Shown here piece after piece: positions 1 through 64,000 of a stretch of 64,000 bases of DNA. A program made the position numbers and the translations under genes. The stretch is from Mesorhizobium sp. WSM3862. GTDB lineage: Bacteria > Pseudomonadota > Alphaproteobacteria > Rhizobiales > Rhizobiaceae. The stretch's first letter is position 1, and each line of letters starts with the position of its first letter. The notes beneath the pieces were generated by a model. The model worked only from the letters and a program-made list of their open reading frames with translations, had not been told where the DNA came from and made no database searches. The stretch spans positions 124,001-188,000 of the forward strand of contig NZ_NSGE01000002.1 of NCBI RefSeq assembly GCF_002294985.1, in the 5' to 3' direction.

Positions 1-1482
1 TCTAGAAACTGTCTGTAACCGTGCAGTCCCGTCGAGATGAACGACGGCCGGGATTTTCTCTTTCCACCCCGAACGAGTTCGGTGATCGAACAGCATGTAA
101 GGATCCGGCGTGCCAGGTTCGAATATCTCAGGTGCACGATCCTCCAAGCATATTGGCGCCACCGGCCGGAAGTGCTCTCGACGTTTTAATTTGTTGAGGT
201 GGTCCTTCATTTGCGGCGAAGTCGCGGCCGCCAGGATACTTCTGCCTCCCAACGCACGCGGTCCAAGCTCTGCACGGCCAGCGAGGAAAACGACAGGCTT
301 GCCGCCGGCGAGCACGCTGGCAAGTTCTGCCAAGCTGCATGGAGCAGCCTGCCATCCCGGCGGCACGGGGCCATGCTTCATGTTTGGCCCGCTGTAGACT
401 GACCAATCGAGGTAAACGAGGCCTTTGTTAGCAGCCAGGGCGCAGCAAGCGGCGCCGATCGCCGACCCGCTGTCGTTGGGAAACGGAGGCACCCAGACTG
501 TATCGAACAAACCGCTCGCGCGAAGTGCACTGTTCCATTTGATATTCAGCCCGCATCCGCCGGCGATGCACAGGTTTCGCGTTCCGGCAACCGAGAGCCC
601 ACGCAGCGCGTTTGTCATCTCACGAACGAGAAGGCGCTCGAGAAAGGCATGAAACGAAGCAAGTATGTCCTCGGGTGTTTCGGCGACTAGCCGTAACTCG
701 CTTTCATCGAAGAAATCATGCACGGCCGTGAGTAACGCGTCTTCGGAGCGGCTGTTGTTTCTATATTCAATAGCAAGCTTCGTGTCGCCGGCGAAATGTT
801 GGTCGTAAAGCTCCCCAAATACTGTCACGATCTTTTCGTTGACAGATCCGAGCGCGATATAGGCCATCAGCTTGCCGGCGATATCCAGATTCCAGCCGGT
901 CCTCGTTTCCTGCCTGTAAGGACCGAAGTGTTGGCCCGCGGCGGCATAGGCATGACCCATCATCGGAAATAGGCATTCGATAAACCGCACTCCGCTTGGT
1001 TCCACGTAATAAAGCCGCGGGAAGATGAAGCCGTCCCATACCAGGCAAAGGGCAGGTTCTTTGGCTTTAGCGAATGGGCTGGTGCAGTACGCGGAAGCTA
1101 CGTGGCCAAGGACATGCGGATAACTTTCATAAGAAAATACCCCGCCGCCCAGCACGAGGCCTGAGCCGTGACAAGCTGTCAGGGGACTTTTAGGATCCCG
1201 CTCCACATATGGCGCCCCGTTAAGAGTGACCGGTGTGCCCTCACTAACAACCTGGAATTGCGACTCGATCTCACCGTCCCAGCCATCGATGACGAACCGG
1301 TCAACATCGCGCGGATCCAGGCCATGTTCCGCTAAGGCGGCAACAATCGTTTCAAGACGATCAATGGATTGATATCGTGGATTATTGTCGAGTTTCTCCT
1401 GCTCGATGCAAAAGACCAATCGGCCGTCCTCGACGACAGCGATTGCCCCGTCGTGCGTTAGCTTGATACCGCAAATTCGCAT
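1..1482 (-). CDS. nodU: NodU carbamoyltransferase, partial (3' end beyond window)
   Basis: NodU transfers a carbamoyl group from carbamoyl phosphate to the non-reducing end of Nod-factor lipochitooligosaccharides in the cytoplasm. About 494 codons are present and the frame stays open to the left edge, so only the last ~60-80 residues are missing. The protein begins MRICGIKLTHDGA, the usual NodU start, and contains CIAGGCGLNIKWNSALR and GRAELGPRALGGRS, signatures of the NodU/CmcH carbamoyltransferase family. The ATG at 1482 is chosen because it gives this conserved N-terminus; another ATG a few bases upstream is out of frame. A nod box lies about 115 bp upstream in the right orientation, so flavonoid-NodD induction is expected. 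No lesion is seen in the part covered. A NolO-type paralogue is possible but the N-terminus fits NodU better. Confidence 0.9.
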   Translation of the reverse strand, partial: MRICGIKLTHDGAIAVVEDGRLVFCIEQEKLDNNPRYQSIDRLETIVAALAEHGLDPRDVDRFVIDGWDGEIESQFQVVSEGTPVTLNGAPYVERDPKSPLTACHGSGLVLGGGVFSYESYPHVLGHVASAYCTSPFAKAKEPALCLVWDGFIFPRLYYVEPSGVRFIECLFPMMGHAYAAAGQHFGPYRQETRTGWNLDIAGKLMAYIALGSVNEKIVTVFGELYDQHFAGDTKLAIEYRNNSRSEDALLTAVHDFFDESELRLVAETPEDILASFHAFLERLLVREMTNALRGLSVAGTRNLCIAGGCGLNIKWNSALRASGLFDTVWVPPFPNDSGSAIGAACCALAANKGLVYLDWSVYSGPNMKHGPVPPGWQAAPCSLAELASVLAGGKPVVFLAGRAELGPRALGGRSILAAATSPQMKDHLNKLKRREHFRPVAPICLEDRAPEIFEPGTPDPYMLFDHRTRSGWKEKIPAVVHLDGTARLQTVSR

Positions 1483-1595
1483 AATAGATCCATGTCAAGT
1501 TAGCTGTGGAACAACTTAGAACAACCGAGGAAAACGTGAGCTGGAAAGCACGGGACATAGGCTTTCAGGCAATGCGCTATGCAGTATGAGGACCC

Positions 1596-1641
1596 ATCGG
1601 TAAACTTGATTGTTTGGATATAGTGCATCCATGGCGTGGAT
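1596..1641 (-). promoter_or_regulatory. nod box (NodD-binding promoter) for nodU
   Basis: Read on the minus strand, this starts ATCCACGCCATGGATGC and ends ATCCAAACAATCAAGTTTAC plus CGAT. It matches the canonical nod box in order, spacing and nearly every conserved base, including the inverted ATC/GAT halves and the ATCCAAACAATC block. It points toward nodU, whose start is about 115 bp downstream. NodD, a LysR-type regulator, binds such sites and activates in response to plant flavonoids; nodD itself is not in the window. Confidence 0.92.
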
Positions 1642-2030
1642 AGGCGTGCCATGTCCACGGTCGACTAGCCCGCTTGATGCACGACGATGAGCGACAGCAT
1701 GCCGCCGTCGAAACGCGCGACTACGACTTGCTGCGAACAGTCGGACGGCAATTTGATCCTGCTTCGGTTTGAAATTCGCTACCAACGCAACAGGTTGGCT
1801 GAATCCGGTTGATCGTCACAGCCGTTGACGCACCCGGCTTCTTCATGCTGCTCGATGTTCAGGGCCGCGAGCCTCGAGGGGTTTCGCCCGCTTCCACCTC
1901 AGCGGCCCCCAGACATCGGCCGAAGCCGTGCCGGTCCACCCACCAGGTTCCGCAAGCGACGGGGTGCCCGTTTCGCCATCCCCTGCCGTTTTGTCGCAAT
2001 TGCTTAAGGTGGGGCCTCCTTCTCGCCCTC

Positions 2031-2373
2031 CAGTCCCGTCAGGCTGCTTTCACCGACAGGCAGCATAACCCGAGAGCATCGACCAGACGATCCTCGCATT
2101 CTTGTTGCGCGTTCCGGTCTTTCTTGTTTGACTTGACGTATGGCGTCGGGCTGATCAGCCGCACCTGGTGGCCAAGCTCAGTGAGAATGCGAGTCCAATA
2201 GCGCGCTCCATTCGAAGCCTCCATGCCGACCAGACACGCGGGCAAATTGGCGAAGAAGCGGGCCATCGCATCGCGACGCAGCCTCTTTCGCACAACGACA
2301 TTCCCGTGGTTTTGAGGCCATACCTCACCAAATCCAGAAATCTCCGAACGACCTGCATGGCATCCTCCTTCAT
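2031..2373 (-). pseudogene. IS110-family transposase remnant with internal deletion
   Basis: The minus strand encodes VVVRKRLRRDAMARFF, ACLVGMEAS and a YVKSNK motif, which are the N-terminal third of an IS110-type DEDD transposase. Directly afterwards, in another frame, comes NKNARIVWSMLS, the typical C-terminal end of the same family. The middle ~200 residues are gone, so the element lost its core by internal deletion plus frameshift and cannot be active. The start codon region (near 2358) has a good ribosome-binding site but its first ~20 codons are also shifted. No matching element ends were identified. Confidence 0.75.
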
Positions 2374-2379
2374 CGGTTG

Positions 2380-3112
2380 ACGTTCGAGATTCCAGACACC
2401 GCGGCTCCTCGCGGTTATCTCCGCGGCTTTCTTATTTTAGCTTAGGGGGAGTCAAGCAGACGCTTTCCACCGCCATCTGGAAAACCAGAAAATCCAGTTC
2501 ATTTACCGGCCATGTGGGCAATTGCGCGCAATAGTGATTGCAGTGACGCTCACGGCTTGCTTACAGATCTCGGCTCACGCATGAACATTGCCCGCGCGGT
2601 GAACGGCCGGCAGCGGCTGGCCAACTCGCGCCGCACTCCTCAACGACCCCGCTTCGCCACTCGCCGACAATCCGCAAGTCCCAGAAAGCCGCCAAGGGCG
2701 TCGAATTCGCAGCGGTCGACTTGACGCCATCGGCACTGCTGAGCGCCCGCGCGCCTGAAGGCGCGCGCCGCGTGCTCGTGAACCGAGCCCGCTTTTTCTT
2801 CGGCAAGCTCAGGCGGTCTCGGCCCTGCGGCTTCGCCCCCTGGCGCGGGGCAGCCTCTCGGCTGCTGACGGTCGCCGGCCCATGGGCCGGCGTCGTTTCT
2901 TGTATTGGCCTTCCCCGGTGGCGCGCGGTGGGCGGCACTCCCTTCTAGGCCCGCCGCGGCGTCCCGCAACCCTTCGCTTGACGCTTCGGGTCCTCCTCTT
3001 CGTTCCGGTCCTTCGGATGCGGGCCGCCTTGGACGTCGGGCCTTTCCGGTCGCTTTCGCCGCCCACCCCGCTTCCGGGGAGGGCGCGGGATTGAAGAGCG
3101 GAGGACCAGACG
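2380..3112. other. GC-rich non-coding stretch upstream of ardC
   Basis: About 730 bp with no convincing gene. Long open frames on both strands are low-complexity, Arg/Pro/Ala-rich by-products of very high GC. It holds a perfect 20-bp palindrome at 2873-2892 centred on CCATGG. Similar GC-rich spacers precede the DUF736 gene (6442-6970), so these may be long leader or promoter regions of the ICE core operons. Nothing else is recognised. Confidence 0.5.
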
Positions 3113-4075
3113 ATGGGTGCAAAATACAAGCGTTCCAGTAGCCGAGAGGCTGGCGCAGGCAAGAGCGGGCGCACGGGCGCCAGCCTTTATCAGGAAATCA
3201 CAGATCGCATCATCGCCGAGCTGGAGCGCGGCACCGTGCCATGGGTCAAGCCATGGGGCAGCGCGAAGGCCGGCCTCGGCATGCCCAGCAACGCGGCCAC
3301 CGGTCGCCGCTATTGCGGCATCAATATCCTGATCCTTTGGGGCGCTGTCTTCGAGCGCGGGTATGCCAGCCAGAACTGGCTGACCTTCCGGCAGGCGCTT
3401 GCCCTTGGCGGCAACGTCAGGAAGGGCGAACACGGCACAACAATAGTGCATGCTGACCGGTTCGTCCCAAAGGGCGAAATGGAACGCGCCAGGGCCGACG
3501 GCGATGAGCCGCACGCCGTGCCCTTTCTGAAGCGCTTCACCGTCTTCAATGTCGCGCAATGCGACAACCTGCCGGAACATCTCTATGCCGCCGCAGAACC
3601 GCTGCCCGAGCGTCAGATCATCCCGCAGGCCGAGGCGCTGATTCACGACTGCGGCGCGGATTTCAGGATTGGCGGCGATCGCGCTTTTTACATGCCGGGC
3701 AGCGACTTCATTCAGGTGCCGCCGCAACCCGCTTTCTTTCACCAGATCGACTATTACCGCACCTGTTTCCACGAGCTTGGCCACTGGACCGGCCATTCAA
3801 CCCGGCTTGCGCGCGACCTTTCCGGCTCCTTCGGCTCGAAGGCCTATGCGCGCGAGGAACTGGTCGCCGAAATCTGCGCAGCCTTCGTCTGCAGCTCTCT
3901 CGCCATCGAGCCGACCGTGCGCCATGCCGACTACATCGGCTCATGGCTCGCCGTGCTGCGCCAGGACAACCGCGCCATTTTCCGCGCCGCCAGCCAAGCC
4001 TCGAAAGCCGCCGATTTGCTGCTTGGCCTCAACGCCGACGACGAAGGCAAGCCGCATGACGAGATCGCCGCATGA
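3113..4075 (+). CDS. ardC: ArdC-like antirestriction protein
   Basis: 320-residue protein of the ArdC family: an N-terminal single-stranded-DNA-binding domain (residues ~22-155, beginning with the SLYQEITDRIIAELERG-type segment) followed by a zincin-like metallopeptidase domain with HELGH at 220-224 and a downstream glutamate in AREELVAEI (~250). Family members protect incoming conjugative DNA against host restriction in the recipient. The ATG at 3113 has a clear GGAGG about 8 bp upstream. It heads a run of ICE-core genes (DUF2958, ParB-like, DUF736) typical of rhizobial symbiosis ICEs and plasmids, and is separated from the next gene by a large perfect palindrome. The length and motifs are intact, so it is probably functional. 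Confidence 0.88.
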   Translation: MGAKYKRSSSREAGAGKSGRTGASLYQEITDRIIAELERGTVPWVKPWGSAKAGLGMPSNAATGRRYCGINILILWGAVFERGYASQNWLTFRQALALGGNVRKGEHGTTIVHADRFVPKGEMERARADGDEPHAVPFLKRFTVFNVAQCDNLPEHLYAAAEPLPERQIIPQAEALIHDCGADFRIGGDRAFYMPGSDFIQVPPQPAFFHQIDYYRTCFHELGHWTGHSTRLARDLSGSFGSKAYAREELVAEICAAFVCSSLAIEPTVRHADYIGSWLAVLRQDNRAIFRAASQASKAADLLLGLNADDEGKPHDEIAA

Positions 4076-4108
4076 GCGCACTCGATTCGCCATGCGCGAC
4101 CGCCTTGC

Positions 4109-4144
4109 GCCTCTGCGCCGAGCGCGCGCGCTCGGCGCAGAGGC
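4109..4144. terminator. 36-bp perfect palindrome, likely hairpin terminator or attenuator
   Basis: The 36 bases between ardC and the DUF2958 gene equal their own reverse complement, with arms beginning GCCTCTGCGCCGAGC. RNA would fold into a ~16-bp GC-rich stem. It has no following T-tract, so it may act as an attenuator, RNA stabiliser or processing site rather than a classical terminator. Confidence 0.6.
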
Positions 4145-4212
4145 CGCTCGCATCCGCCTGTTTCAAAAAAGCCGATCTCAATCAACCCCAACCGTTTTGA
4201 AGGAATTCCGCA

Positions 4213-4632
4213 ATGATCCTGATCACCGACGACCTTTGCTCCCGTCTCCTCGCTAATGGCGCTTCCGACACCGAAACCGATCATTTCCCGGTCGTAAAAC
4301 TGTTCGATCCGACCGGTCCCGCGACCTGGCTCTTGAGCGAACTCGATGCGGACGGCGACACGCTGTTCGGCCTTTGCGATCTCGGCTTCGGCTTTCCCGA
4401 ACTCGGCAGCGTCAGCCTTGCCGAACTGCAAAGCGTCAAGGGCCGGCTTGGCCTCGGCATCGAGCGCGACCGCTATTTCAAGGCCGAGTTTCCGCTCTCC
4501 GTCTACGCCGAAGCCGCTCGTCTGTGTTGCCGCATTACCGAGGACGAGCGGCTGCTGCGGCAGGCAGCAGATGCGCTTGCAGCCCCCCATTCCGAGCTTC
4601 CGCCTGACACGGCGGAACAGACGCGCCGCTAG
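4213..4632 (+). CDS. DUF2958 domain protein
   Basis: 139-residue small acidic protein of the DUF2958 family, starting MILITDD and containing the family pattern of a WLLSELD segment followed by FGLCDLGFGFPELG and an early FPVVKLFDP segment. The biochemical function is unknown; the family is found next to ardC, ParB-like and DUF736 genes on rhizobial plasmids and ICEs, so a role in plasmid/ICE maintenance or establishment is plausible but is inference. The ATG is preceded by AAGGAATT, an acceptable ribosome-binding site. It follows ardC by ~140 bp, with the palindrome at 4109-4144 between them, and precedes the ParB-like gene by ~80 bp. Confidence 0.8.
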   Translation: MILITDDLCSRLLANGASDTETDHFPVVKLFDPTGPATWLLSELDADGDTLFGLCDLGFGFPELGSVSLAELQSVKGRLGLGIERDRYFKAEFPLSVYAEAARLCCRITEDERLLRQAADALAAPHSELPPDTAEQTRR

Positions 4633-4710
4633 GCGCGGAAACCGTCCCGCCGCGCCGGCCTAGTGGCCTTTGCGGCGGGAGAAACCTCAACCAACCGAAG
4701 GAGACAAATC

Positions 4711-6441
4711 ATGCAGCTTGCTCATATTCCGCTTGATAGGCTTAACATTTCCGCCCTCAACATGCGCCACGGCAAACGCGCGCCGGATATCTCCGATATC
4801 CTGCCGTCCGTTCGCGCGCGCGGCGTTCTCGTGCCGCTTCTGGTGCGGCCCAACGGGACGCCGGAAAGCTTCGAAATCGTCGCCGGACGGCGACGCTATT
4901 TCGCCGCCAAGTCGCTCGCCGACGAGCGCGGCGAGAGCGACGCCTTGCCCTGCGCCATCATGGAGGATGGCGACGACGCCGATGCGCTGGAGGCCTCGCT
5001 CATCGAAAACATTGCGCGCCTCGACCCCGACGAAGTCTCGCAATGGGAAACCTTCTCCCGGCTGATCCGGGAAGGCCGCACCCTTGCCGACATCGCCGCC
5101 ACCTTCGGCATCACCGAGCTTCAGGTGAAACGCAGTCTGGCGCTCGGCGAGCTTCTGCCCAAAATCCGCGAAGCCTACCGCCGCGAGGAAATCGACGCCG
5201 AGACGGCCCGCTATCTCACCATGGCTTCGAAAGCGCAGCAGAAGGACTGGCTGGCGCTTTATGCCGATCCCGAGCAATACGCCCCGCGCGGCTACCAGCT
5301 GAAACAATGGCTGTTCGGCGGCCAGTCGATTTCCACCAAGGTGGCGCTGTTCGCCATCGAGGACTATCCCGGCCTCATCGTCTCCGACCTGTTCGGCGAG
5401 GACAGCTATTTTGCCGATGCCGACCTGTTCTGGCTGAAGCAGAACGAGGCGATCGCGGCCAGGCGCGACGCCTATATCGAGGCCGGATGGAGCGAAGTGA
5501 CGGTGCTCGAACCGGGGCAGTATTTCCACTCATGGGATCACGAGAAAACCCCGAAGAAGAAGGGCGGCAAGGTCGTCATCACCGTCTCGCATCGCGGCGA
5601 GGTCGAGTGTCACGAGGGCTGGCTGTCGCGCAAGGAAGCGCGCCGCGCCCGCGCCGATGACGAGGGCGGCGAGCAGGACGAACAGGTCGTCAAGCCGTCG
5701 CGGCCTGAACTCACCGGCCCGATGCAGAACTATGTCGATCTGCATCGCCACGGTGCCGTGCGCACCGCCTTGCTCGACCATCCCGCCATTGCAATGCGCC
5801 TCATGGTGGCGCATGCGATTTCCGGTTCAAGCCTGTGGCAGGTGCGCCGCGAGCCGCAACGCGCGGCGAACGAGACGGTCGCCGCCAGCCTCGCCGCCTG
5901 CAAGGCCGAAGCCGCCTTCGCCGAGAAGCGGCGCGAAATTTTGGCGCTGATTGGGCAAGCGGACGACGATGGCCCGCTCGCCGGCGGCCACGGCGACGCC
6001 TTTGCTTTCGCCAGCGTCTTTGCCCGCTTGCTGGCGCTCTCCGATGACGATGTCTTGCGCGTTCTCAGCCTTGTCATGGCCGAGACGCTCGAGGCCGGCA
6101 GCGCCGTCATTGAGGCGCTTGGGCATAATCTGAACGTCGACATGGCTGCTTTCTGGCAAGCGGACGAGGCGTTCTTCGAGCTACTGCGCGACAAGGAAGT
6201 CGCCAATGCCATGCTCGCCGACATCGGCGGCAAGCCTGTCGCCGACGGCAATGTTTCGGAGAAGGTCAAGACGCAAAAGAAGATCATCCGCGACTTCCTT
6301 GCCGGCGAGAACGGCCGCGAGAAGGTGCAAAGCTGGCTGCCGCGCTGGATGAAATTCCCCGCCCAAAGCTACACAGCGCGCGGCGGCTTCCGCACCGCCG
6401 ATCAGTGGGCCAAGGTCCGGCACCTGTTCGTGTCGGAGTGA
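4711..6441 (+). CDS. ParB/RepB/Spo0J-type nuclease-domain protein
   Basis: 576-residue protein with an N-terminal ParB-like domain: IPLDRLNIS near residue 6, the GRRRYFAA box at ~59-66, ENIARLDPDE near ~98, and a following helix-turn-helix (DIAATFGITELQVKRSLAL, ~130-150). The C-terminal ~400 residues are long and lack a known enzymatic motif. Proteins of this shape are carried by rhizobial plasmids and ICEs beside ardC and DUF2958 genes and are thought to bind or process element DNA; a true partition role is uncertain because no parA partner is adjacent. The ATG at 4711 is chosen for its GAAGGAGA ribosome-binding site; an in-frame upstream start at 4663 has none. Confidence 0.85.
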   Translation: MQLAHIPLDRLNISALNMRHGKRAPDISDILPSVRARGVLVPLLVRPNGTPESFEIVAGRRRYFAAKSLADERGESDALPCAIMEDGDDADALEASLIENIARLDPDEVSQWETFSRLIREGRTLADIAATFGITELQVKRSLALGELLPKIREAYRREEIDAETARYLTMASKAQQKDWLALYADPEQYAPRGYQLKQWLFGGQSISTKVALFAIEDYPGLIVSDLFGEDSYFADADLFWLKQNEAIAARRDAYIEAGWSEVTVLEPGQYFHSWDHEKTPKKKGGKVVITVSHRGEVECHEGWLSRKEARRARADDEGGEQDEQVVKPSRPELTGPMQNYVDLHRHGAVRTALLDHPAIAMRLMVAHAISGSSLWQVRREPQRAANETVAASLAACKAEAAFAEKRREILALIGQADDDGPLAGGHGDAFAFASVFARLLALSDDDVLRVLSLVMAETLEAGSAVIEALGHNLNVDMAAFWQADEAFFELLRDKEVANAMLADIGGKPVADGNVSEKVKTQKKIIRDFLAGENGREKVQSWLPRWMKFPAQSYTARGGFRTADQWAKVRHLFVSE

Positions 6442-6970
6442 CCGGTCAAGCCTCAAGCGGCGGCACTTCGAAAGCCGCCGCTTGGGGCACCTCTCGGGCA
6501 GAACCGGTTGCACTTTCGCGATTTTTGAAGCGCGCACTGCACGCGGTGGTCCGACGCAAACCGATGCCAGCCCTGTGCCACGCCGGAACGCTCGCCGAGG
6601 CGCCACTCGGGTTAGGCACGTCGTCGCTGGCTGCGGTGTCTGAACCCGTGCCAAGCCCGGCACCCGCCATGTTGCTTGGGGATCGGTCAGCCGATCGCGC
6701 GATCAGTCTCCCAAGCGTCTTTCAGGACCATTTCCCTGCGGTTGGCTTGTTGACCTATGGGCGGTTCCGGCCCGCCCGAAACCCTCGGCCAGCAGCTTTT
6801 TTCCCCGCCGCCTGCGGCGGCTCCTCGCGCCCGCTTCGCTCCAAAAAAGCCGCCCGCTCGGGTCCTCCGCTGTCGCTGCGGCCCTTCGGGTTCAGGCGGG
6901 CCGGACGCGCCCATCACGGTCCGCCATCGCAGGGGAATGGTCCCCGGCGACAGCAAAACAGGAGACTAAC
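6442..6970. other. GC-rich non-coding stretch upstream of the DUF736 gene
   Basis: About 530 bp with only low-complexity frames on either strand. It contains several short GC inverted repeats (for example around 6808-6822) and a CGGGTCCTCC block near 6859 that also occurs near 2987 in the spacer before ardC. No promoter can be assigned with confidence. It is probably the leader of the DUF736-rdfS gene group. Confidence 0.45.
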
Positions 6971-7294
6971 ATGACCGCGATCGGATACGTCACCAAGCAG
7001 GAAAACGGCGGCTACAAGGGCCAGCTCAAGACGCTCAGCGTCCGCGCCGACATCGACATCGTGCCCAACCAGGGCAAGACCGCCGACAATCATCCGGACT
7101 TCCGGGTGCTGACGCAAGGCATCGAAGTCGGCGCCGGCTGGATCCGCATCGGCGAGGCTTCCGGCAAGGATTATGTGAGCCTGTCGATCGCCGCCCCGGA
7201 GTTTGGTCCGCGCAAGCTCTACGCCAATCTCGGCCGCGCCGCCGGCCAGGACGATGACGACACCTACGCCATCATCTGGAACCCCGCCGACTAA
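6971..7294 (+). CDS. DUF736 family protein
   Basis: 107-residue protein of the DUF736 family, starting MTAIGYVTKQENGGYKGQL and ending with an acidic DDDDTYAIIWNP tail; the length is normal for the family. The molecular function is not established. It is a small beta-rich protein encoded on many rhizobial plasmids and ICEs just ahead of transfer genes. The ATG has a GGAGA site 7 bp upstream. It is followed by a strong hairpin (7311-7336) and then the RdfS-like excisionase gene, which fits a regulated junction between a constitutive gene and the excision/transfer operon. Confidence 0.85.
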   Translation: MTAIGYVTKQENGGYKGQLKTLSVRADIDIVPNQGKTADNHPDFRVLTQGIEVGAGWIRIGEASGKDYVSLSIAAPEFGPRKLYANLGRAAGQDDDDTYAIIWNPAD

Positions 7295-7310
7295 AACGGC
7301 GGAGCTCCGG

Positions 7311-7336
7311 GCCCCGCGCCGCGACCGGCGCGGGGC
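7311..7336 (+). terminator. Perfect 11-bp GC stem-loop between DUF736 and rdfS-like genes
   Basis: GCCCCGCGCCG (7311-7321) pairs fully with CGGCGCGGGGC (7326-7336) around a 4-base CGAC loop, 17 bp after the DUF736 stop. There is no downstream T-run, so termination may be inefficient or factor-dependent. It could insulate the excision operon from upstream transcription. Confidence 0.6.
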
Positions 7337-7444
7337 TCATCCCAAGAGCGGCGAAAACTCGCCCCCGACTCTTCGCCCGTCCCCGCAGCGACCTCGCTCG
7401 CCCATCCTCTCCGTCGCTTCTCCTTAAGCGACACGAGGACAATC

Positions 7445-7705
7445 ATGGACGACGAAAACGAACGCGCCGCCCGCGCCAAGAAGGGCAGCCCGTTTCTCAA
7501 TACCGCGCAAGCGGCCTTCTATATCGGCCTCTCCCAGCGCACGCTGGAAAAGATGCGGCTCAAGGGCGGCGGCCCGAAATTCCGCAAGCACGGCCGCTAT
7601 GTCCGCTATCACATCGACGAGCTCGACGAATGGTCGAAAGGCCATCCGCACTACGGCGCTCCGGAAGCCGGTTCCACGCCGGCCGACGATGGAGGCCGCT
7701 CATGA
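7445..7705 (+). CDS. rdfS: RdfS-like excisionase (recombination directionality factor)
   Basis: 86-residue protein with a MerR/AlpA-type winged helix: FLNTAQAAFYIGLSQRTLEKM (helix-turn-helix, ~residues 18-38) followed by a KHGRYVRYHIDELDEW wing segment. In ICEMlSymR7A the RdfS protein of this type sits just upstream of traF and steers the integrase toward excision; the same gene order is seen here, which is the main reason for the name. The start has GAGGAC 7 bp upstream. It overlaps traF by 4 bp (ATGA), so excision and transfer genes are translationally coupled. In the known ICE this gene is activated by the FseA/QS cascade; no such regulator lies in this window. A generic helix-turn-helix regulator is the alternative. 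Confidence 0.75.
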   Translation: MDDENERAARAKKGSPFLNTAQAAFYIGLSQRTLEKMRLKGGGPKFRKHGRYVRYHIDELDEWSKGHPHYGAPEAGSTPADDGGRS

Positions 7706-8250
7706 GCCGGCGTCCATTTCTGCGCATGATCGGCTCCGGCCTGCGCCGCGTTCGCGCCCGCAAGACGATCGCCATTGCCACGATTGGCCTGAGCCTTTTG
7801 GCCTTCACGGTACTCGCAAAACCAACGCCATGGCTGGTCTGGAACGCCTCGGCCAGCGCGCCGATCGGCCTCTACCGCGTCGCTGCGGGCACGCCGGCGC
7901 GTGGCGATCTGGTGCTCGTCCGCCCGCCTGATTACGTGGCCTATCTGGCGGCCCAACGCGGCTATCTGCCCCGCAATGTGGCGCTGGTGAAGCGCCTTGC
8001 AGCGGTCCCGACCGAGCATGTCTGCGCCTTCCATGACGCCATCATCATCGGCGGCGACATCGTGGCGCGCCGGCTCAAGATCGACGCCCAAGGCCGGCCC
8101 TTGCCATGGTGGAATGGCTGCCGGGCGCTGACGAAGTCCGAGGTGTTCCTGCTCGGCAGCGAGACCAGTCGCTCCTTCGACAGCCGCTATTTCGGGCCGG
8201 TGCCGGCCGCCAATGTCATCGGGAGGCTCGTGCCGCTATGGACCGAGTGA
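7702..8250 (+). CDS. traF: TraF-like conjugal transfer S26 signal peptidase
   Basis: 182-residue membrane-bound serine protease of the TraF/S26 family, which in conjugative systems matures the pilin and other exported transfer proteins. After a basic N-terminus there is one membrane helix (residues ~22-40), then the active-site serine in SAPIGLY (Ser52) and the general-base lysine in VALVKRLAAVP (Lys97); the C-terminal part keeps the LLGSETSRSFDSRYFGPV segment seen in leader peptidases. The ATG at 7702 lies 10 bp after a GGAGG and overlaps the rdfS-like stop by 4 bp. It is followed by, and overlaps, the transglycosylase gene. Confidence 0.88.
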   Translation: MSRRPFLRMIGSGLRRVRARKTIAIATIGLSLLAFTVLAKPTPWLVWNASASAPIGLYRVAAGTPARGDLVLVRPPDYVAYLAAQRGYLPRNVALVKRLAAVPTEHVCAFHDAIIIGGDIVARRLKIDAQGRPLPWWNGCRALTKSEVFLLGSETSRSFDSRYFGPVPAANVIGRLVPLWTE

Positions 8251-8921
8251 CGCTCCTGATATTAGGCATGATCGCCACCGCGCCATGCGCCTGTTCCGCC
8301 TCGACCGGCGCCGAGCCGGTCGCCATCTCCCAAAGTCCGCAGCTTCGAAACTGGCAGCAGTTCGTAGCGGAAGCGAGCCGGCATTTCCGTGTTCCGCAGG
8401 CCTGGATCTACGCCGTCATGGATGCCGAAAGCGGCGGCAACACCATGCGCGACGGCCGCCCCATCACCTCTCGCGCCGGCGCCATTGGCCTCATGCAGGT
8501 GATGCCCGCCACCTATGCGGAGATGCGCGTGGCCCATGGTCTCGGCCCCAATCCGCACGATCCGCGCGACAATATTCTCGCCGGCACCGCCTATCTCCGA
8601 GCCATGTATGACCGCTTCGGATTCCCCGGCCTGTTCGCCGCCTACAACGCAGGCCCCGAGCGCTACGAAGGGCATTTGAAGCACGGCAAGCCATTGCCGA
8701 AAGAGACAGTCGATTACCTCGAGCAGCTCAGGGCGGCCGGGGTTTCGGCCACTGACATGAAACAATTCAAGGGCAAATCTGTCGCTCCGGCGAGGCAAAA
8801 GGCAACCTCGGGGCGCTCGCTGTTCTTCCTCCACGACGGTTTTCGCGCCGGCGCGCGAAACCGCGATCTCTTCGTGCCGCTTCGCAAGGATGACATGCCG
8901 CCGAAGGAGCCGGATGGCTAG
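8238..8921 (+). CDS. Exported lytic transglycosylase for conjugation
   Basis: 227-residue periplasmic murein hydrolase of the SLT/VirB1-like type that opens peptidoglycan for the conjugation apparatus. A signal sequence covers residues ~1-25. The transglycosylase domain follows: MDAESGGN with the catalytic glutamate at 64, AIGLMQVMPATY, NILAGTAYL and AAYNAGP are all present. The tail beyond ~residue 165 is a basic, probably disordered extension. The start at 8238 overlaps the end of traF by 13 bp. Its place between traF and the relaxase gene matches the order known in ICEMlSym-type elements. Confidence 0.88.
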   Translation: MDRVTLLILGMIATAPCACSASTGAEPVAISQSPQLRNWQQFVAEASRHFRVPQAWIYAVMDAESGGNTMRDGRPITSRAGAIGLMQVMPATYAEMRVAHGLGPNPHDPRDNILAGTAYLRAMYDRFGFPGLFAAYNAGPERYEGHLKHGKPLPKETVDYLEQLRAAGVSATDMKQFKGKSVAPARQKATSGRSLFFLHDGFRAGARNRDLFVPLRKDDMPPKEPDG

Positions 8922-9100
8922 GAGTTTGGAGGCGGTGCGCGCGCGACAAGGGCAGGGCGCGTAAGGCAAGATAAAGGCACCGCCTCCCGTAGGCGGCCAA
9001 GTATCTGTCTGCACATCGTTTTTCCAGGAGGCAGCTGGCGGCGTCAGGAGGCTGCGGCGCCTAAACGGTTGATCTGGCTTTGGATTACCCGGAGGCCGGC

Positions 9101-11071
9101 ATGCAGGACGATGAATTCAGGCCGAAGCTCGGCAAGATCGGGTCGCGCGGATCGAAAGCAGGCAAACGCTTCGCCACTCAGATCCGGACAGCGATCAACA
9201 GGGCCGGCGGCCGGCTGCAACGCGATGGTCGCTTCACCGGAAGCCGGGCAGGGCGGGGAGGGGCGGCCGCAGCGCTGCTCAAGTCACGCGACCGCTACGC
9301 TGCCTTTCGGCTGCGACGTGTCGTCGTCAAGGCACGGGTCGTCAAACTGGCCGGCAAGGGTTCGGACGGAGCGCGCGCACACCTGCGCTATCTTCAGCGC
9401 GACGGCGTCACCCGCGAAGGCGATCCTGGCGAGCTCTATGGCGCCGACAGCGACCGCGTCGACGGCAAGGCATTCATCGATCGCGCGGACGGAGACGGCC
9501 ATCAGTTCCGCTTCATCGTCGCAGCCGAAGATGGCATCGAGTATGAGGACCTCAAGCCGCTGACTCGGCGCCTCATGGCTCAGATGGAAGAGGACCTCGG
9601 CACCAAGCTCGACTGGGTCGCCGTCGACCATTTCAACACCGGTCATCCGCACAGCCACATCATCGTGCGTGGCAAGGACGACCGCGGGGAGAACCTCGTC
9701 ATCGCGCGTGAGTATATTTCGAGCGGCATCCGCGAGCGCGCTGCCGAGCTGGTCAGCCTCGATCTCGGTCCACTCACCGATCGCGAGATCGAGCAGCGCC
9801 TGCGCCAGGAAATGGAGCAGGAACGCTTCACCAGCATCGACCGGCAACTGCTGCGCATGCGTGACGATGACGGTCTTGTTTCGACAAACGGCCGCGACAC
9901 CTTTCGCCAGACGCTGCATCAGGGCCGGCTTCGCAAGCTGGAGCGCATGGGTCTGGCCGAGGACGTCGGCGCTGGCTCCTGGCGACTCGACGGCGAGCTG
10001 GAAGCGACCCTGCGGCGTGCCGGCGATCGCGGCGACATCATCAGGACCATGCATCGCGAGCTGGCCGGCAAGGGGCTCGCGCGCAGTGCCGCCGACTGCG
10101 TGATCCACGATCGATCCGGTGAGCCGGCCCAGCCCGTCGTCGGCCGCGTCGTCGCTCGCGGGCTCGCCGACGAAATCAATGACCGGCAATATCTTCTCGT
10201 CGACGGCGTTGACGGTAAAAGCCATTGGATCGACATCGGCAAAGGTGAGGCCACCGAACCGATGCCAGAAGGCTGCATCGTGCGTGCCACCCCGAGGAGC
10301 ACCGAGCCGAGGCAGGTCGACCGTACTGTCGCCGAGATCGCCGCCGCCCATGGCGGCCGTTACGACGCTGATATCCACCTGAAGCATGAGCCATCCGCCA
10401 CCGAGAGCTTTGCGCAAACGCATGTCCGGCGGCTGGAGGCGATCCGCCGCGCGACCGGCGGCATCGAGCGAGAGCCGAACGGCACTTGGCTGGTCGCGCC
10501 GGACCATCTCGATCGTGTCGCGGAATACGAGCGCCAGCGGGCCAGGGCCGAGCCTGTCGTTGTCAACAGGCTGTCATCAATGCCGCTGGAGCACCAAGTC
10601 AGCTTTGAAGGTGCCACCTGGCTCGACCGGGAACTGGTTGCCGACGGACCAGAGCGGTTGCGCAACTCAGGCTTCGGGCATGAGGTCCGGGAGGCGCAAG
10701 CCAGCAGGCGGCAGTGGCTGATCGCTCAAGGCCTCGCGCGCGAAGAGCAGGATCGGATCGTCTACCGCCCCAACATGCTTTCGATCCTGCGGCAGCGTGA
10801 GTTGAACCGTGTTGCCGGCCAACTGTCGGCGGAACTTCGTCTGCCCTATGCTGAAGCGCGATCCGGAGAACGAGTAGAGGGTACGCTCCGCCGCTCCGTC
10901 GAGCTTGCCAGCGGCAAATATGCCGTGATCGAGAAGTCGCGCGAGTTCACACTGGTGCCATGGCGACCGGTGCTAGAGCGACACATCGGCAAGGAGGTGT
11001 CCGGGATCATGCGCGGGGAGGGGATTTCCTGGGCGATCGGCCGGCAAAGGAGTGGGCCAAGCGTGTCATAG
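9101..11071 (+). CDS. rlxS: RlxS-like relaxase (VirD2-type with DUF3363)
   Basis: 656-residue relaxase that nicks oriT and pilots the transferred strand. The N-terminal relaxase domain carries the metal-binding histidine cluster in DHFNTGHPHSHIIVRG (~residues 178-195); the large remainder is the DUF3363 region typical of this relaxase class in rhizobial symbiosis ICEs. The ATG at 9101 is preferred over an in-frame TTG at 9080 because GGAGG sits 7 bp before it. The gene follows the rdfS/traF/transglycosylase group after ~180 bp, a spacer that would be a reasonable place for a promoter or oriT but shows no obvious inverted repeat. The frame is intact to a stop at 11071. Confidence 0.88.
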   Translation: MQDDEFRPKLGKIGSRGSKAGKRFATQIRTAINRAGGRLQRDGRFTGSRAGRGGAAAALLKSRDRYAAFRLRRVVVKARVVKLAGKGSDGARAHLRYLQRDGVTREGDPGELYGADSDRVDGKAFIDRADGDGHQFRFIVAAEDGIEYEDLKPLTRRLMAQMEEDLGTKLDWVAVDHFNTGHPHSHIIVRGKDDRGENLVIAREYISSGIRERAAELVSLDLGPLTDREIEQRLRQEMEQERFTSIDRQLLRMRDDDGLVSTNGRDTFRQTLHQGRLRKLERMGLAEDVGAGSWRLDGELEATLRRAGDRGDIIRTMHRELAGKGLARSAADCVIHDRSGEPAQPVVGRVVARGLADEINDRQYLLVDGVDGKSHWIDIGKGEATEPMPEGCIVRATPRSTEPRQVDRTVAEIAAAHGGRYDADIHLKHEPSATESFAQTHVRRLEAIRRATGGIEREPNGTWLVAPDHLDRVAEYERQRARAEPVVVNRLSSMPLEHQVSFEGATWLDRELVADGPERLRNSGFGHEVREAQASRRQWLIAQGLAREEQDRIVYRPNMLSILRQRELNRVAGQLSAELRLPYAEARSGERVEGTLRRSVELASGKYAVIEKSREFTLVPWRPVLERHIGKEVSGIMRGEGISWAIGRQRSGPSVS

Positions 11072-11133
11072 TGGCGCCAACATCTCACGCGCACAAGCCG
11101 CCGCTCTGCGGCAAGGGAGACGTCGGCGTCTGC

Positions 11134-12693
11134 TTAGGAGCCGGAGACATCGCTTAGCTGCTCAACGTTCTTGCTATATTTGCGCCTGTAAGCGGCAATG
11201 AAATCGCCGTCGCTGCAGATGCAGCGGCCGCTGGAATCTTTGGCCTTCGGATCATGCAAATGAGAGCCAAGGGGGCGCAGAAGATTCACCCGAGTGCTCG
11301 TCGTCGGGCTCATGGGAAAACCCGCACTATGTTTGACCAGCTCCGCGGCAAGCATAATCCCGGCAAGCGCTGACTGAAAGGCCATCGGAACCACGGTTCG
11401 AACGAGGCGATTTCCATCGCTGAGCTGGAACACCAGACCGCCGCAGATCGCCTGCTGATAAAAGGAGCGCAGGGGCTGGCCAACAAACGGCGCTAGCGGT
11501 TCAAACGGCACAGCCATCGCAGTAGCCACCCGAATGACAAAGTCGTTGGGAACTCCGGCATTGGTCTGCAGCAGCATTTTCACCTGCTCGTGTGCTTCCG
11601 GTATTCCGAGTTCCTCGGCAATCAGCTGGTGCTCGTCCTTGGATTTTCCAGACGGCAGGTACATGCAACAAAGGCAAGCCCGGCTGTCGTCGAAACCATG
11701 CCGGGAGATACCGAGATCGTGCTCCTGGGTCCAGGCATTCGCGATCCATCGGGGCAGAGCACCTTGGACAGCGAGACGGTCGGCGGCGGTGTCAAGCGCC
11801 ACACCCACTTGGTCGAAGACCCAATTGCCCCTGCGCATAACATATTCTGCCCACTTCAACGGGTGCGCCTCAACATCGAGGGCGGTCGATCGAAGGGCGG
11901 TGGTTGCAAGGACTGCCTTGGACATGCCTATCTCCGCCTGGCCGGCCAGTGCGTAGCGCTGCAGGTTTGAGAGCTCGATCGTTTCGTGATCGATTACATG
12001 CAGGCGACCCGAGAGGCCGGGTTGTCTCGCTAGGGTCCAAAGCGAGCCATGGCCTATCGCGCCGAGCCCAACGAGGTGCGTTTCGCCAAGGTCGACAGGG
12101 AAGTCGATCGGGCCTGCCTCGCCGGCTTTGGTATTGTCGTAGCTGTATAACGAGAGGTCGATGGTTTCGTCCAACTCGGCGCCGGTCAGCTGGGCGGCGA
12201 AAATGGTTCGAAAGACATTGGCGGCGCCGAAGCAACTGGCGGCGCCAGCTCCATAGGGCAGCAAACTTGGGCCAGAGCCCACCGGGTCCGTACGCGACAG
12301 CTTGGCCGACCAACCGTCCGATCCCATGAAAAAGGTCGGGCACCGGAGTGATGGGCGCGTTACCCCTGCGACTACGCAGACCGTGGCAAACTTGCCAGAA
12401 CGCCGGATTCCGACTTTTGGATTGATCGACTTTGCCAAGCGCTCCAGCGCTTGGGTTTGAGAATTGGCCGCACTGTCCAACGGGAGTATTGCCAGAACTG
12501 GGTAGAGTCTGGCGAGCAATCTCACCGTAAGATCTAGTGTCGCCTGGCCTTCGGGGCAGGAAGCGGCCTGATCGTCGAAGGCGACGGCCACGACCTGCTT
12601 TTCAAGAGCGGCTTTGAAGTCTCCCAGATGAAAATCGGCTAGGACCTGAGATGCCGCCGTAGCGGCACGGTCGATGAAGTTAGCGAATGCCAT
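11134..12693 (-). CDS. E1-like ThiF-family activating enzyme of a bacterial Ubl operon
   Basis: 519-residue protein with a C-terminal ThiF/E1 adenylation domain: nucleotide-binding GLGAIGHG at 209-216, the acidic strand LHVIDHETIELSNLQRY (231-247), and a cysteine cluster ACLCC at 339-343 that may supply the thioester cysteine and/or zinc ligands. The first ~190 residues form a separate domain I do not recognise. E1 enzymes adenylate the C-terminal glycine of a ubiquitin-like protein and pass it to an E2. The gene is last in a - strand operon Ubl-E2-JAMM-E1 with a 3-bp gap to the peptidase gene. Such operons are known from comparative genomics, and related Bil/Bub systems act against phages; this one's role is inferred. 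Confidence 0.85.
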   Translation of the reverse strand: MAFANFIDRAATAASQVLADFHLGDFKAALEKQVVAVAFDDQAASCPEGQATLDLTVRLLARLYPVLAILPLDSAANSQTQALERLAKSINPKVGIRRSGKFATVCVVAGVTRPSLRCPTFFMGSDGWSAKLSRTDPVGSGPSLLPYGAGAASCFGAANVFRTIFAAQLTGAELDETIDLSLYSYDNTKAGEAGPIDFPVDLGETHLVGLGAIGHGSLWTLARQPGLSGRLHVIDHETIELSNLQRYALAGQAEIGMSKAVLATTALRSTALDVEAHPLKWAEYVMRRGNWVFDQVGVALDTAADRLAVQGALPRWIANAWTQEHDLGISRHGFDDSRACLCCMYLPSGKSKDEHQLIAEELGIPEAHEQVKMLLQTNAGVPNDFVIRVATAMAVPFEPLAPFVGQPLRSFYQQAICGGLVFQLSDGNRLVRTVVPMAFQSALAGIMLAAELVKHSAGFPMSPTTSTRVNLLRPLGSHLHDPKAKDSSGRCICSDGDFIAAYRRKYSKNVEQLSDVSGS

Positions 12694-12696
12694 TAT

Positions 12697-13185
12697 TCAA
12701 CTCGTTATCGTGATCATTCGCGACAGTGCCGCGGAAGGGAGCGCATTCCAGTTGGCCTTTCCGTCAAGCCGATAGGCGGCAACCCGAGCAAAATCAAAAG
12801 GCTCGCGGGCGAAATTCGGCACTACGAGCGACAAGCAGCCCACCGTGGTTGCTATCGCGTAGGCGTCATCCGTTGTCGAATGGTACGCCCGGCCCGGATG
12901 ACTATGGATCTGCGCCAGGAGCGTCAGGCCACGTCTGTAGAGCCAAACATTGAGCCGGTGCAGTTCTTCGGCAGGAACCATCACGCATACGCCGTCGCTC
13001 GTCCGGATGTGACGTTGCGCCGGGATGACCGTTTCTGTTACGGCAAAGTGCTGGTCTTGCTGAACGCCGACCCAGAGCGCCATGCCTTCATAGCCCTGCT
13101 GTCCAACGGAGCGCAGATGCGCCTGTACAGCGGACACACAGTCTCGGGGGAGGTCAACTGTCCTGACGTCCTCCAGAGCGGTCAT
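12697..13185 (-). CDS. JAMM/MPN (Mov34) deubiquitinase-like peptidase
   Basis: 162-residue metalloprotease of the JAB/JAMM family, expected to cut the ubiquitin-like protein from its precursor or conjugates. The metal-site signature is complete: a glutamate in GYEGMALWVG (Glu34) and HSHPGRAYHSTTD (His94, His96, Ser103, Asp106). The frame extends upstream to 13329, but the start at 13185 is chosen because it makes a 4-bp ATGA overlap with the E2-like gene and begins just before the conserved domain. Because the Ubl already ends in Gly-Gly, the enzyme probably removes conjugates rather than maturing a precursor. Confidence 0.85.
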   Translation of the reverse strand: MTALEDVRTVDLPRDCVSAVQAHLRSVGQQGYEGMALWVGVQQDQHFAVTETVIPAQRHIRTSDGVCVMVPAEELHRLNVWLYRRGLTLLAQIHSHPGRAYHSTTDDAYAIATTVGCLSLVVPNFAREPFDFARVAAYRLDGKANWNALPSAALSRMITITS

Positions 13186-13790
13186 TCCGGGATGGCTGGC
13201 AGGGGTGCTGCCAGCCCCACCACTGAAATTTGGAGCTGAAGCTGCTCTACTGGAGTGAGTCCGTATTTGATTATTTGGTACAGGATGAAGGCCAAACAGC
13301 CTTCTCCAGAACCCCGGTGGAGAAGCCATGAATCACCTGAATGGGCTGGATTGTCGTGGTATTCCCGCACGCCTGCCATGCACAAGAAGGGCGCGTGTTC
13401 CATACTATTGGCCTGGATGAAGTCCGTCAGCTGCACGGTATTCTGCGGCAAGACCGGAACAATCTCCGTTGGGGGTGCGGGTAGAGGCGACCGTCTCAGC
13501 ATCTTAAGCTGTAGATCCTTGCGGGCAATCGGCTGGCGCCTAAATGGGTCGACGAAGACTACTGAGGGAGGTCGTAGGTCGTAGTTGGAGAAGTCGATCT
13601 CGGCAGCTGCACCGATTACCTGTGGCTTTAACTTCGGCGGCGCAAAGATGAAGAAGGCGTTCGGGAAGACTGCTTCGATCAGGAAGCATCCCTGCGCCCG
13701 ATAAACACCCGCTTGTCCAAGGAACCAGCCGATCTCCCGATCAAACTTCGCTCGGGAGACCTCCGGATCCACAGTTTGGGGTTCAGCCAC
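13182..13790 (-). CDS. Predicted E2-like Ubl-conjugating enzyme
   Basis: 202-residue protein placed between the Ubl and JAMM genes, where prokaryotic operons of this type encode an E2-fold protein. A strand-rich core (CFLIEAVFPNAFFIFAPP, then PPSVVFVDPF) is followed by APFLCMAGVREYHDNPAH, whose cysteine (Cys137) and histidines are the best candidate thioester site, and by SGDSWLLHR. Overall similarity to eukaryotic E2 proteins cannot be judged by eye, so the assignment rests on context, fold-like pattern and the conserved cysteine. It starts with GTG at 13790, overlapping the last 8 bp of the Ubl gene, and overlaps the peptidase gene by 4 bp. Confidence 0.7.
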   Translation of the reverse strand: MAEPQTVDPEVSRAKFDREIGWFLGQAGVYRAQGCFLIEAVFPNAFFIFAPPKLKPQVIGAAAEIDFSNYDLRPPSVVFVDPFRRQPIARKDLQLKMLRRSPLPAPPTEIVPVLPQNTVQLTDFIQANSMEHAPFLCMAGVREYHDNPAHSGDSWLLHRGSGEGCLAFILYQIIKYGLTPVEQLQLQISVVGLAAPLPAIPE

Positions 13791-14079
13791 CTGCGACGCC
13801 CGCCTTCAGGCTGAGGAACAGGGTCACAGCGTTCACGAAACCGAAATCGCTAACCTTCTTGTCGACGTCGAGCAAGTTGCCGGCCTCATCCTTGCACTCC
13901 CAATTCTCGGCCGGTTGGGCAACATTCTGCGTGTTCTCAAGGGCTTTGGTACGAATGACGTGAAGCGGCTGGTTGGGATTGGCTTCGACCTGCGTGGGCT
14001 GGCCGTTCACCACTACCGTGATCTCGATCTTGCCTGGTCCGCCGCCGTGATTATCGCTCTTACCCGAATCCTTCGACAT
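13783..14079 (-). CDS. Ubiquitin-like modifier with C-terminal Gly-Gly (DUF2604-like)
   Basis: 98-residue protein with a disordered Gly/Ser/Asp-rich N-terminus (~1-16) and one beta-grasp-like domain: IEITVVVNGQPTQVEANPNQ, then a helix, ENWECKDEAGNLLD, and a final strand. It ends in Val-Ala-Gly-Gly directly before the stop, the form ready for E1 activation without processing. The start at 14079 has GGAG about 10 bp upstream; a longer frame to 14166 adds only low-quality sequence. It is the first gene of the Ubl-E2-JAMM-E1 operon and is likely its conjugated modifier. Assignment to DUF2604 is by recall of family features. Confidence 0.8.
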   Translation of the reverse strand: MSKDSGKSDNHGGGPGKIEITVVVNGQPTQVEANPNQPLHVIRTKALENTQNVAQPAENWECKDEAGNLLDVDKKVSDFGFVNAVTLFLSLKAGVAGG

Positions 14080-14799
14080 TTGTCCTACTCCTGTGGCTTG
14101 CCAACCCGCCCCCCCGGGCTCTGTTCCCACCTGCCAGTGAGACCGTCGGTCTTCAATCGTCCACACGGCGCCACGACCGCGAGTACGCGAAAGACAGGGG
14201 ATAAGCTACCGAATCGGTGCCAGCTCTTTTATGCGTGACTTGAGCGGCAAGTAAACTGGCCAAAATTGCTCTTCACAACTATAATCGATTAGAGCAATGC
14301 GAAAATATTGGCGACACGCCGGCTGATGTGCTCTTTCACTCGCCTGCTCCACTTGCAGCGTGCAACGTTGGCTGGCGCCGTGCAAGTCCGGCGGCCGGTA
14401 TGATTTCATGTTCGACTGGGCAGGCGCTGTGATGATTTGGCTGGGGCGCCTTCTGGCCGCTGTAATCTCGACGCAGGGTTTGGCAACCACGCAGAGCTTT
14501 AGAGTTGGTGATCGCTCGGCCTATTCGAAAGGTGTCTCGGAAGCAGTCGCCGTGACCAACTCCGGATACCGCGATAGTCACGACGAGATGACGGGACGTG
14601 AGTGGTTGCACCGAACCGTGCTCCGGGTGCGCCCGAAGAGCGATGTTAGCCACCTAACCTATTACGAGTGGGAGCGAGTGGGAGTTAAACAACTGATAAG
14701 GCAACATTATCGTTCGTTGTGTTTGTGCGACAGGTACAGCGCTTTTTGCCTATTTCCGTTGCCAAAAGCGCCGCCATGAATCATCGTGTCTGAGATGAT
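14080..14799. other. 720-bp spacer upstream of the Ubl operon
   Basis: No gene is supported. Open frames on both strands (longest ~140 codons) lack a ribosome-binding site, a recognisable domain, or codon use like the neighbours. The lower GC content around 14210-14330 is where the promoter of the - strand Ubl operon would be expected. No terminal repeats or tRNA-like folds were found. Confidence 0.4.
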
Positions 14800-15810
14800 T
14801 CTGCGTCCCAAACCCTCTGTACGCCACGGGCCCTTCCCGGTGCCACGGCGGTCGCGCCGATCATGGCGGTGCCGGCCTGGCTGCGCCGGGCCATCCTGGA
14901 TGCGGAAACCCTTGCGGGCAAAGAGGTTGAGGAGGTCGCGCTCGCCGCCGGCGCCACCATTGGCGCGCTCGATGCGATGGTGCGTCGGCAGGAGCGGTGA
15001 GCTGGCGCCTGGCGGCAGCGGCTGGCGCTTTCGGCGGCCGCGGCAACGGCGAAGCAGGCCGGCCGCGTCGAGGATGAAAGCGCGCTGCGTGACGCCGTGC
15101 TGCTCACACGACCGAGCGATTTTTTGTCCGTCGGCCCCGCCGGATCGATGCTCCTGGCTTGGCGAAGGCTGGCCGGCACGCCTGCCGAGAAACTGCTGAC
15201 CGAGGCGAGCATCGGCGCGGTGCTGGATGACCTCGGTCTCCGCCGCGACGACGAGGTGGTCAGCGACCTGGCGGACGATCTTCGGCAGCTTTCCGCAGGT
15301 ATCGGAACGGTCGGCATGCTGACCGGCGCGTTCGCGACTGCCGAGAGATATGGTTTCGCACGAGCCTTCGGATGCTGGCTCGCCGACGCCCTGCTGGCGC
15401 AGCGGCTGGGCTGGGCACACGCGGTGCCGCTGCTGGGCGCTGAAGCGGCCTTGGGCGCAAGCGCTCGCCCGCGCCGATCGGCTCCGGCTCTGTGGCGACA
15501 AGCATTGAAATAAATCCTGAGCGTGCCAAAAGCCTGCTTGCGGCGCAGGCGCGCTGCGCGCTGCGCGCGATTGATCTTTCCGCTGAGCTCGAGCGCCGCG
15601 CGGACCGGCTGCTTGCCGTTGCGCCGAAACTCAGGGCCAAGGCGGCCGACGCTGTTGTCAACAAGCTCCTGTCCGACGATGCGATCGTTGCCTCGGAAAA
15701 GATCGCCGGCATGTCGACCGTGGGCTGCGCCGCCTGTTCGACCGTCTGGTCGAACTCGGCGCCGTGCGCGAGCTTTCCGGCCGCCCCGCATTCCGCATCT
15801 ACGGGCTGTG
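14800..15810 (+). pseudogene. DUF1403 family gene, disrupted by a stop and two frameshifts
   Basis: Pieces of one DUF1403-type protein (~330 codons) lie in order. The first runs from about 14866 through LDAMVRRQER to an in-frame TGA at 14998-15000, where a tryptophan codon would be expected (next residues AGAWRQRLAL). The second continues to LLGAEAALGA near 15460, where the frame shifts. The third covers LLAAQARCALRAIDLSAELERRAD to KIAGMS (15710). The last, SGRPAFRIYGL and a stop at 15808-15810, is displaced by a one-base loss near 15717. The start is not recoverable. DUF1403 genes commonly precede scpB on rhizobial plasmids and ICEs, as here. Confidence 0.75.
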
Positions 15811-15816
15811 ACGATC

Positions 15817-16509
15817 ATGGCGGAGAGTGTACGTAAGAGAAGCGCCGGCCTGCCGAATGACCATTTGTTTGATCGGGAGCTCGATCATCTGCCGCCGGAA
15901 GCGCGTTGGCGGGAATGGATGCACCGCGTCGAGGCGACGATCTTCGCCGCCAGCGAGCCGGTCGGCCGCGAGACGCTGGCGCGGATCGTCGGGAAAAGCT
16001 GCAGCGTTGACCTTTTGATCGATGACATTCGCGAGGAGCTGCGTGGTCGCCCTTACGATCTGGTGGCCGTTGCCGGTGGCTGGAAGCACTTGACCCGGCC
16101 GGCCTATGCAGACGCCATCCGCAGGGCAGTCGGCGGCAACGAGCGCGCGGCAGACCTCACGCAGTCAGAGGTGCTGGTGCTGATGTGCATCGGCTACTTC
16201 CAGCCGATCACCCGCGCCGAATTGTCATCTTTCTTCGGCAAGGAGATCAGTCGCGATTTTATTGGTCATCTGCGCGGTGCCGGTCTGATCGCTTCCGGTC
16301 CGCGTAGCCCGACGCCGGGCGCGCCCTACACCTACGTCACTACGAAAGAATTCCTGCTGGAGTTCGGGCTCGATACGCTGCGCGACTTGCCGGATTTCCA
16401 GGCGCTCGAGGATGCCGGGTTGCTGTCGAAGGAGAGGCTGCTGGCGGGCGACACCATGCCAGAGTTGGCTGGCGCCCACCAGAATGCCGGAGTCGATATG
16501 GACGAATAG
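15817..16509 (+). CDS. scpB: ScpB-like chromosome-segregation/condensation protein
   Basis: 230-residue ScpB homologue, normally a kleisin-associated subunit that works with SMC and ScpA in chromosome condensation. The winged-helix pattern is visible: WMHRVEATIFAASEPVGRETLARIVG (~30-56), then YDLVAVAGGWKHLTRP and the second domain around residues 110-200. No scpA or smc lies nearby, so this is the accessory form often found on rhizobial mobile elements next to DUF1403 genes, where its role is unknown. The start at 15817 lies 6 bp after the broken DUF1403 gene and has no strong ribosome-binding site, suggesting it was translated by coupling. Confidence 0.83.
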   Translation: MAESVRKRSAGLPNDHLFDRELDHLPPEARWREWMHRVEATIFAASEPVGRETLARIVGKSCSVDLLIDDIREELRGRPYDLVAVAGGWKHLTRPAYADAIRRAVGGNERAADLTQSEVLVLMCIGYFQPITRAELSSFFGKEISRDFIGHLRGAGLIASGPRSPTPGAPYTYVTTKEFLLEFGLDTLRDLPDFQALEDAGLLSKERLLAGDTMPELAGAHQNAGVDMDE

Positions 16510-16548
16510 CTGCGGGCGTTCGACGACCTCGACACTTTGTTCAGTCAT

Positions 16549-16576
16549 TGTCCGAATATGCAGCAAATTTCGGACA
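16549..16576. promoter_or_regulatory. Inverted repeat TGTCCGAA-N12-TTCGGACA
   Basis: A perfect 8-bp inverted repeat with a 12-bp AT-richer spacer, 248 bp before the gene at 16824. The TCCGAA core recurs in palindromes at 17330 and 18177, so all three may bind one regulator, possibly the XRE protein at 18596. It could also be a recombination or transposon-end sequence. Confidence 0.45.
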
Positions 16577-16823
16577 TAGCGCGATTCCGACTGAAGGTCT
16601 TGCGTCTCACTTGTCGGGCCCGGCGTTATCGCCACTTTTTGGGCAGCCACTCGCATATCGAACAAACGCAGAACAATGGCTTTGACAATTCTTAGAATCG
16701 GTGGATGATCACCAATCACAGCTTTCGGCCAGTTTGCGTTGAATGCCGTGAGCCCTGAGAGGGGTCGATAATATCTACCAGACGCACCGCTTTCTCCATT
16801 CAACAGTTGATGGGACGAAGTTC

Positions 16824-17306
16824 ATGGCCAAAGACTCTGCACTATTGTCAGAGCTTCATAAACTTATTGGGCAACGGATGGATGCTGGCCAGATTGCACA
16901 ACCAAGCCAAATCGTTACAGATATTTTCAAAAGCAAACCTCTGGCGGGCCCGCATGCTGACTTCTATAAAGCGTTTGCTAAGAAGGAACTGGTAGGTGTC
17001 GTCACACGCATGTTGAAGCGAGTGGGGATGAGCGACGATCCTGCGTCTCCACAGATGGTCTTTCCCGGCCACACTCGCTTGGTCAAATCGTATCCTGTAC
17101 TTCGCGACGGTGAACGCTCCCTGGTTCCAATAGGGCTTTGCACAACGCACGAACTTTCTAACCATGTCTCGCTTCTTCGAAAGCAGGCAAAAGGCTGCGA
17201 GAACCACGCCGCAGAATTAGAGGGCTACCTGGCCAACAAGGCTTCTCGGAGGGAGAACCAAGCGGAAATGAAGCAGTCTGAAAAGACCGAAGCCGAACCG
17301 GCGTGA
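16824..17306 (+). CDS. Hypothetical protein, accessory region
   Basis: 160-residue soluble protein with no family I recognise. The N-terminal ~75 residues look helical (LLSELHKLIGQRMDAGQIAQ, KAFAKKELVGVVTRMLKRVG). The middle has a VFPGHTRLVKSYPVLRDGERSLVPIG segment, and the last 30 residues are charged and probably disordered (Glu/Lys-rich). The ATG has only a weak site upstream. It lies between two TCCGAA palindromes, on the same strand as the nucleotide-enzyme and protease island that starts at 17566, so it may belong to that regulon. GC content is lower than in the ICE core genes, which fits acquired cargo. Confidence 0.65.
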   Translation: MAKDSALLSELHKLIGQRMDAGQIAQPSQIVTDIFKSKPLAGPHADFYKAFAKKELVGVVTRMLKRVGMSDDPASPQMVFPGHTRLVKSYPVLRDGERSLVPIGLCTTHELSNHVSLLRKQAKGCENHAAELEGYLANKASRRENQAEMKQSEKTEAEPA

Positions 17307-17329
17307 TAGTCGAGCTGGCCTGGAGCTGG

Positions 17330-17343
17330 TCCGAATTTTCGGA
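17330..17343. promoter_or_regulatory. 14-bp palindrome TCCGAATTTTCGGA
   Basis: Perfect inverted repeat of TCCGAA around TT, 24 bp after the stop of the gene at 16824 and ~220 bp before the TMPK-like gene. It shares the TCCGAA core with 16549-16576 and 18177-18195. A binding site for a local regulator is plausible; no promoter boxes can be assigned with confidence. Confidence 0.45.
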
Positions 17344-17565
17344 AGATCACCCGGTACTCTGAGACCGCCTAACTCATGCGAACCACGGGGCTTCTAGTGT
17401 TCGACACAGGACAATTCGCCCAGTCCTAAACTGCGGATAAATCTTTTGCCGCATCAATGGCCGCTGAGTATGAAAGCCTCGACTGCGACGCTGGCGTTCT
17501 GCTGAGTTTGACGGTTTAATTAGATGCCATTTGCTTATCTATTGGCCGGTACATGGGGTGTGTAA

Positions 17566-18177
17566 ATGTCTGGAAAATTATTTTTTATCGAGGGTCCGGA
17601 CGGAGTTGGCAAAACGACGACGATCGATCTCCTGAAGGTCGCCTTAGCGCAACGATCTGGCCGCTTTGAATTCTTGAGCTTTCCGGGGAAAGCTGAAGGC
17701 ACCCTTGGCGCAGTCGTTTATCGTATTCACCACGATCCGGCGGCATTTAGAATAGCGACAATGAGCGAGCTCTCGAAGCAGGCGCTTCATGTTGCTGCTC
17801 ACCTTGACGCTATCGAACGGCTCATTGTGCCAGCGCTGAAATCCGGGACACATATCTTCCTCGACCGTTTCTGGTGGTCGACGCTCGTCTATGGCGCGGC
17901 CGCTGGCGTCCATCAGGCCGGCCTCCGAACACTCGTGGAAGCCGAACGACTTGTCTGGGATAAGTTTCAGCCGGCACTTGCCATTCTTCTCGATCGGGAT
18001 CAGCCAATCGACCGGGATGACGAGATCAGCAGTTGGTTGAAGCTGCGTGACGCTTACCGGAGTCTCGCGCTCGAGGAAGGTTCTCATTATCCAGTGGAAA
18101 TTGTCTCAAATATGCGGACACCCGTAGAAGCAGCTTCGGCGATCGTCACGCTTGTCGAGAGGACGCTGGAGAAATGA
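17566..18177 (+). CDS. Thymidylate-kinase-like nucleotide kinase
   Basis: 203-residue P-loop kinase of the TMPK type, starting MSGKLFFIEGPDGVGKTTT with the Walker A motif at residues 8-18, the substrate/Mg segment HIFLDRFWWSTLVYGAA (~96-112), where DRF/DRY-type motifs occur in TMPKs, and a LAILLDRDQPIDRDDEI lid-like region (~142-158). TMPKs convert dTMP to dTDP. This copy diverges from housekeeping Tmk, lacks a nearby lagging-strand polymerase gene, and sits beside thymidylate-synthase-, MazG- and UDG-like genes, so an unusual nucleotide may be its substrate (inference). The ATG follows a GGGG run by ~8 bp. A near-palindrome begins at its stop codon. Confidence 0.75.
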   Translation: MSGKLFFIEGPDGVGKTTTIDLLKVALAQRSGRFEFLSFPGKAEGTLGAVVYRIHHDPAAFRIATMSELSKQALHVAAHLDAIERLIVPALKSGTHIFLDRFWWSTLVYGAAAGVHQAGLRTLVEAERLVWDKFQPALAILLDRDQPIDRDDEISSWLKLRDAYRSLALEEGSHYPVEIVSNMRTPVEAASAIVTLVERTLEK

Positions 18178-18195
18178 TGTCCGAATTTCAGACAT
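18177..18195. promoter_or_regulatory. 19-bp near-palindrome, probable operator of the XRE operon
   Basis: ATGTCCGAATTTCAGACAT reads the same on the other strand except for one mismatched pair and the centre base. It begins at the last base of the kinase gene and lies ~60-80 bp before the small gene at 18258, the right place for an autoregulatory operator of the XRE protein encoded in that operon. It shares the TCCGAA core with the palindromes at 16549 and 17330. Confidence 0.5.
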
Positions 18196-18257
18196 TGCCT
18201 GTTGGAAAAACAGACGAACTATGTTAGGCGTTGGTGACATCCTTGGAGGACCGCGCC

Positions 18258-18599
18258 TTGCCAACCGATCCGAGCACCAAAGTCAAAGTTCCCCCCTATC
18301 CCCTCGAGCACGTCCAGGAAACGCTACTTGCTGAGCTCATCAAGTCCGTCAAGGATCTGGCGGAATTTGAAGGTGTTCTTCTTCCAAAATCTCAAAAAGA
18401 GCTGATCGTAAAGGCGATCCATATCGATTCCCACACTGTGGTCGAAATTCTCTGTGTTCTTGATGAGGTGGTTGGGTTCGAGGTGGGTCAGGCGGCTGTA
18501 CGTCCAGGGGGATATGAATCAATCCAGGAAGCTGTCGACGATGTGACATCACGCATGGCCAAGCTCTGGAATAAGCATTTTGATGGGGCGGTCGCATGA
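18258..18599 (+). CDS. Small hypothetical protein, first gene of the XRE-ImmA-papain operon
   Basis: 113-residue acidic-to-neutral helical protein of no known family: PPYPLEHVQETLLAELIKSVKDL and KELIVKAIHIDSHTVVEILCVLDEVVG are predicted helices, and the C-terminus has SIQEAVDDVTSRMAKLW. The TTG at 18258 is preferred because GGAGGA lies 7 bp before it; other in-frame TTG/GTG codons from 18231 have none. It overlaps the XRE gene by 4 bp (ATGA). It could be a phage sensor, toxin or adaptor in the operon; nothing in the sequence decides this. Confidence 0.65.
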   Translation: MPTDPSTKVKVPPYPLEHVQETLLAELIKSVKDLAEFEGVLLPKSQKELIVKAIHIDSHTVVEILCVLDEVVGFEVGQAAVRPGGYESIQEAVDDVTSRMAKLWNKHFDGAVA

Positions 18600-18967
18600 A
18601 AGGCCCCGCCAACCACGAAAAGCCGGACGAGGCCGAGCGCCTGGCCATCGCCGATAAATTGCGTCAATCTAGGGAATATATTGGGCTTAGCCAGGACGAA
18701 GTCGCCAGCCGCCTTAGTATTCCGCGGAGCGCTCTTTCCAACATTGAAACCGGCCAACGCAAGGTCGATGTCATCGAGCTTCGAAAACTCGCCACACTTT
18801 ACCGGAGACCGGTAAGCTACTTCACGAACGACGCGGACCCATCGGACATTTCGGGTCCGGTGCGCCATTTGGCCCGCACTGCATCCAAGCTGTCATCAAA
18901 CGACCTCGAGGAACTGAGCCGCTTCGCAGACTTTTTGAAGAGCCGCTCTTCGATCGAGGAAGAATAG
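18596..18967 (+). CDS. XRE-family transcriptional regulator
   Basis: 123-residue protein with a Cro/CI-type helix-turn-helix at residues ~20-75: KLRQSREYIGLSQDEVASRL, IPRSALSNIETGQRKVDVIEL and KLATLYRRPVSYF match the five-helix pattern. The C-terminal tail (~85-123) is helical and acidic. In XRE-ImmA pairs the regulator represses its operon and is cleaved or released by the ImmA-type metallopeptidase upon a signal. Here the ImmA gene starts 1 bp after the stop. The likely operator is the near-palindrome at 18177-18195. It overlaps the preceding small gene by 4 bp. Confidence 0.85.
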   Translation: MKGPANHEKPDEAERLAIADKLRQSREYIGLSQDEVASRLSIPRSALSNIETGQRKVDVIELRKLATLYRRPVSYFTNDADPSDISGPVRHLARTASKLSSNDLEELSRFADFLKSRSSIEEE

Positions 18968-18968
18968 A

Positions 18969-19988
18969 ATGACGGCGATCGAAAACGCCATTCGAAAAGC
19001 GATGGCCGCCGCCGGTCGGCTACAGAACGATCTGGCTATTCGAGACAGGATCGAACGCGCCAACGGTGCTCTGAATGGCCAGATCGACGTTTTTGGCGTC
19101 ATGGCACATCTCAACCTGCCGCTCATCTTTCGCCCCTTGGAAGGTCTGCTCGGAGCATTCATGAGCGAGCCGGTTCCCGGGGTGCTTGTTACCACCAAGC
19201 GTCCGCTCAGCGTGCAGCGGTTCACCGCGGCCCACGAGCTCGGACATTTTTATCTCAAGCACAGGCCAAGCCTTGATGACGATTCGATCCTGCGCCGCAG
19301 TCCCTTTGCGGCTTCAAGGAATACAAATCTTCAAGAGGTAGAGGCGGATGCGTTCGCCGCGTCATTTCTCCTGCCTCAATGGCTGGCACTCTTTCATTGT
19401 AAGCGACACGGCTGGACTAAGCCTGATCTTCCCCATCCTCGAATCGTCTATCAGCTGTCGCTGCGGGCCGGCACGAGCTACTCCGCTACCTGCTGGACGC
19501 TTGCCCGCTATAATTTGATCAGCCGTTCAGATGCAAAACGCCTTGCCGACATAGAGCCGAAGAAGATTAAAAAGGGGATTCTCGGCGAGGTGGAGCCGGC
19601 AGCATATTATGGTGATGTCTGGGAGCTGAGCGAGGCAGATAGAGGAGAAGTTCTTCACGGCGGCCCCGACGATCTTTTTGTGATGCGCCTGGAGGAGAAC
19701 GCTGGCGCCGGCTATCTATGGCGTTTTGATGAGCTGACGCCGGATGCATTCGCGGTCAGGGAAGATGTCCGGGAGGTGACCGGGGAGGAGAACTCAGGGG
19801 GGCCTGTCGTTCGAAGGATCGTCGCGCAATCTGTAAGGCAGCAGCAAGGCACCATCCGGATGACGGAAGCGCGGCCTTGGCAGCCCGGCAGCGTTATCAA
19901 TGACTATACGCTCGACGTAGATCTTAATGGCCCTGAAGTCGCGGGCTGGTCACGTGCGGAACGTCGTTTCCGACTGGAGGCCGCGTAA
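18969..19988 (+). CDS. ImmA/IrrE metallopeptidase fused to a chagasin-type (I42) cysteine-protease inhibitor
   Basis: 339-residue two-domain protein. Residues ~1-200 form an ImmA/IrrE zinc peptidase: RFTAAHELGHFYLKH (HELGH at 89-93) and LQEVEADAFAASFLLP (third-ligand region ~125). Residues ~218-338 match a chagasin-like inhibitor fold, with all three inhibitory loops: ENAGAGYLW (243-251, for the NPTTG loop), a GG-containing middle loop (SGGPVVRR), and EARPWQPG (the R-P-W/F loop). Chagasins block papain-family proteases, and the next gene, overlapping by 1 bp, encodes one. This suggests that the protein holds the protease inactive and that its peptidase domain may switch the system on. I know of no described fusion of this kind. 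Confidence 0.82.
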   Translation: MTAIENAIRKAMAAAGRLQNDLAIRDRIERANGALNGQIDVFGVMAHLNLPLIFRPLEGLLGAFMSEPVPGVLVTTKRPLSVQRFTAAHELGHFYLKHRPSLDDDSILRRSPFAASRNTNLQEVEADAFAASFLLPQWLALFHCKRHGWTKPDLPHPRIVYQLSLRAGTSYSATCWTLARYNLISRSDAKRLADIEPKKIKKGILGEVEPAAYYGDVWELSEADRGEVLHGGPDDLFVMRLEENAGAGYLWRFDELTPDAFAVREDVREVTGEENSGGPVVRRIVAQSVRQQQGTIRMTEARPWQPGSVINDYTLDVDLNGPEVAGWSRAERRFRLEAA

Positions 19989-20665
19989 TGTCGAGGCCGT
20001 CGCTCACCCATGACCTGCGCAGCATGTTTGGAGAAGTGCGTGATCAGGGCGTGCGCCCAACATGCTTGGCTTTTGCTGTGAGCGATTGCCATGCGGCGGT
20101 TCGCGACGGGTGGGATCCACTTTCGGCCGAGTTTGTCTTTTACCACGCGCAAAGGCGTGCAGGCCTGCTGCCGAACCAAGGTGCGCTCCTATTGCACATC
20201 CTTGAAGCGATCCGCGACGACGGACAGCCTCCCGAGACAAGCTGGCCCTATCTTGCAGACTTACCTGCGGACCTGAGCAATTGGGGGCCGCCGGTTGTCG
20301 AAACTAAGTACTTTCGAAACTTCGAGCGCGGGCCGGGGTCTTTTGACGAGATCCTTGCGAATTTGCTGGGAGGATCTCCGACCGTAGTAGTGCTGTACGT
20401 CGGCGAGGCGTTTTACAACCCTGACGGCCAAGGAATTGTCGCAGGCTATCCTGGCGAGAAAGACGTCACCCGTCATGCTGTTATCGCGGTAGGCGCTGGG
20501 ATCGTTGGAGGGCGGCGGGCTCTGCTCGTGCGCAACTCCTGGGGACCGTTCTGGGGTCTGAATGGCCATGCGTGGGTTACCGAGGATTACGTTTCACAGA
20601 GATTGCGCCGGATCGCGGTGCTGAAGGAGGAAGTCGGTGTATCTGCCCATCAAAACGCAGCCTAG
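19988..20665 (+). CDS. Papain-like (C1 family) cysteine protease without propeptide
   Basis: 225-residue cytoplasmic papain-fold protease. The active site is complete: oxyanion Gln20 and nucleophile Cys26 in VRDQGVRPTCLAFAVSD, His163 in DVTRHAVIAVGAG, and Asn183 in LLVRNSWGPFWGLNGHAWV. There is no signal peptide and no inhibitory pro-domain, because the catalytic domain starts almost at residue 1. The preceding gene carries a chagasin-type inhibitor domain, which could replace the propeptide in trans. The ATG overlaps the stop of that gene by 1 bp and the following gene begins 29 bp inside this one. Likely a regulated effector protease; targets are unknown. Confidence 0.85.
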   Translation: MSRPSLTHDLRSMFGEVRDQGVRPTCLAFAVSDCHAAVRDGWDPLSAEFVFYHAQRRAGLLPNQGALLLHILEAIRDDGQPPETSWPYLADLPADLSNWGPPVVETKYFRNFERGPGSFDEILANLLGGSPTVVVLYVGEAFYNPDGQGIVAGYPGEKDVTRHAVIAVGAGIVGGRRALLVRNSWGPFWGLNGHAWVTEDYVSQRLRRIAVLKEEVGVSAHQNAA

Positions 20666-21413
20666 CTGCGCGTCTGCTTGGCTCGCGGCCGTCACTGCCG
20701 TCAATTCGGCCAGTGGCAGCCACGATGCACAAAACGTCATCGTGGACGTCGCCAACCCGACGGTCATGAGCGACGCCGACCTAGAGGTAATCTCCCTTGT
20801 CGATGAGTACCTCCGGGAATACGACAGGTATCCGGTAGAGACAGTCGCCAACACCATCTTTCCGCGCTCTCTATTCTTGAGACATAAGGCTCCCGCTTTC
20901 TATGACATTTATCGAACCAAGGTTCTTCCGCGCATCAAAAAGGGCGATTGGGGACGATACTTCGATCGTATGATCACCTTTCCGCTGCAGAAAAAGGGAA
21001 AATACCTCAATCCCTTGGACGAAATGGTGACGAAAATGCGCGATCAAGTTGCATCCGGCAGGTGTTTCCGTAACGTCTACGAGATCACTATCTACGATCC
21101 CATCCGTGACGCCGGTCCTCTGATGAACAGACAGTGCCTGAGCTTCCTAAGCTTCAAGCTTACGGATGGGCCTGAACGCAAGCTTCTTCTGACGGCGATG
21201 TACCGCAATCACTACTACATCGAACGGCTTCTGGGAAATCTCATCGGCCTCGGCCGCTTGATGAAATTCGTTGCAGACGAGGTGAAAGTCGACGTGGGAA
21301 GCCTGACGATCGTTTCGACCCATGCCGTGGTCGACTGCCCGTCGGACAGGGAAAGCCTGAGTGACCTCCTTGATGAGGCTCGAGCGACGGGAAGCCTGAG
21401 AGAAGCGGCCTGA
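20637..21413 (+). CDS. Thymidylate-synthase-like protein
   Basis: 258-residue protein whose C-terminal half resembles the thymidylate synthase/dCMP hydroxymethylase fold: NRQCLSFLSFKL places a cysteine (Cys167) where the TS nucleophile sits, followed by LLLTAMYRNHYYIERLLGN (the R-S-x-D-type phosphate-binding region, altered), IGLGRLMKFVADEV and GSLTIVSTHA. The first half (NTIFPRSLFLRH, WGRYFDRM) is unlike housekeeping ThyA. These features suggest an enzyme acting on dUMP or a modified pyrimidine nucleotide, or a catalytically altered relative. The GTG at 20637 has GGAGGAAG 6-13 bp upstream and lies inside the protease gene, so translation is coupled. The stop at 21413 abuts the convergent UDG-like gene. 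Confidence 0.68.
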   Translation: MYLPIKTQPSCASAWLAAVTAVNSASGSHDAQNVIVDVANPTVMSDADLEVISLVDEYLREYDRYPVETVANTIFPRSLFLRHKAPAFYDIYRTKVLPRIKKGDWGRYFDRMITFPLQKKGKYLNPLDEMVTKMRDQVASGRCFRNVYEITIYDPIRDAGPLMNRQCLSFLSFKLTDGPERKLLLTAMYRNHYYIERLLGNLIGLGRLMKFVADEVKVDVGSLTIVSTHAVVDCPSDRESLSDLLDEARATGSLREAA

Positions 21414-22082
21414 TCAGAGAAGATGCAGTTGTGTCTGCGGGACCGCTCTACCCCGAACGCTGTAAAACGTCTCCAGTGCACCTATGAATTCATTCTGTCC
21501 GCCGTAACTTGGATGCCGTACCGCTGTTGCGGCCAGATCAAGATCGGCGAGGGCGGACTGCGCATCGCGGCCGATTGCAACGAGATGTTTTGGTCGGAGG
21601 GCGGCGATCAGACTTTCAAGCAGGGGCTTGCAGGCAAGCCTCTCGCTTTTTGTATGGCAGCGGTTGGTCATCGCATCCCCTGCTGCATGAGGATGGAAAG
21701 GAAAGACGTTCCATAAAAAAATCGGCTGCTCGATCGATCTCAGCATTTGCCAGATGACCGTAGCCGTTCTCTCGGCAATCGGAGGTCCTTTTGTTGCTCT
21801 GTGCAATGGCGCTGTCCCGAGCAAATCTGCGTGCCAATCGAGATGCAATTCATCAGTTAGCGCGAGTCCGGTGCGACGACCGCCTCGATAGCCAAGATCG
21901 CGGGCGATCCAGAATGAATGAACACCCCGCGCTAACGCGGCATCCAGAACCGCTTCGAGGTTCCTGCGCCGGATCGCCGGTGCTTCGTCGGTATCGAAAT
22001 CTGGGCACGCGTCAACATACGGATTGAACGCGTTTTCAAACCTGTACGAGGCAAGTTCTTCAACAAAGGCTGCAGCTTTCAT
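21414..22082 (-). CDS. Uracil-DNA-glycosylase-like protein
   Basis: 222-residue protein with patterns of the UDG superfamily: FWIARDLGYRGGRRTGLALTD (~57-78), FLWNVFPFHPHA (~122-133) resembling the water-activating motif region, and VRHPSYGGQNEF near the C-terminus, where UDGs have an HPS motif. UDGs remove uracil or damaged/modified bases from DNA. The start at 22082 gives a 4-bp ATGA overlap with the upstream MazG-like gene; the frame continues upstream without a site. It ends exactly next to the convergent thymidylate-synthase-like gene, so the two groups form one compact block. Substrate is not predictable; a modified base made by, or met through, this island is possible. Confidence 0.72.
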   Translation of the reverse strand: MKAAAFVEELASYRFENAFNPYVDACPDFDTDEAPAIRRRNLEAVLDAALARGVHSFWIARDLGYRGGRRTGLALTDELHLDWHADLLGTAPLHRATKGPPIAERTATVIWQMLRSIEQPIFLWNVFPFHPHAAGDAMTNRCHTKSERLACKPLLESLIAALRPKHLVAIGRDAQSALADLDLAATAVRHPSYGGQNEFIGALETFYSVRGRAVPQTQLHLL

Positions 22083-23227
22083 GGCGCAAGCTCCTGCACG
22101 GTCATGCTCCGTTTGTCTAGATCGAGAACCAACCGTCCACGACGATGTTCTTTGAGATAACGGTAGGCTGAATTGCCCGTCAGGATGGCCTGTTCCCAAA
22201 GCCACAGAGGGCAAGTTTCGGGTTCGAAACCATGAACAAATCCCTTGACCGTCTTCAGCAAGTTTAGATCGACCTCATCTCGGCTTTCAAAGAAGCCGTG
22301 CTCCTTCGCACGCGAAAAAACGTAGGCTGCTACGCCTTCCTCAACGATGATCGCTCGTAGGCCATCCTCGCCGTCGTCCACTTTGGTTTTGCTTTTCCGT
22401 TTCACCTTCAAAAGCGCCCGTGTCACCGGCGACCACCCCAAGACGGCTGCGTAAGCATAGTGGAACGCATCATGGAAACGATAGAAATCTTCGACGATGT
22501 TATTGTCGGTAAGCCGGTCACCAATATTAACGCCGTTGCACCGCTGGTACACATACGCTTTCTCGCCGCTCAGCCGCTCGAAGATCTCAATCTCCAGATG
22601 GCGCGGCAACTGCTCCTCCGGGAGGAAGTCGGTGTCGAACAAAGCTGGCGGCGTCCGTTCGAGCGGCCATTTGTCTCGTGCCTTCAGGATATTGCGAACG
22701 GCGGCATCGCCCAATGTCACGCCAGCTTCGGTTGCGGCATCAATAAGATTTCGGAAAATGACCGACAACTTGCTGAGAAGTAACGGTCTGTCCGTTTTGG
22801 AAACAGCTTCGCCGTGCTCGTTGGCTAGATTTCCTACGGCGTTCGCGAGCTTCAGAAGGGTTCGTGACACCTCGGGGGTTGGAAATGGGAGTCGAAGGCT
22901 AGGCTGCGGCTGTAGCTGCAGGAAGGTAAGCGGCCCATCGGGCGAATGGCGGAAGTCCGCTGCCAGCTCTTCGAGCGAAATATCCGCTTGCGCCGCGATG
23001 ATCGCCAGATACCAAAGCGCATCCCCGAACTCCTCGAGCACACCGCGTTCATACGAGTCGTATGCGTTAGCGTCTCGCTGCTTTTTCTTCACCTCGCTCA
23101 AGAGGCTGCCGGTTTCTCCGAACAATCCAAGGATGGGCAACCCCAAACCGGTCGCCTTGCCGTGCGTTTTGTCTGTCGTCTTCGCAGCGGTCTGGTAATC
23201 ATTCAGCGTAATCGTAGAAGCGTCCAT
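22079..23227 (-). CDS. MazG-like nucleotide pyrophosphohydrolase, fused to an unknown domain
   Basis: 382-residue protein. Residues ~8-95 form an all-alpha NTP pyrophosphatase (MazG-type) domain: GLFGETGSLLSEVKKKQRD and a second acidic helix VLEEFGDALWYLAIIAAQ (Glu66, Asp69 as metal ligands). A second helical, possibly MazG-derived region occupies ~185-330 (DNNIVEDFYRFHDAFHYAYAAVLGWSP, EGVAAYVFSRAKEHGF). Such enzymes cleave (d)NTPs to NMPs and can clear unusual nucleotides or starve phage replication. It is the first gene of a two-gene - strand operon with the UDG-like gene, overlapping by 4 bp. The start at 23227 is 130 bp from the divergent hydrolase-caspase operon. Confidence 0.78.
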   Translation of the reverse strand: MDASTITLNDYQTAAKTTDKTHGKATGLGLPILGLFGETGSLLSEVKKKQRDANAYDSYERGVLEEFGDALWYLAIIAAQADISLEELAADFRHSPDGPLTFLQLQPQPSLRLPFPTPEVSRTLLKLANAVGNLANEHGEAVSKTDRPLLLSKLSVIFRNLIDAATEAGVTLGDAAVRNILKARDKWPLERTPPALFDTDFLPEEQLPRHLEIEIFERLSGEKAYVYQRCNGVNIGDRLTDNNIVEDFYRFHDAFHYAYAAVLGWSPVTRALLKVKRKSKTKVDDGEDGLRAIIVEEGVAAYVFSRAKEHGFFESRDEVDLNLLKTVKGFVHGFEPETCPLWLWEQAILTGNSAYRYLKEHRRGRLVLDLDKRSMTVQELAP

Positions 23228-23302
23228 CCCCGAATCCTCCCTATGAACGAGGGTGACAGACTATTCGGGAAATAGGAATCGGAGACTTTGAACATGTAGG
23301 CG

Positions 23303-23322
23303 CTGTGGCTTGCTAGCCACAG
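23303..23322. promoter_or_regulatory. Perfect 8-bp stem-loop between divergent operons
   Basis: CTGTGGCT-TGCT-AGCCACAG forms a perfect hairpin or operator-like palindrome in the 132-bp gap between the MazG-like gene (-) and the hydrolase-caspase operon (+). Its position suits a regulator site shared by both promoters or a leader hairpin of the + strand operon. Confidence 0.45.
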
Positions 23323-23359
23323 GCATTCAAGTTAAGTGCAAATATTAGGGGGTACGGGA

Positions 23360-24493
23360 ATGGTGCAGGTCGTTTTTGTTCACGGTGTTGCCAACAGAAA
23401 ATCAGATGCCGGTTTTGACGTAAACGTGGCGATTCGTGATCGCCGTTTTAAGGAGCTCGCGTTTTCGTCAGCGGATTTCACGATCCGCAATCCTTATTGG
23501 GGCGAGTTTGGTGCTGACCCTCAGTGGAAGTTGGCGTCGGTCCCGAAGTTCGATGCCGTGTACCAGGCACTAGGCATTGGCGCCGCCTTGGCCCAAGGCG
23601 ATGGTTCTGAAATCCTAGTGGCTGCCCGGATCGATTTTGCCGCCGTGGTCGGTGCACTTTCTGTCTCGGCACTCTCGGACGCAAACGAGGCGCCCGCTCA
23701 GGATCAGGAACTCTTCTGGATGGGAGCAGCCAGATATGCTGCAGCCCAACCAAAGCCCGCATGGTTGGCGACCGTGACTGATGACGCACAGTTTTGTGAT
23801 CGGCTTCGCAAAGAGGCCGAGGCTGGGGCTGCCATTCAAGGGCTAGGATTCCTAGATAAGGTGAAAGCCGCAGCCGATAAAATAAAGAGCGGTGCCTCCA
23901 ATCTCGTCAACAGCCCGTTCGCACGGGCGGGCCGGGAAAAGATCACGCCGGGTCTCGCGATCTTTATAGGTGATGTTTTTCGGTACCTTCGAGCAAACGA
24001 CGCTCGCACTCAGATCCGAGAAACAATTTCCGAGGCGATCATTGCCGCAGGCAAACAGAGAAGGCCCGCCGAACCATTTGTGTTGATCGGCCACAGCATG
24101 GGCGGCGTAATCCTTTATGACCTGCTCTCGAGGAGCGAAACTGTCGAGAGCCTTTCTGCGGCTATTGGTACGAAATTAGAGATCAATCTCCTTCTGACCG
24201 TGGGCTCACAGGTTGCGCTGTTCGAAGAAATGAAACTCTATGAAGCGAGCACCTCCGAATTCTCGGGACAAACCAAACCGGTACCGAGGCCAGAGGCGGT
24301 CAAGAACTGGTGGAATGCATTTGACAAGATGGACGTGCTTTCCTTCGTCACATCCCCGATTTTTGAGGGCAGCGAGGATTTCTCCGTCGATACGATCGCA
24401 GGCGTGCTGGACGCTCATGGCGCATATTTTTCCAGTACGATGTTCTACACCCGGCTGAACGCTCGTCTAAAAAATATAGGGCTTGCGCCGTGA
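23360..24493 (+). CDS. Alpha/beta-hydrolase (PGAP1-like lipase/esterase)
   Basis: 377-residue soluble protein starting MVQVVFVHGVANRK (first strand and oxyanion loop of the fold) with a nucleophile elbow VLIGHSMGGVILYDLL (Ser246); the catalytic His is probably in LDAHGAYF near the end. Between them lies a ~200-residue insert rich in Ala/Lys. Such enzymes may act on lipids or esters; no signal peptide is present. The ATG at 23360 follows a GGGGG by ~9 bp and is preferred to a GTG at 23336. Its stop overlaps the caspase-like gene by 4 bp, so the two products are probably made together and may form an effector pair. Confidence 0.78.
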   Translation: MVQVVFVHGVANRKSDAGFDVNVAIRDRRFKELAFSSADFTIRNPYWGEFGADPQWKLASVPKFDAVYQALGIGAALAQGDGSEILVAARIDFAAVVGALSVSALSDANEAPAQDQELFWMGAARYAAAQPKPAWLATVTDDAQFCDRLRKEAEAGAAIQGLGFLDKVKAAADKIKSGASNLVNSPFARAGREKITPGLAIFIGDVFRYLRANDARTQIRETISEAIIAAGKQRRPAEPFVLIGHSMGGVILYDLLSRSETVESLSAAIGTKLEINLLLTVGSQVALFEEMKLYEASTSEFSGQTKPVPRPEAVKNWWNAFDKMDVLSFVTSPIFEGSEDFSVDTIAGVLDAHGAYFSSTMFYTRLNARLKNIGLAP

Positions 24494-25635
24494 CGACAAT
24501 CTACCTTCGGCCAGGCAACGCGCCTCAGACCCACGCATTCATCATCGGATGTGGCCGCTTTCCGAGCCTCAGCGCCAATGGGTCGGCCGACAGGGTAGCG
24601 ACGACCGCTGGTGCACGCGCTATCGTGCGCTTCCTCCTTGATCGGGCGGACAGCTTGATCGCCCCGCTCGGTTCGATCGAAGTGTTGTTGTCTGATCCGG
24701 CTCAAGTTGCCGACCAGGATACGCTCAGCCTGGGCATCGTGGATCACGATCCTCGGGGTGACGATGTCGTTCAACCAGCCAACGAAGCCAATTATCACAC
24801 GGCCGGAGATCGCTGGATTGGACGATGCCGCCCAGGCGATCATATGTTTTTTTATATTGCGTCGCACGGCGTGACCGACAGCGATACAACGGCCGTTGCC
24901 GTGTTGGAAGATATCCGCTCCATCAATCACAGGCCATGGGCGCAATCGATTAACATCACGCAGCTGGCGTCGGCCTTGCCAACTTTGCAAGCCGACGGCT
25001 GTTGGGTCTTTCTGGACGCCTGCCAGGAAGTCATCCCAGCTATATTTCGGCAGATCAATGGAGCGCAAAGCCCAGCTCTGATCACTCCCGATATTACCGC
25101 GCTTACTAGACGGCGGACAAGCTCGGTTTCGCTAGCCGGATCCAGGCTCGGCACCAGTGCCTGGGCTCCGACCGATGGAACTCCGCCTTTCTTCACCCAG
25201 GCCTTGATAGAAGGCTTAAGTGGAGCGAGCGTCGAATTCTCCAATCCCGACGGCTGGGTAGTGACCGGACAGCAAATCCTATTTACACTAGGCCGTATTG
25301 CAAATGCTGCCCTCAACAATACCGATCTGCAAACAGAATCTCTTACGCAATTCAACAGGGATGTTAAGTTGCTGAGGGTACCACACCCGCAGATACCCGT
25401 CGTCGTACGAACGGCGGTTGAAAGCCACATGATTGCCGCGGTGTCTGTCACGGCGAATGATGGAAACGGGCGGATTTTTACTAAGAACGACGCTGAGATG
25501 GCGTGGAGGTTTCGTGTCGATCCCGATCTCACGCGCTACACAACCTCCGCGCAATTCCCAGACGGGAACCCCTGTTATCAAGATCAAGTCTTCACAGCCG
25601 CTCCTCCCGCCCAGATCGTGGAGCTCGTGGAATGA
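24490..25635 (+). CDS. Caspase-like (C14) cysteine protease
   Basis: 381-residue protein with a caspase/metacaspase-type domain in residues ~10-240: strand and loop AFIIGCGRFPSLS, catalytic histidine in HMFFYIASHGVTD (His126) and catalytic cysteine in CWVFLDACQE (Cys178). The remainder (~250-381) is a beta-rich region with no recognised domain. Bacterial caspase-like proteases are common effectors in conflict and cell-death systems. It starts with GTG, overlapping the hydrolase gene by 4 bp, and itself overlaps the next gene by 4 bp (ATGA). No transmembrane segment, TIR or sensor domain is fused to it, so sensing would have to come from the partner proteins. Confidence 0.84.
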   Translation: MTTIYLRPGNAPQTHAFIIGCGRFPSLSANGSADRVATTAGARAIVRFLLDRADSLIAPLGSIEVLLSDPAQVADQDTLSLGIVDHDPRGDDVVQPANEANYHTAGDRWIGRCRPGDHMFFYIASHGVTDSDTTAVAVLEDIRSINHRPWAQSINITQLASALPTLQADGCWVFLDACQEVIPAIFRQINGAQSPALITPDITALTRRRTSSVSLAGSRLGTSAWAPTDGTPPFFTQALIEGLSGASVEFSNPDGWVVTGQQILFTLGRIANAALNNTDLQTESLTQFNRDVKLLRVPHPQIPVVVRTAVESHMIAAVSVTANDGNGRIFTKNDAEMAWRFRVDPDLTRYTTSAQFPDGNPCYQDQVFTAAPPAQIVELVE

Positions 25636-26966
25636 TCGGCGATCCTGACGTGCACAATGTCCGCATTGTAGGGCCAGCGCATGTCCCGTACCACTTCCGC
25701 TTAATCGGTATGAAACGTGAATTAAGGGGGGCAGATCTTCTGAGCAACAAAGACGGAGTTGCGGAGACGCAACTCCAGGCCGGGACATTTTTGTGTTACG
25801 CGGAAGATCTCACGGCGGGGGCCTTGACGACGACGAAAATCGACATTGTCGGCGACTTGGATCCTTTTATCGTCGAACTAGGCGAGAAGCCGCGATGGAC
25901 GCCAGTACCCTCTAATTTTCGACCAAGCCGCATTCAAGCGTATGAGTCGTTCCGAACGGCCTCTGCGGTGCCTGTCCACATCGACGAAGATCTTGTGCCA
26001 GTGGTCTCCCCCAACTTGACTGAATATGCCGCGAAGCAATTTTCGAGCGCCACTACGCCGCTCACTTCACGTTTGGAAAAGCGTTTCTCAATTGGTCTTT
26101 CGATCGATGTTACTTCGGCTCGAAGGGGAGGGTGGCGCGCTTTTCAGCGAGTCGAGGGCCTCCATCCGCGAAAGGACGGCAACCAGATCATCATCGATTT
26201 TGGTTCTCTAGCGTTTCGGCCCAAGGAGCGGCTGCGTTTGAGCGTCGGCATTGAAGGCGACCAAGTCTGGCAAGTTAACGTGCCGCTGTTCGAGACCGGC
26301 CTTAACGCAGAAATCGCATTAGTCAAATCCGGCTTCGGTCCAGAGCTCGCGTTGCGCTTGGTTGCACCGGATCCCAGCCTTTCGTTGGTACTTGCTGGTT
26401 CGAGCGGATCGTATCCAGGCGGCTTGGAAAGAATTTCTGGTTTTCAGTCGGATCGTCGAGGAAAGCTCGACGCCGATCCGTGGACAGATCTTTCTTGGGC
26501 TCTTGCCGATATCAGGGCGGGGGTTGTCCCTCGGCTGCCGGGTGAAGGGCCATGGCCTTGGAACAAACATGACCCGATAAGCGATGGGTATGTTGTGTGG
26601 GCATGGATGATTGCAGCAAGCGCCGACAAAACCTCACTCAGTCTTGATCAGCGCTGCCTTAACACGTTGGTGCAAGCCCGCAAGCTTGGGCGGCCCTATT
26701 TCTCGGCGACAAGTGAGTTGGCGGCCGAAATGTTGGAAGCGCTGGCACTGTCATCAAATGATTCTGCCATCCGCGCGAATGCGAAGTACGAAGCTGCAAT
26801 ATGGAGCCGCCGAGGAAAGACCAAGCTCAAAGCCGGACCATTCTATGCGTGGGAGCGCCCAGAACGAAACCTGCAAGCTGGCAAACTGCCGACAGGGAAC
26901 TACAGAACATTGGCTTCGGGCCGCCTTCGCGGTGATGCTTTGGACCTCCAAAAGGTTCTGGTATAG
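25632..26966 (+). CDS. Hypothetical protein coupled to the caspase-like gene
   Basis: 444-residue protein of unrecognised family. The first ~95 residues look like a beta-sandwich (VRIVGPAHVPYHFRLIG, AETQLQAGTFLCYAEDL), the middle (~100-290) is mixed with repeated strand patterns, and the last ~120 residues are helical (DQRCLNTLVQARKLGRPYFSATSELAAEMLEALAL). There is no signal peptide or membrane helix. The ATG at 25632 overlaps the caspase-like gene by 4 bp. As third gene of a tightly coupled tricistron it may be the sensor or substrate of the protease. It ends 84 bp from the convergent pentapeptide-repeat gene. Confidence 0.65.
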   Translation: MIGDPDVHNVRIVGPAHVPYHFRLIGMKRELRGADLLSNKDGVAETQLQAGTFLCYAEDLTAGALTTTKIDIVGDLDPFIVELGEKPRWTPVPSNFRPSRIQAYESFRTASAVPVHIDEDLVPVVSPNLTEYAAKQFSSATTPLTSRLEKRFSIGLSIDVTSARRGGWRAFQRVEGLHPRKDGNQIIIDFGSLAFRPKERLRLSVGIEGDQVWQVNVPLFETGLNAEIALVKSGFGPELALRLVAPDPSLSLVLAGSSGSYPGGLERISGFQSDRRGKLDADPWTDLSWALADIRAGVVPRLPGEGPWPWNKHDPISDGYVVWAWMIAASADKTSLSLDQRCLNTLVQARKLGRPYFSATSELAAEMLEALALSSNDSAIRANAKYEAAIWSRRGKTKLKAGPFYAWERPERNLQAGKLPTGNYRTLASGRLRGDALDLQKVLV

Positions 26967-27050
26967 CCGAGAGCTGATCGTGGCTTCGGGATGGCGTTTC
27001 GAGACCTGATGTTCGAGCGACCGGCGCGTGGCCTGCCGGTAGACCAGACA

Positions 27051-29429
27051 TCAAGCTTTTCTTGCCTTGATGTAATACGTCTCTGGCTGAAATAGCGGAT
27101 TATCCTTTGGGACGACGCGTTCAGAGAGTTCTCGGTACTGCTTTCGTACATCGTAGTGCATACCCTTGGCGTTCGGACAATGATCGCGATCAAGGACGAC
27201 CTTCGCAAAGAGTGTTGCGAAATCTGGATAGTCCTTCCACATTTCTTGACGCAGCAATGCCGCCGCAATGCTTGGGTGGGAGGCGTTCGGGTCGCCAGCC
27301 TGTGGTATGCAGGCTATGGCGACAAACGTTCGCAATCGTGCTGCCACATCGGCCTCGGTCGGTTGCCGCGGACCCCCACCTTGACGCTTCAGCCACCAGT
27401 CTTTCGAAGACAAATCCCACTGCGTCAACGACAGGTCGCCAATACGGTCGATGGCTCGCTTTAGACTTGGCGGAAGCGGTTGCAGCTCCGTACCCGGAAA
27501 ACCGCTCGCAACCCTTTCGAGCGTCGTTCGGGCACTGTCAATGTCTCGCTGCTCAAGCGGCTCCAGCTGGCAAAGCGCCTCGTTGCTCGTGATCCGCATC
27601 GAGTCAAGCACGACTCCTTGAGACCCGAACCACAAGGTATCCGCGCTGTTTACCGAGCCGGTTTTGCTTCCCCATACTGTGGCGGTTCTGAAGCTTGTTC
27701 CGCTCAGCTTCGCAGATTGAAAGTCTACGCCCTGCATATCCGCGCAGCTAAAGTCAGCCCCCGTCAAGCCGGCATGGAATTCAGCGCCGGTGAGTTGTGC
27801 GCCTGCGAATTGGGCCGCATCGTAGCCACCCAAAATAACCGGTGTTTCGTCTCCAGCAAGTCCAGACTCGCTCTGTTGAAAATAGGCGCCGACCGCCTTC
27901 AGGCCGGAGAAATTGGCCCCTCGAAAATCTCCGTCGATGTAGGCACCGTTTGCCGTTGCCCCGGAGAAATTCGCTCCCTCCGCCCTGACACTCTCCAGCC
28001 GGGCGCCATCAAAAGCCGCACCTTTTGCATCGTCGAAAACGGGAAAATCGAGATGCGCGTAATCGAAGTGAGCCTCATACAACTTGGCACCGGAAAAATT
28101 CGCCTGGGTAGCCCTAGTGTGGCGCAGGTCGGAAAACGACAGGTCGGCACCTCGAAACGTGGTGCGGCTCAACTCTGAACCATCCAACGTCGCACAGCCG
28201 TCGATTTCTCCGAAGACGCTCCTCTGACAAAAAGAAGCGTAGTCGAACTTGCCGCCGGTAAGTTGTGCGTTTGTGAGGTTGGCCCCGTCAAAGCGCACAC
28301 CTCGAAAATCACCACTGATCAGGATTGCATGGCTGAGGTCGCGGCGGGCCAAATCGTGGTCGAATTGACGCGCCATCGAACGAACTTTGAGCTCGTCGTT
28401 CGGCCGATCCCCGAGATGGGCGTAGGGAACTACCAGATTGCGCGCGAACGGGCTTTTCAATCGACCAGTCAGCAAATCAGGCGGGCCGCCGAAGAGAAGT
28501 TTCGTTGCACATGGTCCTGAGGCGATCGCAGGTAGCGGCTGTCCGTCAGTCAATTTAATTTCGTACCACCACAAATAGACCTTAGGGCAAGCAGGTAGTC
28601 CGAGGAACTCCGTCGTTTCATCGGGTATTGTCGCAATGCCGATTGAAAAATAGATCAGGCAAAGTGCCAGCGCGACCGGAAGGGCAGCGTGAAATGCGGG
28701 AAACCGTGCAAACGAAGAGGCGCTGTCATTTGGAGCAACATCAGGGGCAATCCCTTCAGGTGTCTTTGCGGGTGCGGCTTGACGCCAAAAGCCCTTGCGT
28801 TTGGGCGCCTTCACATCCTCGCGGCGCACGCTTTGACGCAGCCAGCCAGGCCAAATGAAAAGCAGCATTCCGATATCGACCACCAAAATGATGCGATGCC
28901 ACCACGTGATGGGCACGGAATGGTAGGGGAGAAACGCAATCTGGAAAGCAATGAGCAACATCACTGGCGCGATGACCGAAGTCGCGGAAACGGCACAGGC
29001 AACGATCCACCGCGCCCAGCCGTTCAGAACCAGATCGCCGGCTAGGTTCTGGACCACCAAAGCTGCGTTCAGCCCGGAGCGAACTTCGTCTCTTCGCTCG
29101 TCATGGACCTTCTTCGTGTTTCGGCCGCCGGATCCGGCCCTCACGTAGTCCCGCAGTTCAGCAACGCGCCTTTCTGCAAGGTGTACCTGCAGCAGGTAGT
29201 ATCCGTGAATAATCAATAACAACAGTGGTGCACCTGCATAGAAAGTAGCCAACGGGAGGTCGATACCCAGGATCGGGAGAGCCTGGGGTTTTTCCAGCAA
29301 CAGATCGAGATGCGTTGTCGAACCCACGGTGACAAACAAATATGTGACCAGTGACACCAGCGTGACCCAGGTTGTCCGCATAGCGTCGCCGGCCGAGTTG
29401 ACCGCATCGATTAAATATTTTCCATCCAT
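27051..29429 (-). CDS. Membrane-anchored pentapeptide-repeat protein
   Basis: ~790-residue protein. The N-terminal ~260 residues contain several membrane helices (TLVSLVTYLFVTV; PLATFYAGAPLLLLIIHGYYLL; VIAPVMLLIAFQIAFL; IILVVDIGMLLFIWPGWL). After a further membrane helix near LPVALALCLIYFSIGI comes a long pentapeptide-repeat right-handed beta-helix (~360-610) with units such as ANLTNAQLTG, ADLSFSDL, ANFSGAKL and ADFSCADM. The ATG at 29429 has GGGG ~9 bp upstream; 29459 is an alternative. It is the last gene of a seven-gene - strand cluster and converges on the caspase tricistron. The repeat domain probably serves for binding; function is unknown. Confidence 0.75.
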   Translation of the reverse strand: MDGKYLIDAVNSAGDAMRTTWVTLVSLVTYLFVTVGSTTHLDLLLEKPQALPILGIDLPLATFYAGAPLLLLIIHGYYLLQVHLAERRVAELRDYVRAGSGGRNTKKVHDERRDEVRSGLNAALVVQNLAGDLVLNGWARWIVACAVSATSVIAPVMLLIAFQIAFLPYHSVPITWWHRIILVVDIGMLLFIWPGWLRQSVRREDVKAPKRKGFWRQAAPAKTPEGIAPDVAPNDSASSFARFPAFHAALPVALALCLIYFSIGIATIPDETTEFLGLPACPKVYLWWYEIKLTDGQPLPAIASGPCATKLLFGGPPDLLTGRLKSPFARNLVVPYAHLGDRPNDELKVRSMARQFDHDLARRDLSHAILISGDFRGVRFDGANLTNAQLTGGKFDYASFCQRSVFGEIDGCATLDGSELSRTTFRGADLSFSDLRHTRATQANFSGAKLYEAHFDYAHLDFPVFDDAKGAAFDGARLESVRAEGANFSGATANGAYIDGDFRGANFSGLKAVGAYFQQSESGLAGDETPVILGGYDAAQFAGAQLTGAEFHAGLTGADFSCADMQGVDFQSAKLSGTSFRTATVWGSKTGSVNSADTLWFGSQGVVLDSMRITSNEALCQLEPLEQRDIDSARTTLERVASGFPGTELQPLPPSLKRAIDRIGDLSLTQWDLSSKDWWLKRQGGGPRQPTEADVAARLRTFVAIACIPQAGDPNASHPSIAAALLRQEMWKDYPDFATLFAKVVLDRDHCPNAKGMHYDVRKQYRELSERVVPKDNPLFQPETYYIKARKA

Positions 29430-29476
29430 TCCGTTTGCCCCGAAGTAGCTGCGCGTCATCGCTGGAGTGCTCGCGG

Positions 29477-30196
29477 CTACTTGCCTCGCCAGACGACGTA
29501 CAGGGCGCGCAAAGTGACGAATATGGCGGTCACACTCAGCAGCAGCATGACAACCGGCTGGACGAATGGAAAGAAGCTTGTCGCGTCCTTGCAAGCATCT
29601 GGCCCGACGACTTCGCCGGCCAGCCGATAGTAGTCGCCAAAGATTCGCCCGACGGTGGCATCTGCTGGAAATTGGAAAAAATCATCCGCGCCGACGGCCA
29701 AGGGCGACCAATTGTCCTTGGTAATTTCGCTGCAAAGCTTGCCCTCGCCAAGGAACACGCACCAGAAATGCCCCAACGCAAAAAGAGGCAGGATCGAGAA
29801 GAAGACATAGGCCATAACCTGGCCCTTTCGCCCAAGACCGATCGAAGGCGAAGCATCCCAAAGCCGGAACGGAAAACGCTCATACCAGGTGGGGCCCGAG
29901 CGATGGGCATGCTCGCGCATGACCGCTGCGCTAAGGATGAGCAAGACCGAGAGGATCAGGATGCCCCACATTGCAACGATGGAGTCCAGCAGACCTGGCA
30001 CGAACGAAAAGCCGACGACGACACTCAGCTTGGGGTCGATGTCCGACCCTTGTGTCTGGCCATAAGCGACAATGGCGAACAGGTTCGTTGCAACTGCGAG
30101 CGAGAGCCAGAGCTTCTGCGTTGTCGCCAGCGTAATTCCATATTTCGCATGATCATCGCTTGGGTCCGTCTCCGGTGCGTTGAGCTTCGAATTCAT
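29477..30196 (-). CDS. Hypothetical four-helix membrane protein
   Basis: 239-residue integral membrane protein with about four hydrophobic helices: LWLSLAVATNLFAIVAYG, LLDSIVAMWGILILSVLLIL, VMAYVFFSILPLFALGHFW and VVMLLLSVTAIFVTLRALY, with a ~60-residue non-membrane loop containing two cysteines (CSEITKD, DACKDA). No family is recognised. The ATG at 30196 is favoured over a GTG at 30214 that would overlap the preceding gene. It lies 14 bp after the exported-protein gene and 47 bp before the pentapeptide-repeat gene, so the three are probably co-transcribed and may form a membrane complex. Confidence 0.7.
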   Translation of the reverse strand: MNSKLNAPETDPSDDHAKYGITLATTQKLWLSLAVATNLFAIVAYGQTQGSDIDPKLSVVVGFSFVPGLLDSIVAMWGILILSVLLILSAAVMREHAHRSGPTWYERFPFRLWDASPSIGLGRKGQVMAYVFFSILPLFALGHFWCVFLGEGKLCSEITKDNWSPLAVGADDFFQFPADATVGRIFGDYYRLAGEVVGPDACKDATSFFPFVQPVVMLLLSVTAIFVTLRALYVVWRGK

Positions 30197-30210
30197 CGAC
30201 GTATCTCTCT

Positions 30211-30900
30211 TCACAGGTTGAGCAACAGTCCGGCTATCGCCGGCAAGGTGCCTTCGACAACGAGACTTGGCTTGCCGTCGATCGTGACGAAACGAGCGGT
30301 GGACAGGGTCACGCCGAAGGCCTGCACCGCCGGCGGCAATGCCAGGCCTGCACCAGGGGCAGAAAGTGCCTCATTCAGCAGCGCGCCCAACTTGTCCTTG
30401 ACCAAATCGTCTAGATTTAACGCCTGAGCAGCGGTTCGCGTGATATCGTTCGAGATGTTGAACTCCGCGATACGGCCCGTGAGCGCGATGCGATTGTCGG
30501 CCACCATGGGCACGAAATAAGCCACAACGCTGCCATCAGAGCTTGGCACGATTTCCGGGCGCACGTGAAAATGCACCTTGGCGCGAAGCACGGGAGCTTC
30601 GATCGAGAGAAGAGTGCCTTTGTGTGTCAGCTTGCCGCCGAGGTCGATGTGTCGCTTTGTCCAAACGGCCCCGATCAAGGGATCGACCTTGGCCACAAGG
30701 TCAGACAGGTCAATCGTCAACGCGATGGCGACGGGCTGAGCCGGATCATTTCTGTTGGCGGTGATGCCGACTGGGAACTTAATCTCGATCCCTTCGATGG
30801 TCTTGGAAATGACGGCAGCCGGAAGGTCGACGCTTTCGGCGTATCCCGGAGACAGCCCAACGATCATCCAGAGGCATGCCGTGACTACTCTAAGGCCCAT
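30211..30900 (-). CDS. Exported hypothetical protein
   Basis: 229-residue protein with a clear signal peptide (MGLRVVTACLWMIVGLSPGYAE, cleavage after AYA-like GYA at ~21) and a mature beta-rich domain with alternating strands (IEIKFPVGITANR, AIALTIDLSDLVAKVD, KVHFHVRPEIVP) resembling lipid-binding DUF-type barrels in general shape only. A C-terminal hydrophobic stretch (LPAIAGLLLNL) ends the protein. The ATG at 30900 has GGAG 10 bp upstream; a longer TTG start at 30969 would spoil the signal peptide. It belongs to the - strand cluster of 27051-36582. Confidence 0.7.
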   Translation of the reverse strand: MGLRVVTACLWMIVGLSPGYAESVDLPAAVISKTIEGIEIKFPVGITANRNDPAQPVAIALTIDLSDLVAKVDPLIGAVWTKRHIDLGGKLTHKGTLLSIEAPVLRAKVHFHVRPEIVPSSDGSVVAYFVPMVADNRIALTGRIAEFNISNDITRTAAQALNLDDLVKDKLGALLNEALSAPGAGLALPPAVQAFGVTLSTARFVTIDGKPSLVVEGTLPAIAGLLLNL

Positions 30901-30975
30901 TCTCGCGCTCCACAGTATTCTGTGCACCTGCCATCGCCAGTCTTGTGCCAGGCCCACGATCAATCTCAACGCAGC

Positions 30976-31944
30976 CTAGTCGATCACCATCCAGTCTGCC
31001 TCGTAGACACTATCCTTGATGCGGCTGTTGTCGGGCCGGTCGTAGACGATCAGACAGCCGGGCTTCCCGTTACGCTCGAGAAAGCACAAGCCTTCAGGCT
31101 TTTCGCTGCCGGCCGGCCACTCGTAGAGGTTTTCGGGGTGCTGGATCACTGAGGTTGCTGCTGGCTGCCAGCGATAGAGGCGAAAGGGTCCCATGGCGTC
31201 GCCCACCGGGCCGGCGACAATGAAAATGGCGCTTCCATTCCGGCAAAGATCACGGATCGCCAGGCTGCCGAGATCGAGAAAGGACAGCCTGTAGCTCTTT
31301 ACCTCCAGGTCCTTGGTGAGTCTGAGGTGAACGACGACGGCACTGTTGTCGAGCCGTGGGCCGCGAAGACCCAGAAGCACCTCGTCTTCGGTGACCACCA
31401 GATCTTCAATATCAAGGCCGTTCTCTTTGCTCGGCAGATCGAGGAACGGCTTGAGATAGGCATCGCCGGCCAGCACACCGCGAATGGAACCTGCTCCCTT
31501 TCTTGAGACGACTTTCATCTTGCCCAGGCGCGATCCATCGTCCATGAGGGTGATGCGCGCCAGCAGGTGTCGGCTCGGCCGAGCGCGGATTTTTGACCGG
31601 AGCAGGTCCTTGTCGTCATCGTCGTGGGCCAGGCGGACATGGCAGTGCGAACCGCAAAGCCAGAGTGCTCCCTGCGCGACATCGACCGCTTCCAGGTCCA
31701 GTTCGGCACCGCCCTTGCTTTCCTCGACGCCGGGCCAGCGTGCGATAAAGTCGTCAATTCGATACTGGCGGGCCAGCACATACCCGGCTTCGTGCGCCTC
31801 CAGGCACTCGAAGGTCCGTCCTTCGTCCGAAACGGTCCACAACATGCGTGCGTCGGCCGCTAACCCCGACAGATTGTTCAGCAAATCCCTCGAGGCAGCC
31901 GCCGCATAGTCGAGCCGTACGCGCTGGACAGGGTTGTTCGTCAT
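30976..31944 (-). CDS. DUF3616 domain protein (beta-propeller-like)
   Basis: 322-residue protein resembling the DUF3616 family: RVRLDYAAAASRDLLNNLSGLA at the start, then ECLEAH.., ELDLEAVDVAQGALWLCGSH and the closing GLCFLERNGKPGCLIVYDRPDNSR segment, patterns of a WD/phytase-like propeller that reads as an SMP-30-like fold. No enzymatic residues can be assigned. The start at 31944 lies 8 bp after the DUF2278 gene; the frame continues upstream inside that gene but without a start site. Its neighbours are a lamin-tail protein, an MBL hydrolase and a metallopeptidase, so a role in a multi-enzyme extracellular or conflict system is possible. Function is unknown. Confidence 0.68.
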   Translation of the reverse strand: MTNNPVQRVRLDYAAAASRDLLNNLSGLAADARMLWTVSDEGRTFECLEAHEAGYVLARQYRIDDFIARWPGVEESKGGAELDLEAVDVAQGALWLCGSHCHVRLAHDDDDKDLLRSKIRARPSRHLLARITLMDDGSRLGKMKVVSRKGAGSIRGVLAGDAYLKPFLDLPSKENGLDIEDLVVTEDEVLLGLRGPRLDNSAVVVHLRLTKDLEVKSYRLSFLDLGSLAIRDLCRNGSAIFIVAGPVGDAMGPFRLYRWQPAATSVIQHPENLYEWPAGSEKPEGLCFLERNGKPGCLIVYDRPDNSRIKDSVYEADWMVID

Positions 31945-31952
31945 CGCGCCCT

Positions 31953-32999
31953 TCAGCTCTGAAACGGAATGGTGCGGCCGGGCTGCTGGGCCTGTTCCTT
32001 GGTATAGGAAACGCCATGCACCTTGATGCCACGCTCGTCGAGCAAGGTGATGATGCCGCCCCTGTTCGACAGCGCCACGGGCGTGACGATGTCGACGACT
32101 CGCGTAGCGCCGGCGTCGATCGTGCCTGTCAGCTTCATGCGCTGCTTCTGCCTGTCGGCGATCGCCCACCCTTCAAGATTGACGGAGACATCGGCTGTGT
32201 TAAGCAGGGTCACGTTCTCGTGCTCTGGCGTTTTCGTGTCGTTGACATAGGCAGCGATGATCCGCACCAGACCGTCCGGCACCTCGAATGTCGGGATTTG
32301 ATCTCGCTCGATTGGCGTATGCGGTGCCGTCGGATGCTCCGGGTCGGGCGCCAGGATGACGTCTCCCGTCACGTCGTCGGTATGCCAGGCCTGCGTCTGG
32401 AACTTCATGAAGATTCCCGTCCAGTGCCCCTCGTCGGGGAAGTTGAACAGAAGCGCGCCGTCCTGGTAGACGCCATTATCCTTGTGGAACTGGCCCGGGG
32501 GGTTGCCCTGGTTCATATGAATGTCGTGAATGCCCTGACCAGGCTTGAAGCCGAAGAACTTGTCGGCGGTGGTGGGCTCAGGTCCCCACGGCGCGCCGAA
32601 GGCATAGATCATGGCGTTCTCGTCGGACATGGCCCGTTGCACAAAGGCGTCGATCTTCTCGTTCAGATCGTTGTCGGGCCCTGCAGCGTCATAGGGCAGC
32701 GGCTGGAATTCCCAAGGCTGGCCAATGTTGCCGCGGATGAAGTCAATTGCCATCCCGCCCGGGGCCGATGGCAGCTTGTGCAGCCCTGGTTCCAGCGCGG
32801 CGAGCCCGTTGATGATCGGGTGTTCGAACGGCGCGCGCACCAGGAACGCGACCTCGCTTCCATCGCCTGACTCGACATTGACGGCGATCCGGTACTGTTC
32901 GCCATTGGCGGATATCAGCACCTGGTAATGCTTGTTCTTCTTCGTCCCCAGACGGTTGTTGGTCGGGCGCCCCTTGAGTACGGCATAGTGTATCGGCAT
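31953..32999 (-). CDS. DUF2278 (YukJ-like) protein with C-terminal lamin-tail domain
   Basis: 348-residue protein. Residues ~1-215 match the DUF2278/YukJ family: MPIHYAVLKGRPTNNR, HYQVLISANGEQYRIAVNV, AIDFIRGNIGQPWEF, GQGIHDIHMNQGNPPGQF and HWTGIFMKFQTQAW. Residues ~245-340 form a lamin-tail-type immunoglobulin-like domain (ENVTLLNTADVSVNLEGWAIAD, GGIITLLDERGIKVHGVSY). DUF2278 is of unknown function, though the H/D-rich core suggests a metal-dependent enzyme. Lamin-tail domains in bacteria often accompany nucleases or secreted hydrolases. The start at 32999 follows the MBL gene by ~90 bp on the same strand. Confidence 0.8.
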   Translation of the reverse strand: MPIHYAVLKGRPTNNRLGTKKNKHYQVLISANGEQYRIAVNVESGDGSEVAFLVRAPFEHPIINGLAALEPGLHKLPSAPGGMAIDFIRGNIGQPWEFQPLPYDAAGPDNDLNEKIDAFVQRAMSDENAMIYAFGAPWGPEPTTADKFFGFKPGQGIHDIHMNQGNPPGQFHKDNGVYQDGALLFNFPDEGHWTGIFMKFQTQAWHTDDVTGDVILAPDPEHPTAPHTPIERDQIPTFEVPDGLVRIIAAYVNDTKTPEHENVTLLNTADVSVNLEGWAIADRQKQRMKLTGTIDAGATRVVDIVTPVALSNRGGIITLLDERGIKVHGVSYTKEQAQQPGRTIPFQS

Positions 33000-33086
33000 C
33001 GGACATCCTTCACGAATCGGCTTTCAGGAAATTCGACCGCATCTCGACCCTATGGGAACAGTTCCCGGCCGCCGCCCGCGTCGGGC

Positions 33087-34670
33087 CTATTGGTCGAGAA
33101 CTGTGTATTCGAAGTAGAGATCGGTCGCGGTCACGTTGGCGATGAATTTCTGCCAATCGGCCTTGACGGCCCCATCTGGCGTCGCCAGGTCGAAATCGGT
33201 GTCCGATTTGAACAGCCGGCCACGGGTCTTTACCTTGAGCGCGTCTTGGATGGCCTTGAGTGGATGCTCCCAGGGTGGATCGTTCTTGGTCATCGCCCAG
33301 TCGGTGTTGGCTGGGATTACGGCGACGAACTCTTGCGCAAGCGCGCCCTGAGCCATCCAGTCGAGATTGGCATAGTCGCTATCGGCCCGGCCCTTGAGCG
33401 TGGCATTGTGACTGCCATGGTGGCCGACCTTGTAGAACACTGTGCGGGCCAAAAGATCCTTCACCGTCACAGTTCTGGTCGGGGCCTGTCCTTGGGCTGG
33501 GACCTGGAACGGCGTATTAGCCCATGACATCCAGGAACCATATTGGGCATCGCCGGGGAACAGCAGCACCTTACGGCTGTTGGTCAGCTCAATGGCTACG
33601 ACCAAGCTTGAATTGTTGAGTTCGGTATTGATCTTGTCGGCGAACCACCCTGCAGCTGCGAGCCACTCGACATTGACGCTGCGCCACTGTTCGCCCTCAG
33701 GCGGGGCGAAATGGGCAAAGAACGCCGCGATCTCGCCGGTCCAGCCAGAACCGCCCGGAACCAGCTTCAAGCCCGGCGCGAATGGATCGTGGCTTTCGGC
33801 ATCCTCGCCCAGAAAGCCAGGATCGGCCCCCAGGAACAGTCCGTCCAATCCACCCTCGAAGCCAAAGGTAAGGCCGTGGCCCGGCGCGGTTCGTTCATAC
33901 ATGCGTGCCTGTCCGGCCGCATCGCTGGCATCGGGTACGTCCTCGTTGAGCCGGTCGTCGCGTGGCGGCCCCAGCGGATAGACGTTGACACCGCTTACTC
34001 CTTTCAGGGAGAACGGGGGTTCGTGCGGCGAAAAATAGCGCGGCTTGTCGACCTTCCCGGTCACATAGTCCATCGACTTCGCGACGCTGAGTCCGGCAAC
34101 CACGGCTGCGCTGCGAGCGGCACCGAACAAACTGCCGTCTGCGGGCCCCAGTGCCGCTAGAAAATCTGCGTCGGCGCCTTCGAAACCCAGCATGGCGTCA
34201 ACGAGATTTAGGGTCTTCTGGACATCCTTGACCCCCTCGGCGGCGAGACCAGCCAGCCGGCGTCGCGCCGCCAGCAATTGCATGAGCGCCTTGAGCTTCA
34301 TCTGGCGCAGTTGCTGCGCTTCGGTGTCTTCCGGATTGGCGGTCCAGCCCAGAAGGACCTCGCCGAATTCGATGTCGTCGAACATCGTTTCTCCGCCGAG
34401 CTTGGCGATGAACATGTTGGTGTGGTCCTGATGCTCGTGGGTGACCAGCACTGCATGGATGTGCCCGCCGGTGGCGTCCCGGATATCGGCAATGACCTCT
34501 TCGATGGTGGCCTTGATCTCCGAACCCGGCTTCAGCCCACAATCGATCAGCAGGTAGAACGGCTGGCCACTGTCGTCTCGCGTCGCCAAAAGGAAACAGT
34601 CGCCATGCCCTTGACGGTACATACGCACGGTCACCCCACTCGATGGCGCTTGCATTTGCGGTGCTGGCAT
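33087..34670 (-). CDS. Metallo-beta-lactamase-fold hydrolase (ComEC-like)
   Basis: 527-residue protein with an MBL fold: GVTVRMYRQGHGDCFLLAT (opening strand of the ComEC-type family), the metal motif VLVTHEHQDHTNMF (HEHQDH at 78-83), and later LLFPGDAQYGSW and VGHHGSHNATLKG, the remaining metal ligands of this type. An insert of ~200 residues (about 110-310) separates the halves. Related free-standing MBL hydrolases cleave nucleic acids or nucleotides, but the substrate here is not known. AGGAGG lies 6 bp before the ATG. The gene follows the metallopeptidase gene by 10 bp, so they are co-expressed. Confidence 0.85.
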   Translation of the reverse strand: MPAPQMQAPSSGVTVRMYRQGHGDCFLLATRDDSGQPFYLLIDCGLKPGSEIKATIEEVIADIRDATGGHIHAVLVTHEHQDHTNMFIAKLGGETMFDDIEFGEVLLGWTANPEDTEAQQLRQMKLKALMQLLAARRRLAGLAAEGVKDVQKTLNLVDAMLGFEGADADFLAALGPADGSLFGAARSAAVVAGLSVAKSMDYVTGKVDKPRYFSPHEPPFSLKGVSGVNVYPLGPPRDDRLNEDVPDASDAAGQARMYERTAPGHGLTFGFEGGLDGLFLGADPGFLGEDAESHDPFAPGLKLVPGGSGWTGEIAAFFAHFAPPEGEQWRSVNVEWLAAAGWFADKINTELNNSSLVVAIELTNSRKVLLFPGDAQYGSWMSWANTPFQVPAQGQAPTRTVTVKDLLARTVFYKVGHHGSHNATLKGRADSDYANLDWMAQGALAQEFVAVIPANTDWAMTKNDPPWEHPLKAIQDALKVKTRGRLFKSDTDFDLATPDGAVKADWQKFIANVTATDLYFEYTVLDQ

Positions 34671-34680
34671 CGGCGACCTC

Positions 34681-36582
34681 CTAATCCCGATGAACGGCGG
34701 CGAATGGGTTGTTCACCCTGCCGGGCGCGACTGGCCCGTGAAAGGCGTCTTGCATGGAGATGGGGCTGCCCAGCAGGAATTGCCGCAGGGTGTCGAGTTC
34801 GCCGTCATCGCAGATATTCTTATCGGTGCGCGCCACCCAGCGGATCTCACGCGTCCGCGGGTTGACCACCAAGGTGCAGCCGCGGCGGAAAGTGAAATCG
34901 CCTCTGTCCACGTTGGCAGTCGGTTTGCCCTGGTCGGCGGCCAGCTGTCGCTGCGGCTCGAAATAGCCAGTCCGACGCTGCGTAATCTCGATCACGAAGT
35001 CAGGCACGAGATTGGTCTTGTTGCCGCGCCGCAGCGCTGTGCGCACCGAATGCACCTCGAAGGCGGGGCGGCCCTTCTTCCGGCTAACGGTACCCGGTAC
35101 CTTGCCGTCAGTGCCGGCGACGATACCGATGGCCTCGAGAAGCTTGGCGCTTTCTGGCCGCGCCAACCACGCATGCACCTTACTGGCGTTTTCGTGCATC
35201 CGGTCATAGGCGACCTTGCGGTCTATCTCATTGTCGAGATCGGGCACGATCCCCGGTGGCACTGCCTCGCCCAGATCGGAATTGCCCGCCTGCAGGACAA
35301 GGCCCTCGAGCGAAACATTGCGCACCGCCCGTGGCCGGATGCCGAACAGCGAGAACGATTGCATCATCGCGGTGCGGTAGTTGTGGTCGTCCACTGGATA
35401 AAGGTCGGTGTCCGCCGTGATGATGGCCCTGAGGTAGTCCCCGAAGGTGACGTTGACAGGCGGACAATAGTCGAGCGCCCGGATACACATTTGCAGCACG
35501 TGCCCAGACGTCTTGGCCGCCTCATCCGCTAGGCGGTTGACCAAGTCGGCATTGAGTTCGCCAGCGGGCAGCAGCCCCGAGCCCTGCGACGCGATGCGCA
35601 GCAGGTCGACGATCCGGGACTTGTACATCTTGAGGAAGCCGTCGAACACGGCGGCCACTAGGATTGCGCCACGCTCATGAGGTTCGTCCGCATCGCGGAG
35701 ATAGGAGGGGTTGGGCTTATAACGCTGCCAATTGCCCTTGCCGTCGACGTAGCCAAGCGCATCACGCAAAGCCGCACCGCGACGCGTGGCCCGGCCGAAC
35801 TGCTGAGCCAACTGTCCCAGCATATTCTGCTGCTCGAGGTCGCCGCGCGTACGCCCGATCTGCTCCTTGAGCACATCGGGATTTGAAAAATGCTGGAAGA
35901 TCGCAACGATATCGGCAAATCCTTCGTGCAAGCCAAGCACGTCGGGATTGGTGGATTCTGCAAAGCGCCGGTGCAGACCATCAAGCAGGGCGTGGGTCAC
36001 CTCATGGGCGATCACGTCATGCGACAGGCAGGTGAAGACCGTGGTCCCTGGAGCAATGTCGGTGGAATCGGCAGCGACTTGGAAATAGCCGAACAGCACG
36101 GCCTTCTTATCCGGGTTGTAGTAGGCATTGGCCTCGCGCAACGCATGTGGATAAAGTCGAAGCCGCGGCACATACTCAAAGCTAGCGTCCGGCAGCTGGC
36201 GCGGCGCCCACAGCGCCGAACGCCCCAACGCTCGCTCAAACTGGTCGATGGTGGTCATCGCCACGGCGTAGACCATCTGCTGATGAAATTGCGGATTGAG
36301 CTCTGAGGGATTGAGTCCATCCTGAGCCAGGATAAAGGTCTCGTTGAGATCAACCGGGCCGTAGTAGCAGCCGCTCGCCGGGTCGTAATCCACCACTTCC
36401 AGATAATTGCCGACCGGTCCCAGCATCTGCATGGCGCTGAGCACGCCCTCGATGGCCGGATTGCTCTCCCACGGCACCATCAGGGTAAGTTCATTGAGCC
36501 CAACCGTTTCCTGCCGAGCTGCAAGACTTGGATCGATGGCGTAGACGCGCAGACGCCGGAATTCTGGAGAACGTCTGACCAT
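34681..36582 (-). CDS. Gluzincin (thermolysin-like) metallopeptidase
   Basis: 633-residue protease with the zinc motif SHDVIAHEVTHALLDGL (HEVTH at 193-197) and the third ligand Glu220 in LGLHEGFADIVAIF, the spacing of M4-type gluzincins. It has no signal peptide, unlike secreted thermolysins, so it is probably cytoplasmic. The region ~295-420 (RGAILVAAVFDGFLKMYKSRI, VNRLADEAAKTSGHVLQMCIRALDYCPP) and a C-terminal ~130-residue beta domain are not recognised. It is the first gene of the - strand cluster with an AT-rich upstream region (36600-36700) as likely promoter. Cytoplasmic proteases coupled to MBL hydrolases are seen in conflict systems; the role here is inference. Confidence 0.82.
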   Translation of the reverse strand: MVRRSPEFRRLRVYAIDPSLAARQETVGLNELTLMVPWESNPAIEGVLSAMQMLGPVGNYLEVVDYDPASGCYYGPVDLNETFILAQDGLNPSELNPQFHQQMVYAVAMTTIDQFERALGRSALWAPRQLPDASFEYVPRLRLYPHALREANAYYNPDKKAVLFGYFQVAADSTDIAPGTTVFTCLSHDVIAHEVTHALLDGLHRRFAESTNPDVLGLHEGFADIVAIFQHFSNPDVLKEQIGRTRGDLEQQNMLGQLAQQFGRATRRGAALRDALGYVDGKGNWQRYKPNPSYLRDADEPHERGAILVAAVFDGFLKMYKSRIVDLLRIASQGSGLLPAGELNADLVNRLADEAAKTSGHVLQMCIRALDYCPPVNVTFGDYLRAIITADTDLYPVDDHNYRTAMMQSFSLFGIRPRAVRNVSLEGLVLQAGNSDLGEAVPPGIVPDLDNEIDRKVAYDRMHENASKVHAWLARPESAKLLEAIGIVAGTDGKVPGTVSRKKGRPAFEVHSVRTALRRGNKTNLVPDFVIEITQRRTGYFEPQRQLAADQGKPTANVDRGDFTFRRGCTLVVNPRTREIRWVARTDKNICDDGELDTLRQFLLGSPISMQDAFHGPVAPGRVNNPFAAVHRD

Positions 36583-37039
36583 GGATGCCCCTTGTCAATC
36601 CAGTCGACGAAGATAATACTTTCACAAAACGGATTTTGCTGCAAGCGACAAAATATTACTTTCGTAATTCACCAAATACCACTTCCACGTAATCTTACCC
36701 CTTGTCATTGCGTGTCAGATAGCAAGCCGGCTTAAGATTCCTATCCACCCGCAACGCAGGGCAGAACACGACTGGAGCCGCGGCTCCGAAATAGTGTTGG
36801 AGGCCGAACATCTAACCAAACAATTTATGACCGCCGCCTGAAAGAATAGCGCTCGCAACTGCAGTCGCCAATTTCGTTACTTGGGTCGGTTGCCAAGAAA
36901 CGAGCATCCATCGTCCGAAAGCCGACGCACAAAATCATCGAGATCGACTGACAGGATAGAATTATAGAATTCGCTCAATCTGGTGCTGAGATTGCAACAA
37001 GCGGGTATTGGAGCTTCGTCGCTCCCTCTGCATGCTGCT
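36583..37039. other. AT-rich promoter region of the metallopeptidase cluster
   Basis: About 450 bp with no gene. The segment 36600-36710 is clearly AT-richer than its surroundings and has two similar blocks, ATAATACTTTCACAAAACG (36615 region) and ATATTACTTTCGTAATTC (36652 region), possibly a regulator site or overlapping promoter elements for the - strand cluster. From ~36850 on, scraps of the broken CHAD gene may begin. Confidence 0.4.
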
Positions 37040-37770
37040 TCAACGCCAGAAGCGTCTTGTGTTGGCAAGGGCGTCGTGTGCTTCCGCGGCGTCCTCGAGA
37101 AGCTTGGACTTGTCGTCGGCGCTGAAGAGATCCTTCGCACCATGCACGTCCAAAAGCTCCAGCGCTGCCAGCATATCAGGGGCGGTGGCGATATCGTTGA
37201 GGCTGCCGAGATGATCCTGCAGACCCTTCATCGCCTCGATGAACCGTCGATGGCGTTTGGCTTCCGTCTTGCCGTTGTAAAGCGGCTCGAAGAACCCGGC
37301 CGCGTAGCGCAGTTTCTTTGCGGCGATGCGCACTTTATGGCGGGTGTCGTCATCGGCATCAATCAGTTGCTGCCGCCTTTCGTCACCTTTTTCCAAAGTT
37401 TATCAAATACACCCGAGGCGAAATCCCTTGACGACTGCTCGTGCAACATTTCATCCGATTGGGTTCGCCAGTCCCTGATGGAAATCCACTCGGTCACATC
37501 GATCATCAAGGAGCGGGCGCGTATTGAGGAGAACGATGCTTCGACCGCCGCATAGGCGTCGTCGCGCGCTTCTTGAAGACGGCTTGTAAGAGGCGTGCTG
37601 GAAGCGCGACCGATCATCACGTCGATATTGCGTGCATCGCCAAGCTCGGAGGCGAGCCATTCCAACGGACCTGAAAACCTTGCCGCCGTAAAAGCAGAGC
37701 TCGCTGCGCGACATCATATCGTCGTACAGGGACTCGTCGGATATCCCATGGCCAGTGATCCAGGCTGCCT
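37040..37770 (-). pseudogene. CHAD-domain protein, frameshifted
   Basis: Two frames together resemble a CHAD (conserved histidine alpha-helical) protein, a family that binds polyphosphate. The upstream part, from about 37720, reads SSAFTAARFSGPLEWLASELGDARNIDVMIGRA to near 37385. After a shift the frame continues HKVRIAAKKLRYAAGFFEPLYNG, the most typical CHAD segment, to KDLFSADDKSKLLEDAAEAHDALAN and a stop at 37040. The N-terminal portion beyond 37700 is also out of frame, so at least two lesions exist. It is probably a remnant of a chromosomal-type gene unrelated to the flanking systems. Confidence 0.6.
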
Positions 37771-38081
37771 TCATGTCTGGATACCTTTGAAAGGCGGATC
37801 AGCGGAAAGCGACGCCGTAGTGGGCAAAAATTGGAGGTCGCCAGCGGAACGGCACCTTTCTCGCGAGTTCGTTCCAGAACCGCACCGTCTGCCTACGCCC
37901 CCAAGGCGGCCGTCATCGCAAGTGATTGCTTGGGCAAGGTTCGCTTTGACGGTCAGTAAAAGACGGCAGTCAAAACACGCCACTAAACGTCCGTCCCCGC
38001 TCGAACTGGAAATACTTCTGCGCGAGTTCTCAAAAGAACTCATTCCAGCTATGCTCAAATCCGGAGGGCGGGGCAAACGGG

Positions 38082-41000
38082 ATGAGGTTGCCATTTCATT
38101 GGACGGTGGCTGTCGCCTTGGCGACAGCGCTGAGTGTTGCAGGCACCGCAACTGCCCAGGAATCCCGTTACTCTGCGCGGCAGGTTCAACAGGCCCTTGC
38201 TGAACATGGATACGATCTCGGGACCGCGGACGGAATTTGGGGACGTCGGTCCATCAGTGCGCTCAAGGCTTTCCAGAAAGCGAGCAATCTTCCTCAAACC
38301 GGTGCTTTGGACCAAGCGACGTCAGCGGCACTTTTTCCGCAACCCCAGGTGACGCATGGCCCGTTGACGCCCATAGCCACGGATGCGCTCCCGTCGACTT
38401 TGGATCAGCCTGGTGTTCCAACGAAGACAACTCCACAGACAAGTAAAGTGGAAGCCGGGAAGGCTGGTGGCGATGTCCACCAGCCACCGCCTTTGCCGAC
38501 GCATGCCGAGGGATCGCCAGGCAAGTCCGATCGCTTGGTGCTGGAGCCCGACAAGGTCGGAGTTGGGCCAATCCCTACGCCGCGTTTGATCTATCTGGGC
38601 CTGCTAGGGCTGGCAGCCGCGCTCTTCTTCCTAGGAAGACGCCGAAGAAGGCCTGCCGCGGATTTGGTTCCAGCGAGATCCGAAAGTAAGGGCAGCGAAC
38701 CTGATCGCAGTCTCAACCGGTCGACCAGAACCAACAGGCACCTCTTGGTTCGGAACGAGCCCATCGTTCCAGCCAGCATTGCCGCTGAAAGGCAGCCAGT
38801 CGAACAAACGCCAGTCCTGTCACCGGATATCGCGGCTTCTCTGACGGCACATAATAGAGCTGTCCACGATTTCATCCGTCAGAGAGGAGCAATCCAACGG
38901 CCCAAATCAAGGGCCAATCCTTCAGCCAGGCAGCCGGCCGCTCCCGCAAAAACGAGTTGGCAAAGCACAGAGGCCACCAAGGTCACCCCGGTAACGACAA
39001 CAAACAAGGGTTCGCTCGCATCGCATAATGCTCAGATAGCGGAATCCATTCGACAACGCGGTCCTGTTCTCATTCCCCCTACGGCCGCAACGGATCAGAC
39101 GCAGCCGTCGGGTTCCGAAAGCAAGGACAGCCAACTTGATAGCGGTCTCGACCAATCGGCCAGAAGCAACAGGCACCTCTTGGTTCGGAACGGTCCGATC
39201 GTTCCAGCCAACATTGCTGCTGGAAGGCAGCCCGTCGAACAAAAGCCGGTCCTGCCGCCAGATATTGCGGCTTCTCTTGCGGTACATAACGCCGCCGTCC
39301 ACGATTTCATCAAACAAAGAGGTGCACTCCAACCGTCCAAATCAGGGGCCAACCCTTCAGCAAGGCAGTCGGCCGCTCCCGCAAAAGCGGGTTGGCGAGG
39401 CATAGAGGCAACCAAGGTCGCCCCGGCAGTGAGAGCATCCGAAGGATCGCTCGCATCGCATAATGCTCAGGTTTCGGATTTCATTCGGCAACGCGGCCCT
39501 ATGCTTGTTCCCAACACGGCCGGGTCGGACCAGCCGCGGTGGTTCGACCGGCTACCCGCCGTGCGAGCGAGCCCCGCCGCGCGCCAGTCGGCACATTGGA
39601 TTCCTCCGAATACAGCAGCAATGGTGGGAAGCCATGACATTCCCGCGGGCATGATCTATTTAGGCGAGCACCTGCCGAGGCAGGGCAGTTCAACCGACCC
39701 GGAGAACTGCCTGATCGACCCGAGATTGACCGTGGGCGCTCACGGCGATCCGCTGGGTCAGACGATGGGCTACTGGCCGTCCTACTCGAGCATTTCGCCC
39801 GCGGCGCGAAAATCCTATCTGGACTGGCTTGCCGGATCGCGATCCGATCCCGACGCCTATATCGGATACGTGTTCCTCTACTTCTACGGTCTCGAACGCC
39901 GCCTCATGTTGGAGGAAAGCCCACCCGACGCTGATGGTGTCGTTGCCGAGGTTTGCCGGCTATTGCAGGTGTATGGAGGGAATGGCTCGTTCAAGCGCTA
40001 TGCTGGTGAGTTGCTTTCGGCTTACCAGCTAAAATCGGCTCAGTTGCCGGAAAAGTTTGATCTGGAGGTCCAGGAAAATAGCTACGAGATCCCGATAATG
40101 CTGAAGGTCGCCCTCGGGATGAGGGTGCGCAGCGGAGAGGCGATCGAGCCGGACCTTTTGTTGGCTTACGTCCTTGCCGACCCCGAAACGAGGGTGCGAA
40201 CGCCGGCGCGACGGGCACAGACTCTCTTGCGAGAGCTGTTCGCGGAAGCGGTGGAGAAGCAGCATCCAAATGGCGTGCGCGTTCCGGCCGCCGGAGTGCG
40301 GAAACTGAAGGTCAACTACCGTGCCTGCAGCGGAACGTTCGATCTTGCAATTCGCCCCTTTGGCGGAGACCTGCCGGACATCACAAACCGCAGCGAACCG
40401 ATAGGCGGTGCACGCCGCATCTTCGACGACTGCACGGATCGGCTCGACGACTATAGCCGCATGCTCGGGCGTTCGGAGGGACTGAAGCCTAGCCTTGCGG
40501 CTGTGGCTCAGCTGCCCTTGGGTTTGCGCGTGAAGAATTGTGAAACGCTCGCTGGCAGCCCGTTGAGGCGGCTCCAGGAACTGGCGAGTAATGACGCCCT
40601 AATATCAATTCAGAAACTGGCTGAATTGGCTGGGATGGATCCCGACAAAATTGCCGCGCGAGCGAAACAGAAAGAACTTTCCGCAATTCTGGGAGCCTTT
40701 GGCTATGCTCATACCGCCGCACCTTCCTTTTCCCTGAAGTCCGCAAAACCAGACGAACTGGCGATGGTTTTTGTCCTAGAACGCGAAGCTGACGCTGATC
40801 CCGAACCGAGCCAGCATTACCGGCCCATGCAACTGTCAATCATGCTCGGCATGGTGATCGCCTTCGCCGATGGTCTGCTCCACCCCTTGGAGGAACGCAG
40901 GCTCTTCGACAAGGTCGATGGAGCGCCCGGCCTGTCGAGGGACGAACGCGTACGCCTCAAAGCCGAGATCAAAGTCTGCGCCGCCGACGCCAGCCGCGTC

Positions 41001-41720
41001 GTGGATTGGACCAAACGTATAGGAGACGTGCCAGGGGACCGCCGCGAAGATCTTGCCGATGAATTGGTGGCAATCGCTGCGGCAGATGGAACCCTTCACG
41101 CACGAGAAGTGTCGAAGCTCGACAAACTGTTCAGGCTGATGGATCTCGACGAAGCCTCCCTCTATTCTCGCCTGCATGGCAGTGTTGCGCCGCAGACCAG
41201 GCGGGGTGACGGAAATGACGATCTTCCCCTGGTTATTCCCGCCGGAATTCAGCCGCCCGGCATTCCCGTGTCGCCGGCGTCTCCTAGAGCGCCTGCGACG
41301 CGCGTCGACATCTCGCGTCTCGAAGCGATCCGACGCGAAACCCGGAGCACGTCCAGCGTCCTTGCCGATATCTTTGTGGACGAAGCAGAGCCGCCGATCG
41401 AGCTTCAGTCCGCGACCGAGGAAATCGAGACGTCCAATGGGGATGCGCGCTTCGACGGGCTGGAGCGACGCTATGGTTGGCTCCTGTCGCAACTGATCGA
41501 ACAGAGAACCTGGACAGCTTCCGATTTCGAGCGTTTGGTCCGCGGTGCCGATCTGATGCCGGGTGCGGCGAAGCAAGCACTAAACGATTGGTCGCTCGAC
41601 CGCTTCGACGAACTGGTCTTGGACGGCCAGGACCCTGTCATCGTCAACGCCAGCCTGTTTTCCGAGGCTACTGCCCAGTCTCCGTCGCTTACCGTCTCTG
41701 TCGAAGGAATGTCAGCATGA
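38082..41720 (+). CDS. TerB-domain protein with signal sequence, peptidoglycan-binding domain and internal repeats
   Basis: 1212-residue multidomain protein. It has an N-terminal signal sequence (~1-26), a PG_binding_1 domain (YSARQVQQALAEHGYDLG... to ~86), a membrane helix followed by a basic patch (LIYLGLLGLAAALFFLGRRRRR, ~168-190), two near-identical tandem blocks (~205-330 and ~350-480, each with RHLLVRN.PIVPA.IAA and VHDFI.QRGA), a TerB-N domain (from ~565, WPSYSSISPAARKSYLDWLAG), a TerB domain (~905-1025) and a TerB-C region at the end. TerB modules coordinate metals and occur in stress and defence complexes. The ATG has GGAGG ~15 bp upstream. It overlaps the ATPase gene by 4 bp. Confidence 0.82.
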   Translation: MRLPFHWTVAVALATALSVAGTATAQESRYSARQVQQALAEHGYDLGTADGIWGRRSISALKAFQKASNLPQTGALDQATSAALFPQPQVTHGPLTPIATDALPSTLDQPGVPTKTTPQTSKVEAGKAGGDVHQPPPLPTHAEGSPGKSDRLVLEPDKVGVGPIPTPRLIYLGLLGLAAALFFLGRRRRRPAADLVPARSESKGSEPDRSLNRSTRTNRHLLVRNEPIVPASIAAERQPVEQTPVLSPDIAASLTAHNRAVHDFIRQRGAIQRPKSRANPSARQPAAPAKTSWQSTEATKVTPVTTTNKGSLASHNAQIAESIRQRGPVLIPPTAATDQTQPSGSESKDSQLDSGLDQSARSNRHLLVRNGPIVPANIAAGRQPVEQKPVLPPDIAASLAVHNAAVHDFIKQRGALQPSKSGANPSARQSAAPAKAGWRGIEATKVAPAVRASEGSLASHNAQVSDFIRQRGPMLVPNTAGSDQPRWFDRLPAVRASPAARQSAHWIPPNTAAMVGSHDIPAGMIYLGEHLPRQGSSTDPENCLIDPRLTVGAHGDPLGQTMGYWPSYSSISPAARKSYLDWLAGSRSDPDAYIGYVFLYFYGLERRLMLEESPPDADGVVAEVCRLLQVYGGNGSFKRYAGELLSAYQLKSAQLPEKFDLEVQENSYEIPIMLKVALGMRVRSGEAIEPDLLLAYVLADPETRVRTPARRAQTLLRELFAEAVEKQHPNGVRVPAAGVRKLKVNYRACSGTFDLAIRPFGGDLPDITNRSEPIGGARRIFDDCTDRLDDYSRMLGRSEGLKPSLAAVAQLPLGLRVKNCETLAGSPLRRLQELASNDALISIQKLAELAGMDPDKIAARAKQKELSAILGAFGYAHTAAPSFSLKSAKPDELAMVFVLEREADADPEPSQHYRPMQLSIMLGMVIAFADGLLHPLEERRLFDKVDGAPGLSRDERVRLKAEIKVCAADASRVVDWTKRIGDVPGDRREDLADELVAIAAADGTLHAREVSKLDKLFRLMDLDEASLYSRLHGSVAPQTRRGDGNDDLPLVIPAGIQPPGIPVSPASPRAPATRVDISRLEAIRRETRSTSSVLADIFVDEAEPPIELQSATEEIETSNGDARFDGLERRYGWLLSQLIEQRTWTASDFERLVRGADLMPGAAKQALNDWSLDRFDELVLDGQDPVIVNASLFSEATAQSPSLTVSVEGMSA

Positions 41721-43039
41721 CGACAAAAGCCCCACCTATCAAACCAAGAGATCGAGACACCATTATCAGCGCCTTGCGTGCCGGTGTCGTGCCGCGCATC
41801 GGTCTCCAGCATATTCAGGTGGGTCGCCAGCGCGAGATCGAAGCGCTGATCCAGGACATCGAGCGGATTGGCAACGGCGGGTCGAGTATCCGTCTCGTCA
41901 TCGGCGCCTATGGTGCCGGCAAGACCTTCTTCCTGTTTCTCATCAGGCAAATCGCACTTCAGCGCAAGCTTGCCGTCTGCCAGGCCGACCTTTCTCCGGA
42001 TCGCCGCATCCACGCCACCGGCGGGCAGGCGCGTACGCTCTATGCCGAGCTCGCCACCAGTCTTGCGACCCGCACGGCACCAGACGGAGGCGCGCTCAGA
42101 AACATTCTGGAGAGCTACATACAAAAAGCATCCGAACGCGCTTCCTCAAGCGGGACGACTATTGAAATCGCCATCAAGGAACGCCTCGGCGATCTTCGCG
42201 AGATGGTCGGAGGCTATGATTTCGCAACCGTCATCGTTGCCTATGCGCGGGGCTACGAGGAAGGAAACAGCAATTTGCAGGACGCCGCGCTGCGTTGGTT
42301 GCGCGGCGAATACACGACCAAGACCGAGGCGCGAGGCGATCTGGGCGTGCGTACCATCATCGACGACGCGTCCTTCTATGATGGCTTGAGACTGCTCGCC
42401 CGTTTTACACGGCTCGCTGGTTTCGGCGGCCTGTTGGTCTGCCTCGACGAACTCGTCAATCTCTACAAGCTGCAGAGCGCCCAGGCCCGCAAACAGAATT
42501 ACGAGCAGATCCTGCGCATCTTCAACGATGTCCTGCAGGGCACGACGCAGGGTATCGGTTTCATTCTGGGCGGCACACCGGAATTCCTGCTCGACACGCG
42601 GCGCGGCCTTTACTCCTACGAGGCCTTGCAGTCCCGCCTTGCTGGGAACAGTTTTGCCGGCAATGGCCTGGCCGACTATTCCGGTCCGGTGGTCAACCTG
42701 CCGAACCTGACCCCGGAGGAACTCTACCATCTTCTGGAGCGACTGCGCGACGTCTTCGCGGCCGGCGATCAGGAAAAATGGCTGGTTCCGGACGAGGCAC
42801 TCCACGCCTTCATGGACCATTGCGCCAACCGGATCGGCGAGGCTTATTTTCGGACCCCGCGCAACACGGTGATAGCCTTCGTCGATCTGCTCGCGATTCT
42901 CCAGCAAAACCCCGGTACAGATTGGAAAGACATGCTCGGCGCAGTGGACGTGGCGGAAGATCGAGGCGGTGCAGGCGACCAGCCCATCGACGACGTCGAA
43001 GGGGGAGCGGACGACGAGCTTGCAGCCCTCCGCATTTGA
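41717..43039 (+). CDS. BrxD-like P-loop ATPase (DUF2791 type)
   Basis: 440-residue AAA/STAND-type ATPase of the kind found with BREX (BrxD) and TerB systems: Walker A GAYGAGKT (63-70), Walker B GGLLVCLDEL (~236-245), a sensor-like GFILGGTPEFLLD and a C-terminal helical region with FRTPRNTVIAFVDLLAILQQNP, typical of this family. It probably drives DNA- or protein-remodelling by the neighbouring helicase and TerB protein. It starts at ATG 41717, overlapping the TerB gene by 4 bp, and the helicase frame begins 70 bp before its stop, so the three genes are one translational unit. The family is proposed to act in anti-phage defence. Confidence 0.85.
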   Translation: MTTKAPPIKPRDRDTIISALRAGVVPRIGLQHIQVGRQREIEALIQDIERIGNGGSSIRLVIGAYGAGKTFFLFLIRQIALQRKLAVCQADLSPDRRIHATGGQARTLYAELATSLATRTAPDGGALRNILESYIQKASERASSSGTTIEIAIKERLGDLREMVGGYDFATVIVAYARGYEEGNSNLQDAALRWLRGEYTTKTEARGDLGVRTIIDDASFYDGLRLLARFTRLAGFGGLLVCLDELVNLYKLQSAQARKQNYEQILRIFNDVLQGTTQGIGFILGGTPEFLLDTRRGLYSYEALQSRLAGNSFAGNGLADYSGPVVNLPNLTPEELYHLLERLRDVFAAGDQEKWLVPDEALHAFMDHCANRIGEAYFRTPRNTVIAFVDLLAILQQNPGTDWKDMLGAVDVAEDRGGAGDQPIDDVEGGADDELAALRI

Positions 43040-45278
43040 CAAGCTTTCCGAGCCCGTCAGGCGGTGGATTTGGCAGCGGAAATGGCCGTCGCTACGGGAT
43101 GTCCAGGAAAAGGCTATTCCGGCCATCCTCGCGGGCGGCGATGTCGTGATTTCCGCGCGCACTGCCGCCGGCAAGACCGAAGCCGCCTTCCTGCCATTGT
43201 TGACCCGGCATGCCGAACACGCGGGGAGCGCCGACGGGTTCGCCATCCTCTATGTCAGTCCGCTAAAGGCGCTGATCAACGATCAGCACCGGCGGCTGGA
43301 AAGCCTGTGCGAAGGCAGCGGCGTACTCCTGCACAAATGGCATGGCGACGTGTCGGCGGACGCCAAAACCCGTGCACGAAAACGACCTTCGGGTATCGTG
43401 CTGATCACTCCGGAATCGCTTGAGGCGTTGCTCGTCCGCAGAGGCGCTGAGGTAGCGCAGATGTTTTCGCGCCTCGATGCGGTGGTCATCGATGAGTTGC
43501 ATGCCTTCATCGGCACCGAGCGCGGTATGCAGTTGCAGTCGATCCTCAACAGGATCGAGGTAGCGACCGCGCGAGACCGCATCGATCGAATTGGGCTTTC
43601 AGCAACACTCGGTGACATGAGCCTGGCTGCCGAGGCGCTGCGGCCCGGCAAAGGGGCCAGCGTCACGATCGTGGAAGGCAAAGACGAGGGGAACGGGGTC
43701 CGTTTGCAGATCCGGGGTTATCTGCTGGACGGCACCGCCCCAGGCGATCTCACGGCCACCACAGACGATAGCGATCCGCCGGGAAAGCCGACCGAACCTT
43801 TTGAACAATCGACAGTGCCAGCGGCGCTTGCGGCCGACTTGTTTCGTCTGCTGCGCGGCCAGAGCAATCTGCTGTTTGCTGGATCTCGCGCCAATGTCGA
43901 GGTTTATGCCGACATGCTGCGTTCGATGTGCGACGAAGCGAGCTTTCCAAATGAGTTCTTCCCGCATCATGGCAATCTCGCAAGGGCCATGCGCGAGGAG
44001 GTCGAAGCGCGGCTTCGAGACGATCCGCGCCCGACTACGGCGGTCGCGACCACCACCCTGGAACTCGGAATGGACATTGGCGAGGTGGAGACTATCGCGC
44101 AGATCGGACCGGGCTTTTCGGTCGCGTCACTTCGCCAGCGCCTCGGCCGATCCGGCCGCAGGGCCGGAAAGCCTGCAACGCTGCGTATGTTCGTCATCGA
44201 GCCTCCCATTGGTGAGGGACGACACCCAATTGACCGGCTTCGCCTGGATCTGGTTCAGTCGATTGCGATGGTTGAGTGCCTGAGAGCGGGATGGTGTGAG
44301 CCGCCATTGCCAGCTGGGCTACATCTTTCAACGCTCCTCCATCAAGTGATGGCACTGATCGTGCAGACCGGGGGCGTAAGCCCGACGGTCGCCTGGAAAC
44401 TGTTGTGCGAGCGCGGCCCCTTCCGGGCCGTGGACAAGACGCTGTTTGCCGAATTGCTTCGGTGCATGGCCATGCCTGAAAACCAGTTGCTTGAGCAGTC
44501 GCCGGAAGGCTTGCTCATGATCGGAGAGACCGGGGAAAAGATCACGGAATCGTACGAATTCTATGCTGTTTTCGCCACGGAACGGGAATATCGGATCATT
44601 CACGATGCACGCACGCTCGGCACCTATCCGCTGAGCTCTCCCCTTGCACGTGGCGAAACGATCATTTTTGCGGGGCGCCGCTGGCAAGTCATCGAAATTG
44701 ATGATCGCGCTCGGGCTATCATGGTAAAGCCGACACGGGCTGGAAAGCCACCGCATTTCAATGGCAAGGGGGCGGCCATCCACGATCACGTGGTGGCATC
44801 GATGCGCGCGGTTCTCGCATCCGATGAGGCCTACCCCTATCTCGATCCTGCCGCGAAGCTACTGCTGGATGAAACGCGCAGTTCGCACCTGGACCTGCAA
44901 CTGGATCGCCGTTCAATCATTGCGCATGGGGAGGGGGTCCTGATTTTCCCCTGGGTCGGAACCAGGAAGCTGCAGACCCTAACCCTGGCATTGCTGGCCC
45001 GCGAGTTCAAAGCATCGCATTTCGGGCATGCCATTGAGCTTCAGGAATGCGAGGCAGCGAAGGTTATGGAAGCTCTGCAGGATATAGCTGGCTCGCCGGC
45101 ACCAGACGGGCAAGAACTTGCTGCACGACTAGCACAGCCCGCATTGGCTAAGTTCGACACGTTCCTGAGCGATCACTTGATGACATTGGTCACGATGGTG
45201 GAAAGAATCAGCGCCAAGGACTTGCCCCTGATCGCCGCCAACGCGCTGGGAAATCATACGACGCATGAAGTCGCATGA
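42969..45278 (+). CDS. Lhr-like superfamily 2 helicase
   Basis: 769-residue DEAD/DEAH-type helicase: Q-motif region WPSLRDVQEKAIPAILAGGD, Walker A ARTAAGKTE (motif I, ~63-71), motif II VVIDELHAF (DELH, ~174), motif III GLSATLGD, then TTTLELGMDIGEVE and SLRQRLGRSGRRAG (motifs V and VI, ~360-395). The C-terminal ~350 residues resemble the Lhr-type accessory region. Such helicases accompany BrxD-like ATPases in BREX type 2 and TerB-linked systems. The first codon used is GTG 42969; TTG at 43020 is an alternative, starting just before the folded domain. Co-translated with the ATPase gene. Confidence 0.85.
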   Translation: MQATSPSTTSKGERTTSLQPSAFDKLSEPVRRWIWQRKWPSLRDVQEKAIPAILAGGDVVISARTAAGKTEAAFLPLLTRHAEHAGSADGFAILYVSPLKALINDQHRRLESLCEGSGVLLHKWHGDVSADAKTRARKRPSGIVLITPESLEALLVRRGAEVAQMFSRLDAVVIDELHAFIGTERGMQLQSILNRIEVATARDRIDRIGLSATLGDMSLAAEALRPGKGASVTIVEGKDEGNGVRLQIRGYLLDGTAPGDLTATTDDSDPPGKPTEPFEQSTVPAALAADLFRLLRGQSNLLFAGSRANVEVYADMLRSMCDEASFPNEFFPHHGNLARAMREEVEARLRDDPRPTTAVATTTLELGMDIGEVETIAQIGPGFSVASLRQRLGRSGRRAGKPATLRMFVIEPPIGEGRHPIDRLRLDLVQSIAMVECLRAGWCEPPLPAGLHLSTLLHQVMALIVQTGGVSPTVAWKLLCERGPFRAVDKTLFAELLRCMAMPENQLLEQSPEGLLMIGETGEKITESYEFYAVFATEREYRIIHDARTLGTYPLSSPLARGETIIFAGRRWQVIEIDDRARAIMVKPTRAGKPPHFNGKGAAIHDHVVASMRAVLASDEAYPYLDPAAKLLLDETRSSHLDLQLDRRSIIAHGEGVLIFPWVGTRKLQTLTLALLAREFKASHFGHAIELQECEAAKVMEALQDIAGSPAPDGQELAARLAQPALAKFDTFLSDHLMTLVTMVERISAKDLPLIAANALGNHTTHEVA

Positions 45279-45386
45279 CCGCCGGGATCGGTTGCTCGCA
45301 CTCGCCTCTGGCAGCCTTTCGTACATGTCCGAGCGTGCTATAACGGGCACGTCGACTCGCACCTGCGCTCACCAGACTTGACCAGG

Positions 45387-46025
45387 ATGAAAACCAGCAT
45401 CGATCATTTGCCAGAGCACAAGGAGGAACTGGCCCGCGTGATCGAAATTCTGCATGCCGAATTCGAGGACGCGCTGGCGGAAAGCAGCGCGGACTGGAAG
45501 AAGAGCGGCCGCATCCTGTTCGGGTCCTATGCCTGCGGCGACTGGGTCGACGAGCCCCTGACGATGAAGGGCAACCGCAGCGATTTCGATCTGCTGGTCG
45601 TCGTCAACAACAACAAGCTCTCCGACTTCGCATACTGGTACAAGGCGAAGGATCGGCTTGACCGCGATCGAGCCATCAAGACGCCGACCAGCTTCATCGT
45701 GCACAGTCGCCGCTTCGTGAACACGGCATGCGCCTGGCGCATAGAGGACGCGTCGGCGATTGGAACAGGTCTGCTGTGCGTCAACTGGCGACGCTCGGCG
45801 CAGACAATCAAACGTCTTGTTCTGGGCCGAAAGCTGGATTTCAGCTATCGGAGCCGAATGTCACCCCGTCAATCGGCTTTTTTTGCGGCAGTTGGAAAGC
45901 ACAAGAACACGCGTAGGAACCTCGTTGACCTGAATAGTCAGCGGCGGCTGCATGCCCGCCTTTTGTTTCCAGAACCGTCTTTTATCTTTCGGCGACAGGC
46001 GGCGACTTGTGCTATAAGTTCATGA
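45387..46025 (+). pseudogene. MNT-type nucleotidyltransferase remnant with unrelated C-terminus
   Basis: The first ~110 residues match a nucleotidyltransferase of the MNT/HEPN class: LARVIEILHAEFEDAL, GRILFGSYACGDWVDEP and RSDFDLLVVVNNNKLSD (the G-S...D-x-D active site is present). After FIVHSRRFVN the expected HEPN-type part is replaced by sequence that looks like an out-of-frame or foreign tail, and a few residues are missing before FGSYA compared with intact relatives. I read it as a decayed gene rather than a functional antitoxin. It sits between the helicase and TrlF genes and may be a scar of an insertion. An intact divergent enzyme cannot be excluded. Confidence 0.55.
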
Positions 46026-46157
46026 GAACACGCCTTGATTGATTCATTCATCCGACTAGATTGTGCCGGCGCTTTCATCTAGGCGCAGATTCGTGATCCT
46101 GCCGACGATAGGCATGGCTTCTCCGGATCAGAAACCCCGTCACCTGGAGTGCTTCGG

Positions 46158-49154
46158 ATGAGTGTGTCCTCGACGCCGCGTGCTGCCAAACTAGAGGCTC
46201 ATCGAGGGTCGCAGTGGCTTAAGTGGGATCTGCATTTACACGCGCCCGGTACGAAGCTTTCTTGCGGATATGGCAAACCTGACGACGCGACGTGGAAACG
46301 CTTCGTGGATATTCTCGAACAATCCGAGGTCCACGCCTTTGGCATAACGGACTATTTTTCATTCGATGGCTACCTGAACACCGTCAAATGGTATAGCCAA
46401 TTGCATCCGGACTCGACCAAGCTAGTGATCCCGAACCTGGAGCTGCGTTTGACCGAGACGGTCAGCATCGACGGCAAAAACGTCAACACACATGTTCTGG
46501 TTGACCCGGCTGTCGCGACGGCCGAAGCTTTGAGCAAGTTCCTCAACGACCTCGAAACGCACATATCCGTTGCTGGAAGACGGTTACGCTGCAGCGAACT
46601 GACGTCTGCGAATTACGCTGCGGCCACCGTCAGCATACATGATGTTAAGGACTCGCTAAAAGGATGCTTCGCGCCGGAGCAATACATTATCGTCACCGCC
46701 GCCGGAAACGATGGCCTGCGCGGAACCGCCAAAAATTCCCAGCGTAGCAAATCCATTTCCGATGAACTCGACAGGATCAGTAGCGCCTTCTTTGGGAAGT
46801 CGAACAGCACGGCGTTCTTCCTGAGCGACTCTCGGTACGAGGACGGGTCGAAGTCGGAGCCTAAGCCCATCTATGACGCCAGCGACGCTCATTCCTTCGA
46901 GGACCTTGGACGTTTGACAGGTGACGAACCGAGCTATCAATCGACCTGGATCAAGGCCAATCTGACTTTCCGAGGTCTCCGTCAGACGATCTTCGAACCG
47001 GAACATCGCGTCTTTGTCGGAGACCGTCCAACCGTTCTCGTCCGGCTCGAGCGTGAGGCCACGCAGTTCATCGACAGGCTGGAGATCAATCCACTCGCCA
47101 AGTATACCGGTCATAACGGCACTTGGTTTCGGAACGTCGAAATTCCGTTCAACCCTGAGCTGACTGCCATAATCGGGAACAAGGGAAGCGGCAAAAGCGC
47201 TGTCGCGGATATCGTGGCGCTGCTCGGAAATACTCGCCAAGCGAAATATTTCTCGTTTCTAACCGACAGCCAGACGAACAGGAAATTCAAGCGGCCCGGG
47301 TTCGCCGAGAATTTTTCGGGTCGTCTCGTATGGAAGAGTGGGAGCGTTGTAGAGCGGACTCTAAACGATGATGTCGATGAACTTTCGCCGGAGGCGGTCA
47401 AATACCTGCCACAGAACTACTTCGAGAGCCTGACGAACGAAATCGAAGTGCAGGCGCTGCGTCGGGAAATCGAAGACGTCGTATTTTCGCACGTCGACAT
47501 CAGCGACAAGATGGACGCCAAGAGCTTCCACGATCTCGAAGAACGCAAGACGTTGAACAGTCGACAGGAAGCTAGCCAGATCAAAACGAATCTGCGCGAA
47601 CTCAACATCAGGATTCTCGAACTCGAGGACCAGAGCGAACCTGTATTCAAGACCAAACTGCAGGCGGAACTAGGGGTCCTTCAGAAGCAGGTGTCTGCAC
47701 TAGAAGCGTCGAAGCCTCCAGAGGAAGCTGCCCCGGCTGCTCAGAGTGCGGAACAGGAGGCGGCGACAGAAGAAATCGCGTCACAAACCCGGTTGCTGGA
47801 CGACCTTGCCGCGCGTGAAAAGAGCGCAGTCACGCAGCTCGGTCGGCACAAGACTACCTTGCAAGATGCCAGCGAATTCAAGGACGCCGTAAATGCCCTG
47901 AAAAGCCGTGTGCAAGGCGACAAGGAGGTTTTCAAAACCAAGTATAGCGGTCTCGGCTTCGATGTTGATCAGGTCATCAGTCTTACCGTTAACCTCGAAG
48001 AGGTCACGAAGAAGATTGAGGCTGTGCACGAAGAAATCGCGGCGATTGAACGCGAGAGCGCCATGGTTTTCGATTCAAAGACCGATCTTTCCAAAGTCGC
48101 CAGCGTACCCGACTTGCGTGCTGCGCAGAAATATATTGCCGATCGCATCGCCGAGACACGCGCCGCTCTCTCGGCACCTCAACAGCGCTATCAAAGGTAT
48201 GTGCAGGCCGTCCGCGAGATATCCGAGAAGATCAGCGATATCGTCGGTCAAAAGGCCTCGCCGAAATTAGGGACGATCTCGGAACTGGAGGCCCGCATTG
48301 CCAGGATCGACAACGATCTGCCGGGTGAGTTGTCCAAGGCGTTGGAAGACCGTAAGGCGCTGTGCTTGGCCCTCTTCGAAAGCAAGCACAAGATAAGAGC
48401 GTTCTACGAGGGATTGAAAACCAAGGTTGAGTCGCGGCTCACCGCGGTGAGTACCGGGGACTTCAAGGTGTCGATCGACGCGTCTTTTGTACCTTCTCCC
48501 AAGTTCGGTGATGAATTTTTCAACCATCTATACCAAAACGTGAGCGGCCCCTTCCGTGGAGTCGCGGAAGGGGCGCGCGCCCTTCAACAGAAGCTATCGA
48601 TAGTCGACTGGAACTCCTTCGAAAGCATCTTCGCCTTTGTGGACGATGTGGTCGGATCGATGAAATCGGGTGGCATCAGACGGCAAACCAAAGACGTCAA
48701 GAAATTCTACGACTTCCTTTATTCCCTCGAATACTTCGAACCCCGGTACGAGTTGAGACTGGGAGGCAAAGACCTGAACCAGCTTTCCCCCGGAGAGAAG
48801 GGGCTTCTCCTGCTGGTCTTCTACCTGCACCTGGATACAGACAGCTCGCCCCTCATCATCGACCAACCCGAAGACAATCTCGACAACGACAGCATATTCG
48901 CGGTACTCGCAAGGTGTATTCGCGACGCGAAGAAAACCCGGCAGGTCATATTGGTGACGCATAACCCAAATCTCGCGATCGGAGCCGACGCCGAACAAAT
49001 CATCTATGTCCGGTTGGACAAGGTGAACGGTTACAGGTTCAGCTATGATTCCGGCGCGATCGAAAACCCAAATACCAATGGTCACATCGTAAGGGTGCTC
49101 GAAGGTTCGCGGCCAGCCTTCATACAACGCCGGCTCAAGTATCAGATCACCTGA
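46158..49154 (+). CDS. trlF: TrlF-family PHP-SMC ATPase
   Basis: 998-residue protein. The N-terminus is a PHP-type metal-dependent hydrolase domain (KWDLHLHAPG, HLHAP at ~26-30; FGITDYFSF; a later AGNDGLRG). It is followed by an SMC/RecF-like ATPase: Walker A IIGNKGSGKS (~335-344), a long coiled coil (~450-720), ABC signature LSPGEKG (~875) and Walker B SPLIIDQPEDNLDN (~894). TrlF-type proteins are encoded in defence islands; they are thought to be nucleases or phosphatases gated by the ATPase, but the mechanism is unknown to me. The ATG at 46158 has GGAG 8 bp upstream; a GTG at 46149 is in frame. It is intact and apparently monocistronic. Confidence 0.83.
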   Translation: MSVSSTPRAAKLEAHRGSQWLKWDLHLHAPGTKLSCGYGKPDDATWKRFVDILEQSEVHAFGITDYFSFDGYLNTVKWYSQLHPDSTKLVIPNLELRLTETVSIDGKNVNTHVLVDPAVATAEALSKFLNDLETHISVAGRRLRCSELTSANYAAATVSIHDVKDSLKGCFAPEQYIIVTAAGNDGLRGTAKNSQRSKSISDELDRISSAFFGKSNSTAFFLSDSRYEDGSKSEPKPIYDASDAHSFEDLGRLTGDEPSYQSTWIKANLTFRGLRQTIFEPEHRVFVGDRPTVLVRLEREATQFIDRLEINPLAKYTGHNGTWFRNVEIPFNPELTAIIGNKGSGKSAVADIVALLGNTRQAKYFSFLTDSQTNRKFKRPGFAENFSGRLVWKSGSVVERTLNDDVDELSPEAVKYLPQNYFESLTNEIEVQALRREIEDVVFSHVDISDKMDAKSFHDLEERKTLNSRQEASQIKTNLRELNIRILELEDQSEPVFKTKLQAELGVLQKQVSALEASKPPEEAAPAAQSAEQEAATEEIASQTRLLDDLAAREKSAVTQLGRHKTTLQDASEFKDAVNALKSRVQGDKEVFKTKYSGLGFDVDQVISLTVNLEEVTKKIEAVHEEIAAIERESAMVFDSKTDLSKVASVPDLRAAQKYIADRIAETRAALSAPQQRYQRYVQAVREISEKISDIVGQKASPKLGTISELEARIARIDNDLPGELSKALEDRKALCLALFESKHKIRAFYEGLKTKVESRLTAVSTGDFKVSIDASFVPSPKFGDEFFNHLYQNVSGPFRGVAEGARALQQKLSIVDWNSFESIFAFVDDVVGSMKSGGIRRQTKDVKKFYDFLYSLEYFEPRYELRLGGKDLNQLSPGEKGLLLLVFYLHLDTDSSPLIIDQPEDNLDNDSIFAVLARCIRDAKKTRQVILVTHNPNLAIGADAEQIIYVRLDKVNGYRFSYDSGAIENPNTNGHIVRVLEGSRPAFIQRRLKYQIT

Positions 49155-49454
49155 TGGCGGGATATTGCGGCGTTGCTTGTTTTGTAACGTCCGCTCTTAG
49201 TTGATTTCGTCGCCGGTTTGGGTTGGCGCGCGAGCAGGTGCGCAACTCTACTTGACGCTATAGCCTGACGGGCACATTGAGGAAGGTCCAGGAACGCCGG
49301 TATGTCCGTCGCTTCCTGTATAGCTCGCAATGTCGTCGTGGGCAATTTCTAACCGTTGAGGATCGGCGGCAAAATCAGCCAAAACCATCTATCGCGAAAT
49401 TCATCTATCGAGCAGCGGTCGAACACCCGTATGTTTGTGATCGGAGACTGCTCA
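49155..49454. other. 300-bp spacer after trlF
   Basis: No gene is supported; the frames present are short and antisense or lack initiation sites. It should hold the terminator of trlF and the promoter of the YhaO/YhaN-like pair, but no clear stem-T-run or -35/-10 pair was found. Confidence 0.35.
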
Positions 49455-50714
49455 ATGGCATTTCGATTCGTACACACCGCTGATATCCATCTCGACTCGC
49501 CACTGCGTTCGCTGGCGATGCGAAACCCCGACCTTGCCGAACTCGTCGGCGACGCCAGCCGCCAGGCATTGATTTCCATAGTTGACCTCTGCCTGGCGGA
49601 GCGTGTCGATGCGCTGGTCATTGCCGGCGATCTCTATGATGGCGACCAGACGTCGATGAAAACCGCCCGCTTCCTGGCGTCGCAGATGACACGGCTGCAC
49701 CAGGCCGGCATCAGGGTCTTGAAGATCCGTGGCAATCATGACGCAATGTCGCGGATATCGAAACAGCTGGTATTCCCGGACACGGTAACGATCTTCGGCG
49801 GCCGTCCCCAGTCAGTGCTGCAGACAGCGGGCGGGCTCGACGTCATGTTTCATGGCTTGAGCTTTGCTAGCCCCAAGGCGCCGGAAAGTCTGCTCCCCAA
49901 GTATTCAGCTCCGCGTGAAGGTGCGGTCAATGTCGGCATCATGCATACGAGCCTGGCCGGATCGCCCGGCCACGACGTCTATGCCCCCTGCAGCATCGCT
50001 GACCTGCACAGCCATGGCTTCGACTACTGGGCGCTTGGGCACATCCATGTCCGCCAAGTCCACGCCGGGGCGAGCACCGTGGTGATGCCAGGAATTCCGC
50101 AGGGCAGGGACATCAACGAGGCCGGCGGGAAATCCGTCACCCTGGTGACGATACGAGACGACCGCACCGTCGAGATCGAGGAAAGACTAACCAGTATCGT
50201 GCAATTCGAGCGGGTGAGCGTCGACGTGACCGAAACGGTGGAATGGTCCGAAGTCGTCGGGCGAGTCCGCTCCGCGCTCGAAGATGTGCGCGCCTCCGTC
50301 AGCTCCCGCCATGCCGTGGTCCGTCTCGGCGTGACCGGGGCGTCACCTTTATCCTGGGCACTGATCCGTGACCGCGACCTGCTGCTCGCAGAAGCTGAGC
50401 AGGTCGCGGAACAGACGGGGGACACCTGGGTGGAGAAGCTCGAGCTTAACGTTTCTCCATCCGCACCCGAAACATCCGAGGGCGTCGCTGATCCGATTTT
50501 CGAACTCGCTCAATCCATGCACGCCGATGCCAGCTCGGACGCCTTCCGTGCTGAGGCGAGAGCGTTTGTCGAGAAGATGGTCGCCGATCTTCCGGCCGCC
50601 GGGCGCGATTTCGCCGGTAAGGACGAGGCTGGGCTGGAGTTGTTCCTCGACAGGGTGCTCGCCAGCGGCGCTGACCTGGTCACGGCCCGCCTCAAGGTCG
50701 GCGGGTCACAATGA
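49455..50714 (+). CDS. YhaO/SbcD-like DNA repair phosphoesterase
   Basis: 419-residue metallophosphoesterase of the SbcD/Mre11 group: FVHTADIHLDSPL (metal motif I, residues ~4-16), LVIAGDLYDG (II), KIRGNHDAMS (III), then GIMHTSLAG and ALGHIHVRQ (IV/V). These enzymes are nucleases that work with an SMC-like ATPase partner. The C-terminal ~170 residues are a capping region. The start at 49455 follows GGAG by ~10 bp. It overlaps the next gene, its ATPase partner, by 4 bp. The pair resembles B. subtilis YhaO-YhaN and may complement the helicase and ATPase genes upstream. Confidence 0.86.
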   Translation: MAFRFVHTADIHLDSPLRSLAMRNPDLAELVGDASRQALISIVDLCLAERVDALVIAGDLYDGDQTSMKTARFLASQMTRLHQAGIRVLKIRGNHDAMSRISKQLVFPDTVTIFGGRPQSVLQTAGGLDVMFHGLSFASPKAPESLLPKYSAPREGAVNVGIMHTSLAGSPGHDVYAPCSIADLHSHGFDYWALGHIHVRQVHAGASTVVMPGIPQGRDINEAGGKSVTLVTIRDDRTVEIEERLTSIVQFERVSVDVTETVEWSEVVGRVRSALEDVRASVSSRHAVVRLGVTGASPLSWALIRDRDLLLAEAEQVAEQTGDTWVEKLELNVSPSAPETSEGVADPIFELAQSMHADASSDAFRAEARAFVEKMVADLPAAGRDFAGKDEAGLELFLDRVLASGADLVTARLKVGGSQ

Positions 50715-53700
50715 GGCTCCGGCGACTTGATCTCATCCGCTATGGCAAGTTCACCGACAGGACGATCGACTTCGGGCCGAAACCGGAATCCGGTCCCGAC
50801 CTGCATATCGTGTTCGGCCTGAACGAGGCCGGCAAGTCGACCGCGCTTTCCGGCTATCTCGACCTGCTGTTTGGCATCGAGGAACGCAGCCGCTACAATT
50901 TCCTGCACGAGTACAGCGCGATGCGCATCGGCGGGGTGCTCGAACTCGGCGGCGCGGAGCACACGTTCACACGCACGAAGCAGCGCACCAACTCATTGTT
51001 GAACACGACTGGCCAACCGGTCAGCGAAATGGCGATATCAGCACATCTCGCGGGGCTGTCTCGCGACGCATACGAGACCATGTTTTCGTTGGACGACGAA
51101 ACGCTGGAAGCAGGTGGAAAATCAATCCTGGAATCGCGCGGCGACCTGGGCAAGCTGCTGTTTACGGCCAGCGCCGGCCTCGGGCACGCAAGTGATACAT
51201 TGAGCGTACTCGAGGCCGAAGCGGACACGCTCTATCGCAAGCAGGCACACGGAACCGAGCTTGCGCTGCTCAAGAAGCGGCTTGCGGAACTGAAGGCCGG
51301 TAAGGACGCGATCGACACCTTGGCGTCGACTTATGAGAGCCTTGAAGCCGAGCGTCTCGACGCGACAGAAAAATACGACCGCAGCATCGCCGAACGGTCG
51401 GTGCTGTCGGCTGGGCTCGATACCATCGCGAAGTATCTTCGCGCGATCCCGATCCTTGCCGATATCCGACGTAAGGAAGCCCAACTGGCCGACTTGCCTG
51501 AGATCGCATCACCGTCACGGACCTGGACGGGCAGTGTCGCCGACATGATCGAGACCGACGCCAGTCTGAGAACGCGGCTGTCCGCGAGCGTGGACGAGCT
51601 CGAGCGGGTTACGACGAAAATCGGCTCGGTCGATGTGGACGCGGTGATCCTTGCGATTTCCGAACGGGTTCGCGGCCTGGCTGACCGCAAGGTGCGCCAC
51701 GTCTCAGCCGGCTTGGACTTGCCAAGTCGCAGGACGGAGCTGCAAATCCTCGACAATGCAGTGGCAAGTTGCCTTGCCGCCCTTGGAAGGTCCTCCGAGC
51801 CGGACCCTGCCAAACTGCTTTTGCCTGCTGCAACCGTTGGTGCCGTTCGCACCATGGTCGAGCAGCGATCCGGGATCGTTACCAGCGTGCGCGTCGCGCG
51901 CGACGAGGCCGCGGCAGCCGCTGATGCGCTTCAGGCGGCACGCGAGCGGGTCGGCGAAGAACGGGCCGTGCCCGAGCCCGCCAGGGCAAGGCTGGCCTCG
52001 GCATTGTCGACGGCAAAGGCCAGTGGCCACCTAAGGGAAATCAAGGCGGCACGCGAGGCCGTGGATGCCGGCGCAATTCGATGGGAGGCCGCGATCGCGC
52101 GCTTGCATCCCTGGTCGGGAGATGCTCAGGCATTGGCCAGGATCGCCATTCCGAATGCTGGACAGCTTGGCGCATGGAAGGCGCTTGCAGCAGAGCTCGG
52201 GAAGAGCAGGGGCGTCGTTTCCGAACGTCTTGCCGAGCACCAGGGCAATCACGACTTGCTTTCGGTGCGGCTGGATGCCCTTCGCGCCTCGGTCGATGTC
52301 ACCGACGATGAAGCCGCCGCCGTCATTCGTCGCGCCCGGGACGAGGCCTGGGCACGGCATCGCGATGATCTCACTGGGGACACGGCGGACGAGTTCGCGG
52401 CAGCACTGGCTCGAGATGACAGTGTCGGAGCAGGCCGTCTGGCCAACGCGCGGGAGCTCGTTGAGATTCGCACGGCAAGCCGCAGCCTCGCTGAAACCGC
52501 TGCCACCATCGCGCATGCGCGCGACCAACTTGCACGCAACAGCTCGGACCGGGAGGCCATACTCTCGGAAATTCGCGCAGCGGTAAGAGAGCTATTCGGA
52601 GGGTGCCTGGAAATTTCCTCCGAACGGCTGATTGAGCTGATCGAGAATCGCATTGCTGGCCGGATCGAAGCGCTCGCGGCCTGGGATGAGATCGAGCTTG
52701 CCCGCAAGAAAGCCGAGCGGGCGGTTGATGAGAGAGACCAAATACGCCTGGAGCTGAGTGGGGCTCTGGCGAGTGTCGGCGTCGGTTCAGATCCCGCCGA
52801 CAGCCTTGAGACGGTCATGGCCGTGGCAGAGTTGTTCCTTGACAGGCAATTCAAGGTGGACGCTGAGCGTACCGAGACGCTCAAAACGGTTAGCACACGG
52901 CAAGAGGATCTGGCCGCCAGGCGGCGAGCCGTCGACGTGGCAGAGCGACGTGAGGACGAATGGCTGGCCGGCGTTGCCGAAGCGCTCAAGGGCACCTGGC
53001 TCGAGAGCGGCATATCGGCGGCCGGCGTCGGCAGCGTCCTCGATCAAATGGCTGAACTGTCCAAGAGTCTTCAAGACCTGGACGCCATGCAGCTCCGCAT
53101 CGAGAAGATGGAGGCGGACAGAGACAATTTCCTGGTCGAGGTCAATGCCGTTGCAGCCGAGGCGGGCGAGGTGGCCGACAACGAAGAACCGGAACAGCTA
53201 GCGATCCGGCTTGCCGAGCGCCTGGAGCGCGCCGAACGCACGCGCGAGGCGAAGGCAAATCTCGTCAATGACCTGCAGCGCCTGCAGGAAGCGCGTGAGA
53301 TCCTCGATGCTGAAATTTCGGCACATGAGCGCAGCAAGAACGAGGTCCTGAGCGTCTTTGGCGTATCCACCCTATCCGAAGTCGTGCAACGAGACGAACT
53401 CCTGCGCGACAGGGATCGCCTGCGCGCTGCGGTCGCCGAACTCGAGGAGCAGGTGTCGGCCGAGCTCGCGGTGGAAGGGTTCGAGCAGGCGCGTTCGATA
53501 TTGGATGTTCTCGATCTGAATAGCCTGGCCATCGAGAAGGCTGAAGGCGAGCAACGGCTTCGGGATCTTGACGAAGCGATACAGCAACAACTCATTCGGC
53601 AGACGCGAGCGGCCGACAAGCTGGACGATATCGGCGGCGACAGCGCTGTTGCCCGCATAGATGCCGAACGGCGCACCGTCCTTCTGGAGATCGAAGAAAA

Positions 53701-54181
53701 GGCCATCCGCTACATCGAGCTGAAACTGGGCGTCATGGCCGCCGGGAACGCTCTGCGCGTCTATCGGGAGCGCCATCGCTCCGGAATGATGGCGCGGGCA
53801 TCCGACGCTTTCGCGCTTATGACGCGTGGCCAGTACTCAGGCCTGACAACCCAACCGGTCAAGGGTGGCGAAGTGCTCATCGCATTACAGCGCGACGGGC
53901 AGTCCAAGGTCGCGGACGCGTTGTCGAAGGGCGCGCGTTTTCAGCTCTACCTGGCACTCAGGCTTGCGGGATACTACGAGTTCGCCCAGCTTCGACCCTC
54001 GGTGCCATTCATCGCCGATGATATCATGGAAACCTTCGACCATGTCCGGTCAGAGGAGGTTTTCCGGTTGTTTGGAGAGATGGCGAGTGCCGGTCAGGTA
54101 ATCTACCTCACGCATCATCAGCACCTGTGCGAGATCGCCAAGACTGTTGTGCCGGGCGTAGCGATCCATGAGCTCGGATGA
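50711..54181 (+). CDS. YhaN/SbcC-like SMC ATPase
   Basis: 1156-residue partner ATPase of the YhaO-like nuclease. The N-terminal head has Walker A IVFGLNEAGKST (~34-44) and the typical FGIEERSRYNFLHEY segment; two long coiled-coil arms rich in Glu/Arg/Ala run from ~180 to ~1000; the C-terminal head ends with ALSKGARFQLYLALRLAGYYEF (signature-like, ~1071), VPFIADDIMETFDHV (Walker B, ~1098) and LTHHQHLCEIA. It probably clamps DNA ends for nuclease action. The ATG overlaps the nuclease gene by 4 bp. The coding sequence is uniform and GC-rich, with no lesion. Confidence 0.86.
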   Translation: MRLRRLDLIRYGKFTDRTIDFGPKPESGPDLHIVFGLNEAGKSTALSGYLDLLFGIEERSRYNFLHEYSAMRIGGVLELGGAEHTFTRTKQRTNSLLNTTGQPVSEMAISAHLAGLSRDAYETMFSLDDETLEAGGKSILESRGDLGKLLFTASAGLGHASDTLSVLEAEADTLYRKQAHGTELALLKKRLAELKAGKDAIDTLASTYESLEAERLDATEKYDRSIAERSVLSAGLDTIAKYLRAIPILADIRRKEAQLADLPEIASPSRTWTGSVADMIETDASLRTRLSASVDELERVTTKIGSVDVDAVILAISERVRGLADRKVRHVSAGLDLPSRRTELQILDNAVASCLAALGRSSEPDPAKLLLPAATVGAVRTMVEQRSGIVTSVRVARDEAAAAADALQAARERVGEERAVPEPARARLASALSTAKASGHLREIKAAREAVDAGAIRWEAAIARLHPWSGDAQALARIAIPNAGQLGAWKALAAELGKSRGVVSERLAEHQGNHDLLSVRLDALRASVDVTDDEAAAVIRRARDEAWARHRDDLTGDTADEFAAALARDDSVGAGRLANARELVEIRTASRSLAETAATIAHARDQLARNSSDREAILSEIRAAVRELFGGCLEISSERLIELIENRIAGRIEALAAWDEIELARKKAERAVDERDQIRLELSGALASVGVGSDPADSLETVMAVAELFLDRQFKVDAERTETLKTVSTRQEDLAARRRAVDVAERREDEWLAGVAEALKGTWLESGISAAGVGSVLDQMAELSKSLQDLDAMQLRIEKMEADRDNFLVEVNAVAAEAGEVADNEEPEQLAIRLAERLERAERTREAKANLVNDLQRLQEAREILDAEISAHERSKNEVLSVFGVSTLSEVVQRDELLRDRDRLRAAVAELEEQVSAELAVEGFEQARSILDVLDLNSLAIEKAEGEQRLRDLDEAIQQQLIRQTRAADKLDDIGGDSAVARIDAERRTVLLEIEEKAIRYIELKLGVMAAGNALRVYRERHRSGMMARASDAFALMTRGQYSGLTTQPVKGGEVLIALQRDGQSKVADALSKGARFQLYLALRLAGYYEFAQLRPSVPFIADDIMETFDHVRSEEVFRLFGEMASAGQVIYLTHHQHLCEIAKTVVPGVAIHELG

Positions 54182-54465
54182 GGTTGGACTTTACTTGATG
54201 CGTTGCTGACATACCATGCTGTTCGATGTTTGCCCCTTAGCTATTCTAATCGACATTCCAAGCGCCGGCTTTGGCGTGCGCTTTGCGCAGCATGAGAGAC
54301 TTTCGTACGCCTGACGGCACCCGAAACCCTTCAGCTTTGCAGCCGTCCAGGCGGCATCAAACCGTTCCCAACAGCTGCCACACGTTCATGCGGTAAACAT
54401 CGCCAGTGAATGACGCCGCTAAACACCTTGGCCGTTCAGATGGACTTGGCGAAGAGGATCGTCGG

Positions 54466-55227
54466 ATGACGTTTATCGAAACCCGCGCCACGTTCACCGT
54501 ACGGGCTGCATTCGATACGGCGGTCAAGATGCGATATCCGGTGCTTGCGGTCGGCAAAGCCGGACTCGGAAAGACTGTAGCGCTCAACTGGATAGCCGCC
54601 CAAAGCGGAGCTGCCTATTGTGAGGTTGCGCAGCATACCAAGGCTATCAGGCCGATGTTCCTGATGCTGCATGACGCCAACGGCGTCCAAAGGGACAGCA
54701 AGCACACATACGATCTTGCGAAGGATTGCATGAATTTTTTGGGCGCCCGATACGGCCCGACGCTTCCGTTGCTGGTGGACGAATATCAGAACTTCACACC
54801 CACTGTTTTGCGGGAGCTGCTGCATCTTCAGGAGCGGTGCGGCTTCGCTTTACTGCTCGCCGGCAACACTCATCGGTTGGCGGGCACGAGGCGTGATACC
54901 CACGCTGTGGATCAGATCGAAAGCCGTATCGGTATGCGTTTCGAGATCGGGCAGCCGACGCGGGAGGACTGCGTGAGGATCGGCGCGGAACACAAAGTTG
55001 AGGGAGCCGACGCCTACGAGGCAATCGCCACCTACGGGCAAAACACCTCCCTTCGCGCGCTTTGCCATCTCCTCCAGAATTGCGCTGCCGGTACCAGCGG
55101 CTTCGGCAGCATTCGTCTTCCCCGGATAGAGACCACGCTTCGCGGCATGTCGTGCGGCAGCGATGTGCTCAGGCTTCTGCACGAGCGCCGAAACGACGCC
55201 GCAGACGACCTCCGCAGCCCGGCTTAA
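54466..55227 (+). CDS. Mu B/TniB-like transposition ATPase
   Basis: 253-residue AAA ATPase of the type that selects targets for DDE transposases: PVLAVGKAGLGKTVALNW (Walker A, ~26-37 of this start), LPLLVDEYQNFTPTVLREL (Walker B), FALLLAGNTHRLAG (sensor), then a helical domain ending in Arg-rich sequence. No matching MuA/TniA transposase gene is upstream: the preceding 280 bp have no transposase, and the gene begins after the YhaN-like stop. A probable transposon end (tandem TAATTCCGGAC) lies directly downstream, so this looks like the right-hand piece of a decayed transposon. The ATG at 54466 is chosen for GAGGA upstream; a GTG at 54406 is also in frame. Confidence 0.78.
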   Translation: MTFIETRATFTVRAAFDTAVKMRYPVLAVGKAGLGKTVALNWIAAQSGAAYCEVAQHTKAIRPMFLMLHDANGVQRDSKHTYDLAKDCMNFLGARYGPTLPLLVDEYQNFTPTVLRELLHLQERCGFALLLAGNTHRLAGTRRDTHAVDQIESRIGMRFEIGQPTREDCVRIGAEHKVEGADAYEAIATYGQNTSLRALCHLLQNCAAGTSGFGSIRLPRIETTLRGMSCGSDVLRLLHERRNDAADDLRSPA

Positions 55228-55254
55228 TTCCGGACAGCGACAGATAATTCCGGA
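55224..55254. repeat. Tandem TAATTCCGGAC repeat, probable transposon end
   Basis: Two copies of TAATTCCGGAC separated by AGCGACAGA lie just after the Mu B-like gene. Tandem end-repeats beside an ATPase gene are typical for Mu/Tn7-like transposons. No second end was found upstream within the window, which fits a truncated element. Confidence 0.5.
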
Positions 55255-55952
55255 CGGCACAGCGGAACTCCAGTCCACAGATCGCTTTCCCGCAGAGGGG
55301 GCACCCTGCGAACCTTGTGCTCTGGAAAGCTCAGGGCGTGATCGCGCCGGTTCATCGGATAACAACTTCATCATGACGTCACCTCGGGAAGCGATTGTTG
55401 ACGAAGGGGGTACGAGCTGCCGCGGTCGTTCACCCGGTCGAAAGGACCGAGTGTGGAGAAAGCTCTCCATCATGCAAGGCGAGAAGGTGCTGGCGTACTT
55501 CCTTGTCCGCTGCCGTGAGCCAATGAACACCGGCACGGCTAAGAGCGTGGCGCTTTGCGCATGCAGCCGCACATTGATGAGGGTGCGAGCCCGGACATGA
55601 CGCCGAACAGCTTTCTGAAGGCGGGCGAAGAAAGAACATCCTCCCGCCGCGTTCTATTCGATCATTTCACGCGGATCAGGAGATCGGCAAAGTCCAGAAA
55701 TCTGCAAGCCTTCGCCTTAGCGAAGAAACGCAAGGATCTGAGTAACTCCTGGCGCCAAGCACCGGCTTAATGACGTCTGCAGAAGGGTGTGGCGCTCGCC
55801 TGCGGTTCAGCGGACGAGAGCGTGAAACTCGTCGACCGATCGGACCGCGGCACACCCACCAGGTTGAAATTAAACGACGGCGATGTACATTCGCCGCTGC
55901 TGTTCTATGCCTCCCGGCCCCAAAATTCTGCGATGCCCCTCACCTGAAGCTA
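55255..55952. other. 700-bp stretch without recognisable genes
   Basis: Frames up to ~145 codons on the + strand (55163-55600 region) have no family resemblance, weak initiation sites and biased composition. It may hold degraded transposon cargo. The right end carries the 3' flank of the ABC exporter gene. Nothing else is seen. Confidence 0.4.
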
Positions 55953-58109
55953 TTAGCTGGATACGGTTTGCGCTCGCCACAAGCGGGCGTAGGCGCCTTC
56001 ACTTGTCACCAGATCAGCATGCTTTCCCTCCCCGACGATCCGCCCCTTGTCCAAGACCACTATTTTGTCGGCCCCACGGATCGTGCTCAGTCGATGAGAG
56101 ATGACGACGATAGTCTTGCCGTCCCGACACAGATCCTCAACCACTCGCAGGACAAACGCCTCGGCGACGGAGTCGAGCGAGGACGTCGCTTCGTCGAGGA
56201 TCAGGATCTCTGGATCCCGGTACAGAGCCCGAGCCAACGAAAGGCGCTGCTTCTCGCCCCCGGAGAGCCGTACGCCGTTTTCGCCTAGATAGGCCTGAAA
56301 GCCGCCGGGCCAGCGCTCGATCACCTCCCGCAGCCCTGTTTGATCGCAGATTTGGAGGACCTTTTCGATGTCCGGCTCGAACTCGCCAAGGGCGATGTTG
56401 TCGATCACCGAGCCCGAGAACACATCGATCGATTGCGGCACTGCAGCGACAACCTTGCGCAGGGACACGGTCGACAGGTCCTGGAGGGCATAATGGCCGA
56501 TCCGGATGTGTCCACCCTCAAGCGGGTAGACATTTTGCAGCAGCGCCGCAAGCGTGCTCTTGCCCGAGCCGCTTTCCCCCACCACCGCTGTCATTTCGCC
56601 CCGGCGGAAGGTGACGCTAAGATCCTCGAAAAGCTCGAGCTGGCTACCATAGCGGAACGTGACCTTCTCCAGGTGGATGTCGCCAATGTCGGATTTGTCG
56701 GCATCGATGCCCCCACCGCTTTCGGGCTCTAGGTCGAAGATCTCGAACAGGCGATCCGCCGCGATAAAAGCATCCTGAACGATCCGGTTGGTCTGGATCA
56801 GACTGGCAATCGGCCGGGTGATATAGCCCAGCAAGGTATAGCAGGAGAGTAATTCGCCAGGCGTGACGGTTTGATCGAGGGCAAGTGTCGTTCCGAACCA
56901 CATCAGCACGATGGTGAATACAATTGCGAGGAATGTCGAGGTGCTGTCTCCGAAGATCGAGATCAGGCCGGAGCTGTAGACGGAGTGCAGCATCTTGATG
57001 AAGCGCGTCTCCACCTTAAAGTTGGCGAAGCTCGCCACGCCGGAGATCTTGATTGTGGAGACAGCTCCGAGTGATTCCACCAGTTGTGTCTCTAATTCGG
57101 CAGCGTTCTCCATTACGGCTCGCTGACGATTCCTATTCAGCCGGTTGATGATCCAATAGACCGAGAGGTACAAGGGGATGGAGGCCGCCACGACCAAGGC
57201 GATCTTCCACGAGTAGATGAACATCAGCCCTAACGAGAACAATATTGTTAGCACGTCAACGAACATGTTGATCGAGACGTCGTTCAGGAAGCTCCTGATC
57301 TTCACTGCGTCATTCATGCGGGAAATGATTTCGCCCATGCGCATGCTGTCGAAGAACTTCTGAGGCAGGCTTAGGATGTGATTGTAGTAGCCGAGGATTA
57401 GGTGGACGTCGATCTTCTGCCCCGTTTGCAGGACGAGCCGGTTTCTGAGGAGATTGATTAGGATCTGCACAACCAAGATCAAGAGCATGGCGACGCTCAT
57501 CAGGTTGAGTAGATTGCGGTTGCCCGCTGTAATCACATGGTCGACGATCTTCTGGACGTAAATGGCAGTCGAGAGGCCAAGGATCGTCGTCACCAGCGCC
57601 CCCGCGAGAGCCTGCGCCATCGCCGCCTTGTGTGGCGCAAGCAGACGCGCGAAGCGACCTAGGGGTGAGGTGGTCTCGTCGCGGCCTTTGAAGGTGTCTG
57701 CCGGAACAAGGAGCACCAGGGCGCCGGTCCATTGCTTTTTGAATTCCTCGTGCGCCAGCTTGCGGATTTCACCGTAGGCTGGGTCCATGACGATGACCCA
57801 CCTGGCGTTGATCGCCTGGACTACGACGAAGTGATGCAGGACCTCGCTGACGATTAGGTGCGCGATGGCGGGCTTGGGGATCTTGTATAGGCTGTCGAAA
57901 CCACCCTTTACCCCCTTGGCAACGAAGCCCAGCTTCCGGGCCGCTTCCATGAGGCCCAGCACAGTAGTGCCGGAGCGGCCGGTCGAGGCATACTGGCGGA
58001 TTCGCGACAAGGGCAGCTTGTAGCCATAGAAGGCCGCGACGGAAGCAAGGCTGGCGGCCCCGCAATCCGTGATGTCGCGCTGCTTGAACTTGATAATCTT
58101 GCTCGACAT
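55953..58109 (-). CDS. Peptidase-containing ABC transporter (C39 domain) for double-glycine peptides
   Basis: 718-residue bacteriocin/microcin-type exporter. The N-terminal C39 peptidase domain has the catalytic cysteine in RDITDCGAASLASVAAFYG (Cys16) and a histidine in EVLHHFVVVQA; it removes leaders after Gly-Gly. The membrane domain (~165-440) has about six helices, followed by an ABC domain with GESGSGKST (Walker A), LSGGEKQRLSLARAL (signature) and ILILDEATSSLD (Walker B). It acts in the inner membrane with the HlyD-like adaptor encoded 31 bp upstream on the same strand. Three double-glycine peptides are encoded just beyond, making a complete export cluster; no outer-membrane channel is present (a TolC elsewhere would be needed). 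Confidence 0.9.
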   Translation of the reverse strand: MSSKIIKFKQRDITDCGAASLASVAAFYGYKLPLSRIRQYASTGRSGTTVLGLMEAARKLGFVAKGVKGGFDSLYKIPKPAIAHLIVSEVLHHFVVVQAINARWVIVMDPAYGEIRKLAHEEFKKQWTGALVLLVPADTFKGRDETTSPLGRFARLLAPHKAAMAQALAGALVTTILGLSTAIYVQKIVDHVITAGNRNLLNLMSVAMLLILVVQILINLLRNRLVLQTGQKIDVHLILGYYNHILSLPQKFFDSMRMGEIISRMNDAVKIRSFLNDVSINMFVDVLTILFSLGLMFIYSWKIALVVAASIPLYLSVYWIINRLNRNRQRAVMENAAELETQLVESLGAVSTIKISGVASFANFKVETRFIKMLHSVYSSGLISIFGDSTSTFLAIVFTIVLMWFGTTLALDQTVTPGELLSCYTLLGYITRPIASLIQTNRIVQDAFIAADRLFEIFDLEPESGGGIDADKSDIGDIHLEKVTFRYGSQLELFEDLSVTFRRGEMTAVVGESGSGKSTLAALLQNVYPLEGGHIRIGHYALQDLSTVSLRKVVAAVPQSIDVFSGSVIDNIALGEFEPDIEKVLQICDQTGLREVIERWPGGFQAYLGENGVRLSGGEKQRLSLARALYRDPEILILDEATSSLDSVAEAFVLRVVEDLCRDGKTIVVISHRLSTIRGADKIVVLDKGRIVGEGKHADLVTSEGAYARLWRAQTVSS

Positions 58110-58140
58110 AGCGGCTCGCTGACTGTTTGGAAATGGAGAA

Positions 58141-59346
58141 TCAGTGGCTCGCCAGGAGCGGATTGAGCCAATCGTCGACCTCGTTGTACAGGAGTTCCAG
58201 GACAGTGCGGTCGCCCAGGAGGAAGCGGGCCCGGACGGTCATGCCTTTCTTCAGGTTACCGATGAGCCCGTGCTTGAGGGCGAGATGGCGGCGAGAGAGC
58301 GCGCAGCGGACCTTAAAGACCAGGCTCCCGTCGTGCAGCGTGAAGTCGTGCGCTACTTCGAGCACCGTCGCGTCAATGACACCCCATTGATTGTAGTTAA
58401 AGGCATCTACTTGGAGACGCACCGACTGGCCGGGGCGCACAAAGCCGATGTCGTTGGGGGAAACGAAGATTTCCGCCACCAGTTCACCATCCGGCGAAAC
58501 CCAAGCGACGGTTTGACCGGCCTGGACGTAGCTGCTGGAAGTGAGGCCCGAGAATTGCTCGAGAGCGCCTGATACGGGGGCTCGAATGCGGGTCAGGTCC
58601 CGTTCGCTCTCAAGCTGATGCAAGGCGGCAGTGAGTTCCTCCAGGCGCAGGTTAACGTCGAACAGCTGCTGGTTCCATTCGGCGAATTTGCGCCGGGCGA
58701 GGATCTCGCCCTGGATCTCAACGTTCTGAAGTGCGAAGGCCTTTTCCTCAACGGCCTTTGCCGGTGCTACAGCAGAGGAGAGCAGTCGCTTAGCACGCTC
58801 AAGTTCCGCAGCCGCATTACCGCGGGCGTATTGGTTCTCCCGCAGCAGGTTGAGGAAATGGGCGCGCTCGGCCGTGGCGGACTCGGTCAAGAGGCGGATC
58901 GGGTCCTTGGCTTGCGTGCCGGAGGAGATCAGGGTTTCGAGGTCACTGGCAAAATCGCTCTTTGCGCGAATATCGCCTGTAAGCGCCCTGAGCTTTTCCT
59001 CAACCACCCCATCATCGAGGGCGAGGATCTCTTGCCCCTGAGCAACCAGGTCGTTTTCAACGGCAAGGATGCGGGAGATGCGTCCGGAGACGGGCGCGAC
59101 CAGCGGCGTCTTCTCGACGGTGGGTCGAATGATACCGGCACTTTGGAAAGATACCGTTACGGTGATGAAAGGCAGCGACGCCAAGGCCGCAGCCACCGAG
59201 AGCACAATAATCTTGTAGATGATCAAGGATCTCTCTGACCCTCGAGAAAGGATGCTCTCCGCGGTGCAGTTGGCGAGTTCAGGAATAAGTGAGATAATGA
59301 TGCAGATCTCGCTGGTTACAGTGATATTGACCGATGATGTTGCCAA
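58141..59346 (-). CDS. HlyD-family periplasmic adaptor
   Basis: ~400-residue membrane-fusion protein of the microcin-export type: one N-terminal membrane helix (SLIIYKIIVLSVAAALASLPFI, ~40-62), a biotinyl-lipoyl half PLVAPVSGRISRILAVENDLV, a coiled-coil hairpin (~110-250), the second half TRIRAPVSGALEQFSGL and a C-terminal domain (GQSVRLQVDAFNYNQWGVI). It links the ABC exporter to the outer membrane. Only a TTG at 59346 opens the frame cleanly; the true start may be slightly downstream, where no ATG exists until the helix, so the first ~25 residues are uncertain. It follows the GG-leader peptide at 59372-59485 by 25 bp and is probably co-transcribed with it. Confidence 0.87.
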   Translation of the reverse strand: MATSSVNITVTSEICIIISLIPELANCTAESILSRGSERSLIIYKIIVLSVAAALASLPFITVTVSFQSAGIIRPTVEKTPLVAPVSGRISRILAVENDLVAQGQEILALDDGVVEEKLRALTGDIRAKSDFASDLETLISSGTQAKDPIRLLTESATAERAHFLNLLRENQYARGNAAAELERAKRLLSSAVAPAKAVEEKAFALQNVEIQGEILARRKFAEWNQQLFDVNLRLEELTAALHQLESERDLTRIRAPVSGALEQFSGLTSSSYVQAGQTVAWVSPDGELVAEIFVSPNDIGFVRPGQSVRLQVDAFNYNQWGVIDATVLEVAHDFTLHDGSLVFKVRCALSRRHLALKHGLIGNLKKGMTVRARFLLGDRTVLELLYNEVDDWLNPLLASH

Positions 59347-59371
59347 TCATCCACCATGGCTTCGGCGCGTA

Positions 59372-59485
59372 CTACACCAGCGAAAGCCTACAGCAGAAAC
59401 TGAGGCTATCAGGACCACCCGAAGTTGATGATCCCGCTTCTCGGGCCGACTCGGTTAGGCCGTATACTGAGAGATCGGTATTCAT
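59372..59485 (-). CDS. Double-glycine-leader peptide, possibly frameshifted core
   Basis: 37-residue peptide. Its leader is nearly the same as that of the peptide at 60237-60392 (MNTDLSVYGLTESAR.. ending SSTSGG). The core after Gly-Gly is short, PDSLSFCCRLSLV, unlike the hydrophobic cores of its siblings. A one-base shift at the Gly-Gly would give a longer, more hydrophobic core (LIASVSAVGFRW...), so the core may be truncated by a frameshift. A weak AAGG site precedes the start. The gene lies 25 bp before the hlyD-like gene. Confidence 0.65.
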   Translation of the reverse strand: MNTDLSVYGLTESAREAGSSTSGGPDSLSFCCRLSLV

Positions 59486-59744
59486 TGTTTTACCTTTTCA
59501 AAAACGTTCAATGATGAATGTCGGCGGTTATTCTGCGCTCGGCAGCACTCGCCCCGCGCCTAAAGACGGCAAATACCAGTGCCGAATACCAGAATAGAGG
59601 CCAAAAAGGCGTTCTGTAGCTATTCCCAACCCAACTCAGAGTGCGTCGGCCGTACATCACGCTTCTTATGCGACAAACCAGACGACACCTGCCTGGAGGT
59701 GACCGAGGTCAACCCTAGGCAGTTGCTAATATTGTTTGATCGTC

Positions 59745-59909
59745 TTAATGATGCTTAAGATATCTTTCCAAGGCTGCGATAGCCAGTCCTAACGCAGCAA
59801 CTGCGCCAAATCCTGCCACCGCTGCCCAGAACCACCACCCTCCGGACGTTGCACATGCTTCTTCGCGCGTTAACTCGGTCACACCACAGGCTTGCGTATT
59901 GGTCTTCAT
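59745..59909 (-). CDS. Double-glycine-leader bacteriocin-like peptide
   Basis: 54-residue precursor: leader MKTNTQACGVTELTREEA ending CATSGG, then a 30-residue core WWFWAAVAGFGAVAALGLAI continuing to a basic ...RYLKHH end. Hydrophobic, Gly/Ala-rich cores of this type are typical of class II bacteriocins and microcins, and the leader should be cut after Gly24 by the C39 domain of the exporter. GAAAGGAGAAAA immediately precedes the ATG (strong ribosome-binding site). No immunity gene could be identified nearby. The block upstream is duplicated before the peptide at 60237. Confidence 0.78.
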   Translation of the reverse strand: MKTNTQACGVTELTREEACATSGGWWFWAAVAGFGAVAALGLAIAALERYLKHH

Positions 59910-59970
59910 TTTTTCTCCTTTCCTAGAGCTCGAAATCACAGGAGGAAGTAATAATGCACCGTAGCAGCGT

Positions 59971-60023
59971 GTGCCGCCGCACAACGAGATCATCAAAGGT
60001 CGTGCCAACTGTACAGGAAGCCG
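59971..60023 (-). repeat. Upstream block of the peptide at 59745 (copy A)
   Basis: About 50 bp with ATCATCAAAGGTCGTGCCAA and ACAGGAAGC (written on the + strand), lying 60-115 bp before the ATG at 59909. A closely similar copy lies at 60449-60500 at the same distance before the next peptide. On the - strand both can encode ASC..GT..D.L, so it could be promoter DNA or part of a small leader gene. Confidence 0.5.
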
Positions 60024-60236
60024 CAACAGCGCTCATCCATTTTGTTTCAACGGCTTCGTTGTGAGCGCTGCGGCACATCGAGGCGAACAGCACAGTGTCA
60101 CGAACTCGACAAAACCGACAAAGGCCTACCAAAGGTCGTTCTGATCGTCTGGACAGGATGCTCTCTCCATTGTAGCTGGATACGTCAGGGGAGGTAAGAT
60201 ATTGTTCCCTAGCCCAGCTAGTGACCAGTAGTAGGC

Positions 60237-60392
60237 CTATGACTTTTTCTTTGTTAGTTCTAGAATGCCAGCGATTATGACTGCGACGCTAAAAGCTCCA
60301 GACAATGCCCAGAGAAGCCACCCGCCAGAAGTTGAGGATGCCTCTGCCCGCGTTAGCTCGGTCACGCCATATACAGACATATCGGTATTCAT
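60237..60392 (-). CDS. Double-glycine-leader bacteriocin-like peptide
   Basis: 51-residue precursor: leader MNTDMSVYGVTELTRAEA ending SSTSGG, then core WLLWALSGAFSVAVIIAGIL and a LTKKKS tail. The leader shares GVTELTR-EA with the peptide at 59745, and MNTD.SVYG with the one at 59372, so the three are paralogues; the core resembles that of 59745 in size and hydrophobicity but not in sequence. AAGGAGAAAACG precedes the ATG. It is probably exported and matured by the C39 ABC transporter at 55953. Confidence 0.75.
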   Translation of the reverse strand: MNTDMSVYGVTELTRAEASSTSGGWLLWALSGAFSVAVIIAGILELTKKKS

Positions 60393-60448
60393 CGTTTTCT
60401 CCTTATAACACATGAAGATCAGTCAAGGTCGACTGCCGGAAGGCAGAT

Positions 60449-60500
60449 CGCCGCCGTGCGAAATGAGAACATCAAGACTCGTGCCAAGGGCGCAGGAAGC
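60449..60500 (-). repeat. Upstream block of the peptide at 60237 (copy B)
   Basis: Second copy of the duplicated block: AACATCAAGACTCGTGCCAA and CGCAGGAAGC on the + strand, 57-108 bp upstream of the ATG at 60392. It differs from copy A by substitutions only, in line with a tandem duplication of peptide gene plus its upstream region. Confidence 0.5.
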
Positions 60501-60676
60501 TTCGCGGAGGTTCTAATGCTTCCGAATGGGCGCCGCTTCTGAGGCGATCTCCATTGTGGCCACCATGAACATGTGCGCAAACACCCTCAGAATACTGCCC
60601 GTCAACGCATGAGCCCCGGTCGGCAATTGAATGGGCTCCGAAGCGGGTCGCTCACAACCATTCGAATTGAGCTGCC

Positions 60677-61080
60677 TTGGCTGATGGTTCCATCATCGTC
60701 ATCGGCGGCAGCTATTCCGGAATCGCCATCGCCTGGAGTTGCTCCGCGCCCGACGCAGGGCTGCGGCCAACCGTTTTGCCAGCAATTCGCCTGCTTTCCT
60801 GTCCCAGGACGGCGTCGATTCGGTCGAGATCACGAACGGTCGCCTGCGTAGCTTTCGCGCTACGGGATGCCCTGGTTACCGAACGGCCGAACGGGTGAGG
60901 GGAGCCGCGACGTCGTTCCTACTCGCCGATGGCCCTCCGCGGAGGGCCGTCGAATCTTTTTCGCTGCCGGCGTTTCAGATGCGCGGCCAAGGGTCAATGG
61001 GCTGGCGGAGATATGGGGAAACGGCGTTCCACCGACCCTGATGCATGGCTGTGAACTCTATCGGGACGGCTCGGCGTCAT
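60677..61080 (+). pseudogene. FAD/NAD(P)-dependent oxidoreductase fragment, frameshifted
   Basis: Scraps of a thioredoxin-reductase-like flavoprotein in three frames: IIVIGGSYSGIAIA (FAD-binding start), then NRFASNSPAFLSQDGVDSVEI, then RIFFAAGVSDARPRVNGLAEIWGNGVPPTLMHGCELYRDG, which aligns with the family's FATGVRD.LP.I.GLAERWG...CHGYE region. At least two frameshifts separate them. The redox CxxC is altered (MHGC), so even the fragment would be inactive. Confidence 0.65.
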
Positions 61081-61186
61081 TGGTGCCGATCCTGCTCGGT
61101 CCACCAGGCACTTTCTCTGTCCGAATAAGGAGGCGCCCTGCTGCTTTGTCCTGTGGGGCGAATGCCCATTTTTCCATAATCATTGC

Positions 61187-61595
61187 ATGTTGAGCTGTAG
61201 CCGAGGCAAATCGCCTGCACAGCTTTTCCGCTATTTGTCGGCCAAGTGGCCTGCGGCGTTCAATCCGAAAGCGCCCAGACCGCTCAAGATCGGCATCCGT
61301 CATGACATTCGGATGCTCGAGACTGGATGCCGGCGCAGCACGGGTCAATCTCGATGGCGAGCCGGCCGACGTGTTCTCGGATGCGGACGCGGCGACCGCC
61401 AAGGCTTTGCTTCGCGCCCGCAAGGACAAGCAAGAGACCAACCAAACGCCGGATCCAAGGGAAGAGCCTCAAGCGCCTCCCACACCAAAACCGAAGCGAA
61501 CCGCCGTGTTCAAGGCGAAGAATACGGCCGACAGCCCGACCGGCATAGTCGTTGAGACGAAGCGTCGCCGGTCATTCCGAAACCCGATGACTTGA
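61187..61595 (+). pseudogene. ProQ/FinO-family fragment, frameshifted
   Basis: LSAKWPAAFNPKAPRPLKIGIRHDI (61229-61305) is the start of a ProQ/FinO RNA-chaperone domain. Near 61325 the frame changes and continues GAARVNLDGEPADVFSDADA then KALLRARKDK and a Lys/Pro-rich tail with KRTAVFKAKN to a stop at 61595. The order and content match one broken gene. FinO-like proteins regulate plasmid transfer, so this may be an old ICE or plasmid component. Confidence 0.6.
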
Positions 61596-62299
61596 TCGCC
61601 GCATAGCAATGGGCTCGTGCCGACCGGGACAGCCCCTCAGTGCCGGAGCACATCGCGCCCCGTGCCGATCCGAATTGCCGCCATAGCAAGGGGGCTGCCG
61701 CATTCGTGCTGTCGGAAAACGGAGTGGTCGGTCCTCCCTTCTTCAAGATGAACGAAGGCCGGCGCTATTCCGATGGTCGTTCTGGCCACCGCTGCGACCG
61801 CTATCGTTCGGGATGGCAGTCAGGTCGATGCTGGCCTAGATTGACTTGTGGCCGTGAGCCCACCGCCCTCGGCGATTTGGGGGAGGTGCGTTTAGGCCGG
61901 TCGCACGCACGGTTTCGCCACCGCTCCCACCTACTCTTGAACGGTTTTCGAATAAGCCACGACGCCAGCGGCTCTCCGCGCCACGGCCCGCGCTCTCGCC
62001 CTCCTGGTCCTGCTTTCGCGACCATCGCTACAACGGCCATGCGGCCGGCGTTCGCGCCGAACATTTCCGGCCGATCCGACTTCAGAGAAAAGGGCGGCAT
62101 CGCTGCCGCCCCTCGAGATTGTTGAGGTGCGTGGACCATCCCGCGCAACTTGTCGTGCAGGCAGGTCTGGTCGGAGTTGGCGCCGCTGACTGCCGGCAAG
62201 ATCCTTGAGAACAAAGGGCGCGACCTCGAAGCAGGCACACCGGGCGGGTCAGCGAGATCTCGTCCGTTCGCAGGATGGCCATCTCACTATTCGGCGCCT
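61596..62299. other. 700-bp stretch of unassigned degraded sequence
   Basis: A 161-codon + strand frame (61640-62125) lacks a recognisable motif and a good initiation site, and the opposite strand is likewise Arg-rich low complexity. It lies between two runs of pseudogenes and is most likely decayed coding DNA. Confidence 0.4.
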
Positions 62300-62520
62300 G
62301 TCGGCGATGCCGGTAGGCGCGTGCCAACGATCGAGGCTTCCGCCCCGCGGCGGCGTCGCGCTGCTGCGTGCTTCGCTGGCCATCACCGTCGACCCGGTCA
62401 AGGTCGTGCGCACCGCTCTCCAGGACCCGGCCCCGGTCGCCGGCCTGCTCGTCACCACCGAAGCCATGATCGCCGGGGCTGGCTACAACGCTAAGACCGC
62501 CGAGTATGGCGACAGGATCG
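62300..62520 (+). pseudogene. GroEL fragment, scrambled
   Basis: The + strand reads GGVALLRA (near 62360), VDPVKVVRTALQD, VAGLLVTTEAMIAG and then NAKTAEYGDRIAMG (62490). These are C-terminal GroEL motifs, but the NA.T.EYGD segment normally precedes the KVVRTALQD segment, so the fragment has been rearranged or derives from two copies. No full chaperonin gene is present. Confidence 0.6.
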
Positions 62521-62524
62521 CCAT

Positions 62525-62721
62525 GGGCAACCGCATTTCACCATCTACATGCGGTTCCTGGATGCTGCCGCTGACAACGCCAGCTACGAGGAAATGGCCG
62601 ACCTCATCCTTGGCATCGACCCGTAGCGTGAACAGGAACGCGCCCGCAACGCGGCGCGCAGCCATCTCGACCGGGCGAACTGGATGGCGACGACCGGCTA
62701 CAAGGAACTTTTCGCTAACTG
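62525..62721 (+). pseudogene. DUF2285-like C-terminal fragment
   Basis: FTIYMRFLDAADNASYEEMADLILGIDP, then an in-frame TAG, then REQERARNAARSHLDRANWM and TTGYKELFAN with a stop. The A-SY-E-AD-ILG pattern followed by a GY..L end resembles DUF2285-type proteins encoded near plasmid/ICE replication and transfer genes. It is a remnant with a nonsense codon. Confidence 0.5.
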
Positions 62722-63257
62722 ACCAGCTTATGGCGCCATACCCACCCATAGCGCTCGGCGATTCCCCAGAACCAGTCCTAATCGAGGTTGACGTCGCGTG
62801 CCGCCTCGGCGATTGCATCGGCCGATCGCTCCTGGATCGGTGATGGTGCTGAGCAAGTAGCACGAATATTTTTGTCGGTCCTGCATTGACGGCAGTGCTG
62901 CAAACGGTAAAGGGCGGAGCGATGCGAAAACCCTTCACTACAAGCAGGGCGATCTTTTCCGCAGCCCAACAGCACGATAATCCATCAGAGCTGGGGAAAT
63001 GCAATCATAGGCTCAAGTCCCAGTTCTCTAATTTTAGAGCGGATGCCGTCCATCCGACGGATCAATGCCGCCTTCGATCGCCGATGACACAAAAGCGGCA
63101 ATGCCGGGCTCCGGTCACCTATCGCTGTCAAAGAGCTCCGGGTGAACAAAGGACAAGCCCTTGGAGGCGTTATCCCGCTCCACCGGCCCGTACATATATG
63201 CGCCGCATTCCCTGCAAGCATGGCGCTGGGGACCAACAAGCTCTCATAGCGTCTACC
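62722..63257. other. 540-bp stretch without recognised genes
   Basis: No frame with family resemblance; GC content falls toward 63000. It separates the pseudogene cluster from the racemase gene and may contain its terminator, though no stem with T-run is obvious. Confidence 0.35.
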
Positions 63258-64000
63258 TCATAATCTGTTGCCAACAGGGTGTGGCTGGCTCTCTGTCATC
63301 CACCAAGAAATGCAAGCATCAGCAAGTATATCAATCGGATCGACAATGTTATGACCGTCTGCGATTTCTCCGCAGATTGCTGACAATTCACTGCAAGCTA
63401 GGATAACTATGTGAGGCTCGAAAGACCTGGCGAGTCTAACAACCCTTGTTAGGTTGTCCTTTGCGTTTTTCGTGTTTCCGGACTTGACATCCGCTATAAT
63501 TCTTGCGGTCTCATTTTGAAGTGTCTTGAGGCTGCGAGAACACTCCTTGCCGAAGTGGTCTTCGTTTCGTTCAACATAAAGTCCGTGTTGCATAGTCGCG
63601 CTCGTTCCCAAGGTAATTGAGCGAAGATTGTGCGCTGCACTACCATGTGAGGCCTCTATGGCTTGTTTTGTGATCTCAACCATATCGATCAGTTTCACTG
63701 AAAGCGCTTGTTTTATCTCTGTGGCCCAGAGATGCGCCGTGTTGCAGGGGATAGCGATTGCTCCGCATCCCGCTTTCTCTAGCCAAGACGCGCGCTCCAC
63801 AATTTGCCGCAAGGGGGCATCGCTGCCGATTGAAATTGCTTGCGAACGATCGGGGATATTTGGCGCCGATAGACATATAAATGCGATGTGATCCTGGTCT
63901 GTTTCAAATCGGCTTTTGCGAGCCAGAGCTTCCAAGAATTTGGCCGTCGCCAAGGTTCCCATCCCGCCGACCACTCCTAGTAGTTTTCGTTGGTTAGGTA
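63258..64000 (-). CDS. Aspartate/glutamate racemase family protein, start beyond window
   Basis: In-window part of ~246 residues of a PLP-independent amino-acid racemase. The open frame reads KLLGVVGGMGTLATAKF at its upstream edge and continues past position 64000, so the first few residues are outside the window. Both catalytic cysteines are present, in AIPCNTAHLW and VILACSELSAI. The family interconverts L- and D-aspartate or -glutamate in the cytoplasm. Nothing nearby says which substrate or pathway applies. GC content is noticeably lower than in the ICE core genes, suggesting separate acquisition. Confidence 0.83.
   Translation of the reverse strand, partial: PNQRKLLGVVGGMGTLATAKFLEALARKSRFETDQDHIAFICLSAPNIPDRSQAISIGSDAPLRQIVERASWLEKAGCGAIAIPCNTAHLWATEIKQALSVKLIDMVEITKQAIEASHGSAAHNLRSITLGTSATMQHGLYVERNEDHFGKECSRSLKTLQNETARIIADVKSGNTKNAKDNLTRVVRLARSFEPHIVILACSELSAICGEIADGHNIVDPIDILADACISWWMTESQPHPVGNRL

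What the first reader, a model, noticed from the sequence alone, without database searches (positions are those of the whole stretch)
11134..14079. Complete bacterial ubiquitin-like conjugation operon on a symbiosis ICE
Ubl ending in Gly-Gly, E2-like, JAMM peptidase and E1 genes overlap or nearly touch. The Ubl is a single-domain, pre-matured type, and the E1 has an extra ~190-residue N-terminal domain. Related Bil/Bub operons give phage defence; this four-gene order on a rhizobial symbiosis element may be a less studied subtype.
Basis: partly seen in the sequence, partly recalled or inferred. Interest (0 to 1): 0.75.

Follow-up and report, generated by a model that had tools for sequence, protein, structure and literature searches.

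The report
Rhizobial Bil ubiquitin-like defence operon
This is an intact four-gene bacterial ubiquitin-like tagging operon, a close cousin of one whose enzymes already have solved structures, carried near nodulation genes and probably used against phages; it is a known kind of system, not a new subtype.

Summary
Window 11134-14079, minus strand, holds four tightly packed intact genes: ubiquitin-like protein, E2, JAMM peptidase, E1. The 'less studied subtype' reading is not. All four proteins match, essentially end to end, the Protein Data Bank chains named BilA-BilD (8TYX/8TYY/8TYZ/8TZ0), in the canonical BilABCD order. The 'extra' E1 N-terminus is the inactive adenylation half of BilD. 'Pre-matured Gly-Gly' is doubtful: 45 of 51 BilA C-termini read AGVAGA, as does the solved protein, and 4 read AGVAGG, so the conserved Gly is G97. 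The symbiosis setting holds: a nodA gene lies 30 kb away on the contig, a DUF3363 relaxase gene is adjacent, and in the window's genus 55 of 55 genomes with this lineage carry nifH. Best explanation: an anti-phage Bil operon riding on a symbiosis element. One further point: bilB (E2) alleles have a different history from bilA/bilD (tree congruence rejected), as if the E2 were exchanged separately. That is a lead, not proof of function.

The parts
13783..14079 (-). bilA: single beta-grasp ubiquitin-like protein (DUF2604), 98 aa, C-terminus ...LKAGVAGG; conserved Gly is G97
   Evidence: C-terminus comparison
13182..13790 (-). bilB: E2 (Metal_CEHH), 202 aa, GTG start inside the end of bilA; C137, E143, H145, H150 present
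   Evidence: residue roles from PMC11354881 passage
12697..13185 (-). bilC: JAMM peptidase, 162 aa from Met49 of the 210-aa ORF; E33, H94, H96, S103, D106 invariant
11134..12693 (-). bilD: E1, 519 aa; N-terminal inactive adenylation half (Pfam Prok-E2_C 38-166), ThiF-type active half from about 205, catalytic-site Cys C417
   Evidence: C417 role from PMC11354881 passage
14080..14320 (-). conserved upstream region: palindrome TAATCGATTA at 14282-14291, possible promoter TTTACT-18-TAAAAG (14226-14255), inverted repeat ACCGATTCGGT at 14208-14218; function unknown
   Evidence: Alignment A1 of 11 loci; its 19-base core occurs once in the genome; no covariation, no Rfam match; promoter read by eye, no scan run
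9080..11071 (+). neighbour, convergent: DUF3363 relaxase gene (rlxS-like), the only DUF3363 match in the genome; marks a mobile element
   Evidence: DUF3363 491.6 bits; the Pfam Relaxase domain matches just under its cut-off, 22.3 against 24.6

Best explanation
A complete BilABCD operon carried as cargo of a rhizobial symbiosis element. BilC trims the last residue of BilA after G97 where needed and can also remove conjugates. BilD adenylates BilA and takes it on its cysteine (C417). BilB takes it on C137 and, with no E3-like gene among the four, passes it to a target protein. In infected cells the target is most likely a phage virion protein such as the central tail fibre, so that progeny are tailless or non-infectious. 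Shown here: the genes, orthology to the solved proteins, presence of catalytic residues, purifying selection, genomic setting. Inferred: activity, target and phage protection.
For: End-to-end matches to PDB chains Ubl(BilA) 6.3e-54, E2(BilB) 6.2e-95, DUB(BilC) 7.1e-98, E1(BilD) E=0. PADLOC BilC 1.9e-18 and BilD 1e-15. Catalytic residues invariant in 19 operons (the 20 aligned less degenerate L051): BilB C137/E143/H145/H150, BilC E33 (the residue mutated in the 8TYX chain) and HxH...SxxD, BilD C417. dN/dS 0.06-0.38 against ten relatives. 49 of 50 operons, window included, keep four full-length genes. A three-gene set matching Shango lies 24 kb away in the window. The discussion of one research paper and one review state that a Bil (ISG15-like) system, from Collimonas, attaches its Ubl to the phage central tail fibre (PMC11364771 passage; PMC12948488 passage).
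Against: No activity was measured. The phage work that I could see described is on a Collimonas operon, not this lineage; the primary papers are not held. Confinement to nifH-carrying strains would also fit a role in symbiosis or element maintenance. PADLOC gave no hit for the Ubl and the E2.
Confidence: 0.72

Rival explanations
1. Same enzymes, other purpose: the operon conjugates BilA to cell or plant-stage proteins and serves nodulation, bacteroid life or transfer of the symbiosis element rather than phage defence.
For: 55 of 55 genomes of the genus with this lineage carry nifH, against 45 of the other 91; in 7 of 7 genomes of 2-5 contigs with both, bil and nifH are on the same contig. It is next to the relaxase gene.
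Against: Cargo of one element travels together, so linkage alone predicts this. 45 nifH-positive genomes lack this lineage (one of them, G004, has a 49% relative), so it is not needed for symbiosis. The R. etli p42a relative has a TIR and a caspase-family gene downstream, a defence-like setting.
Confidence: 0.15
2. A separate, less studied subtype with a pre-matured Gly-Gly Ubl that needs no processing.
For: The window BilA does end in GG; 4 of 51 BilA C-termini do, window included.
Against: 45 of 51 end AGVAGA, as does the solved BilA; the window and L048-L050 are not sisters in the bilB or bilA+bilD tree; the last codon overlaps the bilB start, so one base (GGTGGC against GGTGCC) changes both proteins. 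All four proteins are orthologues of solved Bil proteins.
Confidence: 0.04
3. Intact-looking but idle passenger: a recent cassette that does nothing in this host.
For: Some relatives are degenerate (L051; stops in G024, G027, G057 and partial matches in G053, G054, G111).
Against: Four full-length genes in 49 of 50 operons, catalytic residues kept in the 19 examined, dN/dS well below 1.
Confidence: 0.09

Closest known systems
Bil operon whose proteins are solved as PDB 8TYX, 8TYY, 8TYZ, 8TZ0 (recalled as Ensifer aridi, Chambers et al. 2024; not readable here)
   Same: Single-domain 98-aa BilA and all four proteins matched essentially end to end
   Different: Window BilA ends GG not GA; bilB and the first half of bilC are more divergent from relatives than bilA and bilD are
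pNGR234a operon, Sinorhizobium fredii NGR234 (Iyer et al. 2006, Table 1 row 6c, by inference)
   Same: Same four genes and order, BilD 89% identical
   Different: Plasmid rather than an ICE-like contig; vapC/stbC genes upstream instead of the ScpB region
Collimonas Bil (phage central tail fibre conjugation)
   Same: Described as the same system type in passages; would work in the same way
   Different: Not fetched or aligned here; a review describes BilA with two Ubl domains (PMC11354881), the window BilA has one
Methylobacterium brachiatum BilA (PDB 8U38) and 9D5B
   Same: The last Ubl domain matches BilA residues 18-97 (E 2.7e-14 and 3.2e-14)
   Different: 243 and 261 aa, with further N-terminal domains
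Multi_ubiq / DUF6791-ThiF / DUF6527 locus (L002, same contig)
   Same: Also a predicted Ubl and E1 gene set
   Different: Different Ubl and E1 families, no Metal_CEHH protein found there; the only Metal_CEHH match in the genome is the Bil one

Membership tests
Bil (BilABCD) | Four genes in the order Ubl, E2, JAMM, E1 | tested here: met
Bil (BilABCD) | Orthology of each protein to proteins named BilA-D | tested here: met
   PADLOC BilC, BilD. PADLOC gave no hit for BilA and BilB
Bil (BilABCD) | E2 with the C-E-H-H set (Cys138, Glu144, His146, His151 in the published protein) | tested here: met
   C137, E143, H145, H150 (one residue shorter), invariant in 19 operons; reference residues
Bil (BilABCD) | JAMM zinc site and catalytic Glu | tested here: met
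   E33, H94, H96, S103, D106 invariant in 19 operons
Bil (BilABCD) | E1 with inactive plus active adenylation halves and catalytic Cys417 | tested here: met
   Prok-E2_C 38-166, ThiF 207-282, C417 invariant in 19 operons; description
Bil (BilABCD) | BilA with two Ubl domains (one review's wording; I do not count it as defining, because the chain deposited as BilA in 8TYX has 98 aa and one domain) | tested here: not met
Bil (BilABCD) | Ubl conjugation and phage protection | not testable with these tools
   Needs expression and phage assay
Bub operons | Bub gene set; often with CapW, CapH+CapP or CapK+CapS regulators | not tested
Type II CBASS (E1-E2 and JAB genes beside a CD-NTase) | E1 protein closer to the CBASS E1-E2 models than to BilD | tested here: not met
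   PADLOC E1-E2 9.4e-6 against BilD 1e-15; a CD-NTase was not searched for

The most novel reading that the evidence does not exclude
bilB, the E2, is the exchangeable specificity part of Bil: symbiosis elements keep swapping bilB alleles inside an otherwise shared operon, with a near-invariant active site and variable outer segments, because with no E3 the E2 chooses the phage target. This would be comparable to specificity subunits of restriction systems.
Probability: 0.25. Interest if true: 0.6.

Novelty: already known. Interest (0 to 1): 0.3.

Why it matters
It ties the lineage of the solved Bil proteins to the mobile elements that spread nitrogen-fixing symbiosis, which suggests that symbiosis elements carry their own phage protection. 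The bilB allele pattern makes a direct test possible of which Bil enzyme selects the target. The C-terminus comparison corrects a natural misreading (Gly-Gly = already mature).

Tried and rejected
Conserved leader as a structured RNA: RNAalifold gave 52 pairs, none with a two-sided change, and no Rfam match up to E 1; not supported. Leader as a regulon site: a 19-base core occurs once in the genome with up to 2 mismatches. Wide survey of DUF2604 in the class: 2 of 385 genomes, one of them the window's own, too few to use. bilB as simply hypervariable: the neighbouring gene rlxS has a similar dS (median 0.68 against 0.75 for bilB and 0.28 for bilD, 55 pairs of 11 loci; bilB exceeds rlxS in 40 of 55, bilD is below rlxS in 42 of 55), so the young part may be bilA/C/D rather than bilB the fast one; I keep only the claim of unlinked histories. 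Positive selection on bilB: dN/dS 0.12-0.32 as a gene average, not supported. Structure prediction was not used because orthologues are solved. Primary Bil and Bub papers are not held; I used passages from reviews and related papers only.

Full report
What is there. The four genes lie on the minus strand exactly at 11134-14079. They are packed as one operon: bilA 13783-14079, bilB 13182-13790 (8-nt overlap), bilC 12697-13185 (ATGA overlap), bilD 11134-12693 (3-nt gap). The 210-aa JAMM ORF is over-long; its Met49 is where the solved BilC chain begins. Pfam finds DUF2604, Metal_CEHH, Prok-JAB and Prok-E2_C plus ThiF. PADLOC finds BilC and BilD but nothing for the first two proteins. NCBIfam lists only adenylyltransferase and E1-type families for the E1, all below their cut-offs, and nothing for the other three. 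Metal_CEHH matches once in the genome.

What it is. Searching solved structures settles it. All four proteins match, essentially from end to end, the chains deposited as Ubl(BilA), E2(BilB), DUB(BilC) E33A Mutant and E1(BilD) in 8TYX, 8TYY, 8TYZ and 8TZ0 (E 6.3e-54, 6.2e-95, 7.1e-98 and 0). The source organism of those entries, Ensifer aridi, is recalled. The Ensifer aridi LMR001 locus fetched here (L028) is 90, 74, 91 and 91% identical for A, B, C and D, and its BilA aligns over all 98 residues of the 8TYX chain, down to the final Ala. A review gives the residues that matter (PMC11354881, passages): BilB Cys138, Glu144, His146, His151; BilD Cys417; [quoted passage not shown] The window has BilB C137/E143/H145/H150 (its BilB is one residue shorter there), BilC E33 with HxH...SxxD, and BilD C417; all are invariant in 19 operons, the 20 aligned less the degenerate L051.

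The Gly-Gly tail. Of 51 BilA C-termini read, 45 end AGVAGA, 4 AGVAGG (window, L048-L050), 1 (R. etli) ends at the Gly itself, and 1 (L051) is degenerate. G97 is invariant in the 19 operons and the position after it is not. The last codon overlaps the bilB start: GGTGGCTGA in the window reads Gly-Gly-stop for bilA and GTG-GCT for bilB, where the GA relatives have GGTGCC followed by TAA (29) or TGA (16). So the Gly-Gly looks like a one-base variant, not a separate pre-matured class. Whether BilC still removes G98 is not known.

Where it sits. Next to the operon, convergent, is a DUF3363 relaxase gene (9080-11071), the only DUF3363 match in the genome. On the same contig an intact nodA frame lies at C12:104443-105027, about 30 kb from bilD; a second nodA is on contig C2, where nifH also lies. 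Integrase, transfer genes and element ends were not looked for. The window's genus is unnamed in the genome tool; it is Mesorhizobium by inference, because the positions in two of its genomes (G134, G029) equal those in named Mesorhizobium records. In 146 genomes of the genus, BilD matches occur in 58 and nifH in 100; 56 of the 58 have nifH. Counting three genomes with only a 48-49% relative (G004, G104, G111) as lacking this lineage, 55 of 55 with it have nifH, against 45 of the other 91 (Fisher p 1.4e-12). Genomes are related, so the p value overstates the evidence. I tabulated twenty bil copies that share a contig with nifH, 67-787 kb apart (one of them, G209, from the family search; the largest value is on a 1.02-Mb plasmid record, shorter if it is circular). 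In the family sample, 3 of 22 genomes with nifH over the cut-off carry this lineage, and of the other 372 only one has any match, a partial 48% one. Among plasmids, 12 records have at least 80% of BilD, 8 of them at 89-93%, 3 Mesorhizobium and 5 Sinorhizobium. A three-gene set matching Shango SngA, SngB and SngC lies at 38082-45278, so the surroundings include another likely defence system.

How it probably works. From the published system: BilC exposes the C-terminal Gly, BilD activates, BilB transfers to a target (PMC11354881 passages); that BilC also removes conjugates is recalled. The discussion of a research paper (PMC11364771 passage) and a review (PMC12948488 passage) state that Bil, in the first case from Collimonas, attaches its Ubl to the phage central tail fibre; the first adds that tailless particles and phages with a non-functional fibre result. 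That this operon does so is inference. dN/dS against ten relatives is 0.14-0.38 for bilA, 0.12-0.32 for bilB, 0.06-0.14 for bilC and 0.12-0.22 for bilD: all are kept for function.

An unexpected pattern. The relatives come from one scan with six peptide patterns of BilD (47 loci) and from plasmids, so they are mostly close ones. 49 of 50 operons have four full-length genes (length limits 90, 195, 150 and 490 aa), 30 of them distinct in sequence. Of 435 pairs, 189 have dS below 0.3 in bilA+bilD; among these, bilB has dS above 0.6 in 88 and below 0.3 in 89, and bilC above 0.6 in 14. In L006/L007 and L026/L041, identity drops near the bilA/bilB border and recovers early in bilC. The bilB data reject the bilA+bilD tree and the reverse (logL differences 400 and 375, p-AU 3e-7 and 7e-4 with 10,000 replicates; 400 and 321 with 1,000). 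bilC rejects both other trees. In the window bilB and bilC are both divergent while bilA and bilD are close to other mesorhizobia. Among ten BilB, 27 of residues 141-170 are invariant, and the variable stretches are 21-30, 51-60, 101-120 and 181-200. A control against the bold reading: the neighbouring relaxase gene has a median dS of 0.68, like bilB (0.75) and unlike bilA, bilC and bilD (0.24, 0.27, 0.28), over 55 pairs. So either bilB was exchanged, or the other three were homogenised around it. The histories differ; the cause is open.

Comparison with print. Iyer et al. 2006 (PMC1779556, passages) described an operon group prototyped by the NGR234 megaplasmid, with a predicted metal-binding protein and E1 proteins with an additional N-terminal domain. 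Two papers on Mesorhizobium symbiosis islands (PMC7643969, PMC4070662; term searches in the main text) hold no 'ubiquitin' or 'ThiF'. My searches touching Bil and rhizobial defence listed no paper whose title or abstract start deals with bilB exchange or with Bil in symbiosis elements; some lists were capped (12 of 138), and the main Bil papers are not held, so this is weak evidence of absence.

Verdict. Observation confirmed; interpretation partly supported. It is a copy of a characterised system. Its symbiosis setting is real, and the bilB mosaic is the part that a specialist might find new.

Noticed in passing
L002 (own genome, contig C12 about 89-92.5 kb, outside the window): A second, unrelated ubiquitin-like gene set: Multi_ubiq protein, DUF6791-ThiF E1 and DUF6527 protein, some 43 kb from the Bil operon on the same contig.
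   Followed up: partly
window 38082-45278 (+): Three genes matching Shango SngA, SngB and SngC.
   Followed up: partly
window 46149-54181 (+): SMC-like ATPase, calcineurin-like phosphoesterase and AAA_27 ATPase genes in a row, perhaps another defence or SbcCD-like set; the first also matches several PADLOC ATPase models.
   Followed up: no
window 11055/11105-14314: In Sinorhizobium and Rhizobium loci (L028, L037, L040, L044-L047, L053) DNA similarity to the window is limited to this 3.2-kb stretch, as if the operon with its leader moved as a cassette.
   Followed up: partly
L007 about 11620-15720 and similar loci; L026, L039: The 3' end of the relaxase gene (window about 10952-11058 in L007 type) occurs twice, flanking a 3.9-kb (L007 type) or longer insert between bil and the relaxase gene.
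   Followed up: no
L054 4593-9623 (R. etli p42a): A 47% identical (BilD) Bil operon followed by TIR-domain and caspase-family genes.
   Followed up: no
window 14080-14320: The region upstream of bilA is conserved across genera, with two inverted repeats; no covariation, no Rfam match, one copy of its core in the genome.
   Followed up: partly
G074, G075 (single-contig genomes): Two bil copies and two nifH copies each, about 130 and 263-272 kb apart within each pair, as if two symbiosis islands were present.
   Followed up: no
L053 11612-11998, L054 5632-5997: Public annotation starts the JAMM gene late: similarity to BilC begins at its first residue in L053 (11510) and earlier than annotated in L054 (5542).
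   Followed up: no
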